A DNA stretch of 64,000 nt from the NCBI RefSeq assembly GCF_012275515.1, contig NZ_JAAZQL010000001.1:603006-667005 (forward strand). Reading direction: 5' to 3'. This DNA comes from Novosphingobium sp. SG707 (GTDB lineage: Bacteria; Pseudomonadota; Alphaproteobacteria; Sphingomonadales; Sphingomonadaceae). Numbering within the stretch: the first letter of the stretch is position 1; every line of letters begins with the position of its first letter. Below, one piece after another: positions 1-64,000 of this stretch. The notes beneath the pieces are model-generated. The model saw only the letters and a list, made by a program, of their open reading frames with translations, had not been told where the DNA came from and did no database searches. Position numbers and translations under genes: made by a program.

Positions 1-53
1 ACATTTCCGATTGGGTGCTCGAACGCGCCGCGCGCAGCACGATCGGCGATTGA
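1..53 (+). CDS. possible 3' end of an unidentified plus-strand gene
   Basis: Frame 3 is open from the window edge to a TGA at 51-53 and reads ISDWVLERAARSTIGD. The codon choice is like that of the neighbours and the end looks like an amphipathic C-terminal helix. Sixteen residues are too few to name a family. If real, it ends 24 bp from the convergent SDR remnant. A regulator or an enzyme of the adjacent sugar-acid genes would both fit. Confidence 0.3.
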   Translation, partial: ISDWVLERAARSTIGD

Positions 54-77
54 GCCTGTTGCGTTACGTGGCTGCCC

Positions 78-242
78 TCACTGGGCATAGGGCCATGCGG
101 CGCGGGTGAAGACCCCGCCATCGACCCACAGCGTCTGTCCGGCGGCGAAGCGCGCGCCCACCGGATATGGCCCGATGCCGGTGCTGCCCCCGGTCAGGAT
201 GGCAAGGGGCCCTGAAACAGGCCCTGAAACATGCTGAGTCAC
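78..242 (-). pseudogene. SDR oxidoreductase remnant with internal deletion
   Basis: A 54-codon frame starts at a GTG that overlaps the TGA of the upstream SDR gene (GTGA), as a translationally coupled gene would. It carries the SDR N-terminal cofactor motif (ILTGGSTGIG, residues 15-24) and, five residues later, the SDR C-terminal end (ARFAAGQTLWVDGG, residues 30-43) with a normal tail ending AAWPYAQ. The whole central Rossmann fold with the catalytic Ser-Tyr-Lys is missing, about 200 residues against a usual 250. The frame is kept across the junction. Near the start there is a perfect 12-bp tandem duplication (208-219 and 220-231, giving VSGPVSGP). It is almost certainly a decayed third gene of this operon; an assembly error is the alternative. 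Confidence 0.75.
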
Positions 243-979
243 AGGCTCATCCCTCCATCAATCACCAGATTGCTGCCGGTCATGAAGCGTGCTTCGTCAC
301 TGGCCAGCAGCACGGCGGTGGCGGCGATCTCTTCGGCCTGACCCATGCGCCCCATCGGTTGCCGCGCGATGAAGGCGGCCCTTGCGGCCTCGGCATCGCC
401 CGTGGCCGCGAAGCGCTGGCGCAGGGAAGGGGTTTCGACCGTGCCGGGGCTGATCGCATTGCAGCGGATGCCCCGGTCGATGAAGTCGCGCGCCACCGAC
501 ATGGTCAGGCCGATCACCGCCGCCTTGCTGGTGCCATAGGCGAAGCGGTTGGGGGCCGCCATCACGCTGGAGACAACCGAGGCGACATTGACGATCGAGC
601 CATCGCCGCGCGCCAGCATCGCGGGCAGGAAAGCGCGGATCATCAACGCCATCGAACGCACATTGACGCTCATGCTGCGGTCGAAATCTTCCATCGCGCC
701 ATCCAGAATGGTGCCATGGGCCACCAGTCCCACGCAATTGACCAGCACGCCCACATCGCCCAGCGCGGCCGCCGCCCCGGCCACGGCGGCTTCGTCCGTC
801 ACGTTCAGCACCAGCGTTTCAATCCGCGGCCCGGCTGGCGGAGCGCTGTCGAAACGCAGGTCTGCGGCGATCACGCGGGCGCCTTCGGCGGCAAAGCGCT
901 CCACAATGGCGCGGCCGATCCCCTGCGCCCCGCCGGTGACCAGACAGGTCTTGCCCCTCAGTCGCCCCTCCATGGCCAT
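239..979 (-). CDS. SDR-family NAD(P)-dependent dehydrogenase, probable sugar-acid dehydrogenase
   Basis: Classical short-chain dehydrogenase of 246 aa. The cofactor loop TGGAQGIG is at residues 15-22, NCVG at 81-84 replaces the usual NNAG, Ser134 precedes the Tyr148-x3-Lys152 catalytic pair, and the C-terminus has the common IDGG ending. Its ATG overlaps the stop of the FAH-family gene by one base (TGATG), so the two are translated together. SDR plus FAH-fold hydrolase pairs are known from the non-phosphorylated L-fucose and L-rhamnose routes, where the SDR oxidises a 2-keto-3-deoxy sugar acid and the FAH enzyme cleaves the diketo product. That role is inferred from pairing; the exact sugar cannot be read from sequence. 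Confidence 0.9.
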   Translation of the reverse strand: MAMEGRLRGKTCLVTGGAQGIGRAIVERFAAEGARVIAADLRFDSAPPAGPRIETLVLNVTDEAAVAGAAAALGDVGVLVNCVGLVAHGTILDGAMEDFDRSMSVNVRSMALMIRAFLPAMLARGDGSIVNVASVVSSVMAAPNRFAYGTSKAAVIGLTMSVARDFIDRGIRCNAISPGTVETPSLRQRFAATGDAEAARAAFIARQPMGRMGQAEEIAATAVLLASDEARFMTGSNLVIDGGMSL

Positions 980-1833
980 CAGACCCCGTCATTCCATGCG
1001 CGCACGGTGTGGCGCTGGCTGCCCAGTTTCTCGATGCCCAATTCCACCACATCGCCTTCCTTCAGGAACACCGGCGGCTTCATGCCCATGCCCACGCCCG
1101 GCGGTGTACCGGTGGTGATGAGGTCGCCGGGCAACAGGACCATGAACTGGCTGACATAGCTGACGATGGTGGCGCAATCGAAGATCATGGTGCGGGTGTT
1201 GCCGGTCTGCATGCGCTGACCATTCACATCGAGCCACATGGCAAGGTTCTGGACATCACCCACCTCGTCCCGCGTGACCAGCCAGGGGCCTATGGGGCCA
1301 AAGGTGTCGCAGCCCTTGCCCTTGTCCCATGTGCCTGCGCGCTCAAGCTGAAAGCTGCGTTCGGACAGGTCGTCGCACACCACATAGCCCGCCACATGGT
1401 CCAGCGCCTTGTCCTTGTCGACATAGGCGGTGCGGGCGCCGATCACGATGCCCAGTTCGACTTCCCAGTCCATCTTGTCCGACCCGCGAGGGCGGCGGAC
1501 ATCATCGTTGGGCCCCTGGATGCAGGAGACGCCCTTGGTGAACATGATCGGTTCGGGCGGGATGGCCATGCCTGCCTCCTCGGCATGGTCGGAATAGTTG
1601 AGGCCGATGGCGATGAATTGCCGTGTGCCGGTAAACGGCGCGCCCATGCGCATAGGGCCTTCGACAAGGGGAAGGATGCCTGTGTCGATCGTCCGCAATG
1701 CGGCCAGTCGGTCGGTGCCAAGCCAGTCCGGCGTGATGTCGGCCAGATGGCCCGACAGGTCGCGCAGGTTTCCCTGCGCATCAATCAGGCCCGGCTTTTC
1801 CGCGCCTACCGCCCCAAAACGCACCAGTTTCAT
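979..1833 (-). CDS. fumarylacetoacetate hydrolase family protein (diketo-deoxy sugar-acid hydrolase type)
   Basis: 284 aa, the usual length of the short FAH-fold hydrolases. The metal-binding acids are visible as Glu124 and Glu126 (DWEVELG) and Asp155 (CDDLSERS), followed by the conserved LLPGDLITTGTPPGVG stretch. It resembles 2,4-diketo-3-deoxy-L-fuconate hydrolase and ureidoglycolate-lyase-like proteins more than true fumarylacetoacetase. It is cytoplasmic. The ATG has a clear GGAGAAG ribosome site. It is the first recognisable gene of a minus-strand operon with the SDR and the SDR remnant, about 265 bp downstream of a palindromic operator at 2099-2111. Confidence 0.9.
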   Translation of the reverse strand: MKLVRFGAVGAEKPGLIDAQGNLRDLSGHLADITPDWLGTDRLAALRTIDTGILPLVEGPMRMGAPFTGTRQFIAIGLNYSDHAEEAGMAIPPEPIMFTKGVSCIQGPNDDVRRPRGSDKMDWEVELGIVIGARTAYVDKDKALDHVAGYVVCDDLSERSFQLERAGTWDKGKGCDTFGPIGPWLVTRDEVGDVQNLAMWLDVNGQRMQTGNTRTMIFDCATIVSYVSQFMVLLPGDLITTGTPPGVGMGMKPPVFLKEGDVVELGIEKLGSQRHTVRAWNDGV

Positions 1834-1949
1834 AAACTTCTCCGAATGTCATGTGTGTGGCGATGGTTTTGCCTGCTCACGGTGACCTGCAGGTTCGTGG
1901 TGTAGACCGCAGATAGTCGGGGGCAGGCATCGGCCAGTTTGCCGGGCTT

Positions 1950-2060
1950 TCAAAGGGTGAGGGATCTGCGCCCCGGCGTGGGGGAGATCCGGCTGCGATC
2001 CGTGTGAGGCCCTTTCGGACACAGGGGCGGATCGGCAAGGAAGCGGTGGGCCGGATTCAT
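1950..2060 (-). other. 36-codon ORF with strong ribosome site; leader peptide or scar of a lost gene
   Basis: Directly downstream of the operator at 2099-2111 on the minus strand there is GGGGAGAGACT followed by ATG, a signal as good as those of real genes here. The frame stops after 36 codons and shows no signal peptide or domain. It lies between the promoter and the FAH gene. It may be a leader ORF, or the start region left after deletion of the first gene, for which a TBDR would be typical. Its expression is not supported by anything else. Confidence 0.25.
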
Positions 2061-2098
2061 AGTCTCTCCCCATGCGGCGCTGGCCGCTTTCTTTTAAC

Positions 2099-2111
2099 TA
2101 AACGATGTTTA
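2099..2111. promoter_or_regulatory. palindromic operator TAAAC-GAT-GTTTA (copy 1)
   Basis: Thirteen-base dyad with 5-bp arms in the divergent region between the FAH/SDR operon and the isomerase gene. It is the exact reverse complement of copy 2 at 2197-2209, 98 bp away. Two identical dyads in one 508-bp intergenic region point to one regulator controlling both directions. The family (IclR, GntR or LacI) cannot be fixed, and no regulator gene is in this part of the window. Confidence 0.7.
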
Positions 2112-2196
2112 AGTGATCGCCCGGCGGGCAGGCAAGCGATTTTTTGCCCTGCATGGATGCTGCGAAATCCACCTTGACGGGCTGCGGCCGGGAAAC

Positions 2197-2209
2197 TAAA
2201 CATCGTTTA
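2197..2209. promoter_or_regulatory. palindromic operator TAAAC-ATC-GTTTA (copy 2)
   Basis: Second copy of the dyad, inverted relative to copy 1, about 130 bp before the isomerase ATG. The 98-bp spacing is close to nine helical turns, so looping or cooperative binding is possible. The rest of the 1834-2341 gap holds the 36-codon ORF and no other recognisable gene. Confidence 0.7.
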
Positions 2210-2341
2210 CATGTAGGGCGCCGGTCCGTTCCGGATAGCTGCCTTGATTGGCGTTGCCCGATTGGCCAGCCCCTCATCTCGCACGGTCATTCCGTCGAAT
2301 TCCTGCGGCTGCCCGGATCTGTTTGGAGAATTGGTAGGGAT

Positions 2342-3121
2342 ATGGCCTACGAAATTTCAGTCAATCTTGAGTATGCCTTTCAAGATGCCGGTGAGAGCAT
2401 TGAACAGAGAATTGACGCGGCCGCCGCTGCCGGGTTCCGTTATGTTGAATTGTTCCTGTTGAAGGGCCGTGATCTTCCCGCCATCCGCGAGGCGCTGGAG
2501 CGCAATGCGGTAAAGCTTGTCAGCACAGTCGCGGATTATGCGACCCAACTGGTTGATCCGCAAACGCATGAGGACTTTTGCGCCATCTTTCGCAAGGCGG
2601 CTCAGGACGCGCTTTTTTTGGGCTGCTCCAATGTGGTGGTGACATCCGGGCGGGCGGTTCCCTGGCTGACGCGGCCGGTGCAGCTACGCATCTTTGCCGA
2701 TGCCTTGACGCGGCTGCTCCCGATTGCCGAGGAACTGGGCGTCACGATCTATCTGGAATCGGCCAATACACGCCATGACCATCCCGGCGTGCTGTGTTCA
2801 ACGACGCAGGACAGCGTCTGTGTGGTGGAGATGCTCTCCTCGCCGCATGTCAGGCTGATCTACGATCTCTATCATTCCGTTGTGGAGGGTGAAGATCCGG
2901 CCGAAGTGATGCCGCGCGTCATGCATCTTACGGACCATGTTCAGATCGGCGATGTGCCGGGCCGTGGCGAGCCGGGCTCGGGAACCATCGATTGGCCCGC
3001 CCAGCTCGCCTTGTTGAAGGCGTTGGGCTACAAGGGGCTGATCGGGCTTGAGCTGAAGCCCACGCGAGCCCCCACTGCCGATGCGCTGTCCTATATTCAG
3101 CAGCTTTGCGCCGTCGCCTGA
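2342..3121 (+). CDS. hydroxypyruvate isomerase-like TIM-barrel protein
   Basis: 259 aa from the ATG chosen here (MAYEISVNLEYAF). A longer in-frame extension exists, but this start matches the family N-terminus and length of about 258 and has AGGGAT upstream. The AP-endonuclease-2/xylose-isomerase-like barrel is seen in ESANTRHDHPG near the middle and in the C-terminal HVQIGDVPGRGEPGSG and GLELKPT motifs, typical of Hyi proteins. Such enzymes interconvert hydroxypyruvate and tartronate semialdehyde, or epimerise or isomerise small keto-sugars. The gene is divergent from the FAH/SDR operon and shares its operators, which supports a role in the same sugar or sugar-acid pathway. It is cytoplasmic. 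Confidence 0.85.
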   Translation: MAYEISVNLEYAFQDAGESIEQRIDAAAAAGFRYVELFLLKGRDLPAIREALERNAVKLVSTVADYATQLVDPQTHEDFCAIFRKAAQDALFLGCSNVVVTSGRAVPWLTRPVQLRIFADALTRLLPIAEELGVTIYLESANTRHDHPGVLCSTTQDSVCVVEMLSSPHVRLIYDLYHSVVEGEDPAEVMPRVMHLTDHVQIGDVPGRGEPGSGTIDWPAQLALLKALGYKGLIGLELKPTRAPTADALSYIQQLCAVA

Positions 3122-3204
3122 AGCGCATAGGCACGCGGAACGAAAACATCGCGCCCGCGTGTGGCGGGCATCCACTTGCCCATCCCATGACAGATTGGTG
3201 AAAG

Positions 3205-3238
3205 CGAATATCGTGTAGAAGGGCCGAACGGATATTCG
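3205..3238. promoter_or_regulatory. inverted repeat CGAATATC-N18-GATATTCG
   Basis: Eight-base arms (3205-3212 and 3231-3238) lie just before the TTG start of the outer-membrane protein gene. The second arm runs into the GGGAG ribosome site, so binding or folding here could block translation as well as transcription. No regulator is assigned. Confidence 0.4.
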
Positions 3239-3249
3239 GGAGAGCCAGT

Positions 3250-4056
3250 TTGAAAAATCCAGGGAAGGCCATCATCGTGGCCGGGCTGTCGCTGTTGGCC
3301 GCCATGCCGATGACGGCGCGCGCCGCCGACGAGGAAATTCAGGTCTATATCGACGATATGGGCGCGCCCGGCTCTTTCGGTCTGGATGTGCACAACAATT
3401 ATGTTTTCAGCGGCAGAAGCACGCGGATGGACGACCCGCTGGCGCAGGACAGCCTGCACCGGTTTCGCGTCACGCCCGAATTCTCCTATGGCATTTCCGA
3501 TAATCTGGAGGCGGGCCTCTACCTGCCGCTCGGTTCGGTTGACCGCGATGGCCATGTCAGCGTCGATGGGGTCAAAGCCCGCCTGAAATATATCGCCCAT
3601 CCATCGGGCAATCCCGACGTCTGGTATGGCGTCAATTTCGAACTGGGGCGTGTCGGGCGGGTCTATGACGTCAACCCATGGAATGCCGAGTTGAAGGGCA
3701 TGATCGGAACGCGGCGCGGGCGCTGGCTGCTGGCGGGCAATGTGAATGTCGATTTCGTGGTTTCCGGCCCGCAACCCTCGCCCGCCACGGTCGAGATCGC
3801 GACCAAGATCGCCTATTCCCTCACTTCCAAAGTCTCGCTCGGGGTGGAAGGATACAATGGCATCGGCACATTCCGCCAGCCATTCCAGATGGGCCAGAGC
3901 GACCAGACCGTGATGGGCGCGCTCGATGTGCAATTGGGTGAATGGGATCTCAATCTGGGCGTTGGCGAGGGATTTGGCACCAACCCCGACCATCTGATCG
4001 TCAAGGCCATCGTAGGTGTGCCGATCGACCGCCTGTTCCACCACGCCCACCGTTGA
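3250..4056 (+). CDS. outer-membrane beta-barrel protein of unknown function
   Basis: 268 aa starting at TTG with GGGAG upstream. Residues 1-25 form a signal peptide (KNPGK, hydrophobic core, ARA-ADE cleavage). The mature part is rich in alternating aromatic and polar strands (for example FSYGISDNLEAGLYLPLG) and glycine turns, the pattern of a small porin-like or transporter-like barrel anchored in the outer membrane. It resembles the uncharacterised barrel proteins often annotated only as hypothetical. It follows the isomerase by 128 bp and has its own inverted repeat, so it may be a separate unit. It ends convergent with the lipoprotein gene. Confidence 0.75.
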   Translation: MKNPGKAIIVAGLSLLAAMPMTARAADEEIQVYIDDMGAPGSFGLDVHNNYVFSGRSTRMDDPLAQDSLHRFRVTPEFSYGISDNLEAGLYLPLGSVDRDGHVSVDGVKARLKYIAHPSGNPDVWYGVNFELGRVGRVYDVNPWNAELKGMIGTRRGRWLLAGNVNVDFVVSGPQPSPATVEIATKIAYSLTSKVSLGVEGYNGIGTFRQPFQMGQSDQTVMGALDVQLGEWDLNLGVGEGFGTNPDHLIVKAIVGVPIDRLFHHAHR

Positions 4057-4083
4057 TCAAGGCACCGCTGATCAAGGCCCCGC
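4054..4083. repeat. 15-bp tandem duplication at convergent gene ends
   Basis: TGATCAAGGCACCGC (4054-4068) is followed at once by TGATCAAGGCCCCGC (4069-4083), differing at one base. The first copy contains the stop of the barrel gene and the second contains the minus-strand stop of the lipoprotein gene. It looks like a recent slippage duplication that moved the two stops apart. Confidence 0.8.
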
Positions 4084-5193
4084 CAGCGTCCTTTGCCAGC
4101 GTTTGATAAGCAAATCATGCGTCAGCCGGTCCTGCCCCGCCAGCAGCGGCGGCCCCACTTCAATGGCCAGAGTGGGGCGCCCTGCCGTGTCCAGCCCGGC
4201 AGGCGGCGCCACATCGGCGCGCACCGGCGCCATGCCCATGGCCTTGATCTGCTGCTGACCGCGCGGGCTGAGCAGATAGTCCAGAAACAGCCGCGCGCCA
4301 TTGGGATGGGCCGCTGCCTTGGGGATCATCACGATGCGCGACATGATCAGCGTGTAATCCGAGGGAAGAATGACCCCGATGTCGGGATCATGCAGCGATT
4401 CTTCGAGCGCATAGGAGCCGATGATATTATAGCCCACCAGCGCATGGCCCGCGGCCACATCGCGCAGGATTTCCTCGGCCGTTGCAAAGCCGCGCAGGTG
4501 ATTGGCACCCATGGCGCGTATCAATTGCCAGACGGCGGGCGATGCCTGACGGTCCTGTGTGAAATAGAGATAGCCGACCGCCGAGCGGGTGACGTCATAG
4601 CTGGCGATGCGGCCGTCGAGCCGGGCCGGTTTGGCCTCCAGCATTTCGGTCAACTGGGCATGATTGCGCGGCGCCTGCGCATCGGGCAGCAGGCGGCGGT
4701 TGTAGATCATGACGATGGGTTCGGCGGTGATGCCCCATGCCTCATCCTTCCAGTTTGCCCAATCGGGCACGGCAGGCTTTTCGGGCGAAGTGTAGCGCGC
4801 CGAATAGCCGTCATTGACCAGTTTGATCTGGAGATCCATGGCCGAGGACCAGAGGATGTCGGCGCTTTGCTGATGATGGTCGGCGGCGGCGTGGAATTGG
4901 CGGTCAAGCTCCTGCGCCGGCAGTTCCTTGTAGGTCAGCCGGACAAGCGGATACATCGAGCGGAAATCTGCCAGCAGCCGCGCCGCCTTGTCATGATCGA
5001 CCGAGGACCAGACAACAACCCCGCCTTCCTTTTCGGCGGCGGCAACAATCGCGCCATAGCTGTCGGGATAGCCGGGAGGAACAGGCTCGGCCGAGCGCGG
5101 CGAACATCCGCCCACCAGCGCCAAAGCCGCAAGCGCACAGATCCACACCCTGCATGGTGCCGATGGATGTCGTGGCGCGCCCCGCCCGTTCAT
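4072..5193 (-). CDS. ABC-type extracellular solute-binding lipoprotein (iron/organophosphate PBP2 type)
   Basis: 373 aa from the ATG chosen here (MNGRGAPRHP), which has AGAGGA ten bases upstream; an ATG at 5214 is the alternative. The signal ends in a lipobox (ALVGGC), so Cys anchors it to a membrane. The rest is a class-II periplasmic binding fold like AfuA/FbpA/PgtC: a VVVWSSVDHDKA strand near the N-terminus, DILWSSAMDLQ in the middle, and NGARLFLDYLLSPRGQQ near the end. No ABC permease or ATPase is adjacent. It is divergent, with 89 bp between, from a two-component system, so it may present a ligand to the sensor kinase instead of feeding a transporter. That role is inference. Confidence 0.85.
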   Translation of the reverse strand: MNGRGAPRHPSAPCRVWICALAALALVGGCSPRSAEPVPPGYPDSYGAIVAAAEKEGGVVVWSSVDHDKAARLLADFRSMYPLVRLTYKELPAQELDRQFHAAADHHQQSADILWSSAMDLQIKLVNDGYSARYTSPEKPAVPDWANWKDEAWGITAEPIVMIYNRRLLPDAQAPRNHAQLTEMLEAKPARLDGRIASYDVTRSAVGYLYFTQDRQASPAVWQLIRAMGANHLRGFATAEEILRDVAAGHALVGYNIIGSYALEESLHDPDIGVILPSDYTLIMSRIVMIPKAAAHPNGARLFLDYLLSPRGQQQIKAMGMAPVRADVAPPAGLDTAGRPTLAIEVGPPLLAGQDRLTHDLLIKRWQRTLAGP

Positions 5194-5282
5194 GTCGATG
5201 GTCCTCTGGCCCATGATTGTTCTTTGGTCTGGCGCCTTTCTTGGGGCATAGAAGGGGCCAGCGTCAATGAAGGGAGAACATA

Positions 5283-5951
5283 ATGACGCGCATTCTGCTG
5301 GTTGAGGATGATGAAGCCCTGAGCCGCGGCCTTGGCGCCACGCTGCGCAGCATCGGCTATGCGGTGGATGTGGCGCGCGATGGCGAAACGGCGCTGCTTT
5401 GCGCGCGCGATGAGCCATATACGCTGATCACGCTGGATCTGGGCCTGCCCGATATGTCGGGACTGGCTGTGCTGGAACAGTTGCGGCGCGAGGGCAACCG
5501 CACGCCCGTGCTGATCCTGAGCGCGCGCGATGCGATCGAGGATCGCGTGAAGGGGCTGGATCTGGGCGCGGATGACTATCTGCTCAAACCCTTCGACCCC
5601 AGCGAATTGACCGCGCGCATCCGCGCCCTGCTGCGCCGCAGTCAAGGCGTGGCCAGTTCGGTGGTCCGGATCGGCGCGCTGACGGTGGATCATACCAGCA
5701 CCCGCGTCATGCTGGGCGAAACCGATATTCCGCTGCGTCGGCGCGAATGGGCGGTGCTCGAACGGCTGGTCGCCCATGTCGGCAAGGTCGTGTCCAAGGA
5801 CCGGCTGACCGCCGAGGTGTTTGGCTATGACGAACCGGTCGCCACCAATGCGGTCGAGGTCTATGTGGGGCGCCTGCGCCGCAAATTTGAACCCGATGGC
5901 CCGGAAATCCGCACTATTCGCGGGTTGGGCTACATGCTTGTGGCGCGATGA
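5283..5951 (+). CDS. OmpR/TctD-family response regulator
   Basis: 222 aa. The receiver domain has the acidic pair Glu8-Asp9 region (LLVEDDE), phospho-acceptor Asp52 (LITLDLGLPDMSG), and the switch Lys in DDYLLKPF. The C-terminal winged helix ends in VEVYVGRLRRKF and IRTIRGLGYML, typical of the OmpR/PhoB group. GGGAG precedes the ATG. Its stop overlaps the kinase start by four bases. It most resembles TctD-type regulators of tricarboxylate uptake, which fits the carboxylate transporter gene downstream. Confidence 0.92.
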   Translation: MTRILLVEDDEALSRGLGATLRSIGYAVDVARDGETALLCARDEPYTLITLDLGLPDMSGLAVLEQLRREGNRTPVLILSARDAIEDRVKGLDLGADDYLLKPFDPSELTARIRALLRRSQGVASSVVRIGALTVDHTSTRVMLGETDIPLRRREWAVLERLVAHVGKVVSKDRLTAEVFGYDEPVATNAVEVYVGRLRRKFEPDGPEIRTIRGLGYMLVAR

Positions 5952-7348
5952 TCCGTTTGGGCCTGCATCATGCCGAAAAGTCGCTGACCCGGCGGTTTCT
6001 GGGCGGGATTGTGGCGCCCATGGCGGTGCTGGCGCTGTTGCTGGCGGTGGGGGGGACATGGGTCATCAAGGCGGCGGTCGAAACGGTCAATGACCGTATC
6101 CTGAGCGCGGCGGCCCACGCCATTGCCGAATCTCTGGGCGTGGAAAACGGCCAGATCACACTGGACCTCTCGCCCGCCATTTTCGGGATGCTGGAGGACA
6201 ATGCCCGCGACAATGTCTATTACAGCGTCCGGCGCGGCGCCGAGGTCGTCACCGGCTATACCGGCCTGCCCGAGATTGCGCCCCATGGCGTGCCGGACAA
6301 GCAGGTGGTTTTTGGCCAGGGCGTCTATCGCGGCATGCCGGTGCGCATCATCGCAGAGGGCCACCGTCTGCCCCATATTGCCGATCCGGTGGTGGTGGTG
6401 GTGGCCGAAACGCTGGGCGCCCGCGAACATGTTACGCAGCGTCTGCAGCGCGGTCTTGTCATGCTCGAAGTTATTCTGGTTGGCTGCGCGGCGGTGCTGT
6501 TGCCCATGGTGGTGCGCTGGGGGATGAAGCCCATTGTGGCGCTGGGGCGCGAGATGGACAATCGCGCGACGCTGGACATGACCCCTTTGCCGGTCAGTGA
6601 TCTGCCGCAGGAAATGCGCGATCTGGGGCGCGCCTTCAACCGGATGCTCGAAAGGCTGGACGCATCGTTTCAGAACATGCGCCGCTTTACCGCCGATGCC
6701 TCGCATCAGATGCGCACGCCGCTGTCCATTTTGCGCACGCATATCGCACTGCTGCGCGATGGCGATGCCAACGCGCCCGATACGCGCCGCTCGATCGAGG
6801 ATATTGCCGATGCGGGCGAGCGGCTCGAACGGCTGCTGGTGCAATTGCTGGCGCTGGCGCGCGCGGACAATGCCCAATCGGTCCCCATCGCCCGCGAGGC
6901 GGTAGGCATCAACCGGCTGGTGGCCGATATTTTTGCGCAACTGGCCCCGCGCGCGGTGAATGCCGATATGGATCTCGATTTTCTCGGCGCCGATGGCGAT
7001 CCGCAGGTCATGACCAATCCCGTTCTGGCGGGTGAATTGCTGGCCAATCTGATCGACAATGCCATACGTTACAATCGCCCGCGCGGCGCCATCACCGTTT
7101 CGGTCGAGCCCGATCACGAGTTGGTCTGGGTCTCGATCGAGGATCAGGGGCCGGGCATTCCCGAGGCCGACCGGGCCAAGGTCTTTACCCGTTTTGCCCG
7201 TCTGGACCGCGACGCTGACAAGCCGGGCAGCGGGCTGGGCCTGCCGATTGCGGCCCGGCTTTCGGCCGTGCTGGATGCTCGAATCGCGCTGGATTCGGGC
7301 CGGGGTGGCGTGGGCTTGCGCGCCAGAATCGGCTTTCCACCCGCTTGA
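5948..7348 (+). CDS. TctE-like sensor histidine kinase
   Basis: 466 aa. TM1 is at about 20-41 and TM2 at about 170-188, enclosing a periplasmic domain of about 125 residues of the 2CSK_N/TctE kind, then a HAMP-like linker. The H-box is FTADASHQMRTPLS with His253. The catalytic domain shows NLIDNAIRYN, DQGPGIP and GSGLGLPIA. It overlaps the response regulator start-to-stop (ATGA). Signals in this family are carboxylates; the neighbouring binding lipoprotein could be its sensory partner. Confidence 0.92.
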   Translation: MIRLGLHHAEKSLTRRFLGGIVAPMAVLALLLAVGGTWVIKAAVETVNDRILSAAAHAIAESLGVENGQITLDLSPAIFGMLEDNARDNVYYSVRRGAEVVTGYTGLPEIAPHGVPDKQVVFGQGVYRGMPVRIIAEGHRLPHIADPVVVVVAETLGAREHVTQRLQRGLVMLEVILVGCAAVLLPMVVRWGMKPIVALGREMDNRATLDMTPLPVSDLPQEMRDLGRAFNRMLERLDASFQNMRRFTADASHQMRTPLSILRTHIALLRDGDANAPDTRRSIEDIADAGERLERLLVQLLALARADNAQSVPIAREAVGINRLVADIFAQLAPRAVNADMDLDFLGADGDPQVMTNPVLAGELLANLIDNAIRYNRPRGAITVSVEPDHELVWVSIEDQGPGIPEADRAKVFTRFARLDRDADKPGSGLGLPIAARLSAVLDARIALDSGRGGVGLRARIGFPPA

Positions 7349-7379
7349 CAGGGTGATGTCAGCAATTTGCGCTAGGGTG

Positions 7380-7418
7380 GCCACAAGATAGCCGGTCCGT
7401 CCAAGGGCCGCTTGTGGC
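7380..7418. promoter_or_regulatory. inverted repeat GCCACAAG-N23-CTTGTGGC before the transporter
   Basis: Perfect 8-bp arms (7380-7387 and 7411-7418) in the 145-bp gap between the kinase and the carboxylate transporter. The spacing suits a regulator dimer pair or a stable hairpin in the leader. The TctD-like regulator is the obvious candidate binder. Confidence 0.4.
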
Positions 7419-7493
7419 GAATGGCGCATTTGTGTTCCCCCCGTTTTCCGAACGCTTCTGCGCCTTTCCATCACGCCTGTGTGGAGAGATTGA

Positions 7494-8852
7494 ATGACCA
7501 ACGCCATGCCGCAAGTTCTGGAGCCACCCAGCCTGCCTGATGGAAAGGCGGCGCAGGGGGGGGGGCTGCGCGAATTGTGGTGGCGGGCCATGGATTGGCG
7601 GATCGGCATCGTCCCGGTTCCGGTCGGCTTGATGCTGCTGGGCTGCGTGGCGGCCTTTGTCGCCTTGGGCAAGGTACCCACCGACATTACCATGATGATC
7701 CCGGTTCTGGCGGCGGGGGGCTTTGCCTGCGCCGAAATCGGCAGGCGCCTGCCGCTGCTGCGCCGTGTCGGGGCGGCGGCCATTCTGGCCACTTTCGTGC
7801 CCTCGCTGCTGGTGCGTCTGGGGGTTTTGCCCGCTTCCCTGACCGGCGCGATAACCACCTTCACCGATCAGAGCAACTTTCTCTATCTCTTCATCGGCTC
7901 GATCATTGTGGGCAGTATTCTGGGCATGGATCGGGTGATGCTGATCCGGGGTTTTCTCAAGATTCTCGCGCCTATTCTGGCCGGATCACTGGCCGCTTTT
8001 GCCGTGGGCACGATGACCGGCACGATGCTGGGGCTGGGCCTGCGGCATACGATCTTCATGGTGGTTTTCCCGGTGCTGGCGGGCGGCGTGGGCGAGGGCG
8101 CGATCCCGCTGTCCATCGGCTATTCGGCCTTTTCCAGCCATCCGCAGGGCGAATATCTGGCTGAAATCCTGCCCGCCGTGATGTTTGGCAGCCTGACGGC
8201 GATCGTGCTGGCGGGCGGACTGAACCTGATCGGCAAGCGTCGGCCCCATCTGACGGGGCGCGGCATTCTGCAACCGGGCGCGCATGATATGGGCGAGGCG
8301 GGCAAGCCGCTTCCGGTGGCCGATTTGCAGGGGATCGGCGGGGCGCTGGTGCTGGCAATGACGCTCTATCTGGTGGGCGAGCTGATTCAGGATGTCACGC
8401 GCTTTCCCGGCCCGGTCACGATGCTTGGCCTCGCGGTGCTGATCAAGCTGCTGCGTTTGGCCACGCCCATGATGGAGGCCGCCGCCTATCGCAATTACCA
8501 GTTCTTTGCCCAGATCGTCACCTATCCGCTGCTGTTTGCCATTGGCGTTGCCAAAACGCCCTGGGACAAACTGGTCAGCGCCTTCAACCTGCCCACGATC
8601 ACCACCATTGTCGTCACGGTCGTGACGCTGACGGCGACCGGATTTTTCACCGGGCGCATGGTCGGCCTGTTTCCCGTCGAGGCCGGGATCATCACCGCCT
8701 GTCGCGCCAGTCAGGGCGGTACGGGCGATGTGGCGATCCTTTCGGCCTGCGACCGGATGGTGCTGATGCCCTTTGCCCAGGTGGCCACCAGAATTGGCGG
8801 CGCGCTGACGGTGACCGTGGCGCTTGCGCTGTTTGTGTGGTGGCATGTTTGA
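7494..8852 (+). CDS. 2-hydroxycarboxylate transporter family protein (CitS/CimH/MaeP type)
   Basis: 452 aa with about eleven hydrophobic helices. The conserved reentrant-loop motif GGVGEGAIPLSIGYS near residue 200 and the matching C-terminal loop SQGGTGDVA place it in the 2HCT family, secondary Na+- or H+-coupled carriers of citrate, malate and related acids in the inner membrane. GGAGAG precedes the ATG. It follows the TctDE-like genes by 145 bp and is the likely target of that system. A run of ten G lies in codons 21-24, before the first helix. Confidence 0.9.
   Translation: MTNAMPQVLEPPSLPDGKAAQGGGLRELWWRAMDWRIGIVPVPVGLMLLGCVAAFVALGKVPTDITMMIPVLAAGGFACAEIGRRLPLLRRVGAAAILATFVPSLLVRLGVLPASLTGAITTFTDQSNFLYLFIGSIIVGSILGMDRVMLIRGFLKILAPILAGSLAAFAVGTMTGTMLGLGLRHTIFMVVFPVLAGGVGEGAIPLSIGYSAFSSHPQGEYLAEILPAVMFGSLTAIVLAGGLNLIGKRRPHLTGRGILQPGAHDMGEAGKPLPVADLQGIGGALVLAMTLYLVGELIQDVTRFPGPVTMLGLAVLIKLLRLATPMMEAAAYRNYQFFAQIVTYPLLFAIGVAKTPWDKLVSAFNLPTITTIVVTVVTLTATGFFTGRMVGLFPVEAGIITACRASQGGTGDVAILSACDRMVLMPFAQVATRIGGALTVTVALALFVWWHV
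7556..7565 (+). repeat. G10 homopolymer inside the transporter gene
   Basis: Ten consecutive G bases encode the Gly-rich cytoplasmic N-terminus of the 2HCT transporter. Slippage by one base would frameshift the protein early, so this is a potential phase-variable site. It is also a classic place for sequencing error. Confidence 0.8.
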
Positions 8853-9066
8853 TGAGCGCAGTTAAAGATATTTTATGCAGCGCCCTGATTGACAGGACCA
8901 TGTCAGCAAAAATGCATATACTTTGCTCATAGTCCGGCAAATGACTGAAAAAGCTATTTGAAACAAAAGTCATGCCGGGAATGAAACCGACCGGGGCAGC
9001 GCAGGCGGGGTGCGCTCAAAAGAGTCGGTTCCTATAAAAACAAGCAAAAATTTATGGAGGGGAATT

Positions 9067-11364
9067 ATGAAATCAGCACTTCGCGGCTTGCTTCTGGGCG
9101 CATCCCTGTTGCCCGTGACAGCATTTCTCATGCCGTCTGCGGCCATGGCTCAGACCGCGCCCGACAGCGGCAAGCCGACCGCCCCGGAAATCATCGTCAC
9201 CGGCCGTTTCATCGCCAGCGGCGCGGCCAGCGCGACCAAGCAGAATGTCTCGACGCTGGAAACGCCTTTTTCGGTCTCGGCCTACACCGGCGATTTCATG
9301 AAGGCCGTTCAGACCACGCAGGTCGCTGATCTCTATCGCTATATGACCGGTCTGCAAAAGGCGGGTTCGACCGGCTATGACATCACCCTGCGCGGATTTT
9401 CCACCACGGCCAATGACCGCAACACGGTGATGGTCGACGGCCTGCCCGGCCTGTCGGTGCGTTTTGGCTCGCCGCCCACGGTGGGCACCGAACATGTCGA
9501 GGTGGTCAAGGGTGCGGCCTCGCTGCTCTATGGCTCGGTGCAGCCGGGCGGCTTTGTCAACATGATCACCAAGAAGCCCTCGGCCATCGCCTCCACCGAA
9601 ATTTCGGCGCGCGGCACGGTGGGCGGTTCCTCGCGGGCCTCGCGGGTGCAGGGCGGCGATTTGGCGCTTGACAGCACCGGCGCGCTGAGCGGCGATGGTG
9701 CCTTGCTCTATCGCTTTGTGGCGCAGGGCAGCACCGACAATTATTTCCGCGACCGCCAGTATGAGCGCGGCCTCTATCTGGCGCCCAGCCTGACATGGCA
9801 TATCGGCGCTTCCTCATCGCTGATGCTTCAGGTCGAATATCGCAAGGTCAAGACCAGCTATGCCAATGTCTATCTGCTGGCCCCCTCGCTGGCGGGCGGG
9901 ACCAGTGTGGGCTGGCTGGCGCCGTATAACACCAATTACAGCTCGCCCACCGACAATCTGCGCGAGGAAGGGCTGACGGAATCGCTCACTTTTACCCATA
10001 ATTTCGGTCAGGCGGTGAAATGGACTGTGGCGCTGCGCAATGTGGACCATATCGACACGGCCAGCGCCTTTGACGTCACCGGCTATAACAAGAAGGACAC
10101 CACCTTCTCGACGCTGGACCTGCGGGCGCGCGGCCAGCACAATTACCGCAGCTATGCCTTTGCCGACACCTATCTGACGATCAAGGGCGATACCGGGCCG
10201 ATCAATCACCGCCTGATCGTGGGCGCCAGTATCGGCAAGGAGGTGGATGATTTCACCCGCCTGCAATATTGCCAGATCAATTCGCCCGACAAGCCCAATG
10301 CCGATGCGACCTGCAACCCGACGAGCGCGCAATATACGATCTCGGTCCAGCACCCCGATTTTTCGGGTATCCCGCCGCTGTCCTATTTCGGCGCCGGCGC
10401 GCTCAGCCCCAAGAACCGCAGCCGCAGCTATGGCATCAATGTGGACAAGGGGGCCTATATTTCGGACCTCATCACCTGGCTGCCCCAGTTGAAAACCACG
10501 CTGGGCCTGCGTTATGCCACGGCCAATCAGACGCAATATGCCAACCTGCTCCAGGCCCCGCCGGTTCCGGGCGACACGCAGGTCAGCAATTCGGCCGTTC
10601 TGCCGCAGGCCGGTCTGATCTATCAGCCGACGAAGCATCTCTCGTTCTATGCCAGCTACAGCACCTCCTTCTCGCCGGTGCCGGGCGGGACGCAGGACGT
10701 GAACGGCAATTTCAACTTCAAGCCCACCCGCGGCACCGGCTATGAAGTGGGCGCCAAGACCGAACTGGGCCATGGCCTGTTGACGGCCACACTGGCCTTG
10801 TTCCGCATCGACCAGACCAACATCATCGTGCCTTCGACATCGACGGCCTGCTCGACCGGTTCGTGTTCGCAACAGATCGGCGCGGCCCGTTCGCGCGGCA
10901 TCGAGCTGGAATTCACCGCAAGGCCGCTGCCGGGCTGGTCGCTGATCGGGGGCTGGGCGCATACGCTGGCTCGGGTGACGCAGAACAATGATCCTGCCAG
11001 CGGCCCGATCCCTGGCGGCGCCATGCCCAATGCGCCCGAAGACGCGGTGCATCTGTGGTCGCGCTATGATTTCAGCGCGGGCGCGCTCAAGAATCTGGGG
11101 CTGGGTATCGGCTATTCCTATACCGGCGCGCGCATCGCCTATACGCCCACGGCCGCCTTGCCCACGCCCTTTACCGTGCCGTCCTATACGGTGGTCGATC
11201 TGGGCGTCTATTACACGTTCAATGAGCATCTGCAGGGCACGCTCAAGGTCAACAACCTGTTCGATCAATATTATTACGCCAGCGGCAATGTCGTTTCGGG
11301 CATGGTCAATGTCATTCCCGGCACGCCGCGCACGATCATGGCCAATCTGAGCTTCAAGCTCTGA
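9067..11364 (+). CDS. TonB-dependent siderophore-type receptor
   Basis: 765 aa from the ATG with GGAGGGG upstream. A signal peptide (to about residue 29, AMAQ) is followed by a TonB box-like EIIVTG, a plug domain with the ITLRGFS-type strand and VEVVKGAASLLYGSVQPGG, typical of siderophore receptors (FhuE/FpvA group), and a 22-strand barrel ending in aromatic Phe-Lys-Leu (SFKL). It imports ferric siderophore across the outer membrane. It is co-oriented and 29 bp from a PepSY membrane protein, the usual partner of such receptors. The 214-bp upstream region is AT-rich; I could not make out a clear Fur box. Confidence 0.93.
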   Translation: MKSALRGLLLGASLLPVTAFLMPSAAMAQTAPDSGKPTAPEIIVTGRFIASGAASATKQNVSTLETPFSVSAYTGDFMKAVQTTQVADLYRYMTGLQKAGSTGYDITLRGFSTTANDRNTVMVDGLPGLSVRFGSPPTVGTEHVEVVKGAASLLYGSVQPGGFVNMITKKPSAIASTEISARGTVGGSSRASRVQGGDLALDSTGALSGDGALLYRFVAQGSTDNYFRDRQYERGLYLAPSLTWHIGASSSLMLQVEYRKVKTSYANVYLLAPSLAGGTSVGWLAPYNTNYSSPTDNLREEGLTESLTFTHNFGQAVKWTVALRNVDHIDTASAFDVTGYNKKDTTFSTLDLRARGQHNYRSYAFADTYLTIKGDTGPINHRLIVGASIGKEVDDFTRLQYCQINSPDKPNADATCNPTSAQYTISVQHPDFSGIPPLSYFGAGALSPKNRSRSYGINVDKGAYISDLITWLPQLKTTLGLRYATANQTQYANLLQAPPVPGDTQVSNSAVLPQAGLIYQPTKHLSFYASYSTSFSPVPGGTQDVNGNFNFKPTRGTGYEVGAKTELGHGLLTATLALFRIDQTNIIVPSTSTACSTGSCSQQIGAARSRGIELEFTARPLPGWSLIGGWAHTLARVTQNNDPASGPIPGGAMPNAPEDAVHLWSRYDFSAGALKNLGLGIGYSYTGARIAYTPTAALPTPFTVPSYTVVDLGVYYTFNEHLQGTLKVNNLFDQYYYASGNVVSGMVNVIPGTPRTIMANLSFKL

Positions 11365-11393
11365 ATGCGCCGCAACATTCGGGAGAATTGGCT

Positions 11394-12539
11394 GTGAAAC
11401 TGACACGACGCACATGGATCCCCGTGCACCGCTGGAGCGGTTTGACGCTGGGCCTGATTCTGATCTTTTCCGCCTTTACCGGGCTGGGGCTTGCCTTTCG
11501 CACCCAGTTGGAAGGGATGGTCTATCCCGGCATGGGCGCGGGGCAGAATTGCGCAGCCCCGGTCGCGCTCAGCCGGATGGCGCAGACCGCCCAACAGGCC
11601 CATCCCCAGTCCAAGGTCGATTACCTGCGCGTGAAGCTGGGCAGCGGCCTGCCCACGGCGGTCCGCTTCTTTGACAAGGAAACCTATTATTTCAACGCCT
11701 GCAACGGCTCGATCGTGGCGCAGCAAAGCCGATATGACGGCTTTTTCGGCTTCACCGAATGGCTGCACAAGGGCGCATGGATCAAGGAGATCGGCGGCAT
11801 CATCATGGGCATCGGCGCGCTGACCTGCGTGTTGATGCTGGCGGGGCTGGGCATCTATCTGTGGTGGCCGCGCGGGCCGCGCACGTTCAAACAGGCGCTG
11901 ACCATCGACAATCGCGCCAAGGGCAAGGCCTATACGCTGGGCCTGCACCGCACGGTGGGCGCATGGGCGGTGGCGCCGCTGTTCCTCAGCGCGATCACCG
12001 GCATTCCGATCGCCTTTGAGCCCTTGCAGAAAGCGATGATCGGCAAGGAGCATGTCCGCCTGCCCGGCGCCCCGAAAACGGCCGCGCCCAAAATGGCGGC
12101 GGGCGAGGGCAAGGCGAAATGGATTCCGGCCAGCGATGCGGTGATTGACGCCACATGGGCCGGGATCATGGCCAAGACCCATCAGCCCAGCGAAGTGCTG
12201 TTCCATGTGGCCCACAAACCGGGCGAACCGCTGGAAATCTACGCGATCGACGGCAATGCCCCCCATGCGCAGGCCCGCAGCATGATCTATGCCGACCCTG
12301 CCGACGGCGCGATCATCAAGACCCGCCCCTATGACAGCGCCGCCTTCACCTATCGGCTCTATTACTGGATGCTGGCGCTGCACAACGGGCTGGTGGGCGG
12401 ATTGCCGGGCCAGATCATCCTGTTCCTTGGCTGCGCCGGGGCGGTGTTCATGGGCGTGACCGGCGTGATGTCCTATTTGCAAACCCCGGCCAAGAAGGCT
12501 CGCAAACCCGCTGTCGCCCGGTCCGAGCGGATGGCCTGA
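11394..12539 (+). CDS. PepSY-associated TM protein, putative ferrisiderophore reductase
   Basis: 381 aa starting at GTG with GGGAG eight bases upstream; a TTG at 11388 is too close to that site. It has four predicted membrane helices: residues about 14-35, one after the first periplasmic part (GIGALTCVLMLAGLGIYLWW), a third (VAPLFLSAITGIPI), and a last one (IILFLGCAGAVFMGVTGVMSYL). Family members sit beside siderophore receptors and, as with FpvG, reduce ferric siderophore in the periplasm at the inner membrane. HR and HRTVGAW histidines could bind haem. Its position right after the receptor supports iron acquisition. Confidence 0.85.
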   Translation: MKLTRRTWIPVHRWSGLTLGLILIFSAFTGLGLAFRTQLEGMVYPGMGAGQNCAAPVALSRMAQTAQQAHPQSKVDYLRVKLGSGLPTAVRFFDKETYYFNACNGSIVAQQSRYDGFFGFTEWLHKGAWIKEIGGIIMGIGALTCVLMLAGLGIYLWWPRGPRTFKQALTIDNRAKGKAYTLGLHRTVGAWAVAPLFLSAITGIPIAFEPLQKAMIGKEHVRLPGAPKTAAPKMAAGEGKAKWIPASDAVIDATWAGIMAKTHQPSEVLFHVAHKPGEPLEIYAIDGNAPHAQARSMIYADPADGAIIKTRPYDSAAFTYRLYYWMLALHNGLVGGLPGQIILFLGCAGAVFMGVTGVMSYLQTPAKKARKPAVARSERMA

Positions 12540-12626
12540 ACGGGAGGTGCAGGGGGCTTGCGTCCGATCTTTGGCGCAACCCCCACCTTCGCTTGGCTTT
12601 TTCCGCTCACCGGCTATGACGATGCC

Positions 12627-13565
12627 ATGGATATGTTTGCAGCCCTGCGCGCCTTCGTGGCTGTGGTGGAGGAGGGCGGTTTTGCGCCCGCTGCGCGGCG
12701 GGCCGGACAGGCGCCGTCCTCCTTCACCCGCCATGTCGATGCGCTGGAATCCTCTCTCGGGGTCAGCCTGCTCAACCGCTCCACGCGCAATGTCTCGCTG
12801 ACCGCGGCAGGGGAGAGCTATTACCCGCGCGCCACCCGCCTGCTGGCCGAACTGGACGAGGCCAACAGCCGCATCCGCGAGCGAGAAGGCCCGCCGCGCG
12901 GCCGTTTGCGGGTCAGCCTGCCGGCCTCCTTTGCCCGGATGCACATCACGCCCTTTCTGCCGCGCTTCATGGCGGAATATCCGCTGATCGAGCTGGATCT
13001 GGTGATGAGCGATGCTTTGGTCAATCTGGTGGAGCAGCGGATCGACGTTGCGGTGCGGCTGGGCGCGCTGGATTCCTCCAGCCTGATCGCGCGGCGATTG
13101 GCGCCCCACCGCCGCATCGTCTGCGCCAGCCCGGCCTATCTGGCGCAGCATGGCGCTCCCGCCGCGCCGCAGGATATCGGCACCCATGCCTGCCTGACAT
13201 TCGCCTTTGCCGATGGCGAAAGGCTCTGGCGGTTCAGTCAGGGCCAGCGCGCCGAACAGGTCCGGGTCAAAGGCCCGCTGCGCGCCAATCAGGCCGAGGC
13301 CCTGAAAGAGGCCGCGCTGGCCGGTTTCGGGCTGGTCATGCTGCCCACATGGCTGGTGGGCGAAGAGATTGCGCAAGGCATGTTGCAGCCGGTGCTGACA
13401 GACTGGCAGGCGGATATCAGTCGACCGGGCGCGACCGCTCTGCCCGATGGCGGCATCCACGCCCTTTATCTGCCCGATCGCAAGGAATCGCCCAAGGTTC
13501 GCGCCTTCGTCGATTTTCTGGCCGAACGCTTTGGTGCGCCGCCCTATTGGGACCGGGCGCTTTGA
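12627..13565 (+). CDS. LysR-family transcriptional regulator (AaeR/PecT-like)
   Basis: 312 aa from MDMFAALRAF, the usual LysR start; a longer frame upstream has no family similarity. The N-terminal winged HTH (FTRHVDALESSLGVSLLNR, residues about 33-51) is standard. The substrate domain contains RGRLRVSLPASFAR and DVAVRLGAL, typical of the CrgA-like group. It is followed after 128 bp by an ene-reductase and an MFS exporter in the same direction, a common arrangement in which LysR controls a detoxification pair induced by quinones or electrophiles. Confidence 0.88.
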   Translation: MDMFAALRAFVAVVEEGGFAPAARRAGQAPSSFTRHVDALESSLGVSLLNRSTRNVSLTAAGESYYPRATRLLAELDEANSRIREREGPPRGRLRVSLPASFARMHITPFLPRFMAEYPLIELDLVMSDALVNLVEQRIDVAVRLGALDSSSLIARRLAPHRRIVCASPAYLAQHGAPAAPQDIGTHACLTFAFADGERLWRFSQGQRAEQVRVKGPLRANQAEALKEAALAGFGLVMLPTWLVGEEIAQGMLQPVLTDWQADISRPGATALPDGGIHALYLPDRKESPKVRAFVDFLAERFGAPPYWDRAL

Positions 13566-13693
13566 TCTTTGCGTCCTGTGCAAAGATGTTCGCCGAAATG
13601 GCCTGATTATCAAAGTCTGCGAACAGGTGCACATCACAGGCACCAACCCCGGACGCGACCCCAACGGCCCCGTCCCAACGGAAAGCCCTGTTG

Positions 13694-14830
13694 ATGAACG
13701 ATCTGCTCTTTACCCCCACCCGTATTGGCGCGCTCGATCTGCCCAGCCGGATCGTCATGGCGCCGCTCACCCGCTCGCGCGCGGCGCCGGGCAATGTGCC
13801 TTCGCCGTTGGCCATTGACTATTACCGCCAGCGCGCCTCGGCCGCGCTGATTATCACCGAAGGCACCCAGATTTCCCAGCAGGGCCAGGGCTATGCCTGG
13901 ACCCCCGGCATTCACACGCCCGCCCAGATCGAAGGCTGGGCCAAGGTGGCCGAGGCCGTGCATCAGGAGGGCGGGCGCATCGTGATGCAGCTTTGGCATG
14001 TCGGACGCATATCGCATGGCGTGTTTCAGCCGGGCGGGGCGCGCCCTGTTGCCCCCACGATCATGCCGGTGCCGGCCAAGGCCTTCATTCCCGGCCCGGA
14101 CGGCAAGGGTACTTTCGTCGATGTGCCCGAACCGCAGGAATTGAGCATCGCGGGCATTCAGATGATCATCGCCGATTATGTTCAGGCCGCCCGCAACGCG
14201 ATGGCCGCCGGGCTGGATGGCGTGGAACTGCACGCGGCCAACGGCTATCTGCTCGACCAGTTCCTCAACAGCGCGAGCAACTGGCGCACCGACCGCTATG
14301 GCGGCTCGCCGGAAAACCGGGCAAGGCTGCTGCTCGAAGTGGTCGATGCGGTTTCCGCCGCCATCGGCAGCGAGCGGGTAGGGGTGCGTCTGGCGCCCAT
14401 GGGCAAAGCTTTCGGCATGGACGAGGCCAATCCCGAGGCGCTGTTTCAGCATGTGGTCGGCGAACTGGATCAGCGCCATCTTGCCTATCTCCATCTGGTG
14501 GAGCCGGTGGTGAACGGGCGCGAAATTGCCGCCGAGCCCGATCCGCGCGCGCAGGCCCTGATGCGGGACATCCGCGCTCGTTTTTCAGGCCCGATCATTC
14601 TGGCGGGCGGCTATACAAGGTGGAACGCGGAAAAGGCGCTTTCCGATGGGCGCGGCGATCTGATCGCCTTTGGCCGCTCGTTTATTGCCAATCCCGACCT
14701 TCCCGCGCGGTTGCTGGCCGATGCCCCGCTTAACGAGGCCGACCCGGCAACCTTTTATGGCGGCGACGCCCGTGGCTACACCGATTATCCCACTTTGGCC
14801 GAACTGGCCGCACAAGAGGTGGTGTCATGA
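13694..14830 (+). CDS. Old Yellow Enzyme family alkene reductase
   Basis: 378 aa, starting at the ATG just after an in-frame TTG. FMN-dependent TIM barrel: MAPLTRSRA near residue 20, the substrate-binding His-Asn pair in ELHAANGYLLDQFL with the proton-donor Tyr, the dimer and FMN stretch WRTDRYGGSPENR, and the C-terminal FGRSFIANPDLP phosphate-binding part. Enzymes of the NemA/xenobiotic-reductase class reduce enones, maleimides and nitro compounds with NAD(P)H in the cytoplasm. The stop overlaps the MFS start (ATGA), so the two are coupled. Confidence 0.93.
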   Translation: MNDLLFTPTRIGALDLPSRIVMAPLTRSRAAPGNVPSPLAIDYYRQRASAALIITEGTQISQQGQGYAWTPGIHTPAQIEGWAKVAEAVHQEGGRIVMQLWHVGRISHGVFQPGGARPVAPTIMPVPAKAFIPGPDGKGTFVDVPEPQELSIAGIQMIIADYVQAARNAMAAGLDGVELHAANGYLLDQFLNSASNWRTDRYGGSPENRARLLLEVVDAVSAAIGSERVGVRLAPMGKAFGMDEANPEALFQHVVGELDQRHLAYLHLVEPVVNGREIAAEPDPRAQALMRDIRARFSGPIILAGGYTRWNAEKALSDGRGDLIAFGRSFIANPDLPARLLADAPLNEADPATFYGGDARGYTDYPTLAELAAQEVVS

Positions 14831-16011
14831 CCGCCACGCCCCCTCGGGCCATGCCTCCCGGCCTGACCTTCAGCATGGCCGCCGCCACGGGTCTGGCCGT
14901 GGCCAACATCTACTATAATCAGCCGATGCTGGGCCTGATCCAGCGCGCCCTGCCGGGGGCCGCCGCCGGTTTTGTGCCCACGGTGACGCAGCTTGGCTAT
15001 GCTCTGGGCCTGTTTCTGCTGGTGCCGCTTGGCGATCTGCTGGAGCGCAGGCGGTTGATCGTGGGTCAGTTCGTGGTCCTTTCGGTGGCGCTGGGCCTTG
15101 CGGCTCTCGCCCCGACGGGGGCGGCGCTGTTGCTGGGGTCGCTGCTGGTGGGGGCCTTTGCCACGGTGGCGCAGCAGATTGTGCCGATGGCCGCCCATGT
15201 GGCCCCGCCCGCCCAGCGCGGCGCTGTGATCGGCAAGGTGATGGCCGGGCTGCTGCTGGGCATTTTGCTCAGCCGCACGCTGGCCGGTTTTGTGGCGCAG
15301 CAATCCGGGTGGCGCAGCATGTTCTGGCTGGGCGTGCCTTTGGCCCTGTTTGCCGCCGGGCTGTCGCGGGTCAAATTGCCTGTGTCCCAGCCGGACCGGG
15401 GCCTCTCCTATCCCGGTCTGATCGCCTCCTTGTGGCATCTTTGGCGTGACCTGCCGGTCCTGCGTCGCGCAACGCTCACCCAGGGGCTGCTTTTCGCCGC
15501 CTTCAGCGCCTTTTGGAGCACGCTGGCCTTGCAGGTTCAGCAGATGGGCTATGGTCCGTCGGTGGCGGGGCTGTTCGGTATCGTGGGCGCCGCAGGGGTG
15601 CTGGCCGCGCCTCTGGCGGGCCACTTGGCCGACAGGCGCGGGCCGGGTGCGGCCATTGTTGCGGGTACTTTGCTGACCATCGTCGGACTGGCGATCGCCG
15701 GTCTGCCCCTTGGCATCGCCGGATTGGCGCTGGGCTGCATCGTGCTCGACCTTGCCGTGCAGGGGGCGCTGATTTCTCACCAACATATCATCTATGCGCT
15801 CCGGCCAGATGCCCGCGCCCGGCTCAACACACTGTTCATGGGCGGCATGTTTCTGGGCGGTGCCGGGGGATCGGCTCTGGCCATCACCGCATGGCAGATG
15901 ATGGCGTGGCAGGCCGTTTGTCTGCTGGGCAGCGCCCTGGCCGCCGTGGCCTTCTTTCTCCATATGGTGGCTTCAAGGCGTTCCCCCGCTGGCGCGCGCC
16001 TGTCCCGCTAA
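14827..16011 (+). CDS. MFS transporter, drug-efflux type
   Basis: 394 aa with twelve hydrophobic segments. The first helix ANIYYNQPMLGLI and motif A (GDLLERRRLI) are typical of the YnfM/YgaY-like MFS group. It is an inner-membrane proton antiporter. It is translationally coupled to the ene-reductase, so export of an electrophilic compound or its reduced product is likely. It ends just before a strong hairpin shared with the convergent sulfatase. Confidence 0.9.
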   Translation: MTATPPRAMPPGLTFSMAAATGLAVANIYYNQPMLGLIQRALPGAAAGFVPTVTQLGYALGLFLLVPLGDLLERRRLIVGQFVVLSVALGLAALAPTGAALLLGSLLVGAFATVAQQIVPMAAHVAPPAQRGAVIGKVMAGLLLGILLSRTLAGFVAQQSGWRSMFWLGVPLALFAAGLSRVKLPVSQPDRGLSYPGLIASLWHLWRDLPVLRRATLTQGLLFAAFSAFWSTLALQVQQMGYGPSVAGLFGIVGAAGVLAAPLAGHLADRRGPGAAIVAGTLLTIVGLAIAGLPLGIAGLALGCIVLDLAVQGALISHQHIIYALRPDARARLNTLFMGGMFLGGAGGSALAITAWQMMAWQAVCLLGSALAAVAFFLHMVASRRSPAGARLSR

Positions 16012-16041
16012 AGGCGGCCGGGGGGAGACCCGGCCACGCCT
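16012..16041. terminator. hairpin between convergent MFS and sulfatase genes
   Basis: AGGCG-GCCGGG pairs with CCCGGC-(CA bulge)-CGCCT around a GGGAGA loop, directly after the MFS stop and 20 bp from the minus-strand sulfatase stop. It is likely a shared terminator, though no long T tract follows. Confidence 0.6.
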
Positions 16042-16060
16042 GAAGGCATATATGGAATGA

Positions 16061-17632
16061 TCACCGCTTTTCGAATTGGGGCATGACATAATAGGGCGGT
16101 GTTTCGCGCCCGTCCCGTTCGATCGGCGGCACGCCGGTGGTCGAGATGTAATGGCCCATCAGATTGTCGGCCATGGCGTTGCGGACCTTGGCCAGTTTGG
16201 GATCATCGATCAGGTTGCGCAGTTCAAGCGGGTCGCGCTTGCGGTCATAGAGTTCGTACTGCCCGCCCGGACGCGCCACGAATTTGTGGGTCTGGGTGGT
16301 TACGGCGGCGGCGCGACGGACGGTGGCGGGCTGGCCCACCTGCAGGTCGTGCTTGGCGGTATAGAGATTGGCGGGCCCTTCCATCGCCGGTTCAAAGGCC
16401 TGCGGCTCGAACGTGTCATAGCCCGCCTCGGTATAGGCGGCGCGGGTGGGGTCGCCCGCCGCGCCCATGATCTGGGGCATCAGGCTGCGGGCGAAATGGG
16501 TATGCCGGGCCTGCACATGGCCTGCTTCCAGCATCGTGGCCATCACGTCATAGAGTTCGACCATTTCGGGCACCACATGGCCCTGCGCTCCGCCGGGCAT
16601 GCGGATCATCAACGGGACATGGGTCAGATTGCCCTCCAGTCCGCCCGGCCATTTTTCGACCATGCCGTAATCGCCCGCATAATCGCCATGATCCGAGGCG
16701 GCGATGACCATCGTGTCCTTTGCCCGTCCGGTGCGCTCCATCGCCTCCATCAATTGGCCGAACAGCCAGTCGGCATAGCTGACCTGACCATAATAGGTGG
16801 CGCGGATCTGGCGGAAATCGGCATCGGTGGCCTGATCGAGGTGATAGGCCTTGCGCACCGCCTCATGAAACATCGGCTTTTGGGCCAATCCGGGCGGGGC
16901 CAGCGGCGGCAGGCTTTCCGGCTTGTAGAGATCGTGGAAGCCCTGTGGCGCCAGATAGGGCGGATGCGGCTGATTGAGGGCGATGAACAGGCAGAAGGGT
17001 TTGTCCTGCTCGCCCCGCTCAAGGATGCGGATCGCCTGCTGGATCAGCAGATAGTCCGAAGTGGCCTTGGGATCGACCTTGGCGTTGATCAGCATCAGGT
17101 TGGGCTTGCCCATATCGAAGGCAGGACCACGCCCTCCCGCACGCGCCCATGTGTTCACCTCGCCATGCCATTCGGTCAGGCTGAGCGGAAAGCTCTCGGG
17201 CGCCAGCGCGTCATTCTTGCCCAGCCAGAACGTGTCATAGCCGCTATCCTTGAGATAGCGGAACAGATTGGGTTCGTCGCGGCGCAGGAAGTAATAGAGG
17301 CTGCGATGGCCGGTGTTCGACACCGGCAGGCCCGTCAGCAGGCTGCACCGTGACGCGCCGCATACCGGATGCTGGACATGGCAATCGGCAAAGCGCGTGC
17401 CCTGCCGGGCAAAGGCATCCAGATTGGGCGTTTTGCACACAGGATTGCCATAGGAGCCCAGCGCGTCGGCGCGGCATTCATCCATGAAGAACAGGATCAT
17501 GTTGGGCCGCCGCGCGCCGTCCCTTGGCGCGGCCAGCGCCGGGCCGAACATCGCCCCGGCCAGCCCCCCGGCCACGCCGCCCAGCACATCCCTGCGCCCC
17601 AGATGGATGGATTTGCGTATTGGGTCAGACAT
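16061..17632 (-). CDS. Tat-exported sulfatase (type I, formylglycine-dependent)
   Basis: 523 aa from the ATG with GAGGAGAAAG upstream. The N-terminus has a twin-arginine signal (LGRRDVLGGVAGG) and cleavage after ALA. The sulfatase core has NMILFFMDECRADALG for calcium binding and the activation site CGASRCSLLTG, in which Cys is the formylglycine precursor (C-x-A-x-R form). ASDHGDYAGD is the second metal motif. It removes sulfate esters in the periplasm. It follows the esterase by only 10 bp and the TBDR lies upstream of both, so imported substrates probably carry sulfate and ester groups. An anaerobic or FGE-type maturase is not in the window. Confidence 0.9.
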   Translation of the reverse strand: MSDPIRKSIHLGRRDVLGGVAGGLAGAMFGPALAAPRDGARRPNMILFFMDECRADALGSYGNPVCKTPNLDAFARQGTRFADCHVQHPVCGASRCSLLTGLPVSNTGHRSLYYFLRRDEPNLFRYLKDSGYDTFWLGKNDALAPESFPLSLTEWHGEVNTWARAGGRGPAFDMGKPNLMLINAKVDPKATSDYLLIQQAIRILERGEQDKPFCLFIALNQPHPPYLAPQGFHDLYKPESLPPLAPPGLAQKPMFHEAVRKAYHLDQATDADFRQIRATYYGQVSYADWLFGQLMEAMERTGRAKDTMVIAASDHGDYAGDYGMVEKWPGGLEGNLTHVPLMIRMPGGAQGHVVPEMVELYDVMATMLEAGHVQARHTHFARSLMPQIMGAAGDPTRAAYTEAGYDTFEPQAFEPAMEGPANLYTAKHDLQVGQPATVRRAAAVTTQTHKFVARPGGQYELYDRKRDPLELRNLIDDPKLAKVRNAMADNLMGHYISTTGVPPIERDGRETPPYYVMPQFEKR

Positions 17633-17642
17633 GACTTTCTCC

Positions 17643-19241
17643 TCAATCCCTGAGAGCGCCGCCGGTTGGCCGGGGCTGGTTTTCCTTGCGAAAGAATTCG
17701 AACTTTGCGCGGTCGGGCCATGGCGCGGGCTTTGCCGAGGCGCCAAGTTGCAGCAGAATCGGCGAGGCCGCCACATAGGGCCGCCAGTGCAGGGCGGGCG
17801 TATCGGGATTGCCGGTCCGGGCAAAGGCAATCAGCGATTGCGTCATCGCCTTGCTGAAGGCGACATCATCGGCCGTCCATGCGCGGGTCTTGCGATAGAG
17901 GTTGAAGCTTTCCAGTGTGCCCAGCCAGAAGGGAACCTCGGACGTGTGATAGGCCCCCGCCGTGGCCGGATCGAGGTCGGGAAAAGCGGCCCCGGCCGCA
18001 TAGGTGTGGGGGCGGGCGAATTCATAGGAATAGACCCGAGCATGGCCATGGGCGGTCATGGCATCGGCCCACAGGCCCATCGAGGAGGCCATCGTGCTGT
18101 CGCGGTCGGCGGCGCGGGCAGAATCGCGCGCTTCGCCATCATTTCCGGCCGGATAGAGCGCCAGGAACTCTGCCGCGCGGGCTCCGTATCGCGCCTCGAC
18201 CTTGGCGCGATAATCGGCCAGATCGCGCACCGGGCCCAGCCCGCCAAAGGATTCATCATGGGTAAAGCCGATCAGGGCGGGCACGTCATGATGCGCGCCG
18301 CGGGCCAATGTCTGCTCGATGCTCTGGGGCAGGACATAGCCATCCTGCGAAGGCCCGATCTTGGGCCCGTCGGGCGTGCGGGGAACCACGATCCTGTCGG
18401 CGGGCATCGCGCGCAATTCGGCAAGGCTCTTGGCGCGCAGGACCGATTGCAGCTTTACCCCCTCGCGCTCCGCCTCGGCCAGCGGCGGGGTGGCGCTGGG
18501 GCCGCCTGCAATGGCACCGCTCATGCCCACCACCCGGTGAAACAGATGCGCGGTCAGCAGACTGGCCTGAAGCGCCTGCACCGACATCGAGCCTGCCGAT
18601 TGGCCCATGATCGTGACATTGGACGGGTCGCCGCCGAAGCGGGCGATGTTGCGCGCCACCCATTTCAGCGCCGCGATCTGGTCCATAAAGGCATAATTGC
18701 CCGAGGTCCGGTGCGGCGATTCAGCCGAGAGTTCGGGATGGGCCATGAAGCCCAGCGCCCCCAGCCGATAGTTGAAACTGACGAAAACAGCGCCCTGACG
18801 GGCCACCGCCTCGCCGCCATAGATCGGCATGGCCGAGGAGCCGATATAAAAGCCGCCGCCGTGGATATAGACGATCACCGGCGCCTTTTGCAGTCCGGGC
18901 CGGGTCCAGACGTTGAGATAGAGGCAATCCTCGCTGGTGATTTCGGCGCCGGAATATTGGTTCGCCCGCAGGTTGCGCTGGGGCTGCATGCATTGCGGCG
19001 CGTGGCGGTCGGCGTGATAGATGCCCTGCCAGGCGGCCACCGGCTGGGGATCTTTCCAGCGCAGATCGCGCACCGGCGGGGCGGCATAGGGGATGCCCAG
19101 AAAGGCCTGCACACCCGAGGCCAGATGGACCCCCTCGACCCGGCCGCCCTCGGTCATGGCCGCAGGCGGGGGGACGGAGGCGGCAGAAGCGGCGGAAACC
19201 GGGGCAAGCAGCAAACAGGCAAGAGCAAGCCGGAACGTCAT
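17643..19241 (-). CDS. exported type-B carboxylesterase
   Basis: 532 aa, the usual length of bacterial carboxylesterase B. A signal peptide covers residues 1-20 (SAASA). EDCLYLNVW is at 104-112, the oxyanion motif HGGGF at 127-131, and the nucleophile elbow GQSAG at 213-217 with Ser215. The acid Glu lies in FTHDESFGG and the His in AYHTSEVPF. It hydrolyses carboxylic esters, probably in the periplasm. It sits between a TBDR (104 bp upstream) and a sulfatase (10 bp downstream) on the same strand, one operon. Confidence 0.92.
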   Translation of the reverse strand: MTFRLALACLLLAPVSAASAASVPPPAAMTEGGRVEGVHLASGVQAFLGIPYAAPPVRDLRWKDPQPVAAWQGIYHADRHAPQCMQPQRNLRANQYSGAEITSEDCLYLNVWTRPGLQKAPVIVYIHGGGFYIGSSAMPIYGGEAVARQGAVFVSFNYRLGALGFMAHPELSAESPHRTSGNYAFMDQIAALKWVARNIARFGGDPSNVTIMGQSAGSMSVQALQASLLTAHLFHRVVGMSGAIAGGPSATPPLAEAEREGVKLQSVLRAKSLAELRAMPADRIVVPRTPDGPKIGPSQDGYVLPQSIEQTLARGAHHDVPALIGFTHDESFGGLGPVRDLADYRAKVEARYGARAAEFLALYPAGNDGEARDSARAADRDSTMASSMGLWADAMTAHGHARVYSYEFARPHTYAAGAAFPDLDPATAGAYHTSEVPFWLGTLESFNLYRKTRAWTADDVAFSKAMTQSLIAFARTGNPDTPALHWRPYVAASPILLQLGASAKPAPWPDRAKFEFFRKENQPRPTGGALRD

Positions 19242-19316
19242 GGCGGTGGCACCTTTGACCAGAATGGAAGCATAGGCCGTTGGCGCCAGCCCCGCCCCCC
19301 AGCGGTGCCGGCGCCT

Positions 19317-19339
19317 GCCGGGCGAAATGGCCGCCCGGC
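19317..19339. terminator. GC-rich hairpin between TBDR and esterase
   Basis: Perfect 8-bp stem GCCGGGCG/CGCCCGGC with a 7-base loop, just downstream of the receptor stop on the minus strand. There is no U tract. It may act as an attenuator or mRNA-stabilising structure that sets the receptor-to-esterase ratio. Confidence 0.45.
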
Positions 19340-19345
19340 CCGAGA

Positions 19346-22297
19346 TCAGAACCGGAAGCGCACGCCGCCCTTGTAGGTGCGCCCCATCAGGTCATAGTAG
19401 GCGCTGCCGTTGGCGGGCAGCGGCGGGTCCTTGTCCAGCAGGTTGGCCACGTTGAAATAGACCATATAGCGGCCATCCGGGCCAAAGCTGTAGCGCAGGC
19501 CAAGGTCGACATAGGCCACCGCCGGGATGTTGTTGTTGCTGATGCTGGTGCTCAGCGCGGGGTTGTATCCGGCCTGATCGGGCCCGAACAGGCCATTGTT
19601 CTGGTGCGAGGGCGAGACGTAGCGGATATTGCCGTTGATGCCAAAACCGCCCACTTCGTAATCCAGCGTGGTGTTGACCAGCCATTTGGGCAGGCCCGCC
19701 GGACCGCCAAAGGCCGCCCCCGTTTGCCCCGCGCGGTCGATGCCGTTGGGGAAGAGGGTGGAAATATCGGTCGAGGACCAGAACGACATGACATGCGTTG
19801 CCAGCATGTTGACCGTCAGGCGGCCCTTCAGCCCGAATTCCTCCATGGGCTGGCGATAGGTGGCCTGGAAATCCAGACCCTTGGTGCGAAACACCGCCAC
19901 ATTGGCTGTCACGCCCTGCACGCCCGTCATCTGCCCGGCCACGGGGTCATTGTTGGCAAAGCTGATGAGCGAGCACCACGAATTGCCGGTATAGGACCCG
20001 CCGATGAAGCAGTTGTTGACCACGCCCTGCGTGCTGGTCGAGGTGATCGCGCCTTCGATGCGGATGTTGTAGTAATCCGCCGACAGGTTGAGCTTGTGGA
20101 AGAACGAGGGCCGCCAGGTCACACCCACGGTCTGGGTGGTGGAGGTTTCGGGTTTCAGATTGGGATTGCCGCCCACGATGAAACCGGCATTGTTGGTGGG
20201 CCGCGCCACGCCGCTGCGCGGATCGGTGGGCAGGGGCAGAGACTGGGTCTGGGGCGTGTAAAGCTCGATCAGGTTGGGCGCGCGGATATCGCGCGAACGC
20301 GTCGCGCGGAACATCAGCCCGTCCACCACTTCCCAGGTCAGGCCCGCCTTCCATGTCGTCACGCTGCCCGATGTGCTGTAATCGGTGATGCGGGCCGCGC
20401 CGTTGAACTCGATCTTTTTGGCAAAGGGCATGTCGCGCGCCAGCGGCACGATGGTTTCGACATAGGCTTCCTTCACGTTCTGGCTGACCGTGGGCAGCGA
20501 CGAACCGGTGCCCGAGAGCCACCCGGAAGCCTGCGAAAGCGCATCGGTCACCAGACGCACCGATTCCTTGCGATATTCCGCGCCCACGCCCACCGAAACC
20601 GGCCCGGCCCAGGTCGAGAAAGGCTCGCCCTGAAGATTGGCGGCAACGTCATGCAACACGGTCTTGCCCGAACCGGTGGCGGTGCCAAGGATATAGCCTG
20701 CCGCCGCCGCAGAGACGTTCGGGCTGCCCAGAATATTGATCGGCGCGCATCCCGCCGCCACCGCCGCCGCGTTGCGGCAAACGATCTGGCCGCCCACATT
20801 GACCGCATCCAGCGCATTGCGGAAATTGGCACTGTTGAACGTGTTGGCGATGGTGACATGCGATGTGTTCTGGCCGAACAGATAGGACACGTCCCATTTC
20901 CAGTTCGTTCCAAACCGGCCCTTCAGCCCGGTCTGCACGCGTACCAGTTCATTCTGGATGGTGCGGACGCTGGGGCCGAAACCCTGGCCCGAATAGCCGA
21001 TCGACAGGCCGCCTGCCGGGACCAGCGCCAGTTGCGCCGGTGTCAGCGCCTGCGCCAGATAGGCATTGTCCTTTGCAATGGTCAGCCCCGGCCCCGCGCC
21101 CGCGCCATCGCGACGGATGATGAGAATGCCGGTCGTCTTCACATTGGAATAGAGCGGCTCGACATAGGCCGTCAGATTGTCGTTCACATCGAACGAAACC
21201 TTGCCCATTGCGTTGTAGCGCGTCTGGGCCGGGCGCAATTGCTGGGTGTTCAGGTTGTTGATGCCCGCGGCCGCATTGGCGGCAAGGCTGCTGGGGGTGA
21301 AGAAATCGAGGCTGGCGGTCATGTTGCTCAGGCCGCGATTGAAGGTCGTGGTGGTGACCCCGCCATTGGCGCCCGGCACAAAGGCCAGCCCCTGCAGAGC
21401 GCCCGGCGTCAGGATCAGGCCACCGCTGGTGGCGGTGCCGAAATAATTGCCATAGGGGGCAAGGATCGTATTGGGCGTGCCGGTCGGGCGGTTGGTGATG
21501 GTGGCGTTGTTCCACGCATCGCGGCCCCATGCGCGGGCGGTGTTATAGGCCGCCGTGCCGCCATCGTCATTATATTCGCCGCCCACCACGATATGACCCC
21601 GGCCATCGGCGAATTTCGCGCCATAAGCCAGCGTGGCGAACTTGTTTTTGGCATCGCCATAGCGGGTTTCGCCATATTGGGCCGAACCCTTGAGGCCGAC
21701 AAAGCGGTCATCGATCTGGAAATTGATGACGCCCGCGATCGCGTCCGAACCATAAGCCGCCGAAGCGCCGCCCGTCACCACATCGGAATTCTTGATGAGG
21801 ACGGTGGGGATGGTGTTAAGGTCTGTCGTGCCCGCCGTGGTGGTGACACCGGGCACCATGGTTTGCGGCATGCGCCCGCGATCCAGCAGGACCAGCGTGC
21901 GGATCGGGCCCAGACCGCGCAGGTCCGCCAGAAACGCGCCCGTATTGCCCAGGCCGCCCGCATTGGGCGAAACCGCCGCGCGGAAGGCGGGCACGGCGTT
22001 CAGCGCGTCGCCGATATTGACGGTCGCGCGCTGCTGGATAAACTCCTGCCCGATCACGGTGGTGGGCGTGGGGGCGGTATAACCGTCGCGGGCAATGCGC
22101 GTGGCGGTTACCACGATGTCGGATGCGGAGGGCGTGTTGTCCTGTCCGGCTGTTCCAGACGCGGGCGCGGTTTGCGCCAAGGCAGCCACAGGCAGGGAAA
22201 CCGCAGCGGCTCCGATCAGCCAGGCAAGGCGCCGGGCCGAAGCCCGTTGCGCCATGGTGCGCGCCGGCAAGCGGGATGAAAGCTCGTGATAGCTCAT
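19346..22297 (-). CDS. TonB-dependent receptor, large Oar/IroN-like type
   Basis: 983 aa from MSYHELSSRL, which has GGAGG upstream; twelve further residues are open before it. The signal ends near ALAQ. The TonB box is SDIVVTATR, the plug includes DLRGLGPIRTLVLLDRGRM and NSDVVTGGASAAYGSDAIAGVINF, and the long barrel ends RFRF. This large sphingomonad group has few characterised members. Downstream esterase and sulfatase genes suggest an organic, ester- or sulfate-bearing ligand. The divergent LysR across a 434-bp gap is the likely regulator. Confidence 0.93.
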   Translation of the reverse strand: MSYHELSSRLPARTMAQRASARRLAWLIGAAAVSLPVAALAQTAPASGTAGQDNTPSASDIVVTATRIARDGYTAPTPTTVIGQEFIQQRATVNIGDALNAVPAFRAAVSPNAGGLGNTGAFLADLRGLGPIRTLVLLDRGRMPQTMVPGVTTTAGTTDLNTIPTVLIKNSDVVTGGASAAYGSDAIAGVINFQIDDRFVGLKGSAQYGETRYGDAKNKFATLAYGAKFADGRGHIVVGGEYNDDGGTAAYNTARAWGRDAWNNATITNRPTGTPNTILAPYGNYFGTATSGGLILTPGALQGLAFVPGANGGVTTTTFNRGLSNMTASLDFFTPSSLAANAAAGINNLNTQQLRPAQTRYNAMGKVSFDVNDNLTAYVEPLYSNVKTTGILIIRRDGAGAGPGLTIAKDNAYLAQALTPAQLALVPAGGLSIGYSGQGFGPSVRTIQNELVRVQTGLKGRFGTNWKWDVSYLFGQNTSHVTIANTFNSANFRNALDAVNVGGQIVCRNAAAVAAGCAPINILGSPNVSAAAAGYILGTATGSGKTVLHDVAANLQGEPFSTWAGPVSVGVGAEYRKESVRLVTDALSQASGWLSGTGSSLPTVSQNVKEAYVETIVPLARDMPFAKKIEFNGAARITDYSTSGSVTTWKAGLTWEVVDGLMFRATRSRDIRAPNLIELYTPQTQSLPLPTDPRSGVARPTNNAGFIVGGNPNLKPETSTTQTVGVTWRPSFFHKLNLSADYYNIRIEGAITSTSTQGVVNNCFIGGSYTGNSWCSLISFANNDPVAGQMTGVQGVTANVAVFRTKGLDFQATYRQPMEEFGLKGRLTVNMLATHVMSFWSSTDISTLFPNGIDRAGQTGAAFGGPAGLPKWLVNTTLDYEVGGFGINGNIRYVSPSHQNNGLFGPDQAGYNPALSTSISNNNIPAVAYVDLGLRYSFGPDGRYMVYFNVANLLDKDPPLPANGSAYYDLMGRTYKGGVRFRF

Positions 22298-22401
22298 TTC
22301 AAGTCCTCCCATGCTGGCTTCTCCAAAAGCCATTTATTGGTTTGACCTGTTTTTAGCTTTCTGGTTTGATTGACGATAACGCTAATTCTTTGTGTATGAT
22401 G

Positions 22402-22416
22402 ATCGATAAAAGTGAT
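22402..22416. promoter_or_regulatory. ATC-N9-GAT element in the divergent TBDR/LysR region
   Basis: The 22298-22731 gap is AT-rich, unlike its surroundings, with a TTAATTAA at 22456-22463 and no gene. It contains one ATC-N9-GAT, the half-site form bound by NodD-type LysR proteins, and the adjacent regulator is of that type. Such a short pattern can occur by chance, so this is only a candidate. Confidence 0.3.
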
Positions 22417-22731
22417 GGATGGGTCGGCCCCGGTTCGAGGTGAATCGCGAGATTATTAATTAAGCATATGTTTTTAAATGATAAATATATGATTCGGGCG
22501 GGAGCGGGCAGCGGACGATTCATATTTTTAACGCTGATGACCGATGAAGATGAGAAGGGGGAAATCGACAGGATGGCGATCTTTGTCTATCCAATTTCCC
22601 CTTATTGCTCAGCCATGCACGATTGAACGCCGGGTGTTCGCCTTGCTTTTGCAGGCGGCGCAATCCGGAGATAAAACAAAGCGGCCGGAAAGGAATGGAT
22701 CCTATCCGATCAAGGCGGCAGAGGGCAAACC

Positions 22732-23664
22732 ATGCGACTAGACCAATTTGACCTGAATCTCCTGATCGCCTTCGATGTGCTGCTTCGCGAACGCAGCGTC
22801 ACAAAAGCGGCCAACAGCCTGCATATGACGCAGTCGGCCATGAGCGCGGCGCTCAAACGGCTGAGGGAATCCTTCAACGACGATATTCTGGTGCAGCATG
22901 GCAAGAAAATGATACCCACCGCGCGCGCCATCGCACTGGCCCCGGAAATCAGTGCGACCATTCAAAGCCTGCGCAACCTGATTGCATCCGCCACCGGGTT
23001 TGACCCTGCCGTCTCGGCCCGCCGTTTCCGTATTGCGGCATCCGATTATATCACGACCGTGCTGATCACCCCGCTGTTGACGAGATTGCAGCAGAGCGCC
23101 CCGTTGATCGAATTCGAACTGCTGTTGCCCGGCCTTCATTCCAGCCGCGCGATGGACGATGGAGAACTTGATCTGCTGCTCACGCCGCAGCAATTTCTGG
23201 CCCCGGATCACCCCAGCGATTTCCTGTTCAGCGAGCGCCATGTGGTGGTGGGATGCCAAAGCAATCCGGTCCTGCAAAAGCCGCTGACGCTGGAGGCTTT
23301 TGAGGGGTGCGGCCATGTCGCCGTGGAAATTCAGGGCCATCCTGTCTTTATCGAGGCGGCCGTCAAGGCAGCCGGTGAATGTCGGAAGATCGAGGTGGTG
23401 GCCTCATCTTTCCTTCAGGTGCCGTGGCTGCTGCGAGGCACGAACCGGTTGGCGCTGGTCCACGAACGCCTGGCCGTGCTGCTTGAAGGTCCCTTTTCGC
23501 TCGCCATTGCGGATTGCCCGATCAATCTGCCCGCCATGAACGAAATGATGCAGTATCATTCGGCCAGAGCGGGCGATCACGGCCTGCTCTGGCTGCGCGA
23601 GCGTCTGCGCGAGGCGGCGCGCGACAGTATTCCTTTGCGGCCCTCTCATCCCGCAACAGCATGA
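22732..23664 (+). CDS. LysR-family regulator, NodD/NahR-like
   Basis: 310 aa beginning MRLDQFDLNLLIAFDVLL, the standard start of the NodD/NahR/LinR branch. The HTH is SVTKAANSLHMTQSAMSAAL (about 22-41), followed by the family RLRESFNDDILVQHGKKMIPT. It is divergent from the 983-aa TBDR. Members of this branch answer aromatic or other small ligands, and it probably controls the TBDR/esterase/sulfatase operon and itself. Confidence 0.88.
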   Translation: MRLDQFDLNLLIAFDVLLRERSVTKAANSLHMTQSAMSAALKRLRESFNDDILVQHGKKMIPTARAIALAPEISATIQSLRNLIASATGFDPAVSARRFRIAASDYITTVLITPLLTRLQQSAPLIEFELLLPGLHSSRAMDDGELDLLLTPQQFLAPDHPSDFLFSERHVVVGCQSNPVLQKPLTLEAFEGCGHVAVEIQGHPVFIEAAVKAAGECRKIEVVASSFLQVPWLLRGTNRLALVHERLAVLLEGPFSLAIADCPINLPAMNEMMQYHSARAGDHGLLWLRERLREAARDSIPLRPSHPATA

Positions 23665-23680
23665 GAGGACTCACCCTCTC
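23663..23680. terminator. short hairpin between convergent LysR and esterase genes
   Basis: GAGAGG/CCTCTC six-base stem with a 6-base loop, overlapping the LysR stop and ending next to the minus-strand esterase stop at 23681. It is followed by TTAG only, so a weak terminator. Confidence 0.4.
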
Positions 23681-24661
23681 TTAGATCAGCCGCGCCAGCC
23701 ATTTTGGGGCCAGCACACTCCATTGCCCCGCAGACCCATTGGCCGGGCCGATGCCGAAACCGTGCTTTCCTTCGGCAAACAGGTGCATTTCGGGCGCATG
23801 GCCTGCCTTGGTCAGAGCATCGGCCATCATCAGGCTGTTCTGATAAGGCACCGCGTCATCATCGAGCGCATGGACCAGAAACACCGGCGGCGTCTGGGCC
23901 GTAACATGCGGAACGGGCGAGCGGCGCGCAATCAGCGCCGCATCGGGTGCCGGGCCAAGCAGCGTCTGCGCCGACCAGACATGGGTATAGGGCGCCACCA
24001 TGCTGATCACCGGATAGACCAGGATCACGGCATGGGGCCGCGCCTCCAGCCTGTCGATCGCGTCGACCGGCGGGGCCAGTTTTTCATCAAATCCGGTCAA
24101 CAGCGAGGCGGCCAGATGGCCCCCGGCGGAAAAGCCGATGACGGCGATGTTCGGGTCTGAAACTCCATCCTGCGCCGAGCGTGAACGGATCATCCGCATC
24201 GCGCGCTGGGCATCCATCAGCGGCACGTCGGCGCGATCGGCCCAGCCTTCGCCGGGCAGGCGATAGACCAGAACATAGACATGGTAGCCCGCCGCATTGA
24301 ACACGCGGGCTACATCGACGCCTTCATTGCGGATCGAGACGAAATTATACGCCCCGCCCGGAATCACCAGCAGGGCCTTGCCATTGGGCTGGGGCGAGCG
24401 AAACAGGCGCAATTCCGGTTCGGCAATATTGCTCAGAAAAGTTTGCGGCCAGTCGGCGCGGCGTTCGCGGGGGGCAAAACCTTTGCCCGGAACGCCCGCT
24501 GGCCACAAAGGCACGCGCTGCGCCTCGATCCATGGACGGGGCAGGGGGCCGCCGCCTTCGGGGATCAGCAAAGGTGCGGCGGCTTGGGCGGGCTTGGTCA
24601 TGACGGCTCCGGCAAGGGCGGCAAATCCGGCCTGAATTGTGCGGCGTCGGTTCCAGAACAG
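23681..24661 (-). CDS. Tat-exported alpha/beta hydrolase (BD-FAE/acetylesterase-like), probable CTG start
   Basis: 326 aa if translation begins at CTG 24661. The first ATG (24601) gives 306 aa without a signal. Upstream of that ATG the frame encodes NRRRTIQAGFAALAGAV and a cleavage-like PAQA-AAP, a twin-arginine signal. In that stretch there is no ATG, GTG or TTG before a TGA at 24677, but CTG 24661 has AAAGGAAAG in good position. The hydrolase has IPGGAYN (oxyanion), the GFSAGGH elbow, Asp in HALDDDAVP and His in GKHGFG, as in carbohydrate acetyl- and feruloyl-esterase-like enzymes. It lies 86 bp downstream of a TBDR. The alternative ATG has GGAG five bases upstream, so both starts remain possible. 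Confidence 0.75.
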   Translation of the reverse strand: MFWNRRRTIQAGFAALAGAVMTKPAQAAAPLLIPEGGGPLPRPWIEAQRVPLWPAGVPGKGFAPRERRADWPQTFLSNIAEPELRLFRSPQPNGKALLVIPGGAYNFVSIRNEGVDVARVFNAAGYHVYVLVYRLPGEGWADRADVPLMDAQRAMRMIRSRSAQDGVSDPNIAVIGFSAGGHLAASLLTGFDEKLAPPVDAIDRLEARPHAVILVYPVISMVAPYTHVWSAQTLLGPAPDAALIARRSPVPHVTAQTPPVFLVHALDDDAVPYQNSLMMADALTKAGHAPEMHLFAEGKHGFGIGPANGSAGQWSVLAPKWLARLI

Positions 24662-24747
24662 GGGGCTTTCCTTTCGTCACACATCGGGGCGCGGCAAGAG
24701 GCCGCCGACCGAACATGGTCGAGCGGCCCCCAATTGCCAAGATGGTT

Positions 24748-27090
24748 TCAGTATTTGAAGCCGATCCGCACGCCATAGGTGCGCGGCGGGGCATAGCTGG
24801 CCGTGGTCGAACTCCACACCGGGACCACGGTGGTGGCGATGCGGCGATCCTCCACATTGTTCATGAACAGGTTGATATAGGCATGGCCGCTCGGCTCGTC
24901 ATAGCGCAGGTTGAGATCGGTTTTGGTATAGCCCGCTATGCGACCCTGCACGGCATTGTCGCTGCTGGCAAAGGTTTTGGACTGGGCATAGAAATCGACC
25001 GACGGCGTGATCTTGCCGCCCGATGCCAGATCAAACGCGTGGGCATAGCTGAAGCGGGCGGAAAATTGCGGCGCATTGGTCAAACGCTTGCCCGAATAAT
25101 CCGCCGAGGCCGAGGGGATCGCCGCATAGCCAAGGATCGGTGCAAAGATGTTGTACATCGTATCGGCCGAATGCAGATTGTCCGAGGCGCCGGGGAAGCT
25201 GCGATATTCGGCCACCATATAGGCCACATAGCCCGAGAACGTGTCATTGCGGGTGGGGCGATACGAGGTTTCCAGATCGACGCCGCGAATGCGCGCCTTG
25301 GCCGCATTGGTGGTGACGGCAATCGGCCCCTGCACCGGATCGACCACGATGGAGGAAACCTGAAGGTTCCGGTAATCCATCTGATAGCCGGTCAGCCCGA
25401 TGAACAGACGATCACCCAGCAATTTGGCGCGCAGGCCCGCTTCATAATTGGTGACGGTTTCGGGCGCATATTGGCGGTAGGCGACCGGATTGCCGCTGGA
25501 TTGCAGACCCCCGCCACGATAGCCCGTCGACACCGTGGCATAGGCCAGAATGCCCGGCGTCAGGTCGTAATCGAGGCCCGCCTTCCAGCTCACCTTGCTG
25601 AAACTGGCGGCGGCGCGGCCCCGATCATCGGTATAGGCGATGGCAAAGCCGCCGGGGCATGAGAAGGCGTTGATATTGGCCCGCGTGACCGTGGCGCCAG
25701 GGCAGACCAATTGCTGTTCGCGGCCATTCACATCATCCCATGTGGCGCGCACGCCCGCCGTGGCGCGCAGGCGGCCGGTCAGCGAGAAGGTGCCTTGCCC
25801 GAACAGGGCGCGCGATTCGCTGCCCTCGCCGGAATAGGTGTTGACCACGTCCACGGCGTTGATCGTGCCGATCTGATTGCCGGTGCTGGCCACCAGCGGG
25901 CCGAAGATGTTGTAGACGGATGCGAAAGGCGCGGGCGCGGTGTTGCCCGCATGCAGCAGACGCTGGCCCGAGGGGATTTCGTCCTGATAGATATAGGCGC
26001 CCGCCACCAGCTTGACCGGCCCGCGCTGGAAATTGACATCCAGTTCGTGCGACCAGCTATTGGTCTTGTGGTTGATATATTCCTGCGAAAACACGCCAGA
26101 GGCCGCCGCCACGCCATTGTTCACCAGCGAGGAGTAACCCGCCAACCAGGTCAGGCTCAGGCTGTCGGTCGCCTGCCACATCAGCTTGGAGCGCACATCA
26201 TAGCTTTTGACATTGATACGGTTGTTGCGGACCTGATCCAGCCCCGGGTTGATCGTGTCAAAGCTGGTGGGGATGATCGTGACCGGGCCGAACGTGCCGG
26301 TGGTCAGATTGGCCTGCGGATAGTAATTGTAATTGCGCAGATAGACGGCGGGCACCGTGCCGTTGTTTTCGGCATAGGAGCCCGACACGCGCCATGTCAG
26401 GCGGGGGGTGATGGCCCATTTGGCGGTCAGTCGCACGCCGCCCAGATCGGTCTGGTCAAAACGCGCGGTGCCCAGTTGCGGGCCATAGCCGTCATTGATC
26501 TGGCGGAAGGCGGCGATGCGCAGGCCGAACGTATCGCTGACCGGCAGGTCGATGGCGGCCTGGGCGCGGATCTCGTTGAAGCGGCCATATTGCAGGCTGG
26601 CGCTGCCGCCCAGATGCTTGCCCGGATCGGCGGTGTTGATGTTGACCACGCCCGCCGTGGCGTTGCGGCCATAAACGGTGCCCTGCGGCCCGCGCAGCAC
26701 CTCGACCGAGCCGATGTCGAACATGGCCAGACCCAGCGCCACCGAGGAGGGATTGTAGATCCCGTCAAACTGGGTCGCGACGGTCGAATAGCCGGAAAAG
26801 CCGTTGTTGCTGCCGATGCCGCGGATGGCAAAGCCGTTCTGGCTGAGCTGCAGCGAAGGCACGGTGGAGACCAGCCGGTCCGCGCTGGTGATCGATTGGC
26901 GGTCGAGCGCGGCCTGAGAAACCACGCTGACGGCGATCGGCGCCTTGGAGATCTTTTCGCTGCTCTTTTGCGCCGTCACCACGATTTCGGTGGTGAGCTG
27001 GTCATTGGCGGCGGCCGCATCCTGCGCAAGGGCAGGGGTGGCCAAAGGAAATAGTGCGGCGCTGGCAAGCAAGATGGCGGAATATTTCAT
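24748..27090 (-). CDS. TonB-dependent receptor
   Basis: 780 aa, ATG preceded by GGGAGGA. The signal peptide ends TPALAQ. The TonB box is TEIVVTAQK. The plug contains FAIRGIGSNN and VEVLRGPQGTVYGRNATAGVVN, the form common in sphingomonads, and the barrel ends in RIGFKY. It heads an operon with the CTG-start esterase and is divergent from the GH68 gene, sharing with it a region with a LacI-type operator at 27178-27195, 88 bp before the ATG. Its ligand is therefore probably a sugar derivative. Confidence 0.93.
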   Translation of the reverse strand: MKYSAILLASAALFPLATPALAQDAAAANDQLTTEIVVTAQKSSEKISKAPIAVSVVSQAALDRQSITSADRLVSTVPSLQLSQNGFAIRGIGSNNGFSGYSTVATQFDGIYNPSSVALGLAMFDIGSVEVLRGPQGTVYGRNATAGVVNINTADPGKHLGGSASLQYGRFNEIRAQAAIDLPVSDTFGLRIAAFRQINDGYGPQLGTARFDQTDLGGVRLTAKWAITPRLTWRVSGSYAENNGTVPAVYLRNYNYYPQANLTTGTFGPVTIIPTSFDTINPGLDQVRNNRINVKSYDVRSKLMWQATDSLSLTWLAGYSSLVNNGVAAASGVFSQEYINHKTNSWSHELDVNFQRGPVKLVAGAYIYQDEIPSGQRLLHAGNTAPAPFASVYNIFGPLVASTGNQIGTINAVDVVNTYSGEGSESRALFGQGTFSLTGRLRATAGVRATWDDVNGREQQLVCPGATVTRANINAFSCPGGFAIAYTDDRGRAAASFSKVSWKAGLDYDLTPGILAYATVSTGYRGGGLQSSGNPVAYRQYAPETVTNYEAGLRAKLLGDRLFIGLTGYQMDYRNLQVSSIVVDPVQGPIAVTTNAAKARIRGVDLETSYRPTRNDTFSGYVAYMVAEYRSFPGASDNLHSADTMYNIFAPILGYAAIPSASADYSGKRLTNAPQFSARFSYAHAFDLASGGKITPSVDFYAQSKTFASSDNAVQGRIAGYTKTDLNLRYDEPSGHAYINLFMNNVEDRRIATTVVPVWSSTTASYAPPRTYGVRIGFKY

Positions 27091-27177
27091 GGCGTCCTCC
27101 CGGGATCATACCTGTGTTTTTCCGGCGCCGGGGGCGGCGCCACTCTCCTTACGGCTGCTGCAACGAGTCGCTGCTAT

Positions 27178-27195
27178 TGCACAACCGATTGCGCA
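27178..27195. promoter_or_regulatory. LacI-type operator A (TGCACAACCGATTGCGCA)
   Basis: Imperfect 18-base dyad with a central CG, the hallmark of LacI/GalR operators, between the divergent TBDR and GH68 genes. It shares the core TGMACAAMCGWTTGC with sites at 27335 and 30663. The LacI gene at 28503-29507 is the likely binder. Confidence 0.65.
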
Positions 27196-27333
27196 TCTGT
27201 TACAATCGATAGCATTCGTTGCCTAGAGGGAATTTTCTGCGGATGATTCCAGTGCTTGGTCGCGGAAATATCGGTCTAAATAACTGATAGTATGCATCTA
27301 TTTTTGATCCGCCGTTGTGGGGGAGGGATTTTT

Positions 27334-28521
27334 ATGAACAAACGTTTGCAACATGTGGCTGATTCGCCTCACCCCTTGGCCTTTTGCTGGACCGCCGCCC
27401 ATATGTCCGCGCTGCGTCCGAACGGCGCCAACACCATCCCCGGCTTTACCCGCGAGGAATGTGCGTCGCGCCTTCCCGGCCTGGATATTTGGGACATGTG
27501 GCCCGTCGAAAATCTGGAGGGCGATGCACACACCTTTGCGCAAGGCTGGCTCTGGCTGGCGCTCGCCGCGCCGGCTTTGCCCGACCCAGAGGACCGCCAT
27601 GCCATCGCCCGCATCCATCTTTTGCTGCAGATGATCGACGGCTCCGGCTGGGTCGATTGCGGCCCGGCCTTTCCCGATGGCCACACGCCGGGCAGCCGCG
27701 AGTGGTCGGGCAGCGCGCTTTATGATGCAGCGGACCGGCGCGTCCTGTGCTGGTTCACCGCCGCCGGGCGCCGCGACGAGACAATACCCACGTTCGAGCA
27801 GCGCCTGTTCCTGACGGAAGGCGTCCTCCATTGGCTCGGCGATAGGCCCGTCATTGAAAACTGGACCCGGCCCGAAGAAGCCGTCGCCGCCGATGGCGAT
27901 ATCTATCTGCGGGTCCGGGGCAGCGAGGGTGGTGCTGGCACAATCAAGGCTTTCCGCGACCCCTGCTATTTTCAGGACCCCCGCAGCGGGGAGCATTTCC
28001 TCTTCTTCACCGCGTCAAAAGCCGCCTCAGCATCGCAGTGGAATGGGGTGATCGGCGTGGCGCATTCGCTTGCCGGACCGCATGGGCCGTGGCGCCTTCT
28101 GCCCCCGGTGGTGGATGGCGATGGGCTGAACAACGAGCTGGAGCGGCCGCATATGCGCTATATCGGCGGCCTGTATTACCTGTTCTGGTCCACCCAGCGC
28201 AAAGTCTTTGCCGCAGATGGGCCGCAGGGGCCGACGGGCCTCTATGGCGTGGTGGGCGAAGGTCCGCTGGGGCCGTTTCACCCGATCAATGGCGACACCC
28301 TGGTGGCGGGCAACCCGGAGGAAACCCCCTGGCAGGCCTATAGCTGGTGGGTTTTGGGCGACGGGCGTGTCACCAGCTTTGCCGACTTGCCCGGCATTGC
28401 GCCGGATGCCGCGCCTGCCGATGCATCGGGCCGCCGCCGTGCCTTTGGCGGCAGCCCCGCGCCGTGGTTCACGCTGCGTCTAGCGGGCGATACCAGCCGG
28501 ATTCAGGTCGATTCACGCTGA
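27334..28521 (+). CDS. GH68 fructosyltransferase/hydrolase (levansucrase/invertase type)
   Basis: 395 aa from the ATG with GGAGGG upstream. All GH68 catalytic parts are present: WDMWPVEN at 53-60 with nucleophile Asp54, EWSGSA at 123-128, FRDP at 207-210 with transition-state Asp209, NELERPH with Glu268 and acid/base Glu270, and a QAYSWW block. It splits sucrose or fructans and may transfer fructosyl units. No signal peptide is visible; the related Zymomonas enzymes also lack one yet leave the cell, so location is open. At 395 aa it is shorter than Gram-positive levansucrases. Its 3' end overlaps the convergent LacI gene by 19 bp. Confidence 0.92.
   Translation: MNKRLQHVADSPHPLAFCWTAAHMSALRPNGANTIPGFTREECASRLPGLDIWDMWPVENLEGDAHTFAQGWLWLALAAPALPDPEDRHAIARIHLLLQMIDGSGWVDCGPAFPDGHTPGSREWSGSALYDAADRRVLCWFTAAGRRDETIPTFEQRLFLTEGVLHWLGDRPVIENWTRPEEAVAADGDIYLRVRGSEGGAGTIKAFRDPCYFQDPRSGEHFLFFTASKAASASQWNGVIGVAHSLAGPHGPWRLLPPVVDGDGLNNELERPHMRYIGGLYYLFWSTQRKVFAADGPQGPTGLYGVVGEGPLGPFHPINGDTLVAGNPEETPWQAYSWWVLGDGRVTSFADLPGIAPDAAPADASGRRRAFGGSPAPWFTLRLAGDTSRIQVDSR
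27335..27352. promoter_or_regulatory. LacI-type operator B (CAAACGTTTG core) over the GH68 start
   Basis: The perfect palindrome CAAACGTTTG (27339-27348) covers codons 2-5 of the GH68 gene; the wider site is TGAACAAACGTTTGCAAC. The same ten bases recur before the second esterase. A repressor here would block elongation just after the start codon. Confidence 0.65.
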
Positions 28522-29507
28522 ATGAGCTGCGGGTCGATCAGCACGCTGCCGGTCGGCTCGCCCGCCATGCGTTTGAGCAGGAGATCGACCATTACCCGCG
28601 CGCCATGGCGCAATTGCTGGTCAATCGTGGTCAGCGGCGGCGAAACCAGCTCGCCCAGCGGCAGGCCGTCATAGCCGATCACTTTCACTTCATCCGGGAC
28701 ACGAAGGCCCATCGTGCCCAGCGCGCGGATCACGCTGATCGCCGTAACATCCGAGGCCGCCACAATGCCATCGGGCATGACCGGCAGCCCACGCAGCAGG
28801 CCCAGCGCATCGTCATAGGCCGCCGCCGGTTCACAATGCGATGGCATGACCTGCAATTCCTCGCCCCGCCCGGCAATCGCCAGCGCCTGACGCACGCCAT
28901 CCAGCCTTGCGCCGAATTCCGGCCCCTCGACCGGGCCCAGATAGGCGATGCGTCGGCATCCCCGCTCCATCAAATGGCGTACGGCCAGCATCCCGCCGGC
29001 ACGATTGTCCGACCCCACCGAGCAGTGATGCTGACCTGACACCTGGCCGCCCCACACCACCATCGGATGATAGGCCAGCGAGGTGGCTTCGATCACCGCC
29101 AGCTGGTTGGACTGGCCGATGATCAGCACGCCATCGACCCGGCCCGAGCGCGCATAATTCTCGATCCAGCGCTCATCCGAAGGGATCACGCGCGAAAGCA
29201 GCAGGTCATAGCCCTGATCGGCCAGCGCATCGGCCAGATAGCCGCTCATCGTGTTGAAAAAAGGGTCGGACAGATGCTGGAGATCATCATGGCCCAGCGG
29301 CACCAGCATGCCCACCGTGCTGGTCTTGCGCATCCGCATGTTGCGCGCCAGCAGATTGGGCTGATAGCCCAGCTTTTGCGCCAGCGTGATGATCCGCTCG
29401 CGCGTTTTAGGGCTGACCCGGCCCGAACCGGAAAGCGCGCGTGACACTGTGCCCGCCGATACCCCCGCCAGCTCGGCCAGTTGCTTGATATTGGTCGGGC
29501 TGTTCAA
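28503..29507 (-). CDS. LacI/GalR-family transcriptional regulator
   Basis: 334 aa starting at TTG, with GGGAG eight bases upstream and no in-frame ATG nearby. The N-terminal HTH is NIKQLAELAGVSAGTVSRAL and the hinge helix follows (PNLLARNMRMRKT). The periplasmic-binding-like sensor domain has VGMLVPLGHDD, DGVLIIGQSN and GYDGLPLGELVSPPLTTI. It lies 67 bp downstream of an esterase gene on the same strand, whose promoter region carries operator C, so it is probably autoregulated. Predicted targets are the GH68, TBDR, esterases and DUF3237 gene, perhaps the tannase; the inducer is probably a sugar released from the substrate. Confidence 0.92.
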   Translation of the reverse strand: MNSPTNIKQLAELAGVSAGTVSRALSGSGRVSPKTRERIITLAQKLGYQPNLLARNMRMRKTSTVGMLVPLGHDDLQHLSDPFFNTMSGYLADALADQGYDLLLSRVIPSDERWIENYARSGRVDGVLIIGQSNQLAVIEATSLAYHPMVVWGGQVSGQHHCSVGSDNRAGGMLAVRHLMERGCRRIAYLGPVEGPEFGARLDGVRQALAIAGRGEELQVMPSHCEPAAAYDDALGLLRGLPVMPDGIVAASDVTAISVIRALGTMGLRVPDEVKVIGYDGLPLGELVSPPLTTIDQQLRHGARVMVDLLLKRMAGEPTGSVLIDPQLIQREST

Positions 29508-29574
29508 TCCATCGGCTCCCTGTTCATCATCGTCGTTCTATCGCCGCGCCCCATTGGGGCAAGCAAAACCGGGA

Positions 29575-30645
29575 TCAAAGCCCGAATGCGCGCCGATAGG
29601 CGGCCGAGCGCGCGGCCAGCACTTGCCGCGATACCCATGCGCCGGGCATCACCTTGTCAAACCCGTGGAATGCGCCGGGCAGTACCAGCAGTTCGGCGGG
29701 CACGCCGCTGGCTGTCAGGCGCTGGGCATAGGCGATGTCCTCGCGGGCGAAGAGGTCGATCGAGCCCACTGCGATAAAGGCGGGCGGCAGGCCGGCCAGA
29801 CTGGCGGCGCGGGCGGGCACGGCGCGGTGGGGCACATGCGCCTGACCCGGCCTTTGCCCCAAAAAGGCGCGCCAGCCATAGCGGTTGGCATCCCCATCCC
29901 ACCCGATACAGCCCAGCCCCGGCGCGGGATTCCATGTCGATCCGGTCCGGTCGTCCAGCATCGGATAGATCAGGCATTGGAACGCCACCGGCACCTCGCC
30001 GCGATCACGCGCGGTCCGGGCCAACAGCGCGGCATGGCCGCCGCCCGCGCTTTCGCCCGCCACCGCGATCCGCGCCCGGTCCACGCCCAACGCGGCGGCC
30101 TGACGATACAGCCAGAGCAGGCCCGCATAGGTCTGCTCCATCGAAACCGACCATGGCGCTTCGGGCGCGAGGGAATATTCGACCGAGACGATGACGCAAT
30201 CGAGTTCACGCGCGAGATCGATCAGCCCGCCGATTTCCAGCAAAGCCGAGCCCGTGATGAAGCCGCCGCCATGCGTGTGCAAGATAGCGGGGCGCGCCGC
30301 GCCGTCGGGCTTTTCATTCAGGACATAAAGTTTCACCTCACCCAGTCCCTTGCCTACAGGCGCCATGACGGTGCGGACCGGCACGGCGGGATGATCGGGC
30401 ATTTGCGCCTTGGCAATGGCGGCGCGCAGCATGGGCAATTTGGACGGGCCCATCGGATAAAAGCCGCTGGTCATGGCGATGATCTGTTTGGCTGCCTCGC
30501 GCAGTTCCGGATCGACAAAGGGGAGGCCCGCAGCCGCGCCCGTTTCCTTGGCGCTCAGCGATCCGCCCGGCAGCATGGCGGCCCCGGCGCATGTCATCCA
30601 GCGCAGGGCGGTCCGCCGGTCCGGGGCGAAAATGTTCTTGTCCAT
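29575..30645 (-). CDS. Tat-exported alpha/beta hydrolase (HSL/acetylesterase family)
   Basis: 356 aa from MDKNIF, which has AAGGA eight bases upstream; a TTG at 30669 would overlap the operator. A twin-arginine signal is present (PDRRTALRWMTCAGAAML). The hormone-sensitive-lipase-like fold has HGGGF at 125-129, GESAG at 197-201 with Ser199, Asp in GSIDLFARED and His in AFHGFDKV. It hydrolyses short acyl or aryl esters in the periplasm. It heads the operon with LacI and is divergent from the DUF3237 gene, with operator C 18 bp before its ATG. Confidence 0.88.
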   Translation of the reverse strand: MDKNIFAPDRRTALRWMTCAGAAMLPGGSLSAKETGAAAGLPFVDPELREAAKQIIAMTSGFYPMGPSKLPMLRAAIAKAQMPDHPAVPVRTVMAPVGKGLGEVKLYVLNEKPDGAARPAILHTHGGGFITGSALLEIGGLIDLARELDCVIVSVEYSLAPEAPWSVSMEQTYAGLLWLYRQAAALGVDRARIAVAGESAGGGHAALLARTARDRGEVPVAFQCLIYPMLDDRTGSTWNPAPGLGCIGWDGDANRYGWRAFLGQRPGQAHVPHRAVPARAASLAGLPPAFIAVGSIDLFAREDIAYAQRLTASGVPAELLVLPGAFHGFDKVMPGAWVSRQVLAARSAAYRRAFGL

Positions 30646-30662
30646 CTCAGTCATCCTTGGAA

Positions 30663-30680
30663 TGCACAAACGTTTGCCTT
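30663..30680. promoter_or_regulatory. LacI-type operator C (CAAACGTTTG core)
   Basis: TGCACAAACGTTTGCCTT lies between the divergent esterase/LacI operon and the DUF3237 gene. It repeats the exact palindrome of operator B (30667-30676) and the left arm of operator A. This is the strongest evidence that the three transcription units share one regulator. Confidence 0.7.
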
Positions 30681-30718
30681 ACCATAGCTGACAATCACAA
30701 CTGATGGGAGACTCTATC

Positions 30719-31222
30719 GTGCCTGTTCTGAAAATCGCCGCTTTGGCCCTGTCGCTGGCGCCGGTGGCTGTGGCGGCGCAAAGCGCGCCGCCCGCGCCGC
30801 AACTGGAATTCATGTTCGAGGCCGAGGTGTTGCTCGCCGCGCGTGTCGAGGTCGGCGGCACCGCCTTTGGTCAGCGCGGCTATATCCCTATCATCGGCGG
30901 CACATTTTCCGGCCCCGCCATCAAGGGCAAGGTGGTGCCCGGCGGATGGGACTGGCAATTGCAGACCTCGGCGGGATGCAGCAGCCTGCATGCCGATTAT
31001 TTCCTGCAGACCGATGATGGCGTGATGTTCAACGTGGTCAACCATGGCCAGTTCTGCCTTGAAAAGGGCCAGCCTTTCACGCCCGCCTTCACCCAGCCCC
31101 GCTTCGAGGCGCCGATGGGGCGCTATGGCTGGCTCAACCATGGCGCCTGGATCAGCCGGTTGGAAGGGGGCAAGGATCCTACGCATCCCTCGGTGGTGAT
31201 CCGTTTCTATCGGGCGCGCTGA
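30719..31222 (+). CDS. exported DUF3237 protein
   Basis: 167 aa from GTG with GGGAG eight bases upstream; the ATG 15 bases earlier has no ribosome site. A signal peptide spans about residues 1-20 (VAVAAQS). The domain has the family features YIPIIGGTFSGPAIKGKVVPGG, DWQLQ, and a TDDGVMFNVVNHG strand, a beta-barrel-like fold of unknown function often found beside aromatic and steroid catabolic genes. Two or three Cys suggest a periplasmic disulfide. It is divergent from the esterase/LacI operon and three bases from the end of the convergent tannase. Confidence 0.88.
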   Translation: MPVLKIAALALSLAPVAVAAQSAPPAPQLEFMFEAEVLLAARVEVGGTAFGQRGYIPIIGGTFSGPAIKGKVVPGGWDWQLQTSAGCSSLHADYFLQTDDGVMFNVVNHGQFCLEKGQPFTPAFTQPRFEAPMGRYGWLNHGAWISRLEGGKDPTHPSVVIRFYRAR

Positions 31223-31225
31223 TCC

Positions 31226-32956
31226 TCAACTGCAGACAAAGCTTTCCGCCTTTTCCGGGTCGCCATGGCCGCGATAGCGGGCGATCTTGGGAAAGGCGCA
31301 AAGCGGTCGCTCACGCCCCGGAAAGGGCGACGCAGGGCCAGCGCGGGCGATGATCCTTTCGGGCGCGTGTTGTTGCTCAACCCATGCGACCATGGCGTCA
31401 AAGGCCGCATATTGATCGGTGGCGGGGCCGCCGGTGCAATGGTTCATGCCCGGCACGACGAAAAAGCGCGTATTGGCCCGCGCCGCATCGCCGCCCCGCG
31501 CCAGCATCGCGCGATACCAGTCCAGCGTGTCGGCGATGGAGAAGACCGGGTCCGACCCGCCATGCAGCACCATCAGCCGCCCGCCATGGCCCAGAAAGCC
31601 CGAAAGGTCGGTCGAGCGGGCCGAAATATCCTCCCATCCTGATGTCGCGAAATCGCCGCCGCGCGCCAGAATGCCCTGTTCGGCCCGGTCCAGATCGAGC
31701 GCCATCTGAAAGGCCAGACCACCCTCGGCGCCCGGCGCCAAAGCCTGCGGCGGCACCGAGAAGATCGAGGCCAGCGCGCCCGCCCCCATCAGCATGTTGA
31801 GCGAGGGAACGCGCCCGTCCGCCGTCCCCAATTGCCAGATGCGCCAGTCCGCAGCGCCCCATCCGGCATCCCAGGGGAAGCCGGGATAGATGCTTTGTCC
31901 CCGGCTGTTGCGCGGGCCGCTGTTGACGCGCTGCAGGGCGGTGATCTGCTCGCCGGTCAGGCAGGTGTCGGTCTTGGCGCCCTTGCACCGGATGGCGTTG
32001 AAGGCGGGCAGGACCCGCGCCGAAGTGCATTGGCCCACGGCCAGAATCATGCCGTCGGCCAGCCCGTCCAGCCGGTCGCAGGCGCGCAGCAAGGCCCGCC
32101 GCGCAAGGGCAAAATCGGCATCGGAAAAGCCCTGCGCGATATTGAGCGGGGTGAGCGGGCCATGGCCATTGACGGCCGAGAAGCTGAAGCTCTTGGTGTT
32201 CCACGCCTCGCCGATCGCAGCGCGGGGCAGGGACAGGCCCGGCGCCGTCACCACCACGCCGTCAAACAGGGTGGGGTATCGCTGCACCAGCGCCAACCCT
32301 TCCTGACCGCCTTTGGAGCAGCCGACGAAATAGCTGCGGCGGGGCGCTTTACCATAGCGGGCGGCGATCACCTTGCGCGCAGCCAGCACCGATTTTTGCA
32401 GTGAGGCATGGCCGTAATTGGTGCGGGCCAAGGGGTCGAAGCCAAAGGCCAAGGTGCCGCCGCGTTTGGGGTCGAAATTGGCCTTGTTATCGTGGCCCGA
32501 ATCCTGCGACAGCACCGCATAGCCCCGCGCCAGCGCCGGAGGCGAGATGCCCATGGCCCCCACCGCATCGCCCAGATCACCGTCGCTGCCGCCGCCGCCC
32601 TGAAAGAAAAAGCCGCCGTTCCATGCCTCTGGCAGGCGCAGGTGAAAGCGGATGGCATAGTTCTGACCATCGCGGCCCACGCGCTGTTCGGTATGGCCGA
32701 TCACTTCGCAATGGGCGGGCAGAATCGGAGCGGGGGGCGTGGTCATGCCGGGCGGTACGAGCGCGGCAGGGCCGGGGCCGGCGGGATGGGCCTGCGCCGT
32801 TTCGATCACAAGATCGGGCAGGGCACCCTGCTCCAGTCCTTTGCACAATTGCTCGGCCCCGGTCGATGCCCTGGCCGAGGGGGCGCCCAAGACAAGGAGG
32901 GGCAGGATCGGGGCGAGAGACCGGAGGCGGATGTTGCGTTTCGGGGGCGATTTCAT
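31226..32956 (-). CDS. tannase/feruloyl esterase family protein
   Basis: 576 aa, typical for the family. The signal peptide ends at about residue 30 (SARA-ST). The nucleophile motif is GCSKGGQEG with Ser214, where tannases have GCSTGG. The acid is in HGGSDPVFS and the His in GMNHCTGG; the flanking Cys residues (Cys213 and the one after His) form the disulfide that joins Ser and His in this family. It releases phenolic acids such as ferulate or gallate from esters, in the periplasm or outside. A LysR gene lies 63 bp upstream on the same strand, and an inverted repeat related to the LacI sites lies 17 bp before the ATG. Confidence 0.93.
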   Translation of the reverse strand: MKSPPKRNIRLRSLAPILPLLVLGAPSARASTGAEQLCKGLEQGALPDLVIETAQAHPAGPGPAALVPPGMTTPPAPILPAHCEVIGHTEQRVGRDGQNYAIRFHLRLPEAWNGGFFFQGGGGSDGDLGDAVGAMGISPPALARGYAVLSQDSGHDNKANFDPKRGGTLAFGFDPLARTNYGHASLQKSVLAARKVIAARYGKAPRRSYFVGCSKGGQEGLALVQRYPTLFDGVVVTAPGLSLPRAAIGEAWNTKSFSFSAVNGHGPLTPLNIAQGFSDADFALARRALLRACDRLDGLADGMILAVGQCTSARVLPAFNAIRCKGAKTDTCLTGEQITALQRVNSGPRNSRGQSIYPGFPWDAGWGAADWRIWQLGTADGRVPSLNMLMGAGALASIFSVPPQALAPGAEGGLAFQMALDLDRAEQGILARGGDFATSGWEDISARSTDLSGFLGHGGRLMVLHGGSDPVFSIADTLDWYRAMLARGGDAARANTRFFVVPGMNHCTGGPATDQYAAFDAMVAWVEQQHAPERIIARAGPASPFPGRERPLCAFPKIARYRGHGDPEKAESFVCS

Positions 32957-32972
32957 GCGGCGCAGGCTATCA

Positions 32973-32990
32973 TGCGCAAAGGATTGCGCA
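32973..32990. promoter_or_regulatory. inverted repeat TGCGCAA-N4-TTGCGCA before the tannase (operator D)
   Basis: Perfect 7-bp arms just upstream of the tannase ATG. It matches operator A at 15 of 18 positions, but the centre is not CG, so binding by LacI is less sure. It could instead belong to the adjacent LysR. Confidence 0.5.
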
Positions 32991-33019
32991 AGGTCATTTT
33001 TGTATAGGCGCGCTGCCGT

Positions 33020-33919
33020 TCAGGCGTTTGGGGCCGGACCGCTCAATTTCTGCGCCGCCTTGGTGAAAAAACCGCGCAGGGCCTCGGCATGGTCGTGTGC
33101 CAATTGCGGGGAAAGGTAGAGCCTTGTCTGCCACACGCCCAGTTTCTGCACCTCTTCCAGAATGCCCGAGGGATCGAGCGAAGTCACGATGCTCGAGAGC
33201 ACAACCAAAGCGCCCACGCCCTCGCTGGCCATGCGGATGGCCACGTCGTGAAAGGGATAATGGCCTGCGATGCGGAAGTGGACCCCGGCATGGCGCAAGT
33301 AGCGGATCTGCGATGCGGCATCAGGCTGATCGCTGTTGGGCAGGATCAGGTCGATCGGCTGTGCCGGGTTGGCCCTGATCCGCGCGGCAATCGCGGCGCA
33401 GGCATAGATGCCCATGTCGGTTTGTGCCAGCACCTGCGATTGCGGTAATTCCTCTGCTGAACTCACATTCAGCAGGGCGCCCTGAACCTTGCCGGCCACA
33501 ATCGCCTGTTTGAGCCATTTGCGCGTTTTGGGCATCACCAGATTGAGGTTGATATCGGGATGCAGACGCAGAAATTCGGGCAGCGCCGGACGCAAGGCGT
33601 CCTCCAGCAGATGCGGCCCGGTGTGGATCGTGATGCAGGTGGGCTGGGCGGGCGAGGGCGCCAGCCTTTGCCCCAGCGCCAGTCCTTGCCGGACGAACTG
33701 GATGGCCGCATCGCGAAATTCCTCGCCTTCGGGCAGCAACTGGATGGCCGCGCCCCGGCGGCGGCGGAACAGGGGGCCGCCCAATTGCTCCTCCAGCAGG
33801 CAGATCTGGTGGCTGATTGCGGCTTCGGAAATGCCCAGCGCTTCGGAGGCGCGGCGGAAGCCTTCCGCTTCGCAGACCTTCAGGAATATCTCGATCTGGC
33901 GGATGGTGAAGCGGAACAT
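33020..33919 (-). CDS. LysR-family transcriptional regulator
   Basis: 299 aa from MFRFTIRQIEIFLKVCEAEG; upstream open sequence is not family-like and overlaps the promoter. The HTH is GFRRASEALGISEAAISHQI. The sensor domain is CbbR/CysB-like in layout (ITIHTGPHLLEDALRPALPEF). It is divergent from a TBDR/sulfatase operon with nested palindromes between, and is 63 bp upstream of the tannase. It may control uptake and de-esterification of the same phenolic compound. Confidence 0.88.
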   Translation of the reverse strand: MFRFTIRQIEIFLKVCEAEGFRRASEALGISEAAISHQICLLEEQLGGPLFRRRRGAAIQLLPEGEEFRDAAIQFVRQGLALGQRLAPSPAQPTCITIHTGPHLLEDALRPALPEFLRLHPDINLNLVMPKTRKWLKQAIVAGKVQGALLNVSSAEELPQSQVLAQTDMGIYACAAIAARIRANPAQPIDLILPNSDQPDAASQIRYLRHAGVHFRIAGHYPFHDVAIRMASEGVGALVVLSSIVTSLDPSGILEEVQKLGVWQTRLYLSPQLAHDHAEALRGFFTKAAQKLSGPAPNA

Positions 33920-33935
33920 GCAGGCAGGATAACCG

Positions 33936-33966
33936 ATAAGTCCAGCCTTGTCACTTATGACAAGGC
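33936..33966. promoter_or_regulatory. nested palindromes between LysR and TBDR
   Basis: GCCTTGTCA-CTTA-TGACAAGGC is a perfect 9-bp inverted repeat (33945-33966). It overlaps a second dyad, ATAAGT-N11-ACTTAT (33936-33941 and 33953-33958). Only one can form at a time if structured as RNA or bound. LysR proteins bind such paired sites in divergent promoters and shift between them on inducer binding. Confidence 0.6.
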
Positions 33967-34050
33967 CAGCCCCCTTTGCATGGGTGCGCCCGCCTTCCCT
34001 AGGCTGGCCATCAATCACCGACGGCAAGTTCGGGATCAGGGGAGAGGAAC

Positions 34051-36387
34051 ATGTCGAAATTTGCTGGAATGCGCTATGTCCTGTTGGCATCGGGGGCGCT
34101 GTTGCTGGCCCAGGGCGCGATGGCGCAGGAGGCCAAAAAGCCCGACACCGGGGTTGCTGAAATTGTCGTCACGGCGCAATTCCAGTCGCAGAAATTGCAG
34201 GACACTCCGCTGGCCATCACGGCCATCAATGCCTCCGGGCTGGAGGCGCGTTCGATCAACCAGATTGCCGATATCAGCAACAGCGCGCCCGGCGTCCTGC
34301 TCAAACCATCGGCCGCCGCCTTTGGCCCGGCGGTTACGGTCTTCGTGCGCGGCCTGGGGCAGAGCGACAGCAGCATCGCCATGGAACCGGGCGTGGGCAT
34401 GTATGTCGATGATGTCTATTACGGTTCGCTGTTCGGCGCCAATTTCGACCTGCTCGATCTGGAGCGGGTGGAGATTCTGCGCGGGCCGCAAGGAACGCTG
34501 GCGGGCAAGAATTCCATCGGCGGGGCGGTCAAACTCTACAGCCGCAAGCCCGACGGGCGCGGCGCGAATTACCTTGAGGCCAGCTATGGTTCGCGCAATC
34601 TGCTCAGCTTTCGCGGCGGGGGCGATTTCACCATCGTGCCGGACAAGCTCTATGCCCGCGCCTCGGGCGTCTATACGCGGCAGGACGGTTATGTGACGCG
34701 GCTCGATTATGGCTGCCTCCATCCGTCATCGGGGGTTCCGGCGGCGGGCATTTCCGGCAATTGCGTGCTGGGCCATGAAGGAGGCAAGAATTACGGGGGT
34801 GGGCGGCTTGCCCTGCGCTACACGCCCAATCCGCAATGGACGGTCGATCTGTCGGCCACGGTGATCAAGGACAATTCCGAGGTCGCGCCCACGGTCCTGC
34901 TGGCCGCGAACAGCACTTCGGCGGCCTATTTTGCGCCGTTTGATCCCGCGCTCTTTGTCGTGCCCACCGGGGCCAATTACAATTACGCCACCTATGCCAC
35001 GCCTGCCTTCACCGACCCGGCCATCTATAATGGCAAGGTAGGTGCGGGCAGCCATCCCGCGATCAGCGTGCCGAGCCATAATGACCTGCTGCAAAGCACG
35101 TTCAACGGCACGATCACATGGCGGCCGGGCGAGAACCTGACGCTGACCTCGATCACCGGCTACAGCCGCACCAATGTCAGCTATGGCATTGACGGCGATG
35201 CCAGCCCGATCACCACCCAGACCGCGCTGTATCAGGCCCGCAGCCGCCAATTCAGCCAGGAATTGCGCCTCAATGGTCGGGCACTGGGCACTTTGCTCGA
35301 CTGGACCGTGGGCGGCTATTATTACCGGGCGGACAATAATTTTGCCGGGTCGAACATCCTTTATCCCGGCAAGCCGTTCGAAAACCTCAACGCGCCCGAC
35401 GATGACGCGATTTCCACCAACAAGAGCGTGTTTGGTCAGGCGATCCTGCATCCGCTTTCGGGCCTGAACCTGACGGGCGGTATCCGGTATACCGACGACA
35501 CCAAGGACTACACCTATCGCCGTTACAACCCGTTCCTGCCCGGTGTGCCCACCTTTACCGCTGCGGGCGTGCTGACCGGGGTGCAGAGCCATTATCAGGC
35601 GAACAAGGTCGATTACCGGGTCAATCTGGACTATCGCTGGAATGATCAGTTGATGACCTATGCGCAGGTATCGACCGGATTTCGCGGCGGCGGCACCAAT
35701 CCCCGGCCTTTCGTGCCCGAACAGGCGGTGCCTTTCTATCCCGAAACGATTACCGCTTATGAGATTGGTTTTAAAAGCGATCTATGGTCGCGGCGGGTGC
35801 GGGTGAATGGCTCGCTGTTCCTCAATGATTATTCGAACATCATCTTCACCAACACCGCGCCCACGGCCAACAGCGCGCTCAACGCCACGCCCACCAATGT
35901 CGGCTCCGCGCGTTACAAGGGCGCCGAACTGGAGGTGACCGCGCGGCCCGTGGGCGGGATGCTGATCGACGCCAGCGTCAGCTATCTGCATTTTCAACTG
36001 ACCTCGATCAGCGCGGCGGGCGTGGTCATTCAGGGCGTGACGCTGGCCAATGCCGCGCCCTTTGCCCCGGCATGGAAGGCGGCGCTTGGCGCGCAATATG
36101 GGGTGGAAACCAGGATCGGCACTTTCACCCCGCGCGTGGATTACAGCTATCAATCGTCCTATTTCACCACAATTGCCAATAATCCCGAAGGGCAGGTGGG
36201 CGCCTATGGCGTCACCAATGCGCGGTTGACCTTCGATTCCCCGAACAAGGACTGGCGCCTGTCGCTGGCCGTGCGCAACCTGTTCGACACGACCTATTAC
36301 AACAACAAATTCTTCAATCTGGGCATGACCCTTGCCCAGCCTGCGCCGCCGCGTGAAGTGTCCGTGACGCTGCGCCGCAATTTCTGA
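34051..36387 (+). CDS. TonB-dependent receptor
   Basis: 778 aa; the ATG is preceded by GGGGAGAGG. The signal ends AMAQ, and the TonB box is AEIVVTAQF. The plug carries TVFVRGLGQSDSS and VEILRGPQGTLAGKNSIGGAVK; the barrel ends TLRRNF. It is followed after 23 bp by a sulfatase, so the two are an operon, and a sulfated organic ligand is likely. The LysR across the 131-bp divergent region is the probable regulator. Confidence 0.93.
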   Translation: MSKFAGMRYVLLASGALLLAQGAMAQEAKKPDTGVAEIVVTAQFQSQKLQDTPLAITAINASGLEARSINQIADISNSAPGVLLKPSAAAFGPAVTVFVRGLGQSDSSIAMEPGVGMYVDDVYYGSLFGANFDLLDLERVEILRGPQGTLAGKNSIGGAVKLYSRKPDGRGANYLEASYGSRNLLSFRGGGDFTIVPDKLYARASGVYTRQDGYVTRLDYGCLHPSSGVPAAGISGNCVLGHEGGKNYGGGRLALRYTPNPQWTVDLSATVIKDNSEVAPTVLLAANSTSAAYFAPFDPALFVVPTGANYNYATYATPAFTDPAIYNGKVGAGSHPAISVPSHNDLLQSTFNGTITWRPGENLTLTSITGYSRTNVSYGIDGDASPITTQTALYQARSRQFSQELRLNGRALGTLLDWTVGGYYYRADNNFAGSNILYPGKPFENLNAPDDDAISTNKSVFGQAILHPLSGLNLTGGIRYTDDTKDYTYRRYNPFLPGVPTFTAAGVLTGVQSHYQANKVDYRVNLDYRWNDQLMTYAQVSTGFRGGGTNPRPFVPEQAVPFYPETITAYEIGFKSDLWSRRVRVNGSLFLNDYSNIIFTNTAPTANSALNATPTNVGSARYKGAELEVTARPVGGMLIDASVSYLHFQLTSISAAGVVIQGVTLANAAPFAPAWKAALGAQYGVETRIGTFTPRVDYSYQSSYFTTIANNPEGQVGAYGVTNARLTFDSPNKDWRLSLAVRNLFDTTYYNNKFFNLGMTLAQPAPPREVSVTLRRNF

Positions 36388-36410
36388 TCATTCGCTCAAG
36401 GACAAATGCC

Positions 36411-37847
36411 ATGGCTTCTTTATCGCGACGTTCGCTTATTGCCCGGTCAACGGCTCTGATCGGGGCGGGTCTGGTGCCCGAACTTGCCAGAGCAGCGACG
36501 GACAAGGGGCAACGCCGACCCAATATCCTGTTCATTCTGGCCGATGATATGGGTTTCGCGGATCTCAGTTGCTATGGTCGGCGCGATTATGCCACGCCCG
36601 CGCTCGATGCTCTGGCGGCCGGGGGACTGCGCTTTACTCAGGCCTATGCCAATTCGGCGGTCTGTTCGGCCACGCGCACGGCGCTGATCACCGGGCGCTA
36701 TCAGAACCGGCTGCCCGTCGGGCTTGAGGAGCCGCTGGGCCAGCGTCCGGTCGGCCTGCCGCCCAGCCACCCCACGCTGCCCTCGCTGCTGCGCAAGGCG
36801 GGCTATGGCACGATGCTGATCGGCAAATGGCATCTGGGGGCGCTGCCCGATTATGGGCCGCAGCAAAGCGGGTATGATCATTTCTGGGGCTTTCGCGGCG
36901 GCGGTCTGGACTATTTCACCCACAAGGCTTTCGGCAAGGCGGACCTGTGGGATGATGCGCGCCAGATCGACCAGCAGGGCTATCTGACCGACCTGCTGGG
37001 CGCCAAGGCGCGCGAGGTGATCACGGACCATGCGCGGCAGGACAAACCCTTCTTCCTATCGCTGCATTTCAACGCGCCGCATTGGCCTTGGGAAGGGCCA
37101 GAGGATGTGGCCGAAGCGCGCCGTTTGGACGAAAGCGGCAAGCCCATGGCCATGTTCCATTTCGACGGGGGCAGTGCGAAGATCTATGCGCAGATGGTCA
37201 CGCGGATGGATTACCAGATCGGCCTGATCCTCAAACGCCTTGAGGAACTGGGCATGGCCGAGAACACGATCGTGGTCTTTACCAGCGACAATGGCGGCGA
37301 GCGCTTTTCCGACACCGGCCCGTTCACCGGGCGCAAGACCGAACTGCTCGAAGGAGGGCTGCGCGTGCCTGCTATCATCCGCTGGCCCGGCGTGACCAAA
37401 GCGGGCAGCGTGAGCGAGCAGACCATCATGACGATGGACTGGTTGCCCACCTTGCTGGCCGCCGCCGGGACCACACCCGATCCGGCCTTTCCCTCTGATG
37501 GCGAAAACCTGCTGCCCGTTCTGCGCCGCCCGGATCAGGCGCATGAGCGCAGTTTTTCGTGGCGCTATCTCAACCTCAATCAGGAGGCCTGTCGCAAGGG
37601 CGACTGGAAATATTTGAAAATCCTGAACAACACTTTCCTGTTCAACGTGATCGATGATCCGCAGGAGCGGGCGAACCTGAAGGACCGGATGCCGGAAAAA
37701 TTCCGCGAAATGCAGGCCGAGTGGCAGAAGTGGAACGCCCAGATGCTCCCCCTCGATTATGACGCAGGGACCAGCGGTTTTACCGGCGCGCAATTGCCCG
37801 ATCATTTCGGCATAGAAAAGGCTCAGACATTCGTGCGGCCCAAGTGA
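36411..37847 (+). CDS. Tat-exported sulfatase (arylsulfatase-like)
   Basis: 478 aa. The twin-arginine signal is SLSRRSLIARSTALIGAG with cleavage after LARA. The core shows NILFILADDMGFADLSCYG (calcium-binding Asp pair), the formylglycine site CSATRTALITG, GKWHLG with the catalytic Lys-x-His, and FTSDNGG. This is the arylsulfatase A-like layout. It acts in the periplasm on sulfate esters brought in by the adjacent TBDR. It differs from the 16-kb sulfatase, which has CGASR and a choline-sulfatase/iduronate-like head, so the two modules probably serve different substrates. Confidence 0.92.
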   Translation: MASLSRRSLIARSTALIGAGLVPELARAATDKGQRRPNILFILADDMGFADLSCYGRRDYATPALDALAAGGLRFTQAYANSAVCSATRTALITGRYQNRLPVGLEEPLGQRPVGLPPSHPTLPSLLRKAGYGTMLIGKWHLGALPDYGPQQSGYDHFWGFRGGGLDYFTHKAFGKADLWDDARQIDQQGYLTDLLGAKAREVITDHARQDKPFFLSLHFNAPHWPWEGPEDVAEARRLDESGKPMAMFHFDGGSAKIYAQMVTRMDYQIGLILKRLEELGMAENTIVVFTSDNGGERFSDTGPFTGRKTELLEGGLRVPAIIRWPGVTKAGSVSEQTIMTMDWLPTLLAAAGTTPDPAFPSDGENLLPVLRRPDQAHERSFSWRYLNLNQEACRKGDWKYLKILNNTFLFNVIDDPQERANLKDRMPEKFREMQAEWQKWNAQMLPLDYDAGTSGFTGAQLPDHFGIEKAQTFVRPK

Positions 37848-37928
37848 GGCGCGGCGCGCGCTCTCGGGCGCCAGGCTGAGCCGGAGGGGGCGCCGGTTCC
37901 CTCATTGCAGGAGCCACATCGGGGGCAA

Positions 37929-37947
37929 GGGCAAAAATTTTTTGCCC
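37929..37947. repeat. AT-centred palindrome GGGCAAAAA-T-TTTTTGCCC
   Basis: Perfect 9-bp arms around one T, 82 bp after the sulfatase stop and just before the putative peroxiredoxin promoter. It could serve as a terminator of the upstream operon or as a protein-binding site; the T tract is inside the stem. Confidence 0.4.
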
Positions 37948-37962
37948 CGGATGATTTTGACC

Positions 37963-37988
37963 GCAACTTTTTGCTGAGCGCCGACGAA
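37963..37988 (+). promoter_or_regulatory. candidate ECF sigma promoter GCAACT-N16-CGAA
   Basis: Upstream of the peroxiredoxin gene lies GCAACT, sixteen bases, then CGAA. This is close to the GTAACC-N16-CGAA reported for Caulobacter SigF, the sigma paired with NrsF. The same operon encodes such a sigma and NrsF, so positive autoregulation is likely. The match at -35 is four of six. Confidence 0.5.
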
Positions 37989-38052
37989 ACCGTTTGTGAG
38001 GGGCAAGGGAAAGCCCATCCCCTTCAACCGATTTCGTATTGGAGCAGAGCAG

Positions 38053-38610
38053 ATGAAATTCCGTAAGAACCTTGCCGTTTCGCTGGCGCTCGGGCTGCTG
38101 GCCGTCTCGCTTCCGACCCCGGGCTTTGCCGCCCTGCCGCAGGGCGCCGCCGCGCCCAATTTCACGCTGGATGCGGCAAAGGGCGGAAAGACGTTCAATT
38201 TCACGCTCAACCAATCTTTGCGCAAGGGGCCGGTCGTCCTCTATTTCTTCCCGGCGGCCTTTACGCCCGGCTGTACGGTCGAAGCGCATCTCTTTGCCGA
38301 AGCCACCGACACATTCCGCAAGATGGGCGCCACGGTCGTGGGCGTGACGGCGGGCAATGTTGAGCGCGTGGCCGAATTTTCCAAGGTGGAATGCCGCGAT
38401 AAATTTGCCGTGGCCGCCGATCCGGGCGCCAAGATCGCCGCTGAATACAAGACCACGATGACGTTCAAGGACCGCCTTCTGTCGGAACGCACCTCCTTTG
38501 TGATCGCGCCCGACGGCAAGATCCTGCTGAGCTATACCGACGGCAATCCGCAGGCCCATATCGAAAAGACCATGGCCGCCGTGCGCGAATGGAAAGCCAA
38601 GCACGGCTGA
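38053..38610 (+). CDS. periplasmic peroxiredoxin (AhpC/TSA, BCP-like)
   Basis: 185 aa from the ATG with GGAG nine bases upstream. A signal peptide covers about residues 1-26 (TPGFAA), unusual for this mostly cytoplasmic family. The peroxidatic Cys74 is in FTPGCTVEA, the resolving candidate is Cys114 in KVECRDKF, and TSFVIAPDGKILL is the usual C-terminal part. It reduces peroxides in the periplasm. The next gene is a DsbD-like transmembrane reductase 39 bp downstream, which would supply its electrons from cytoplasmic thioredoxin. Confidence 0.9.
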   Translation: MKFRKNLAVSLALGLLAVSLPTPGFAALPQGAAAPNFTLDAAKGGKTFNFTLNQSLRKGPVVLYFFPAAFTPGCTVEAHLFAEATDTFRKMGATVVGVTAGNVERVAEFSKVECRDKFAVAADPGAKIAAEYKTTMTFKDRLLSERTSFVIAPDGKILLSYTDGNPQAHIEKTMAAVREWKAKHG

Positions 38611-38649
38611 TCGCTGATCGGGTCCCCCTCTGTCGTTACGAGGCTTTTG

Positions 38650-39891
38650 ATGCTTGTTGCCATTCTCTCCGCCTTTTTGGGCGGGCTGATCCTCAATTGC
38701 ATGCCCTGCGTCTTTCCGATCATCTCGTTAAAGGCGTTCGGCCTCGTGCGGCAGGGGGGCGATCCGGCCCTGCTGCGCCGCGAAGGTCTGGCTTTCATGG
38801 CCGGTTCTGTGCTGGCGATGTTGGCGCTGGCGGGCGTGCTGCTGGCGCTGCGGGCCGGGGGCGAGGCGGTGGGCTGGGGGTTCCAGCTGCAATCGCCGAT
38901 GATTGTCGCGCTGTTGGCGCTGGTGATGATCGGTTCGGCGCTCAATCTGATGGGCCTGTTTGAAATCGGCCTTGGCCTGCAGCGGGCCGGGCAAAGCGTC
39001 AGCGGGCGCGAGGGCCTGGCCGGGGCTGCCCTGACGGGCGCGCTGGCGGTGGTGGTGGCCACGCCTTGCGCGGGGCCGTTCATGGCCGGGGCGCTGGGCT
39101 TTGCCCTGGTTCAGCCTCCGATCGTGGGCCTTGCGATCTTTGCCGCGCTGGCGGTGGGTGTGGCCGCGCCGTTTACCGCGCTGTGCTTTTCGCCCGCGCT
39201 GGCCCGGCGTTTGCCGCGTCCGGGGCCGTGGATGGCCACGCTCAAACATGCGCTGGCTTTTCCGATGCTGGCCGCCGCCGCCTGGCTGGTCTGGGTGCTC
39301 GATGCCCAGACGGCCTCGGCAGGCCTGCCCTTCATTCTGGGCTGCGCGCTGCTGCTGGCATTCAGCGCGTGGATCTATGGCCTGGCCCAGCGCCGCGCCA
39401 TGTCGGGCAAACCGGCACGCACTCTGACGCTGACGGCGCTTACGGGGCTGGCGGTGATTGGCGGGGCCTTTGCCATGCCGGGAGCCGCGTTTGAAACACA
39501 GGCGCGCAAACCGGCCGTTACGCCCGCCTGCGATGATCGCCCGATCCGCTGGTCGCCCCAACAGGTCGCGCTTCAGACCGCCGCAGGCAGGCCGGTTTTC
39601 GTCGATTTTTCGGCCGCATGGTGCCTGACCTGCAAGGTCAATGAAAAGGCCGTGCTTTCGACGCCCGCCTTCAAGGAAGCGATGGCGCGGACCGATACAG
39701 CCTTTATGATTGCCGACTCCACCAATTATGATGCGGGAATCGAAAAAGCGATGAGCGATCTTGGCCGAACGGGTCTGCCGCTTTACCTCGTCTATCCGGC
39801 GGGCGGGGGCAAACCAGTGATCCTGCCTCAGGTACTGACCAAGGATCTGGCGATCAAGGCGCTGGAAGCCGCCGCGCGCGCAAAGGGCTGA
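38650..39891 (+). CDS. DsbD-like thiol:disulfide transporter without the alpha domain
   Basis: 413 aa from ATG, just after an in-frame TTG. The membrane part (about eight helices) has the redox Cys pair CMPC at 17-20 in TM1 and a second Cys in ATPCAGPF. The C-terminal periplasmic thioredoxin domain has WCLTC in FSAAWCLTCKVNEKAV. The N-terminal immunoglobulin-like alpha domain of E. coli DsbD is missing, so electrons from cytoplasmic thioredoxin must pass straight to another partner, here probably the peroxiredoxin encoded just upstream. It is an inner-membrane protein. Confidence 0.9.
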   Translation: MLVAILSAFLGGLILNCMPCVFPIISLKAFGLVRQGGDPALLRREGLAFMAGSVLAMLALAGVLLALRAGGEAVGWGFQLQSPMIVALLALVMIGSALNLMGLFEIGLGLQRAGQSVSGREGLAGAALTGALAVVVATPCAGPFMAGALGFALVQPPIVGLAIFAALAVGVAAPFTALCFSPALARRLPRPGPWMATLKHALAFPMLAAAAWLVWVLDAQTASAGLPFILGCALLLAFSAWIYGLAQRRAMSGKPARTLTLTALTGLAVIGGAFAMPGAAFETQARKPAVTPACDDRPIRWSPQQVALQTAAGRPVFVDFSAAWCLTCKVNEKAVLSTPAFKEAMARTDTAFMIADSTNYDAGIEKAMSDLGRTGLPLYLVYPAGGGKPVILPQVLTKDLAIKALEAAARAKG

Positions 39892-39926
39892 TCCTATGCC
39901 TTACCTAAGGATGTGATAGGCCCAGC

Positions 39927-40484
39927 GTGCCCGGCGACCTTCCCCCCGAAAGCGAGTGGCCCGCATGGATGCGGCGGGCGCAGGACGGCGACCATGGGGC
40001 CTATCGCATGGTACTGCGCGCGATTTTGCCTGCCATCCGCCGCATCGCCGCGCGCCGCATTTTCGATGAGGATCTGGTGGAGGACGCGGTGCAGGACACG
40101 TTGATGACGATCCATCGCCTGCGCCACACCTATGACCCGGCGCGGCCGCTGATGCCATGGGTGGGGGCGATCGCCGTGTCGCGCGCGATAGATGTCCTGC
40201 GCCGGTCGGGCCGGACGCGGCGGTTTGAGATCATGGATGACGAAGCGATGGATGCCGCCGCCGACCATGCCTCTGCCGATCCGGGCGAGGCATGGGGCAA
40301 TGAACGCGAAGTGGCCCGTTTGCTGGGCCGTTTGCCGCAAAGGCAAAGGATGATGGTGGAAATGGTCAAGCTGAAAGAGATGAGTCTGGATGATGCGGCG
40401 GGCGCAAGCCGGATGTCCGTTTCGGCGGTCAAATCCCTGCTCCACCGCGCCCTTGCCCGGCTGCGCGAGGATGGAAATGCCTGA
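39927..40484 (+). CDS. ECF-family RNA polymerase sigma factor (NrsF-linked, SigF-like)
   Basis: 185 aa starting at GTG. Sigma-2 has EDLVEDAVQDTLMTIHRLRHTYD and PWVGAIAVSRAIDVLRR; sigma-4 has LPQRQRMMVEMVKLKEMSLDDAAG and the HTH MSVSAVKSLLHRALARLRE. This is the group in which the next gene is a multi-span NrsF anti-sigma. It directs transcription of stress genes, presumably its own operon through the site at 37963. It lies 35 bp after the DsbD-like gene. Confidence 0.9.
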   Translation: MPGDLPPESEWPAWMRRAQDGDHGAYRMVLRAILPAIRRIAARRIFDEDLVEDAVQDTLMTIHRLRHTYDPARPLMPWVGAIAVSRAIDVLRRSGRTRRFEIMDDEAMDAAADHASADPGEAWGNEREVARLLGRLPQRQRMMVEMVKLKEMSLDDAAGASRMSVSAVKSLLHRALARLREDGNA

Positions 40485-41118
40485 TATGCGCGATTCTGAA
40501 GCCCTGATTGAGGCGCTGACCCACGACCTGCGGCCCGTTGCCCGGGTGGCGCCGGTGTGGCGGCGGGTGATGGTTTGGGCGCCGGTGGCGCTGGGGCTGG
40601 GCTTTCTGGCCACGCGCATGCTGCATCGTTTCGCCACCGACTGGTCATCCGCCCATGCGGTGATTTCGGTGGCCAATGTGGCTTTGTCGCTGACGCTGGG
40701 GCTGGCGATCTTCGCCGCTTCCCTCTCGATCAGCGTGGCCGACGGGCGGGTCCGGGGCAGGGGCTGGATCGTGGGCGGATTGGCCGCATGGCTGGTGCTG
40801 GCCATGGTCAGCATGGCCCTGTCGCCCCGGCTGATCAGTTTTCAAAGAGGCGTGGGCAGTTACTGCTTCACCTTTGTGCTGACCGCGGGCGCGCCGATGA
40901 TCCTTGTTGCCATTGCCGCCCTGCGGCGCACCCGATCCCTGAATCCCGGGCGGTCCTTGACCGTGGCGGGGGCGGGGATTGCCTTCATGGCCTTTGGCCT
41001 GCTGGGTTTTTGTCATCCGGCGGAAATGTCGATGACGGATTTTGTCGCCCATCTGCTGGCGGCTTTGGTTTTGGGAGGGATTACGGTTCTGGCGGGCCGC
41101 CCGTTGATCCGGGCCTGA
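40477..41118 (+). CDS. NrsF family anti-sigma factor (DUF1109)
   Basis: 213 aa from ATG 40477, which has GAGG six bases upstream and overlaps the sigma gene by 8 bp; ATGs at 40471 and 40486 are possible. A short cytoplasmic head binding the sigma (RDSEALIEALTHDL) precedes six membrane helices. Two Cys, Cys130 (GSYCFTF) and Cys179 (GFCHP), are placed like the conserved pair reported to sense metal or redox stress in the Caulobacter protein. It holds the sigma inactive at the inner membrane until those thiols react. Confidence 0.88.
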   Translation: MPDMRDSEALIEALTHDLRPVARVAPVWRRVMVWAPVALGLGFLATRMLHRFATDWSSAHAVISVANVALSLTLGLAIFAASLSISVADGRVRGRGWIVGGLAAWLVLAMVSMALSPRLISFQRGVGSYCFTFVLTAGAPMILVAIAALRRTRSLNPGRSLTVAGAGIAFMAFGLLGFCHPAEMSMTDFVAHLLAALVLGGITVLAGRPLIRA

Positions 41119-41120
41119 AA

Positions 41121-41134
41121 AACGGGCGCCCGTT
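41121..41134. repeat. perfect palindrome AACGGGCGCCCGTT between convergent genes
   Basis: Fourteen-base palindrome directly after the NrsF stop and five bases before the Rieske gene stop on the other strand. As RNA it folds to a 5-bp stem with a GCGC loop; a weak two-way terminator is possible. Confidence 0.4.
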
Positions 41135-41138
41135 GCCG

Positions 41139-42173
41139 CTATCCTGACGCCTGTTCGGCCAATTCGCGGCCCAGCATCCGCGCAAGGATGCGCCTTGCCC
41201 GGATCGCGCCTTCGTCAAAGGGCAGGATGGCCGGTTTATGCGCCATGAGATCATTGGATCGCATCCGGCTGCGCACGGCCGCGATCATCGGCTCATCCTC
41301 AAATTCAAAGGCGTTTTGCGTGCCTTGGTGCAGCATGGCCGAAACCTGCTCGCTGTCTTTGGCGCTGTTCCTGCCCGCCGCCCAGAAATAGCGCGTGGCA
41401 TTCTCGCCCTGCGGGACCAGCAGATGCATGACCACCAGTTGCGGATCATTCCCAGCTGCGCTTTCCCCGCGTCCCATGCTGGTTTTCAGCGAGAGGCGGG
41501 CGGGCGCCTGCCAGACAATATCGGCCACCATATTCGCCCGCTCCGGGGTGTCGGGCCACAGCAATTGGAACAGGCCCGTCACCGGCTCGTCCCTGATCGT
41601 ATAGACCGAGCGAACCTCATCGCCCATCTGTTCGCAGCGATAATGCGTGCGGGCCGCATTGCCCGGCGAGGCGAGGAAGGGATGGAGAAACTCAACATGG
41701 GTCAGGTCGAGCAGATTGTCCGTAACCAGCTCGTAATGGACCCGCACATCAAGCTGTCCATGGACCCATGTCAGGCCGGGATCGTCGAAAAGCGGCAGGT
41801 CGGGCAGGGGGTGACTTTCCTCGCCCCCTTCTGCGCCCATCCAGATCCATAGCATGCCATAGCGCTCGGCCACCGGAAAGGCGCGGACGCGTAGCGCCGA
41901 AACGGTGGCGCCATGGCCATGCGGATTGTGGACGCATCGCCCCGCCCCATCGAATTCCAGCCCGTGATAGCCGCAGACGATACGGCCATTGCGCGACTTG
42001 CCCCGGCTTAAAGGGGCAAAGCGGTGGGGGCAGGCATCATGAAGCGCCTTGGGCTGCCCGCCTTCGCCGCGGAAAAGGACGATGAACTGATCCAGCATGG
42101 TCAGTTCCATCGGCGCATCGCCCAGATCGGCGGACCATGCGGCCGGATACCATGCGTTGCGCAGGAATGTCAT
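41139..42173 (-). CDS. Rieske non-haem iron oxygenase (VanA-like demethylase/hydroxylase)
   Basis: 344 aa. The Rieske cluster ligands are C48-x-H50 and C67-x2-H70 (ACPHRF and IVCGYHG). The mononuclear iron site lies in DNLLDLTHVEFLH. The size and NAWYP start match vanillate O-demethylase-type oxygenases, which demethylate or hydroxylate aromatic acids using electrons from a separate reductase. No reductase or ferredoxin gene is in the window, so it must borrow one. The ATG overlaps the DoxX stop (ATGA); it is the last gene of a four-gene operon. Confidence 0.9.
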   Translation of the reverse strand: MTFLRNAWYPAAWSADLGDAPMELTMLDQFIVLFRGEGGQPKALHDACPHRFAPLSRGKSRNGRIVCGYHGLEFDGAGRCVHNPHGHGATVSALRVRAFPVAERYGMLWIWMGAEGGEESHPLPDLPLFDDPGLTWVHGQLDVRVHYELVTDNLLDLTHVEFLHPFLASPGNAARTHYRCEQMGDEVRSVYTIRDEPVTGLFQLLWPDTPERANMVADIVWQAPARLSLKTSMGRGESAAGNDPQLVVMHLLVPQGENATRYFWAAGRNSAKDSEQVSAMLHQGTQNAFEFEDEPMIAAVRSRMRSNDLMAHKPAILPFDEGAIRARRILARMLGRELAEQASG

Positions 42174-42598
42174 GCTTTCCTCTCCCGATTGGCCCGTCGC
42201 CGGGCGATTATGGCATCAAGGCTCCACGCGCCGCCCCCGGCCAGCGCCAGATAAAGGAACACAAAGCAGAACAGGATGGCCAGATCCCCCTGATTGACCA
42301 CCGGCATCCAGCCATCCTTCATGGCCAATCCGGCGGGGAAATGGATCATCCAGTAGGCGACCGCCATCTCCCCGCTCAAAACAAAGGCGACGGGGCGCGT
42401 GGCAAGGCCCAGCACGATGGCCAGACCGCCGAAAAATTCAAGACAACCCGCCAGCCCGGCAAGGCTGAAGATCACCAGCGGGCCGGGGTGATGTACACTG
42501 GCGGGCCACAGGAACAGCTTTTGCACCCCATGCTGCATGAAGATCAGACCGGAGACGATGCGCAGCAGGCCAAGGCCGATCCGGACCGGCGGGTTCAT
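42170..42598 (-). CDS. DoxX family membrane protein
   Basis: 142 aa from MNPPVRIGLGLLRIVSGLIFMQHG, four membrane helices, the DoxX/DoxD-like pattern with GVQKLF and LAGLAGCLEFFGGLAIVLGL. One base separates it from the upstream FAH gene and it overlaps the Rieske gene. DoxX proteins are inner-membrane proteins of uncertain redox function, often inside aromatic-degradation operons; here it may help electron supply or detoxification. Confidence 0.87.
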   Translation of the reverse strand: MNPPVRIGLGLLRIVSGLIFMQHGVQKLFLWPASVHHPGPLVIFSLAGLAGCLEFFGGLAIVLGLATRPVAFVLSGEMAVAYWMIHFPAGLAMKDGWMPVVNQGDLAILFCFVFLYLALAGGGAWSLDAIIARRRANRERKA

Positions 42599-42599
42599 A

Positions 42600-43676
42600 T
42601 CACCACTCCGTGATAAAGGGGCCATAGGTGGGGCTGCGCCCGCCCGTTTCCTCGGCCACAATGCGGTTGGTCTGGCGGCCCAGACCGGTGATCTCGCTTT
42701 CCATCACATCGCCCGGTTTCAGCCATGCATTGCCCCACATCGCCCCATTGCCCGGCGGCGAACCGGTGATCAGCAGATCGCCCGGAACCAGTCGGATGCG
42801 TTCGGAGGCATAGGACAGGATCTGTTCGGGCTGAAAGATCATGTCGGAAATCGGCCAGTCCTGACGGATCTCGCCATTCACCTTCAGGCGGATCTGGACC
42901 TTGTTGCGGTCGACAAATTCCTTGGGCACGGCAAAGGGGCCGAAGGGTTTGAAATTGGGCTGATGCTTGCTGACCCAATCATACATGAAGCGGACATCGG
43001 CGCGGCGGAACTCGTCCACGGTGCCTATGTCATTGACCATGACATAGGCCGCGATCAGATCGCCCGCCTCGTCCGGGCGGATATAGCGGCCCGTCCGCCC
43101 GACGATGGCGCCGAATTCGAGCTCCCAGTCGGGATGCTGCCCGATCAGCGGCAAAGGCACATCCTCATTGGCGCCGCAGAGCGAGGAATGCAGGCCGGTC
43201 CAGAAATAGGGCATGCCTTCGCGCGCGCGCCGGTCGATTTCGCCCAGGTTACGCTCAAAGAACGCCTCGTCGCTCTCGCCCGCGATGCGCTTGTCCTGAT
43301 TGAACTTGTTGAAGGTCATCATCTCGGCGACATGCTGGCGGTAATTGGACCCGGCGCACAGCAGGTTGGGATGGGCCAGCACCGGCAGGATGGTGAGCGC
43401 CCGATAGTCATGGGCATGGCGATCCTGACGCGCGGCCACATCATTGGCCAGGTTGGAGGCGCGCGTCCAATCCTCGAAGACGGCATGGGTGTCGCGGTAT
43501 TCCTCGGCCAGACTGTACACCCCGCCGCCGGGCACCACCACGCCGGGGAAGGCCGCGCCATCGCCATCGCGGAACGTGCCGATGCCAAAGGAGCCGGCCA
43601 CCAGCCCGGTGATATCGTCAATGCCCTCAGGCTCGGGCGCTGCGGGAAGGGGTTTGAGAAAGCTGTGGTCTGTCAT
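42600..43676 (-). CDS. fumarylacetoacetate hydrolase family protein
   Basis: 358 aa from MTDHSFLKPL. The C-terminal FAH domain has the metal-binding acids in DWELEFGAIVGR and MVNDIGTVDEF, plus LVPGDLLITGSPPGNG. It is longer than the 284-aa enzyme near the left end, with a different N-terminal part, and matches FAH proteins found beside ring-cleavage dioxygenases. It probably hydrolyses the C-C bond of the ring-cleavage product made by the VOC enzyme encoded 37 bp upstream. The exact substrate is unknown. Confidence 0.88.
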   Translation of the reverse strand: MTDHSFLKPLPAAPEPEGIDDITGLVAGSFGIGTFRDGDGAAFPGVVVPGGGVYSLAEEYRDTHAVFEDWTRASNLANDVAARQDRHAHDYRALTILPVLAHPNLLCAGSNYRQHVAEMMTFNKFNQDKRIAGESDEAFFERNLGEIDRRAREGMPYFWTGLHSSLCGANEDVPLPLIGQHPDWELEFGAIVGRTGRYIRPDEAGDLIAAYVMVNDIGTVDEFRRADVRFMYDWVSKHQPNFKPFGPFAVPKEFVDRNKVQIRLKVNGEIRQDWPISDMIFQPEQILSYASERIRLVPGDLLITGSPPGNGAMWGNAWLKPGDVMESEITGLGRQTNRIVAEETGGRSPTYGPFITEW

Positions 43677-43713
43677 GGTATGACCTCGCGTAAGGGGTTG
43701 GAAAGGTTGATGT

Positions 43714-44649
43714 TCAGGAAAAATAGCGGTCGGGCGGGTCCGAGCTCCACACATCCATTTCGACGTCATGGACATCGTGAATGCGGCTGCCGTCGGATTT
43801 GCGCAGGCGGTCGGTGTCGGTGAAGGTTTCGAAGCGGTTGCGGTCCGGGTCGCGCCAGACATCGAAAACATGGCTGCCGTGGGGATGGCGTCCGACGCCC
43901 CAGACCAGATCATAGCCGCGCGATTCCAGATAGCGGTGCGACATGAACTGGGCTTCGAAATCCTGCGCTTCAAAGCTGATGTGGTGGCAGTCGGTGCGCC
44001 CATCCATGCTCTGCATCAGCGCGATGCAATGGTGATCGACCAATTCCTCGCCATGGTCGAGGCGCAGGAAGCCGATGATCTGGACATGGGGCAGGCCCGG
44101 CACGTGATAGATATCACTGGGGATCAGGCCCAGCACGTCCCTGTACCACGGCAGGCTGGCGAGGAAATTGGGGACGAACAGGCCGATATGGCCCAGCCGG
44201 AACAGTTTGGCCGGGGCCATCGGGCGTTTGGGTTCAAAGCGCCCCTCGCGCGGATAGGCGAGCGGTGAGTTGATCTGCCACGCGGGATAGGCGGGCAGGG
44301 CCTGTTTCGCGCCGACGCCATGGACCAGATCCACGCGAAAACCGTTGGGATCGCTCAGCGTCACGCAGCGCCCACCGCCCGGCAGATCAAGTTCGGCGAT
44401 GCCTTGCGCGCCCTGCGCCGCGATGGCCTCCTCCAGATCGGCCGGGCTGGCCACTTCAAAGGCCAATCCGATGAATTTGGGCTCCTCGGCGCGATAGGCG
44501 ACATAGGCAAAGGCGTCGCCGCCCTGCGTGGCCATGACCAGACGCTCGGCCGTATGCTCGACGGTGATCAGGCCGAAGTCCTGCGCGAATTGTTCGGTTT
44601 GCGCCAGATCGCGCACATGGAATGTAACATGGTGCAGCTTGCGCAGCAT
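43714..44649 (-). CDS. two-domain VOC protein, type I extradiol dioxygenase-like
   Basis: 311 aa from MLRKLHHVTF with GGAGAGAGG upstream; 23 further residues are open before it. Two vicinal-oxygen-chelate domains are seen, with the iron triad expected in the second: His in RLGHIGLFV, His in TDCHHISFEA and Glu in NRFETFTD. This matches catechol 2,3-dioxygenase/2,3-dihydroxybiphenyl dioxygenase relatives, cytoplasmic ring-cleaving enzymes. First gene of the VOC-FAH-DoxX-Rieske operon, divergent from a LysR gene, with a TCCAAT dyad between. Confidence 0.88.
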   Translation of the reverse strand: MLRKLHHVTFHVRDLAQTEQFAQDFGLITVEHTAERLVMATQGGDAFAYVAYRAEEPKFIGLAFEVASPADLEEAIAAQGAQGIAELDLPGGGRCVTLSDPNGFRVDLVHGVGAKQALPAYPAWQINSPLAYPREGRFEPKRPMAPAKLFRLGHIGLFVPNFLASLPWYRDVLGLIPSDIYHVPGLPHVQIIGFLRLDHGEELVDHHCIALMQSMDGRTDCHHISFEAQDFEAQFMSHRYLESRGYDLVWGVGRHPHGSHVFDVWRDPDRNRFETFTDTDRLRKSDGSRIHDVHDVEMDVWSSDPPDRYFS

Positions 44650-44738
44650 CACGGCCTCTCTCCCCGGTTCCTGTTTCGCGGCGCTGCCAGACTGCGCCTG
44701 CGGTGTCCCCGCATTCATCGGCCAGTGGGCAGAAAGCG

Positions 44739-44755
44739 TCCAATCGAATATTGGA
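44739..44755. promoter_or_regulatory. LysR-type operator TCCAAT-N5-ATTGGA
   Basis: Perfect 6-bp arms in the 141-bp divergent region between the VOC operon and the LysR gene, 36 bp before the LysR start. The same layout recurs at 48172-48188 before a TBDR. Confidence 0.6.
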
Positions 44756-44790
44756 GTTGTTTGGTATAACTAAGGCTGATACAAAGCCCC

Positions 44791-45684
44791 ATGCGATTTG
44801 ACGGGCTTGACCTTAACCTGCTGGTGGCTTTCGAAGCCTTGATTGAGGAGCGCAATGTTTCGGCGGCGGCGCGGCGGCTGAATCTGACGCAACCGGCTGT
44901 CACCGGCGCGCTCAACCGGTTGAGGGATTATTTCCGCGACGATCTGCTGGTGCTGCATGGGCGCAAGATGCAGCCCACCCCCAAGGCCGAGGACCTGTCG
45001 GGCCCGGTGCGCCGCGCCCTGCTGCAAATCCGGGGCGAGATCACGCGGGCGGGCGATTTCACCCCGGCCACGTCCAGCCGCCATTTCCGCATCATCGCTT
45101 CGGATTATGCCTATACGATCGGGCTGGCCGATCTGTTCGTGCGCGCCTCGGCGCTGGCGCCCAAGGTGACGTTTGAGGTGATCCCGCCCAGCAGTCAGGC
45201 CTCGGAACGGCTGGAGCGGGCCGAAGTGGATGTGGCGATCACCGTGCATCCCTATGTGAACGCCAAATATCCCTCGATGGAATTATGGCGCGACAGCGAC
45301 GTCATCATCAGCTGGCGCGATGCGGGCTATACGACCATCACCGAGGATATATTCTTCGAGGTGGGCCACGCCGTTTCCACCTTTGGCCCTGATCGCCGCC
45401 CATCGGTAACCGACGAATATATCGCGAAAATGGACCGTGAACGCCGAGTCGAGGTCTTGTTGCCCAGTTTTGGCGATCTGTGTCGCGGTGTTGTGGGCAC
45501 GCGGCGACTGGCGACCATGCACCGCCGCTATGCCGAATATTTCGCGCGGGTCTATCCCATCGCCATTCACGAAACGTGGCAACCCTTCCCGGAGATCATC
45601 CAAATCGCGCAATGGCACAAGGTGCGCGACAGCGATCCGGGCCTGCATTGGATCCTGCGCCTGTTGAGCGAAATTCAGGCATAA
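44791..45684 (+). CDS. LysR-family regulator, NodD/NahR-like
   Basis: 297 aa beginning MRFDGLDLNLLVAFEALIEE, the NodD/NahR branch. The HTH is NVSAAARRLNLTQPAVTGAL, followed by RLRDYFRDDLLVLHGRKMQPT. It is divergent from the aromatic operon and is the likely activator. The sensor domain (HFRIIASDYAYTIG) is like those that bind aromatic acids. It is close in its first 70 residues to the LysR at 22.7 kb, so the two may be paralogues. Confidence 0.9.
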   Translation: MRFDGLDLNLLVAFEALIEERNVSAAARRLNLTQPAVTGALNRLRDYFRDDLLVLHGRKMQPTPKAEDLSGPVRRALLQIRGEITRAGDFTPATSSRHFRIIASDYAYTIGLADLFVRASALAPKVTFEVIPPSSQASERLERAEVDVAITVHPYVNAKYPSMELWRDSDVIISWRDAGYTTITEDIFFEVGHAVSTFGPDRRPSVTDEYIAKMDRERRVEVLLPSFGDLCRGVVGTRRLATMHRRYAEYFARVYPIAIHETWQPFPEIIQIAQWHKVRDSDPGLHWILRLLSEIQA

Positions 45685-45690
45685 GGAAGA

Positions 45691-45714
45691 GGGGGAAGGG
45701 CATCGCCTTCCCCC
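45691..45714. terminator. bidirectional hairpin between LysR and TBDR
   Basis: GGGGGAAGG/CCTTCCCCC, a perfect 9-bp stem with a GCATCG loop, between the convergent stops at 45684 and 45724. Weak T tract, but position and symmetry fit a shared terminator. Confidence 0.7.
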
Positions 45715-45723
45715 GCCGTATCA

Positions 45724-48105
45724 TCAGAATTTATAGGACACGCGGCCACCAAAAGTGCGCGGTGGGCGCAGGGTGGTGGCGTAGAAGCTGGTCCCGGGCG
45801 TCGGGAAAGCCTGAGAGAGCAGCGTCTTGTCAAAAATATTGTTCATATACAGGCCCAGCGACAGGCCCGAAGAGCGCAGGCGGAAATTGATCTGTGCATC
45901 GGCCAGCCAATAGGCGCCCTGTGTTTCGACCGGCGCGAATTCCATGCCGATCACCGTGGTGGTCTGGTAATGCGCCTTGGCATTCAGCGTGAATTCGCCA
46001 AAAGACACCGGAATATGCTGTTCCAGCCCCAAATTGAGCGTCCATTCCGGGGCATTGACGGGCCGCCTGCCGCTGCAATCAATGATATAGGCGCCCGAAC
46101 CGGCAAAGCTCGCCGTGGGGCATGAGGTGCCGTTAAACACTCCGCCGTTCGAATTGGGGCTTTGAAAGGTGAACTGGTCATAGCTGGCGTCGAGATATTG
46201 CAGGTCGGCCGACAGGGTGGTCTGTGCCGTGGCGGCAAAGCGCGCCTCCAGTTCGAAGCCCTGAAACGTTGCGCGGCCCACATTTTCGGTCACGAAGGTC
46301 GGCACGCCCGCCACGGTCAGCAGGTGGCTGATCTGTTGATTGCGGTATTTCCAGCGAAAGAGTTCAAGGTTCAACTGGACCCGATTACCCCAGAAACGGT
46401 TCTTCGAACCCAGCGTGACGGCCTGAAGCGTCTCGGGATCGAAGGAACCGCCCGCGCCGTTCGGGCTGTAATAGAAGCCGCCAGCCTTGAACCCGGTCTC
46501 AAACGAGGCATAGACCAGATTGCGCGGCGTAATGTCCCAGTCCGCGCCCGCGCGCCATGTGAATTTGCCAAAGCTTCGGGCCTGATTGTTGGTAAAGACG
46601 GTGGCCGACTGGATGACATTGGGGGCATTGACCACATCGGGCAGCCCGCCATAGGGCGCCGCCCCCAGCGTGGGAACCAGCACCGAGGGGAAGGCGCCCA
46701 GGGCGGCCGGTGTCGGGCCATAGGGCAGCGAGGGCGCGGTGGGGCAGGATGCGGCCGTGCAGATGCGCGTCAGCGACACACGGCTGCCGGTAAAATCCTT
46801 GTCTTCCCATGTCTGCCTGCCGCCGATGGTCAGCCGGATGTCGGGCGTCACGGCATAGGTCAACCGTCCGAACAGCGCCTTGCTGGTGGTGTTGAGCAGC
46901 ATATCCTTGTCATATTGCGCGTTCCAGTTGGACGCATAATCGCCATAGGGGCCATAGGTGTGATCGTGATAATAGAAGGCGCCCAGCAGCGCGCGCAGCG
47001 GCTTTGACTCGGGCGTGGCAAAGCGCGCCTCCACGCTGGTCTGGGCGTTGCGTTCGACCGCGTTGACCTGAAAGCCCGGCGTGAAACTGTTATAATTCAA
47101 ATGGCCTTCGCGATAGGACGGCAGAATGGTCAGCGTGCCAAAGTCGCTGACCCATTCAGCCGATCCCGCGATCCCGAAAAAATTATTGCGCAAATAGGGC
47201 TGGAAGCCAGACGGGAAGGGCTGAAACGGTCGGCCCAGCAGGCCCGCGCGCTGGCTGGTGTAAAAAGCCTGTCCCTGGGGCGAGAAGATGCCGATGCGGC
47301 TGTCAGGCGATATGGTTGCCGCCGTGGCAACGCCTTGCGGGGCCAGCAGCGGGGTCATGCCCACGCCCCGTCCGCCCTGATCGAAATAGTCGGCGATCAG
47401 ATTGAGGTGGACCGCGCTGCTCGGTTCAAAGCGCAAGGATCCGCGCAGGCCGACATCGTCCTGATCGTCGGTGCCGTCATTCATATAGCCGTCGTGCTTG
47501 ACGCGCATGGCCGCGATCCGCGCGGCTGCCCTTTCGCCGATCGGGACATTGAGGGCGGCGTCCAATCGCAGCGCCGCGTAATTGCCGACATCCACCCCGG
47601 CAAAACCGCCCCAAGCCCCCAGTTGCGGCTTTTGCGGCAAGACATTGATCGCACCCCCGGTGGCGTTGCGACCATAAAGCGTGCCTTGCGGCCCTTTGAC
47701 CACCTCGACCCGTTCGAGGTCATAGAAAAAGCCCGACGTGGCCGAAGGACGGCCAAGATAGACGCCCGCGAAGTTGAACGCGATGGCGGAATCGGAAAAG
47801 GCATTGCCGTTGAAATTGCCCACCCCGCGAAGATAGAACAGGTTATAAGGCCCCGCCGCAGGCGCCACCTGCAACGAAGGAACCACATTGCCCAGCGCCG
47901 TGGGCTGGGTGATGCCGGTGTTTCTCAATTCATCGCCGCCGATGGCCGAAACGGCAATGGCGGCCTTTTGCAGGCTCTCGCTGCGCCGCTGGGCGGTGAC
48001 GACAATGTCCTGAATGGCCGGCCCGCTGTCGGTCTCCGCCGCGCGGGCCAGATCGGGCATGACCAGCGCCAGCAGGCTGGACGCGATGAAATAGGCTGAT
48101 TTCAT
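45724..48105 (-). CDS. TonB-dependent receptor
   Basis: 793 aa from MKSAYFIASS, with GGGGAGAGAG upstream. The signal ends LARAAE. The TonB box is QDIVVTAQRR, the plug has FYLRGVGNFNGN and VEVVKGPQGTLYGRNATGGAINV, and the barrel ends LRPPRTFGGRVSYKF. The last receptor of the window ends with the same LRPPRTFG block, so these two are close relatives. It lies downstream of the ACMSD-like and Rieske genes on the same strand and its promoter carries a copy of the LysR dyad of the VOC operon. It probably imports the aromatic substrate, as DdvT does for a lignin dimer in Sphingobium. Confidence 0.93.
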   Translation of the reverse strand: MKSAYFIASSLLALVMPDLARAAETDSGPAIQDIVVTAQRRSESLQKAAIAVSAIGGDELRNTGITQPTALGNVVPSLQVAPAAGPYNLFYLRGVGNFNGNAFSDSAIAFNFAGVYLGRPSATSGFFYDLERVEVVKGPQGTLYGRNATGGAINVLPQKPQLGAWGGFAGVDVGNYAALRLDAALNVPIGERAAARIAAMRVKHDGYMNDGTDDQDDVGLRGSLRFEPSSAVHLNLIADYFDQGGRGVGMTPLLAPQGVATAATISPDSRIGIFSPQGQAFYTSQRAGLLGRPFQPFPSGFQPYLRNNFFGIAGSAEWVSDFGTLTILPSYREGHLNYNSFTPGFQVNAVERNAQTSVEARFATPESKPLRALLGAFYYHDHTYGPYGDYASNWNAQYDKDMLLNTTSKALFGRLTYAVTPDIRLTIGGRQTWEDKDFTGSRVSLTRICTAASCPTAPSLPYGPTPAALGAFPSVLVPTLGAAPYGGLPDVVNAPNVIQSATVFTNNQARSFGKFTWRAGADWDITPRNLVYASFETGFKAGGFYYSPNGAGGSFDPETLQAVTLGSKNRFWGNRVQLNLELFRWKYRNQQISHLLTVAGVPTFVTENVGRATFQGFELEARFAATAQTTLSADLQYLDASYDQFTFQSPNSNGGVFNGTSCPTASFAGSGAYIIDCSGRRPVNAPEWTLNLGLEQHIPVSFGEFTLNAKAHYQTTTVIGMEFAPVETQGAYWLADAQINFRLRSSGLSLGLYMNNIFDKTLLSQAFPTPGTSFYATTLRPPRTFGGRVSYKF

Positions 48106-48171
48106 GTCTCTCTCCCCATTTTGGTTTTTGCTCTTGTGGCAGGCGATGAAATCATGCGATCCGACCATTCG

Positions 48172-48188
48172 TCCAATCATCAGTTGGG
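48172..48188. promoter_or_regulatory. second LysR-type site TCCAAT-N5-GTTGGG
   Basis: Same arm sequence and 5-base spacing as at 44739, two mismatches in the right arm. It lies 67 bp before the TBDR ATG, in the 121-bp gap after the amidohydrolase gene. Confidence 0.5.
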
Positions 48189-48226
48189 CAATCAGAAATC
48201 ATTTTTATTGATAGTTTGACGCAGGC

Positions 48227-49303
48227 TCATTCCCGCCCGCATGAGTCGCATAGGGGGCTCAGACCCAGCAATTGCGCCGCATTCAGTCCCAGCAGGCGGG
48301 CCTTGACCGGATCGGGCAAATGCGCGTGAAAACCCACCGGATCGGGCTCGCCCATGTCGAAGGGGTAATCCGTGCCCAGACACAATTTGTCAGCGCCATG
48401 GGTGCGCACCAGCGCGTCGAGCTGATCCCGGTCGAACACCAGCGTGTCGAGCCAGACCTGGCGCAGATAGGAGGACGGCTCACGCGTGATGAACCGGCGG
48501 CAATCATCGCGCGCGCGATAGGCATGATCCATCCGCCCCCAATAGGCGGGCAGATAGCCGCCTCCATGGGCCACGCATAATTTCAGCCGCGAATGCTGTT
48601 CCAGCACACCGCCGAAAATCAGATGGCTGAGCGCGATGGAGGATTCGAGCGGATTGCCGATGATATTGTCGAGATAATGTTCGGCCAGACGCGCGCCATG
48701 GGTAAAGCCCAGCGGGTGCAGAAACAGCAGCACGCCCAGTTCCTCGGCCGCCGCGAAGAAGGGCCGGAACGCATCCTCGGCCAACTCGCGCCCCGCCACA
48801 TTGGTGCCGATCTCGATCCCGCGCAGCCCCAGATCACCCACACAGCGGCGCATCTCCCGCACCGCCATCTCGACATTCTGCAGCGGCACCGTGCCCATGC
48901 CCACCAGCCGGTCGGGATGCTGCGCCACCGCTGCCGCGATCCCGTCATTGACCATCCGTGCGGCATCGCGGCCCAGTTCATCGGGAGCGAAATAGTAATA
49001 TTGGCCGGGCGAGGGACTGATGGCCTGCACATCGACGCCAAGCCGGTCCATATCGGCCAGCCTTTCGTCAATGCCGTTCAATTTGCGCCCAATGGCGGCG
49101 AAAAGCTTGGCATTGGTGGCCATCGAGGCCGCAGACATGAAGGCCAGCGGATTGGGCGGATTTTCGACCTCGGCGCGGATCAGCGCTTCGGCGGCGGCAA
49201 TGTTCATGTGGCAATGCAGGTCCACCACCAGATGCCTGCCCCGCTGCGCCACAGGGATCGGCGCGCGCTCAGGCCCGCAGGCGCAGAGGTGATCGCCGCT
49301 CAT
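48227..49303 (-). CDS. ACMSD-family amidohydrolase/decarboxylase
   Basis: 358 aa. Metal ligands: His30 and His32 (DLHCHMN), a His in LLFLHPLGF, a His in CVAHGGGYLPAYWGRMDH and Asp in LGTDYPFDMGE. This is the aminocarboxymuconate-semialdehyde decarboxylase group, which also holds gamma-resorcylate and 5-carboxyvanillate (LigW) decarboxylases, zinc or manganese enzymes removing a carboxylate from an aromatic acid or cleavage product. The ATG overlaps the Rieske stop (ATGA). An oxygenase plus a decarboxylase in one operon fits stepwise breakdown of a carboxylated or methoxylated aromatic. Confidence 0.9.
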   Translation of the reverse strand: MSGDHLCACGPERAPIPVAQRGRHLVVDLHCHMNIAAAEALIRAEVENPPNPLAFMSAASMATNAKLFAAIGRKLNGIDERLADMDRLGVDVQAISPSPGQYYYFAPDELGRDAARMVNDGIAAAVAQHPDRLVGMGTVPLQNVEMAVREMRRCVGDLGLRGIEIGTNVAGRELAEDAFRPFFAAAEELGVLLFLHPLGFTHGARLAEHYLDNIIGNPLESSIALSHLIFGGVLEQHSRLKLCVAHGGGYLPAYWGRMDHAYRARDDCRRFITREPSSYLRQVWLDTLVFDRDQLDALVRTHGADKLCLGTDYPFDMGEPDPVGFHAHLPDPVKARLLGLNAAQLLGLSPLCDSCGRE

Positions 49304-50352
49304 GCCTCGGCCTCCAGCATGGCGGCGATGCGGCGGCGGACCTTGACCGCGGGGCCATCGGATTTGACCAGCAACTCGCGCTGGATCTGCGATGCGGCAT
49401 CGACATGGGGTTCGACGGCCTCGATCGCGTCAATGTCCTGCTGGCGGATCTTCTTGTCCGATTCCAGTTGGAAGGCATCGAGCACCTCGTCATCAAGGCG
49501 GAAATTGCGATTGGCAAAGCCGAAATAATGCGAACTCGTTGCCGTTTCCGGAGTGATGCCATGCAGGATATGCAGGTGGCCCAGTGCGGATGGCACATGA
49601 TCTTGCCCCGGCACGCTGGTGAACAGCGGCATATTGGTGCGGATCAGTTCGGGGCCATAGAAATCGGTGATGGATTCCCAGTCGGCCAGCCCTTCGTACC
49701 TATGATCGGCGCCCCATAACAGATCGTGGAATCCGCCCCATGGCAGTTTGCCGCTGCGGATCAGGCGATAGCTGCGCTCGCGCTCTTCCTCACGCATGGG
49801 CATGGCCTTCATCGCCTCGCCCCCCGCGATATGGTGGTGCAGATAGGGCAGGTGGGTAAGGTCCATCAGATTGTCGATCAGCAATTGTGCCCGCGCCCGG
49901 ATGGTGAAATGGTTGGGCGAACTGTAGCGCCACCCCTCGACCCCCAGCCCGAAATCGGCATAGGGCGGAATCAGATCCGGGTCGCACCGATCCGCATCCC
50001 CCATCCAGATCCAGCAGAGCGGGCCGCGTTCCTCGACCCGATAAGTGGGCTGGCAAAAGCCCGCGCCCGTGCCCTGTGAAGGGATGGCGCTGCATTTGCC
50101 ATCGGCCTCAAACACAAAGCCGTGATAGCCGCAGACCAGCGCATCGCCCTCCACCCGGCCCTTGGCCAGCGGGAAATAGCGGTGCGGACACAGACCATAC
50201 ATGGCCACCGCCTCGCCCGCCTGCGTGCGATAGAAGGCCAGCGGCTTGCCGAGGATGGTGCGGCCAAAGGGTGTGCGCGTGATTTCTTCGGAAAAAGCCG
50301 CGATATACCAGCGGTTCATCACAAAGGGCTGCGCCTTGCCAAACGGGTACAT
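49300..50352 (-). CDS. Rieske non-haem iron oxygenase
   Basis: 350 aa; GGAAGAGG precedes the ATG. Rieske ligands C55-x-H57 (LCPHRYF) and C74-x2-H77 (VCGYHGF). The iron site is in DNLMDLTHLPYLHH. It belongs to the same VanA/LigX-like class as the oxygenase at 41 kb but is clearly a different protein (MNRWYIAAF start). It lacks a reductase neighbour. First gene of the operon with the ACMSD-like decarboxylase and the TBDR, divergent from a LuxR-type regulator. Confidence 0.9.
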   Translation of the reverse strand: MYPFGKAQPFVMNRWYIAAFSEEITRTPFGRTILGKPLAFYRTQAGEAVAMYGLCPHRYFPLAKGRVEGDALVCGYHGFVFEADGKCSAIPSQGTGAGFCQPTYRVEERGPLCWIWMGDADRCDPDLIPPYADFGLGVEGWRYSSPNHFTIRARAQLLIDNLMDLTHLPYLHHHIAGGEAMKAMPMREEERERSYRLIRSGKLPWGGFHDLLWGADHRYEGLADWESITDFYGPELIRTNMPLFTSVPGQDHVPSALGHLHILHGITPETATSSHYFGFANRNFRLDDEVLDAFQLESDKKIRQQDIDAIEAVEPHVDAASQIQRELLVKSDGPAVKVRRRIAAMLEAEA

Positions 50353-50560
50353 GCCTCTTCCTTTTTGTGGTTTTATGGGATTTTCGTCAGTTTAGCGGCG
50401 GGGCTTTTGAAATTAAAATCAATCTTGGATGATGAAGATATCACCATAATCTATGGAGTGGCCGCGCCCGCGCCATTGACCGGGCATGTCATCGCGTGAC
50501 GGATCTCGCCTTGACGCCAAAATCGGAGTAGCTTGACCCTTAAGCGGGCCGGAGAGCACC

Positions 50561-51685
50561 GTGACGGGCAGAGAGGAGCGGCAGCCGCCGGTGGATGACA
50601 ACCAACTCATCGCCACGATGTATGGCGCGGTCGGCGAGGAATTGCGCTGGACCGCCGTTCTTGATGCGATAAAAATGCGGCTGGGCGTGGCCAGCGCCGT
50701 GTTTCAGAGCCTGGTTGCCGATAAGGACGACCTTGTCCCCTTCCTTTGTCGGCGCGACACATGGTCGACGCAGGAGGCCGAACGCCACGATGCCTGGGCC
50801 AATTCGCCGCTCAACCCTCGCTTTCGCCGCGATACCGAACCGCAGGGGCAGGACGAGATCGAGAGCGACCAGCGCAGCCTTGCCTTCACCGCCGCCGACC
50901 GAGAGGCGTTACGTCTCGGTCTGGCCACCTGCGGTCTGGGGCCGGGGTTCTGGCTGGGGTGCAAGACCGCGCCGGGCGAACATACGACGATGATTTTTCA
51001 TCGCCATGTCGGCGACGGGCGCGACATGACCGAGGCCGACCTGTATTTTCTGCAACAACTCCTGCCCCATTTCCAGCAGGTTTCGCTCCTGCTTGCCAAA
51101 ACGGCCGGATATGACGCCCGTCTCGCCATGACCGAGGCTTTCATGGATTCTACCAGCCTTGCGCTGGTGGCCTGTGACCGGGATCTGGGCCTGCAATGGA
51201 TGAATGCCGCCGCCGAAAGGCTGATCGACACATTGCCGCAGATCGCGCGCTCGGCCGGAAAGTTGCGCCTTCGCGCGATGGAGGCCGACCAGATGGTCCG
51301 GGAAACCATCCGGGGGCAGAAAGGGGATACCTGCCGCCTTGTAGGGGATGAGCCTGCGCAAGTGCTGCATCTGCGCGTGCTGCGCCGTGATGCTGTCGAC
51401 CGCCGCCGTCCGGGCAACAACCTCGCGCTTGTTGCGCTCTGCTCGCCCGGCACGGCGCCCAGCATCAATGCGGCCGAGGTGGCCGATCTGTTCGGGCTGA
51501 CCATGGCCGAGGCGATGCTGACCGCGCATCTGGTGGGCGGCATGACGGTCAAGGATTTCGCCGCCCATCGCGGCATTGCCGAGGGCACGGCAAGGATGCA
51601 GCTCAAAAGCGCGCTGGCCAAGACCGGGGTTGGTCGTCAGGCTGATCTGGTCCGGCAGGTCTGCCAGTCGCTCGCGCGGCTCTAG
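50561..51685 (+). CDS. LuxR-type HTH regulator with PAS-like sensor
   Basis: 374 aa from GTG with GGAGAG upstream. The C-terminal HTH has LTMAEAMLTAHLVGGMTVKDFAAHRGIAEGTARMQLKSALAKTG with the family layout of a helix, a recognition helix and the KTG end. The first 300 residues are an uncharacterised sensor region with a PAS-like part near 190-290 (STSLALVACDRDLGLQWMNAAAERL). Such stand-alone regulators are common in sphingomonads. It is divergent from the Rieske/ACMSD operon and may control it; the ligand is unknown. Confidence 0.8.
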   Translation: MTGREERQPPVDDNQLIATMYGAVGEELRWTAVLDAIKMRLGVASAVFQSLVADKDDLVPFLCRRDTWSTQEAERHDAWANSPLNPRFRRDTEPQGQDEIESDQRSLAFTAADREALRLGLATCGLGPGFWLGCKTAPGEHTTMIFHRHVGDGRDMTEADLYFLQQLLPHFQQVSLLLAKTAGYDARLAMTEAFMDSTSLALVACDRDLGLQWMNAAAERLIDTLPQIARSAGKLRLRAMEADQMVRETIRGQKGDTCRLVGDEPAQVLHLRVLRRDAVDRRRPGNNLALVALCSPGTAPSINAAEVADLFGLTMAEAMLTAHLVGGMTVKDFAAHRGIAEGTARMQLKSALAKTGVGRQADLVRQVCQSLARL

Positions 51686-51691
51686 GGCGGC

Positions 51692-51723
51692 CGGGGCGGC
51701 CGAGGCGGAATGCAGCCGCCCCG
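51692..51723. terminator. hairpin between convergent regulator and TBDR
   Basis: CGGGGCGGC pairs perfectly with GCCGCCCCG (9 bp, 14-base loop), between the stops at 51685 and 51734. Confidence 0.6.
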
Positions 51724-51733
51724 ACCGCTCCCA

Positions 51734-53926
51734 TCAGAAGGTCACGTTCAGCTTGACACCAAACTCACGCGGCGCGCCATAGAACTCGTTCGAGTTCAGT
51801 TGCCCGGTGATATATTGCTTGTTCGTCAGGTTCGTGCCCCAAGCCTCGACCTTCAGCCTGTCGTTGAGCTTGAGCGTGACAATCGCGGAAAGCAGCCCGC
51901 GCGCATTGAGCCGGTCCGACAGCGGCGAATAGCCGATATAGGTGAATTGCTCACCCACATAGGCATAGTTCACCCGCGGCGTCAGCGTCACCTCGCCGCC
52001 CAGCGACAGTTCATATTCGATGCCGCCCCCCCACGTCAGGCGCGGCGCATAGAGGTTGGGGCCGCCGCCCGTGGTCTGGATAAAGGGGCGATAGTCAAAG
52101 CAGAGCGGGGGCGAGGAGGGCTGACCGGCCGGGCATTGCGGGCCGAGATTGGCCCCGCCCAGTTGCCGCGTATTGACGAAGGTCACGCTGGCCAGATGCG
52201 AATCCACAAAGGCAACATTGGCGTCAAAGCCCAAGCCGCCAAAGCGCCCCTGCACCTGCGCCTCGACGCCCTTGATCTTGACGGTGGAGATGTTCTCCAC
52301 GCCAGAAAAGCCGGTGCTGGGTTCGACCACGTTGAACTGGAAATTGGAGTATTGGTTGTAGAAAGCGCTGAGCTGGGTGCGGATGCGGTTGTGCAGGAAG
52401 GCCGATTTCCAGCCCGCCTCATAGCTGATCACGCGTTCGGGGTCGAAATTGGACGTAGGCGAATTGAAGCCGCCCGGCTTGTAGCCGCGCGCGACCAGCG
52501 CATAGAGGAGGTTGTCGCGATCCATTTTCCAGTTGAGCGCGAATTTGCCGGTTGCCAGCGAATCCTTATGCTCGCCCGCCAGCGAGGCCACGGCAAGGCC
52601 GCCCGTCGGAAAGCCCGGAATGCCGCGCCCGATCGTGACATCGCCATAGCCGGTCGCCTTATAGGTCGAATAGCGCGCGCCCAATTGCGCCTCAAGGCCC
52701 GGAACGATCTCGTAATTGCCTTGCGCGAACAGGCCGGTGGTCGTGCGCTGGTTGCCGCCGATGATGTCGGTGGGAAAGCCGCCTTGGTCCTGAAGGATGC
52801 GGATGCGGATGTCGTTGCGCTGGAAATAGCCGCCCAGAATCCAGTCGAACCGCCCCGCCGTGGGCGAGATGATGTTGATTTCCTGCGTATAGACCTTTTC
52901 GCCCGCGAAATAGTTTTCCGCCACGCCGCCCGGCCCGGCCGAAGCATCGACATCGTTGAGCGCATTGATCCGCTTGTTCTGATAACCCGTGACCGAGCGC
53001 AGCACGATCCCGTTGGCCAATTCCTGTTTCAGCTCAAGGCTGGCCTGAAAGGCGCGTTCGCGGTTGGCAACGGGTGTATCGAAGCTGAGTGTGCGGATAT
53101 CGCCCACGCGGTAGGCATCAAAGGGCGTGCCAAGGATCGGGCGATAGGCATAGCCGCCTGTGTTGCGATCATTGAAGGACACTTTGGCGATGGCCTGAAA
53201 CGATCCGGGCTTCCACATGGCGGTCAGGCGGCCGCCGCCTTCCTGCAGCTTGCCCGCGTCCGTGGGCACCGGGCCGACGCTGGTGTAATAGCTGCGGTGG
53301 CTGCGATAGAAACCGGCCGCGCGCAGCCCGAATGTGTCGGAAACAGGCAGGTTTACCGCGCCTTCGGACTGGAACGAATTGTAATTGCCGACGCCCACCG
53401 TCGCATAGCCGCCCAGCCCCTTGTTGAGCTGCGGGTTCTGCGTGTTGATGAAGATCGCCCCGCCGGTGGAATTCGACCCCACCAGCGTCCCCTGCGGCCC
53501 GCGCAGCACTTCGACGCTGGCCAGATCGTAAAAGCTGTTCCCTTGCACGATCGGCGGCTGGAACAGGCCATCGACATAGGTGGCGACACCGGCCGTCACG
53601 CTGGGCGAATTGCTGGCAAGGCCGATGCCGCGAATGTTGATCGACTGGGTAATGCCGCCATCGGAGATCGAAAGGGCCGGGCTGGCATTTTGCAGATCGG
53701 ACAGGTTGGTCACCGCCTTGGCGGCCAGCGAGCCGGAATCGAAGGCTGTTGCCGAGACGGCCAGATCCTGCAGCTTTTCCTTGCGCCGCTGGGCCGTGAC
53801 GATGATGTCGCCAACGCCTTGACTGGCGCCCTCGGTTGCGGGGGCTGCTTGCTGCGCCAGACCGGCATCCGGTTGGAAAGCAAGGGCGAGCGCAAGAGCG
53901 CCCCCCAGCATAGAGTGAAGTTTCAT
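51734..53926 (-). CDS. TonB-dependent receptor
   Basis: 730 aa, ATG preceded by GGGAGGG. Signal peptide ends GLAQQ. The TonB box is GDIIVTAQRR. The plug shows SINIRGIGLASNS and VEVLRGPQGTLVGSNSTGGAIFI; the barrel ends KLNVTF. It is the second gene after the serine hydrolase, 25 bp apart, so the two are co-transcribed. The hydrolase partner suggests an ester or amide-bearing ligand. Confidence 0.93.
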   Translation of the reverse strand: MKLHSMLGGALALALAFQPDAGLAQQAAPATEGASQGVGDIIVTAQRRKEKLQDLAVSATAFDSGSLAAKAVTNLSDLQNASPALSISDGGITQSINIRGIGLASNSPSVTAGVATYVDGLFQPPIVQGNSFYDLASVEVLRGPQGTLVGSNSTGGAIFINTQNPQLNKGLGGYATVGVGNYNSFQSEGAVNLPVSDTFGLRAAGFYRSHRSYYTSVGPVPTDAGKLQEGGGRLTAMWKPGSFQAIAKVSFNDRNTGGYAYRPILGTPFDAYRVGDIRTLSFDTPVANRERAFQASLELKQELANGIVLRSVTGYQNKRINALNDVDASAGPGGVAENYFAGEKVYTQEINIISPTAGRFDWILGGYFQRNDIRIRILQDQGGFPTDIIGGNQRTTTGLFAQGNYEIVPGLEAQLGARYSTYKATGYGDVTIGRGIPGFPTGGLAVASLAGEHKDSLATGKFALNWKMDRDNLLYALVARGYKPGGFNSPTSNFDPERVISYEAGWKSAFLHNRIRTQLSAFYNQYSNFQFNVVEPSTGFSGVENISTVKIKGVEAQVQGRFGGLGFDANVAFVDSHLASVTFVNTRQLGGANLGPQCPAGQPSSPPLCFDYRPFIQTTGGGPNLYAPRLTWGGGIEYELSLGGEVTLTPRVNYAYVGEQFTYIGYSPLSDRLNARGLLSAIVTLKLNDRLKVEAWGTNLTNKQYITGQLNSNEFYGAPREFGVKLNVTF

Positions 53927-53951
53927 ATTTCCCTCCCTTTGTTTTATGTTG

Positions 53952-55187
53952 TTAGGATTGGGGCTTCCACGCCGAGGCGGCGGCCAGAAATGCCAGCGTC
54001 TCCTGGCTCACTTCGCCGTCCTGCGGCGGGAAATAGCTCAGCTTGACCACGACGGTCCGGCTTGCCGGATCGATGTAGACATATTGTCCCTGCAGCCCGA
54101 TGGCCGAATAGGCGGGCGAATTGGCCATGGTCCACCATTGATAGCCATAGCCGCCTTCAGGGCCGTCTTCCGGTCCGGCGGGGGCTTGCGCCGCCTTGAC
54201 CCAATCGGCGCCGACCACGCGCTTGCCGTTAATCACGCCCTCGTCGAGCATCATCTGGCCAAAGCGTGCCCAGTCGCGCAAGGTGGCGTTGAAACCGGCG
54301 CCGCTGAACTCGCGCCCGGTGCCCGGTTCGCCATCCATGATGTAGAACCCGTCCGCCTCGGTGCCCAGCGGTTCCCACAGCTTGCGCGCGGTGTAGGCCG
54401 CCACCGATCCGCCGCTGACCCTCTCGATCATCCAGCCCAGAACGGCGGTGTCGATGGTCTTATAGGCAAAGACCTCGCCCGGCTTGGACTTGCGCTTGAT
54501 CGTGCGGGCCACATCGGCAAAACGCGCGACATTCTTGACCAGCGCGTTGATATGGTTGCTGGCCGCGATGCCGGGGTTGGCAAAATCATAGCGCTCTTCA
54601 TAATCGACGCCCGAGCGCATCTGGAGGATCTGGCGGATGGTCACGCCATCATAGCCGCCGCCCTTCAATTCGGGCAGATAGCGGGTGATCGGATCATCGA
54701 GCGAGGCGATCAGGCCGTCCGCCAGCGCCGCTCCGACCAGCGTCGAGGTGATCGACTTGGTCATCGACCAGCCCATGAAGCGCGTGCGCTCGTTCGATCC
54801 GTTGCGATAGATCTCGGTGACGATCCGCCCGTCCTTCATGATGAGCAGCGCGTTGGTATAGGTCCGCTCCAGCGCCTGCTGGGCGGTCCAGGTCTTGCCC
54901 GCGAAGGAATAGGTGAAATCCATCGGCCGCTCGACCTTGGGCAGGGGCGAGGGCGCCCCCGAATGGCCGACAAGGCGCGTGGTGAACAGTTGATCCATGT
55001 TGCGGAAGGCGAAAGAGTTCACATCCGCATCGTTCATGTGCCAACGCATGACCTGCGTGGCCACCGGCACGTCGGAGCGGACCTCTCCCTTCAATTGGGC
55101 CGGAAGTTGCTGCTGGGCGCAGACCGTCGTCGGCCCCGCCAGCAAACCAGCCATCGCGCCCACGGCTAGACGAAATGCAAAAGTCAT
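53952..55187 (-). CDS. exported serine hydrolase, class C beta-lactamase-like (NylB/EstB group)
   Basis: 411 aa from MTFAFRLAVG with GGGAGATGG upstream. The signal ends VCAQ. The active-site Ser-x-x-Lys is in FMGWSMTKSITS, the second-motif Tyr in VFAYKTIDTAVLGW, and the third region is GLQGQYVYIDP in place of the KTG of true lactamases. This is the layout of 6-aminohexanoate-dimer hydrolase and family VIII esterases, so esters or amides and not antibiotics are the likely substrates. It acts in the periplasm and is co-transcribed with the TBDR downstream. Confidence 0.88.
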   Translation of the reverse strand: MTFAFRLAVGAMAGLLAGPTTVCAQQQLPAQLKGEVRSDVPVATQVMRWHMNDADVNSFAFRNMDQLFTTRLVGHSGAPSPLPKVERPMDFTYSFAGKTWTAQQALERTYTNALLIMKDGRIVTEIYRNGSNERTRFMGWSMTKSITSTLVGAALADGLIASLDDPITRYLPELKGGGYDGVTIRQILQMRSGVDYEERYDFANPGIAASNHINALVKNVARFADVARTIKRKSKPGEVFAYKTIDTAVLGWMIERVSGGSVAAYTARKLWEPLGTEADGFYIMDGEPGTGREFSGAGFNATLRDWARFGQMMLDEGVINGKRVVGADWVKAAQAPAGPEDGPEGGYGYQWWTMANSPAYSAIGLQGQYVYIDPASRTVVVKLSYFPPQDGEVSQETLAFLAAASAWKPQS

Positions 55188-55369
55188 GTTGATCCATCTC
55201 CCTGCGACCCGGCTTTCATGAGCCGCCGCTGAGCCCATATTGGCGCGCGCTGGGGAGGGGCGCATGAACCATTTGGTATATGCCATATCAATTTTTATGG
55301 ATGGCGGATGCGGGCGCGATGATGGCGCAGCGCTTTTATGCTTGCTTGCCCGGCCTCGCTCCGCCGGGC

Positions 55370-55401
55370 GCCCCCTGAAAGCTTATGCGCTCTCAGGGGG
55401 C
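55370..55401. terminator. hairpin downstream of the flotillin-like gene
   Basis: GCCCCCTGA/TCAGGGGGC, a perfect 9-bp stem with partial pairing inside the loop, starting 8 bp after the minus-strand stop at 55409. Confidence 0.6.
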
Positions 55402-55408
55402 TCCTCGA

Positions 55409-57430
55409 TCAACCTTCCTTCTGCGTCACAAGGACCGACCGGTCCGCTTCACCGGCGCTCAGCAGATCCTGACCCTTCTGGCTGAGCAACATGCCGATCA
55501 GCGCGGCCAGCGGCCCGCCGCCGGTCCCTTCGCCATGGTCCTGGCCCGTGTTGATCTGGATCCGCGGCACGATGTCCACGCCCGATTTCTCCAGCGCCTC
55601 GGCCAGTCGCTCGACGATCTGGCGGGTCAACTGGTTATGCGCGCCGCCTGAGGCTTCGGCCTGCCGCGCGATGGTTTCGGCGGTGGCAAGGCCGGTCTTG
55701 GTGATGCGTTCGGCGTCGGCTGCGGCCAGAGCGATCATCTTGGCCGCCTCGCCCTCGCCGATCAGGCGGACGCGGTCGGACTCGGCCTTGGCCTGCATAC
55801 GGGTCTGCTCGGCCTGCTGCGTGGCCTGACGCAGGGCCGCCTTGCCCTCGTTCTCCTTCACGATGATCGAGAGTTCGGACTGGGTGATCGCCGTCTGCTG
55901 GTTGGCCTTGGCCTCGGCCTCGCGCAGGGCCTTTTCGCTTTCGGCGGCAATGCGCTGCTTTTCATAGGTCGCCACGCGCTCCTCGGCCACCTGCCGCTCG
56001 CGCAATTGCTGCAGCACCTTCTCGATCTGGTCATTGCCCCGGCCCGCGCGCGGCGTGCCGATCAGCACCTCCTGAAGCTCAAGGTTATAGGCGCCGAACT
56101 TGGTGCGCATTTCCTCGCCCGCCTGCTGCTGAATGTCGCTGCGTTCCTGAAGCAGCTCGATCAGCGTCTTCTTCTGGGCGATATTCTTGAAATAGGCTGA
56201 CACCATCGGGTCCAGCGTCTGTTCGACCAGCTTCTTGATGTCGCCGAAACGCTGCACCACCAGCGGCGCCTTGCGATAGTCGATATGCACGACGACCGAG
56301 AGCGGCAGCGTGGGTTCAAAGGCATCGCGCGTGATCAGCGAGACTTCGGACAGGTTCTCGTCGAACTTGTGCTGGCCGACGGTGTCCTCTTCCCATTTCA
56401 GGATGAAATTGGTGGTGGGCACGATCAGGATCTTGCCCGCATAGGTGTTGAACGCATATTTGCCGGGCAGCAAAGGCTCGCTCCACACGCCGCGCGATCC
56501 GCGCGCGACCAGCTCGCCATGGCGGTAATCCTCGCCCGATGTGTCGCCCGTGTCATTGCCGGTATAGCTGATGACGACGCCTACATGGCCGACCTCGATC
56601 ACCGTCTTGGCCACCATTTCGACCGTGGCGAACAGGCGGTTGATGTAATAGCTGCCCTCGACCAGAACCTGAAGCTGTCGCCCGCGACGGCCACCCGCCG
56701 CGATGAACTTTTCCGGGTCCTGAAAGCTGTTGTGGAAATGGGCCGCTTCGCTCTGCTGCGTGCCCACCTCGGGCGCGATGATATGATCCGCGTTCAGCGC
56801 CGGGCCGTCATGCACGGTCACAATGCCGATCTGGTCGGAACTGTCCTTGATGACCACGGCTTCGAAGCCGCCTCGCCCGGCGATGACGGTCTGCATCTGG
56901 CCAAACAATTCGCCGTCATTGACGTTGAGCATCAGGCCATAGATCTGATCGCGGGTGATGATGACGAATTGCGCGGTGTTGATGGCATAGGTGCCCTCGC
57001 GCAGGATGGTGCGTTGGGGGCCTTTCTGGCCGTCCTTCGAAAGGAACGCGCGCACGTCAAGAAAATCGGCCGTGGCGGCATTGCTGGCCAAAGTCTGCGT
57101 CGGGGCCAGCGGCGCGCCGTCGCGGGCAAAGACATAGCCGATCTGGCCCTGCGGAATGGTCACCAGCGACTGGCTGTGGACGCGATATTGAAAGGGAAAG
57201 AAGAAGTGGTAGCCGCCGCGCAATACTTCGGGTTGAAAACCGGCCTCTTCGCGCAGGGCTATCAGGCCATCATTGATCGAACCGGCGCCGCTCCACAGTT
57301 TTTCAACAATGGCGACACGGTTATTGCCGACATAGCGCACACAACGCGAGGCGGCAAAGAGTGCAAGAACAAACACAAAAAGCCCGGCGCCAGCGCCGAG
57401 CACGATCATATTCTGCATGGAGGGTGACAT
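55409..57430 (-). CDS. flotillin-like SPFH-domain membrane protein
   Basis: 673 aa. One N-terminal membrane helix (MIVLGAGAGLFVFVLALF) is followed by an unusually long SPFH part (to about 440), then a coiled coil rich in Ala, Glu, Lys and Gln (ERVATYEKQRIAAESEKAL and on, about 460-600) and a Gly-rich tail. This is the flotillin/YqiK type of membrane-scaffold protein that forms oligomers. It lies 102 bp downstream of a two-helix coiled-coil protein gene on the same strand. The SPFH region is duplicated or extended compared with typical 450-550-aa flotillins. Membrane-domain organisation is the family role; the job here is unknown. Confidence 0.85.
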   Translation of the reverse strand: MSPSMQNMIVLGAGAGLFVFVLALFAASRCVRYVGNNRVAIVEKLWSGAGSINDGLIALREEAGFQPEVLRGGYHFFFPFQYRVHSQSLVTIPQGQIGYVFARDGAPLAPTQTLASNAATADFLDVRAFLSKDGQKGPQRTILREGTYAINTAQFVIITRDQIYGLMLNVNDGELFGQMQTVIAGRGGFEAVVIKDSSDQIGIVTVHDGPALNADHIIAPEVGTQQSEAAHFHNSFQDPEKFIAAGGRRGRQLQVLVEGSYYINRLFATVEMVAKTVIEVGHVGVVISYTGNDTGDTSGEDYRHGELVARGSRGVWSEPLLPGKYAFNTYAGKILIVPTTNFILKWEEDTVGQHKFDENLSEVSLITRDAFEPTLPLSVVVHIDYRKAPLVVQRFGDIKKLVEQTLDPMVSAYFKNIAQKKTLIELLQERSDIQQQAGEEMRTKFGAYNLELQEVLIGTPRAGRGNDQIEKVLQQLRERQVAEERVATYEKQRIAAESEKALREAEAKANQQTAITQSELSIIVKENEGKAALRQATQQAEQTRMQAKAESDRVRLIGEGEAAKMIALAAADAERITKTGLATAETIARQAEASGGAHNQLTRQIVERLAEALEKSGVDIVPRIQINTGQDHGEGTGGGPLAALIGMLLSQKGQDLLSAGEADRSVLVTQKEG

Positions 57431-57532
57431 CCTGTGGTGTCTTTTTAAGAAGCCGCGCAGTTGCGGCCGCCGCCGTATTTACGCCCAAACAGAATGCTGC
57501 GCTAGCGAAATCGGAACGTGATAAAGTATCCT

Positions 57533-58180
57533 TCAGTCGAATTTTTCACCATACTTGAGTTCGACATAATTGGCCAAAGTACGCGCCTTGTCATGAGCGA
57601 GGATCCCGGATTCCCTTGATCGGGCCTCCAGCGCCTGTTTCAGTGTGGTCAGCGCCGCGGCGGTCTGGCGGCGCAGGGGCGCCTGCGCCCCATCGGCCCG
57701 GTCGATCGCGGCGCCTGATGCGTCGAGCAGACGTTTCAGATCCTGAACCACTTCGCGGGTCTGCGAGTCGTGGTGGTCGAGCTGCATGGCGGCGATCTGT
57801 TCGAGCAGCGCCTCGACATCGCCGTCAAAGCGGCCCCGCGCCCCGGCAAGGCTTTGGCTCAGGTCCGACCTGCTCTTGGCGGCCGGATCGCTCGCCTCAC
57901 CGTGGGTGTCGGCGCGTGCGCCGCCGATGCGGTCGCTCATCGCGGCCAGAGCGATCAGCGCCATGCAGGCCCCGCCATAGATGACCAGAAACGCCCCGCC
58001 CAGCCCGAGCGCATGGGGCAGCCATCCCGCCCATGTCTCCGGCGCATGGCCCATGGCCGCATCGGCAATCAGCAAGAGCAGGTAAGCGGGGGCCAGAAAA
58101 TGAATCGCCATACCGGCCATGAAGCGGCTGCGCGAAATGCGCTTCACTTTGCCGGTGGCAGGCATCGGAGCAGGGGCCAT
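57533..58180 (-). CDS. membrane/coiled-coil protein of unknown function, flotillin neighbour
   Basis: 215 aa from MAPAPMPATG. Two hydrophobic segments (about 24-42 and 55-80) are followed by a mainly helical C-terminal half with heptad-like charged patterns (LEQIAAMQLDHHDSQTREVVQDLKRLLDA). I do not recognise a family. The constant order with the flotillin-like gene (102 bp apart) suggests a partner in the same membrane complex. A longer reading frame upstream of the chosen ATG overlaps the esterase gene and looks spurious. Confidence 0.65.
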   Translation of the reverse strand: MAPAPMPATGKVKRISRSRFMAGMAIHFLAPAYLLLLIADAAMGHAPETWAGWLPHALGLGGAFLVIYGGACMALIALAAMSDRIGGARADTHGEASDPAAKSRSDLSQSLAGARGRFDGDVEALLEQIAAMQLDHHDSQTREVVQDLKRLLDASGAAIDRADGAQAPLRRQTAAALTTLKQALEARSRESGILAHDKARTLANYVELKYGEKFD

Positions 58181-58295
58181 GCGCGTTCTTTCAGAATTGC
58201 ACGAGGCCCAAGTTGCCGATTGCCGGAAATTTATACAAGCATGGCGAGCATGAAGCCCACCGCTTAGTGCCCGGGGCAGCAACCCCCTATCGGCT

Positions 58296-59816
58296 TCAGC
58301 GGTCGCCCCATAATGCCCGCTCCTTTCCGTCGGGATCGTTGAGCAGCGCGGGCGATCTGTTGAGGTCCATCGTGGCCCGCTGATCCGGCTTGTAGGTGGG
58401 CCACGCGGGTAGGCCATGGGCCGCAGGCGCACCTCCCGCCACGAAATGCACCATGGCGCCATGCAGGGCGTCAGCCAATGGCTGATCAACGGCGGAAAGG
58501 CCAAAGAGGTTGGCGATGCCCTTTGTCTGCAGATGGTTGAAGGTGAAAGGCACGTCGAGCACATGGGGCGAGAGGCCCTTGAAAGGCCCGCCCGGCGCCG
58601 GATAGGTCAGGCGATAGCGCCAGACCGGGGCGCCGTTGCGGGCATGGGCCTCGGCCATGCGCAGGCAAGGCATCCCATATTCCTCGGCCGTCAGCAGCCG
58701 CCAATGGCGTTCGGCCTCCGACAGATCGGGGAAGGCCTGTGCATAGGCATGGTCGAGGGCGGCCATCCGCTCCATGCTTTCATTCGCCACCGACTGCGAG
58801 GACAGCGGCCCGCCGGCTGTTCCGGCGGGCAGGAACAGGCGGCTTTCATCGGCGTTGCTGCCGATCAGCATGGGGACGCGGGGCGCTTTGCCCGCGCGGA
58901 TGCGGTCGAGCGGGACCATGGGCAGCGCGGCGCCATCGACCATCGGGCGAAAGGGGAAATTGCGCGGCCATGCCGCTTTCGCCGCCCCCTGCGCGGTCAG
59001 GATCTGATCGACGCTCGCGCCGAGCAGGCGATCGGCCCCGCCCAGCTTTTCCGCAAAGAGGCGTGCAAATTCCTGGGTTTGCCCCTTGGTATGGACGGTT
59101 TGCCCGCCTCCGCTGAATACCGCCGCACGGGCATAGAGACCATCGGCCGCGGGCATGCCGATCAGCGTGCCGACATTTTTGCCGCCCGCTGATTCTCCGG
59201 CAATTGTGATGCGGCGCGGGTCGCCGCCAAAGGCGGCTATATTGGCCCGTACCCAACGCAGCGCCAGAATAAGATCGCGCACCCCATGGTTGGCGCTGCC
59301 CTCATAATCGGGGCCGAGCAGGCCGCCCAATTCCATGAAGCCGAGAGCGCCCAGCCGGTAATTGGCGGTGACGCAGACAACACCATCAGCGGCAAACCTG
59401 TCGCCCGCAATCAGGGGTTCGCCGCTCCATCCGGTCTCATTGGCGCCGCCGTGGATATAGAACAGCACCGGATGAGGCCCCGATGTGGCGGGCGCCCAGA
59501 TGTTGAGATGGAGGCAATCCTCGCCCATGCGGCCCGCAAAGGGGGCCATGCCCGGCAATTGCGGGGCCACGGCGGCGGGGCCAGTGGCATCCAGAACGCC
59601 CGGCCAGTTGCGGGCCTCAAGGGCGGGACGAAAGCGGGCGGCGCGGCCATAGGGGATGCCGGTAAAGACACGGATGCCGTCCTCCATGCGGCCGAGCACC
59701 ATGCCGTGCCCCGTGGCGAGGGTCAGTTTGGCGGCACCGGCGGCCTGCAATCGGCCCGCCACAGGGACGGCGGCCAGCAGGCCCAGCATTGCCCTTCGGT
59801 CAAGCGCATAGACCAT
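58296..59816 (-). CDS. Tat-exported type-B carboxylesterase
   Basis: 506 aa from MVYALDRRAML, a twin-arginine signal with cleavage near LQAAG. EDCLHLNIW, the oxyanion HGGAN (where the other esterases have HGGGF), the elbow GESAGG, the Glu in GSNADESRLF and the His in LSPHVLDVPF are present. HGGAN keeps the essential two Gly. It hydrolyses carboxyl esters in the periplasm. It is divergent from a TBDR across a 384-bp gap with repeated TGYATACA motifs, so both are probably controlled together. Confidence 0.9.
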   Translation of the reverse strand: MVYALDRRAMLGLLAAVPVAGRLQAAGAAKLTLATGHGMVLGRMEDGIRVFTGIPYGRAARFRPALEARNWPGVLDATGPAAVAPQLPGMAPFAGRMGEDCLHLNIWAPATSGPHPVLFYIHGGANETGWSGEPLIAGDRFAADGVVCVTANYRLGALGFMELGGLLGPDYEGSANHGVRDLILALRWVRANIAAFGGDPRRITIAGESAGGKNVGTLIGMPAADGLYARAAVFSGGGQTVHTKGQTQEFARLFAEKLGGADRLLGASVDQILTAQGAAKAAWPRNFPFRPMVDGAALPMVPLDRIRAGKAPRVPMLIGSNADESRLFLPAGTAGGPLSSQSVANESMERMAALDHAYAQAFPDLSEAERHWRLLTAEEYGMPCLRMAEAHARNGAPVWRYRLTYPAPGGPFKGLSPHVLDVPFTFNHLQTKGIANLFGLSAVDQPLADALHGAMVHFVAGGAPAAHGLPAWPTYKPDQRATMDLNRSPALLNDPDGKERALWGDR

Positions 59817-60200
59817 ATCCGATTTCCTTTCCTCTGCCCGATGATTCTCTGATTTTGTATACACAAAGGTTCTTTTGGGTTGAAAGATTGGAAGGGATCA
59901 AGGATAAATCTCCGAGGATCGGAATCTTTGTGCGCAAAATGGTTGGAAAATCGATTTCCTGCATACATTGCAGCGATTCCGGTTTGACAGCGCTGTAAAC
60001 CTGAAATACCTCTCCGCAAAGGAGGCGCTGAACTGCATGCGTTGATCGAGGTTTCGGCCTTGATTGCATACATTAAGGCAGGCGGCGGGGGATGAGTAAC
60101 TTCTGAACAGGGATATCCAGGCCGGCCTGGCGATGCGCCGGTGGGCATGGCGATATCCTCTTTTAATGCATTGAAAACAAAAAATATTGGGAGACGGATT
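59817..60200. promoter_or_regulatory. divergent control region with three TGYATACA motifs
   Basis: No gene is seen in this 384-bp AT-richer gap between the esterase and the TBDR. It holds TGTATACA at 59856-59863 (a perfect palindrome) and TGCATACA at 59960-59967 and 60065-60072. The last two extend to the 9-bp direct repeat GCATACATT, 105 bp apart, ten helical turns. The first TGCATACA is also inside the dyad CTGCA-TACAT-TGCAG (59959-59973). GntR/FadR-type regulators bind TNTATACANA-like sites; no such gene is in the window. Confidence 0.5.
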
Positions 60201-62516
60201 ATGAAAACCAAACTCGCCATGTCGATTCCGCTCGCCAGCCTGATGCTGGGTCTGTCGGGCTTGGCCCATGCCGCCACTGCGCCCGCCAAAGGCGATCAGA
60301 GCGCAGGCGTGGTCGACATCGTGGTGACCGCGCAAAAGCGCAGCGAGCGCCTGCAGGACGTGCCCGTCGCGGTCAGTTCGGTGAGCGGCGAAGTGCTCAA
60401 GGCCGCCAATCTGAGCAATATCACCGACATCCGCTTTCTTGCTCCCAGCGTCCAGTTTGCCGAATCGAACAGCGTGCGCGGCGAAGGTTTCGCCATTCGC
60501 GGCGTGGGCACTTTCGCCTTTGCCGATGGCACCGAACAGAGCGTGAGCGTGGTGGTTGACGGCGTGGTGCTGGGCCGTCCGGGCATGGGCACGGGCGATC
60601 TGGCCGATATTGCGCAGGTCGATATTCTGCGCGGGCCGCAGGGCATGTTGTTCGGCAAGGGCGGTTCGGCGGGCGTGGTGTCGATCACCACCAAGAACCC
60701 GGTCCAGAAATTTGAAGCCAGCGCCCGCGCTTCCTATGGCACGGACAATGAGACCAAGCTGGAAGCGATGGTCAACCTGCCGGTCAATGACAAGCTGGCC
60801 TGGCGCGTGAACGGCTATTTCAACCACCGCGACGGCTTTATCCAGAACGTGTATACCGGCAAGACGCTGGGCGGCCAGTCCGAGGGCGGTTTCCGCACCA
60901 AGCTGCTCTACAAGCCGAGCGATGATCTCTCGGTCCTGCTGGCACTGGATTGGGGACAGCACAATTCGGATTGCTGCCAATCGGTGATTGTCGGCACGAC
61001 GGGCGCCTCGCCGACCAATTATGTGGTCCAGCGCATGAACGCCTATAACATCGTGCCCAGCCTCGACAACCGCAAGACCAATGTCGGCGGGCCGGTCTAT
61101 CTCAACATGGTGCAATGGGGCGGTTCGGCGGAAATCAACAAATCGATCGGCGATTACACGCTGACCTCGATCACGGCCTTCCGCCGCTGGATCATCCATG
61201 ACAACACCGACACCGGCTTTACCGACACGCCTTTCTTCCCGATCAACGGCGCCGATGAGGCCCAGCAGCAATTGACGCAGGAATTGCGCTTCGCCTCGCC
61301 CAAGCGGGGGTTGGTCGATTATGTGGTGGGCCTCTATTACTTCAACCAGAACCTGAAGGCGGCCTATCCGCAGCAGGGCCAGCTTGGCCTGCCCGCATCG
61401 AGCGCGATTTACAGCCGCAAGGCCCAGCCCGATATTCAAACGCTCAATTATGCGCTGTTTGGTCAGGGCAACATCAATCTGACCGGCAATTGGAAAGTGA
61501 TCGTGGGCGGGCGCTATACCCATGACGATCTGACCATGATCAACTACAATCGCACGCTGGTCAGCCCGACCGACAATCCTTTCCCCGGCGCAGCCCCGCT
61601 GGCCTTTGACCAGACCAATTATCCCAGCAACCGCAAGGCCGACAATTTCAGCTACAAGCTGGGCACCGAATACAAGATCACGCCCGATGTGATGGCCTAT
61701 GCCACCTATTCGCGCGGCTATAAGGGGCCGGGCATCGGTCTGGTCAGCGGCTATGCGCTGGGGCAGCCGCTGTTTTCGAACCCGGAAATTCCCACCAACT
61801 ATGAAATCGGCCTGAAGAGCTCGTGGTTCAACCGCAAGCTGGTGTTCAACATCGACGCCTTCCATACCGACATTCAGGATTTCCAGACCCAGGTGGCCAC
61901 GCCCTTCATCTTCAACGGCACCAATCTGGCCATTCTCCAGATCGCCAATGCGGGCAAGGTGCGCACCCAGGGCGTGGAAATGGACTTTACCGCCCGCCCG
62001 ACCCAGCGCCTGACCATCGGCGGCAACATGGCCTTTATCGACGCCATCTTTGCCTATTTCCCCAATGGCACCTGCAACTATTCCGCCCAGCCCGGATGCT
62101 TTGTCAGCACCACCATTCCGGGTACATCGACCACCGTTCCGGCCACCAGCTTCATGAACAACACCGGACGCACATTGCCCAACAGCCCGAAGTTCACCTT
62201 CTCGGTCAATGCCAGCTATGATGTCCCCGTCAGCGCCTCCATGACCGGCTTTATCAGGGCCAATTACAACTATCGCAGCTCGGTCAATTTCAGCGCCAAT
62301 GGCGATCCGCTGACGGCCCAGCGCGGTTATGGCATTGCCGGGGGGCAGATCGGCATCCGCGACGCCGACGGGCGGTGGAGCGCGGCGGTCTTTGCCCGCA
62401 ACCTGTTCAACACCAAATTTGTCACCGCGATCAGCAACAATGGCAGCTATCAGACCGCATGGCTGACCTCGCAGGGGATGCGCACGGTGGGCGTGACCGT
62501 GGACGCCAAGTTCTAA
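60201..62516 (+). CDS. TonB-dependent receptor
   Basis: 771 aa; GGGAGACGGATT precedes the ATG. Signal ends LAHAA. TonB box VDIVVTAQKR. The plug has FAIRGVGTFAF and VDILRGPQGMLFGKGGSAGVVS, with GKGGSAG in place of the common GRNATGG. The barrel ends TVDAKF. It is divergent from the Tat-exported esterase, and its upstream region carries the TGYATACA motifs. It probably imports an esterified ligand. Confidence 0.93.
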   Translation: MKTKLAMSIPLASLMLGLSGLAHAATAPAKGDQSAGVVDIVVTAQKRSERLQDVPVAVSSVSGEVLKAANLSNITDIRFLAPSVQFAESNSVRGEGFAIRGVGTFAFADGTEQSVSVVVDGVVLGRPGMGTGDLADIAQVDILRGPQGMLFGKGGSAGVVSITTKNPVQKFEASARASYGTDNETKLEAMVNLPVNDKLAWRVNGYFNHRDGFIQNVYTGKTLGGQSEGGFRTKLLYKPSDDLSVLLALDWGQHNSDCCQSVIVGTTGASPTNYVVQRMNAYNIVPSLDNRKTNVGGPVYLNMVQWGGSAEINKSIGDYTLTSITAFRRWIIHDNTDTGFTDTPFFPINGADEAQQQLTQELRFASPKRGLVDYVVGLYYFNQNLKAAYPQQGQLGLPASSAIYSRKAQPDIQTLNYALFGQGNINLTGNWKVIVGGRYTHDDLTMINYNRTLVSPTDNPFPGAAPLAFDQTNYPSNRKADNFSYKLGTEYKITPDVMAYATYSRGYKGPGIGLVSGYALGQPLFSNPEIPTNYEIGLKSSWFNRKLVFNIDAFHTDIQDFQTQVATPFIFNGTNLAILQIANAGKVRTQGVEMDFTARPTQRLTIGGNMAFIDAIFAYFPNGTCNYSAQPGCFVSTTIPGTSTTVPATSFMNNTGRTLPNSPKFTFSVNASYDVPVSASMTGFIRANYNYRSSVNFSANGDPLTAQRGYGIAGGQIGIRDADGRWSAAVFARNLFNTKFVTAISNNGSYQTAWLTSQGMRTVGVTVDAKF

Positions 62517-62530
62517 GGTCCAAACAAGAT

Positions 62531-62562
62531 CAGGCCCCCCGGATCGGGATCCGGGGGGCCTG
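62531..62562. terminator. strong bidirectional terminator between two convergent TBDRs
   Basis: CAGGCCCCCCGGATC pairs perfectly with GATCCGGGGGGCCTG, 15 bp with only GG between, 14 bp after one receptor stop and 9 bp from the other. Confidence 0.85.
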
Positions 62563-62571
62563 ATTGCTCCA

Positions 62572-64000
62572 TCAGAAGCGCATCGAAGCGCGCACTCCAA
62601 AGGTGCGGGGCGGGCGCAATTGATTATAAAGCACGCCATTCTTGACCGGGCTCTGGAAGCTGGCGGCAAAGATGGTGGTGTTTTCAAGATTATTGACGAA
62701 GGCCGTGAGCGAGTAGCGACCGCCCGCCGGTTCGAACTGCAACCTTGCGTTGCTGGCCATATAGGCGCCCTGTCGTCCACCGGCCAGATAGTCGATCGAG
62801 ACATAGCTGGCGCTCTGCACCCGCGTGTCCGCGCCCAGCGTGATGTTGGCCCCGCTTTTCAGCGCGAACTTGTGTTCATAGGCCAGATTGACCGTCCAGT
62901 CCGGCGCATTGACCACCGGGCGGCCGGAACAGTCCACGCTGAAAATGGCCGCGCCCGCCGTGGCGGCAAGGCGCGAGGTGGGCGTGACCGCACAGCCCAC
63001 CGCCGGTGTGGCGCCCGATGAGGAATAGGCAAGATAGCCAAAGCTCTTGTAGCGAGCATGGAGCCACTGGATGTCGGCGGTGAACAGGTCATCGCTGGTA
63101 GGCTTGAACAGCACCTCGGCCTCGATGCCATAGAGCTTGGCCGCGCCCGCATTTTCGGTCAGGAACACCGGCGCATAGATCGCCCCGCCCGGCGTGGAGG
63201 CCACCTGCACCGGACCCAGATGCGACACCTGCTGGTTGCGGTAATCCCACCAGAAGGCCTCGACATTCAACTGCAGCCGGTTGTCGAGAAAGCGGTTCTT
63301 GGACCCGATCGTATAGGCGGTGAGATTTTCCGGCGCGGAATAATTCTGGCCCGCAGCGGCATAGAGCGCCCCCGACTTGAAACCTGTCGCCACCGAAGCA
63401 TAGAGCAAGCTGCGCGGCGCGACATCATATTCCACGCCAGCCTTCCACGTCGCCTTGCGGAAATGCACGTCGGATGTGGCGACGGCCGGGATATTGGCGA
63501 AGATCGGCGTGAAATTGCCGGTGGCCGGGCTGACAAAGCCGACAAAGGGCATGGTGGTGAAATTGGTCAACTGCTGCTTGTGGTCGTCGGTATAGCGCAG
63601 GCCGCCCGTTACCCGGAAGGAGGGCGCGACGGTCACGGTCGCCTGACCAAAGGCGGCAAGGCTCCTGGTATCGAGCAGGGAGTTGATCTGCAGCCCGTTG
63701 CTGCCCTGATCATAGCGCTGCCGGGCATCGACATGTTCGTCGAACCAATAGACGCCCGCCACCCAGTTGACCGGGCCGGAGCGGTTGGCAAGCCGCGCCT
63801 CAACTGAACCCTGACGCGATTTCTCGATGTCGCGGATCAGGAAGGCGGAGGCATAGGATTGGAAATCGAGATCGGTCTTGCGCCATGCCGGGATCACCGT
63901 CAGCGTGGCAAAGCCCAGATCGGCATTGGCGGTCAGCGCCGCGCCATAATAATTGTTGTTCTGAAAACCATCGCTTTTGGCGATGATCTGCGGAACCGGG
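62572..64000 (-). CDS. TonB-dependent receptor, C-terminal part (cut by window edge)
   Basis: At least 476 residues of barrel, open to the window end; the first visible residues are VPQIIAKSDGFQNNNYYG. The stop is at 62572 and the end reads LRPPRTFGVRASMRF, nearly the end of the receptor at 45.7 kb. Also shared are GYKSGALY-like strands (ATGFKSGALYAAAGQNY against ETGFKAGGFYYSPNG) and a Cys pair near the end (SVDCSGRPVVNAP against IIDCSGRRPVNAP). The signal, TonB box and plug lie outside the window. Confidence 0.92.
   Translation of the reverse strand, partial: PVPQIIAKSDGFQNNNYYGAALTANADLGFATLTVIPAWRKTDLDFQSYASAFLIRDIEKSRQGSVEARLANRSGPVNWVAGVYWFDEHVDARQRYDQGSNGLQINSLLDTRSLAAFGQATVTVAPSFRVTGGLRYTDDHKQQLTNFTTMPFVGFVSPATGNFTPIFANIPAVATSDVHFRKATWKAGVEYDVAPRSLLYASVATGFKSGALYAAAGQNYSAPENLTAYTIGSKNRFLDNRLQLNVEAFWWDYRNQQVSHLGPVQVASTPGGAIYAPVFLTENAGAAKLYGIEAEVLFKPTSDDLFTADIQWLHARYKSFGYLAYSSSGATPAVGCAVTPTSRLAATAGAAIFSVDCSGRPVVNAPDWTVNLAYEHKFALKSGANITLGADTRVQSASYVSIDYLAGGRQGAYMASNARLQFEPAGGRYSLTAFVNNLENTTIFAASFQSPVKNGVLYNQLRPPRTFGVRASMRF

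Follow-up and report, generated by a model that had tools for sequence, protein, structure and literature searches.

The window, the whole stretch of 64,000 nucleotides of Novosphingobium sp. SG707 DNA that was analyzed, contains two runs of genes on one strand with a LysR-type regulator gene on the other strand between them. The families named in the sequence-only reading agree with Pfam throughout: VOC/glyoxalase, FAA_hydrolase, DoxX, Rieske with VanA_C (twice), LysR, TonB receptor and Amidohydro_2. The features are as follows.

41139..42173, minus strand: Rieske1, a VanA_C-type Rieske oxygenase (Pfam); its start overlaps the DoxX stop
42170..42598, minus strand: DoxX-family membrane protein (Pfam; start read from the sequence)
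42600..43676, minus strand: FAH, of the fumarylacetoacetate-hydrolase family (Pfam), putative hydrolase of a ring-opened product
43714..44649, minus strand: VOC, a predicted two-domain type I extradiol dioxygenase (Pfam and NCBIfam; longest frame from 44718)
44734..44755, minus strand: candidate LysR site 1, TCCAATATTCGATTGGACGCTT, between lysR and VOC; top matrix score in the window
44791..45684, plus strand: LysR-type regulator (Pfam)
45724..48105, minus strand: TonB-dependent receptor, TBDR (Pfam; start from a signal-peptide-like N-terminus and relatives)
48167..48188, minus strand: candidate LysR site 2, CCCAACTGATGATTGGACGAAT, before TBDR; low matrix score in the window genome
48227..49303, minus strand: AMH, an amidohydrolase-superfamily (ACMSD-like) putative decarboxylase (Pfam); its start overlaps the Rieske2 stop
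49300..50352, minus strand: Rieske2, a VanA_C-type Rieske oxygenase (Pfam)
50561..51685: unassigned gene; no Pfam or NCBIfam match

The VOC gene probably starts at 44649, as distant relatives align from about residues 23–25 of the longest frame; four nearer relatives align from residue 12–13, so the start may lie earlier than 44649. In its longest frame TBDR would begin at 48180, within one of the dyads described below, and the likely start is 48105, with five relatives aligning from residue 1 of that version.

PF00903 matches the second half of VOC, while the NCBIfam extradiol models span both halves under their cut-offs, the best being HpaD, biphenyl-2,3-diol 1,2-dioxygenase and catechol 2,3-dioxygenase (37–54 bits vs cut-offs of 320–366). 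H154, H222/H223 and E274 are invariant in eight orthologues, and by the BphC pattern we take them to be candidate metal ligands; with these presumed roles VOC has the two-half fold and the His, His and Glu ligands of a type I (VOC) extradiol enzyme. The nearest solved structure to FAH is L-2,4-diketo-3-deoxyrhamnonate hydrolase (8gsr, 119 bits). Structure predictions from 8-row alignments gave a mean pLDDT of 56.0 for VOC, too poor for use, and of 57.5 for AMH.

Both Rieske proteins carry the CxH-x17-CxxH and D-N-x2-D-x2-H-x4-H motifs and match PF00355 and PF19112, as VanA_C-type Rieske O-demethylases do. The nearest solved structures are DdmC, which acts on dicamba, and GdmA (7QWT; PMC12445004), with scores of only 128–202 bits: Rieske1 gives 202 bits with 7qwt and 196 bits with DdmC (3gb4), and Rieske2 gives 149 bits with DdmC and 128 bits with 7qwt. 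The cluster of one relative (G341) also encodes a glutathione-dependent formaldehyde dehydrogenase (615 bits vs a cut-off of 544). The demethylation proposed earlier is thus supported both by these resemblances and by the dehydrogenase, and remains a predicted activity. The window cluster holds no reductase gene, and the genome has no match to the Marinomonas-type reductase at E 1e-20; three ferredoxin reductases encoded elsewhere in it are 59–60% identical to the Nitrospirillum one. Among relatives, the Nitrospirillum cluster (L034) includes a ferredoxin reductase, and L033 has a flavin/2Fe-2S reductase near Rieske2. The DoxX gene adjoins a Rieske gene in the window and in L029, L030, L033, L034 and L057.

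AMH scores 200–202 bits with mammalian-type ACMSD, 132–138 with bacterial ACMSD, 96–99 with LigW/LigW2 and 39 with LigY; taken with the gamma-resorcylate decarboxylases, which belong to the same superfamily, the LigW group spans 69–99 bits. By these pairwise scores LigW and LigW2 are not its closest relatives, and the earlier description of AMH as a LigW-like decarboxylase is not supported. H30, H32, H196, H246 and D312, presumably the residues of the amidohydrolase metal site, are invariant in eight orthologues. Of the two arginines of human ACMSD that we take to bind substrate, Arg243 aligns with the invariant Arg265 of AMH, and Arg47 aligns with Ala69. Because of this alanine AMH does not appear to be a plain ACMSD; a kynurenine-type role is not favored, and we file the protein as ACMSD-like. 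Its closer relation to ACMSD also suggests that decarboxylation probably follows ring opening, and the proposal that it comes before is not supported.

The linkage of these genes is conserved. Across the 12 loci examined, from which two plasmid records at about 45% identity and genus paralogues at 32–39% were excluded, VOC, FAH and AMH occur together in all 12, LysR in 11 and Rieske2 in 10 (at least 56% identity), whereas Rieske1 orthologues at 65% or above are present in four, the window included, and DoxX in five. These loci range from Novosphingobium to Alteromonas and Marinomonas, spanning alpha- and gammaproteobacteria, and in Nitrospirillum and G341 the enzymes are encoded in one same-strand run. 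In THN1, an unannotated record, the AMH match is split into two overlapping pieces and that of FAH covers two thirds of the protein, so that both genes may be frameshifted there. The two "operons" had been read as one pathway, and with VOC, FAH and AMH matched in every locus and Rieske2 in most, the two gene runs most likely do form one. Laboratory-grown carriers of the cluster include N. capsulatum NBRC 12533 and N. sediminicola DSM 27057. Records carrying the core derive from lake water and soil; it is also found in Alteromonas and Marinomonas, genera known as marine.

Of 11 relatives, 7 have a cyclase gene and a second FAH-family gene (FAH2) linked to the cluster, one of them truncated by a contig end. 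The window genome has both on another contig, with no element site of note nearby. The cyclase was rejected as a specific marker, being too common: it is present in 113 of 397 family genomes vs 9 of the 13 records tested. Three of the 13 are single plasmids, all without a match, and one of these plasmids, EMRT-2, has no copy of this VOC; in G455, also among the 13, the contig ends inside the cyclase.

Both dyads reported from the sequence are there, TCCAATCGAATATTGGA at 44739–44755 and TCCAATCATCAGTTGGG at 48172–48188, with starts 3433 bases apart. The pattern TCCAAT-N5-RTTGGR has three strand-wise matches at two places in the 64-kb window vs 0.07 expected, a post hoc figure since the pattern was degenerated once both sites were known. 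Across the 5.64 Mb genome it occurs at three places, the third being on contig 2 within a 522-aa open frame (L054:5871-7439). A relaxed search allowing up to three mismatches is uninformative, with 13 matches vs 21.3 expected and thus not above chance.

The perfect dyad was rejected as the site. What relatives keep is mainly its right half, GATTGGAC(G), which follows a left half rich in A and T, and the full dyad at up to two mismatches is absent from L023, L033 and L035, among others. Before VOC, ATATTCGATTGGACG is invariant across five species, and at site 1 a 15-base block is invariant in five species. Upstream of lysR, GATTGGACG is present in 9 of 10 loci, reaching Nitrospirillum, Alteromonas and Marinomonas; the count leaves aside L024 and L025, which have no close lysR or one not in the same divergent arrangement. 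Before TBDR, no invariant block is longer than TGATTGGAC in four species, the window and three named Novosphingobium. In these four a conserved site thus stands at more than one cluster promoter (that of lysR/VOC and that of TBDR), as in a LysR regulon. With a matrix trained on relatives only (L030 being excluded as near-identical to L029), site 1 scores 28.7 bits vs 15.7 for the next best in the window, and site 2 is weak in the window genome (7.7 bits, rank 8). The same scan finds the element at lysR and VOC in L032–L035, weakly in L033 and L035. The GATTGGAC octamer alone is not specific, since exact copies also occur at 43465 and 47560, both inside cluster genes. Of the shared LysR dyad as originally put forward, a conserved element before VOC and before TBDR is supported; the perfect symmetry is not, and site 2 scores low in the window genome.

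Where the site stands upstream of lysR, the DNA-binding domain of LysR is 77–100% identical, vs 60–69% in the four compared loci without it there, and by this comparison the presence of the site goes with the kind of DNA-binding domain. Counting against the reading proposed below, a site of 17.3 bits lies between VOC and TBDR in G187, where the nearest LysR of the kind is about 18 kb away and its DNA-binding domain has diverged (61%).

Taking the genes, their conserved linkage and the conserved DNA element together, we infer reactions, a reaction order, a substrate and binding by the window LysR, and propose, with about even confidence, that the cluster serves, under LysR control, to break down an aromatic carrying a carboxyl group and one or more methoxyl groups. 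This compound would enter through the TonB receptor, and Rieske2, in some strains also Rieske1, would O-demethylate it to formaldehyde and a catechol, with electrons supplied by a reductase encoded elsewhere. VOC would then open the catechol ring by extradiol cleavage, the ACMSD-like AMH would take the carboxyl group off the ring-opened product, and FAH would hydrolyze a carbon-carbon bond to give central metabolites. The LysR protein may bind sites of the GATTGGAC(G) type at two promoters, that of lysR/VOC and that of TBDR.

The chemistry could differ at two steps. VOC might cleave a hydroquinone- or gentisate-type ring and not a catechol, as PcpA, LinE and DsmD do, with FAH then hydrolyzing a maleylpyruvate-like product. 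FAH does match maleylpyruvate hydrolases, weakly (38.5 bits), and in dicamba catabolism DdmC-type demethylation leads to a salicylate and then a chlorogentisate, which we count in favor of this reading; the best NCBIfam models for VOC are however of the catechol type, even if far under their cut-offs, and we judge such a route improbable. AMH might also act on the intact aromatic acid prior to ring cleavage, in the manner of LigW or a resorcylate decarboxylase, since these enzymes share its superfamily and Arg47 of ACMSD is not conserved in it. That order seems rather unlikely given the higher ACMSD scores, the invariant Arg265 and the recurrence of AMH orthologues beside other extradiol/FAH pathways, comparable to OpaD with OpaC (PMC6362003). 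Counting against the main proposal, 18 of the 21 family genomes that encode an AMH orthologue gave no VOC match at E 1e-60.

The unity of the cluster and of its control can be questioned as well. Two unrelated pathways lying side by side, their motifs resembling each other by chance, would fit the low matrix score of site 2 and the sparse occurrence of Rieske1 and DoxX, but the linkage of VOC, FAH and AMH in every locus from both classes and the invariant sites before VOC, TBDR and lysR among relatives speak against them; we regard this as highly improbable. A narrower regulon is a good deal easier to entertain, in which LysR controls only VOC-FAH-DoxX-Rieske1 and TBDR, and Rieske2-AMH answer to another regulator, possibly the gene at 50561. 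Upstream of Rieske2, the window, L029, L030, L031 and L023 all lack GATTGGAC, and a different conserved block, around ATTGATT, stands there. Yet in L032, L033 and L035 the lysR-divergent site lies immediately before AMH, and in L034 before a cyclase-FAH2-Rieske2-AMH run, and we give the narrower regulon somewhat less than even odds.

The proposed pathway, with demethylation and extradiol cleavage ahead of decarboxylation, has parallels in several known systems. The DDVA/5-carboxyvanillate branch of Sphingobium SYK-6 comprises LigX, LigZ, LigY, LigW and DdvT, and shares with it a Rieske demethylase, an amidohydrolase-superfamily enzyme and a TonB receptor, but its extradiol enzyme, LigZ, is of type II, and AMH is remote from LigY (39 bits) and LigW (96–99 bits); the DDVA/LigY pathway was rejected on these scores. 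The o-phthalate opa cluster of Pseudomonas sp. PTH10 encodes a type I extradiol dioxygenase, OpaC, and an ACMSD/NbaD-like decarboxylase, OpaD, so that a metal-dependent decarboxylase likewise acts on a ring-opened carboxylated product; there, however, a ring-hydroxylating dioxygenase acts first, the product passes through a full 2-hydroxymuconate semialdehyde meta pathway, and the portion of the source used mentions neither a Rieske demethylase nor a TonB receptor, nor an FAH hydrolase acting as the only follow-up enzyme (PMC6362003). No semialdehyde dehydrogenase, hydratase or aldolase is present among the scanned window proteins in or beside the cluster. The 7-hydroxycoumarin pathway of Pseudomonas mandelii 7HK4 (HcdABC) also couples a type I extradiol dioxygenase to an FAH-family hydrolase of the opened product, but begins with a flavin hydroxylase, and the hcdABC operon, as presented in the sections cited, is without a decarboxylase or Rieske enzyme (PMC6222606). 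The fde (naringenin) and ifc (isoflavone) clusters likewise use a VOC dioxygenase, of the glyoxalase type, to open the ring of a plant polyphenol, but entry is by a flavin monooxygenase, cupins are present, and the passages drawn on describe neither an amidohydrolase decarboxylase nor a VanA_C Rieske oxygenase (PMC11069340, PMC8552027). The statement that the combination matches no pathway was therefore too strong, as extradiol with FAH (HcdB/HcdC, PMC6222606) and extradiol with an ACMSD-like decarboxylase (OpaC/OpaD, PMC6362003) are both known. No description of the whole cluster was found in the open-access literature searched. The components belong to known kinds; their combination and its substrate seem undescribed.

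The front ends differ between loci. The window-type cluster has the predicted Rieske demethylases, whereas 10 other AMH loci examined have a flavin monooxygenase with an MBL-fold hydrolase (nine) or a cyclase/FAH2/flavin-monooxygenase block (one). We tentatively suggest, with appreciably less than even confidence, that bacteria reuse AMH, an extradiol enzyme and FAH together as a catabolic core behind differing front ends, which would make it a so far undescribed funnel for polyphenols bearing carboxyl and methoxyl groups across alpha- and gammaproteobacteria. The conserved gene set, together with GATTGGACG behind its AT-rich half, offers a means to find the inducer and further members. Should the proposed order hold, one pathway would combine demethylation and ring opening with removal of a carboxyl group from the opened chain, a route we have not found described, and one that may be useful where methoxylated lignin or polyphenol streams are handled.

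Pfam and NCBIfam returned the gene families named in the sequence-only reading, and both of the dyads it described are present, their starts 3433 bases apart. The arrangement is as follows.

44734-44755: site 1, candidate LysR site between lysR and the VOC run
start 44791, plus strand: lysR
leftward of site 1, minus strand: VOC (two-domain type I extradiol dioxygenase), FAH (fumarylacetoacetate-hydrolase family), DoxX (DoxX-family membrane protein) and Rieske1 (VanA_C-type Rieske oxygenase)
likely start 48105, minus strand: TBDR (TonB-dependent receptor), 61 bases from the inner edge (48167) of site 2 as scored
48167-48188: site 2, candidate LysR site before TBDR
upstream of TBDR, minus strand: Rieske2 (a second VanA_C-type Rieske oxygenase) and AMH (ACMSD-like amidohydrolase), the Rieske2 stop overlapping the AMH start

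In the sequence, VOC and FAH are separated by 37 bases, FAH and DoxX by one, and DoxX and Rieske1 overlap. The leftward genes had been read as two operons; the genes are there, but they probably form three transcription units (the VOC run, TBDR and Rieske2-AMH) rather than two, and Rieske2-AMH transcription may read through into TBDR. Adjoining the region (51734-55286) are another TonB receptor and a protein of the beta-lactamase family, and 31226-37847 (a tannase/feruloyl-esterase-family protein, a LysR, a TonB receptor and a sulfatase) is perhaps another plant-polymer uptake locus.

VOC is rare. At E 1e-60 it has matches in three of the 397 genomes of the family (its own included), and at E 1e-70 in one of 398 in a phylum sample, the source genome itself. 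The closest relatives of the region are in Novosphingobium. VOC relatives lie on genome contigs of two Novosphingobium (89-90%), N. capsulatum (77%), Nitrospirillum iridis (70%), Alteromonas sp. MMG017 (70%) and two Marinomonas (69%), and on plasmids of Novosphingobium sp. THN1 (76%) and N. humi (45%). In these loci, two family genomes (G187 and G341) and the window, 12 loci in all, tblastn finds FAH (at least 65%) and AMH (at least 58%) in every one, LysR (at least 44%) in 11, Rieske2 (at least 56%) in 10, TBDR (at least 48%) in six, DoxX in five and Rieske1 (at least 65%) in four, the absences being soft as several stretches stop at contig ends. The THN1 FAH match covers two thirds and its AMH match is two overlapping pieces; in G187 the sole LysR in the stretch around VOC is at 30%, and one at 44% lies some 18 kb away. 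Nitrospirillum carries cyclase-FAH2-Rieske2-AMH-VOC-FAH-DoxX-Rieske1-TBDR-ferredoxin reductase on a single strand, and G341 has TBDR (only 25% similar)-VOC-FAH-AMH-MBL-Rieske2, then cyclase-FAH2-formaldehyde dehydrogenase. Because of this conserved linkage, a single pathway appears far likelier than two neighboring ones, and the proposed union of the two gene runs stands on firmer ground than the earlier reader could know. A Rieske gene lies next to DoxX in six loci (window 42170-42598, L029, L030, L033, Nitrospirillum L034 and EMRT-2 L057); the slot after FAH in G187 and N. humi holds a cytochrome b561-type protein and no DoxX (L025:8583-9044; L024:13990-14574). Where a reductase is absent, DoxX might serve as redox partner.

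A matrix built from the lysR-divergent sites of seven relatives, with the window left out of training, gives site 1 the top window score (28.7 bits; next place 15.7), and site 2 scores 7.7 bits, ranks eighth and alone would not be called. Within their own loci, the sites before TBDR in N. capsulatum and Novosphingobium sp. SG751A come second and third (16.1 and 11.9 bits), and TGATTGGAC is the longest invariant block upstream of TBDR in the four species compared. The window contains four exact copies of GATTGGAC: at sites 1 and 2, inside FAH and inside TBDR. ATATTCGATTGGACG is unchanged before VOC in five species, and GATTGGACG lies no more than 150 bases upstream of lysR in nine of 10 loci, G341 being the one where it was not found in that interval (chance 0.00005 to 0.0043 per region, values that cannot be multiplied as the loci are related). 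Additional copies precede VOC in Nitrospirillum (27.9 bits), Alteromonas (18.4) and the two Marinomonas (12.2 and 13.9, barely exceeding background there), and G187 has one (17.3) between VOC and TBDR, which are divergent there. Where the element precedes lysR, the encoded LysR DNA-binding domains are 77-100% identical to that of the window, versus 60-69% for four LysR proteins without it; G187 fits poorly, as it has a site but its LysR, encoded at some distance, has a domain of only 61%. Conservation does not extend to the left arm TCC, and therefore the perfect dyad is partly accidental. The degenerate dyad occurs at three places in the 5.64 Mb genome, two in the window and one inside a 522-aa open frame, a rarity that is suggestive only, the pattern having been loosened after both sites were known. 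Upstream of Rieske2 (50353-50560), five species share another conserved block, around ATTGATT, which does not resemble the LysR site.

Both Rieske oxygenases have the metal motifs, and their nearest matches among solved structures are DdmC and GdmA (7QWT), the latter from Rhizorhabdus wittichii RW1 (PMC12445004). Formaldehyde handling in G341 fits O-demethylation as their predicted activity. G187 has two GCV_T-domain genes about 8-16 kb from the cluster; this domain is of the kind found in tetrahydrofolate-dependent O-demethylases. AMH matches ACMSD best (mammalian type 200-202 bits, bacterial 132-138; LigW 96-99), and since ACMSD Arg47 has no counterpart at the aligned position, its substrate is probably not ACMS. 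FAH is nearest to a 2,4-diketo acid hydrolase, a likeness compatible with an acylpyruvate-like product of ring opening.

Of 397 family genomes, 21 (the source genome counted) have AMH orthologues at 65-70%; in 18 of these VOC has no match, and we examined the loci of 10 of them. Nine have TBDR-VOC'-flavin monooxygenase-FAH-MBL-FAH-AMH (VOC' being another VOC-type enzyme), as in Novosphingobium sp. EMRT-2, an arrangement for which our literature search found no description; in the tenth AMH lies next to a flavin monooxygenase-VOC'-hydrolase-cyclase-FAH2 block.

L057:3507-14309, L090-L097, L099: second sphingomonad cluster, often including an MFS transporter
L052:8432-17246, on contig 5 of the source genome: second aromatic cluster (TBDR, LysR, flavin monooxygenase, VOC', SnoaL, alpha/beta hydrolase, cyclase, FAH2)

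The source genome holds the latter block with its own LysR and TBDR; no AMH was found in the stretch read around it, nor any LysR-site matrix score above 9.1 bits. The L052 cyclase is 95% identical to that adjoining Rieske1 in SG751A. The recurrence of AMH in these other clusters ties it to predicted extradiol/FAH chemistry and, together with its likeness to ACMSD, is why we place AMH after ring opening: the ring would be opened first and putative decarboxylation by AMH would follow.

As far as their descriptions were covered, OpaC/OpaD and HcdB/HcdC are precedents for one enzyme pair each, and the fde and ifc flavonoid clusters have the VOC step in common with the window. In a review of pathways for lignin dimers from 2026 (PMC12997858), the abstract, outline and three sections describe no such combination, and no description of the cluster was found in the open-access literature searched. 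The finding is real, and the cluster, in its predicted functions, is a new arrangement of familiar enzyme kinds.
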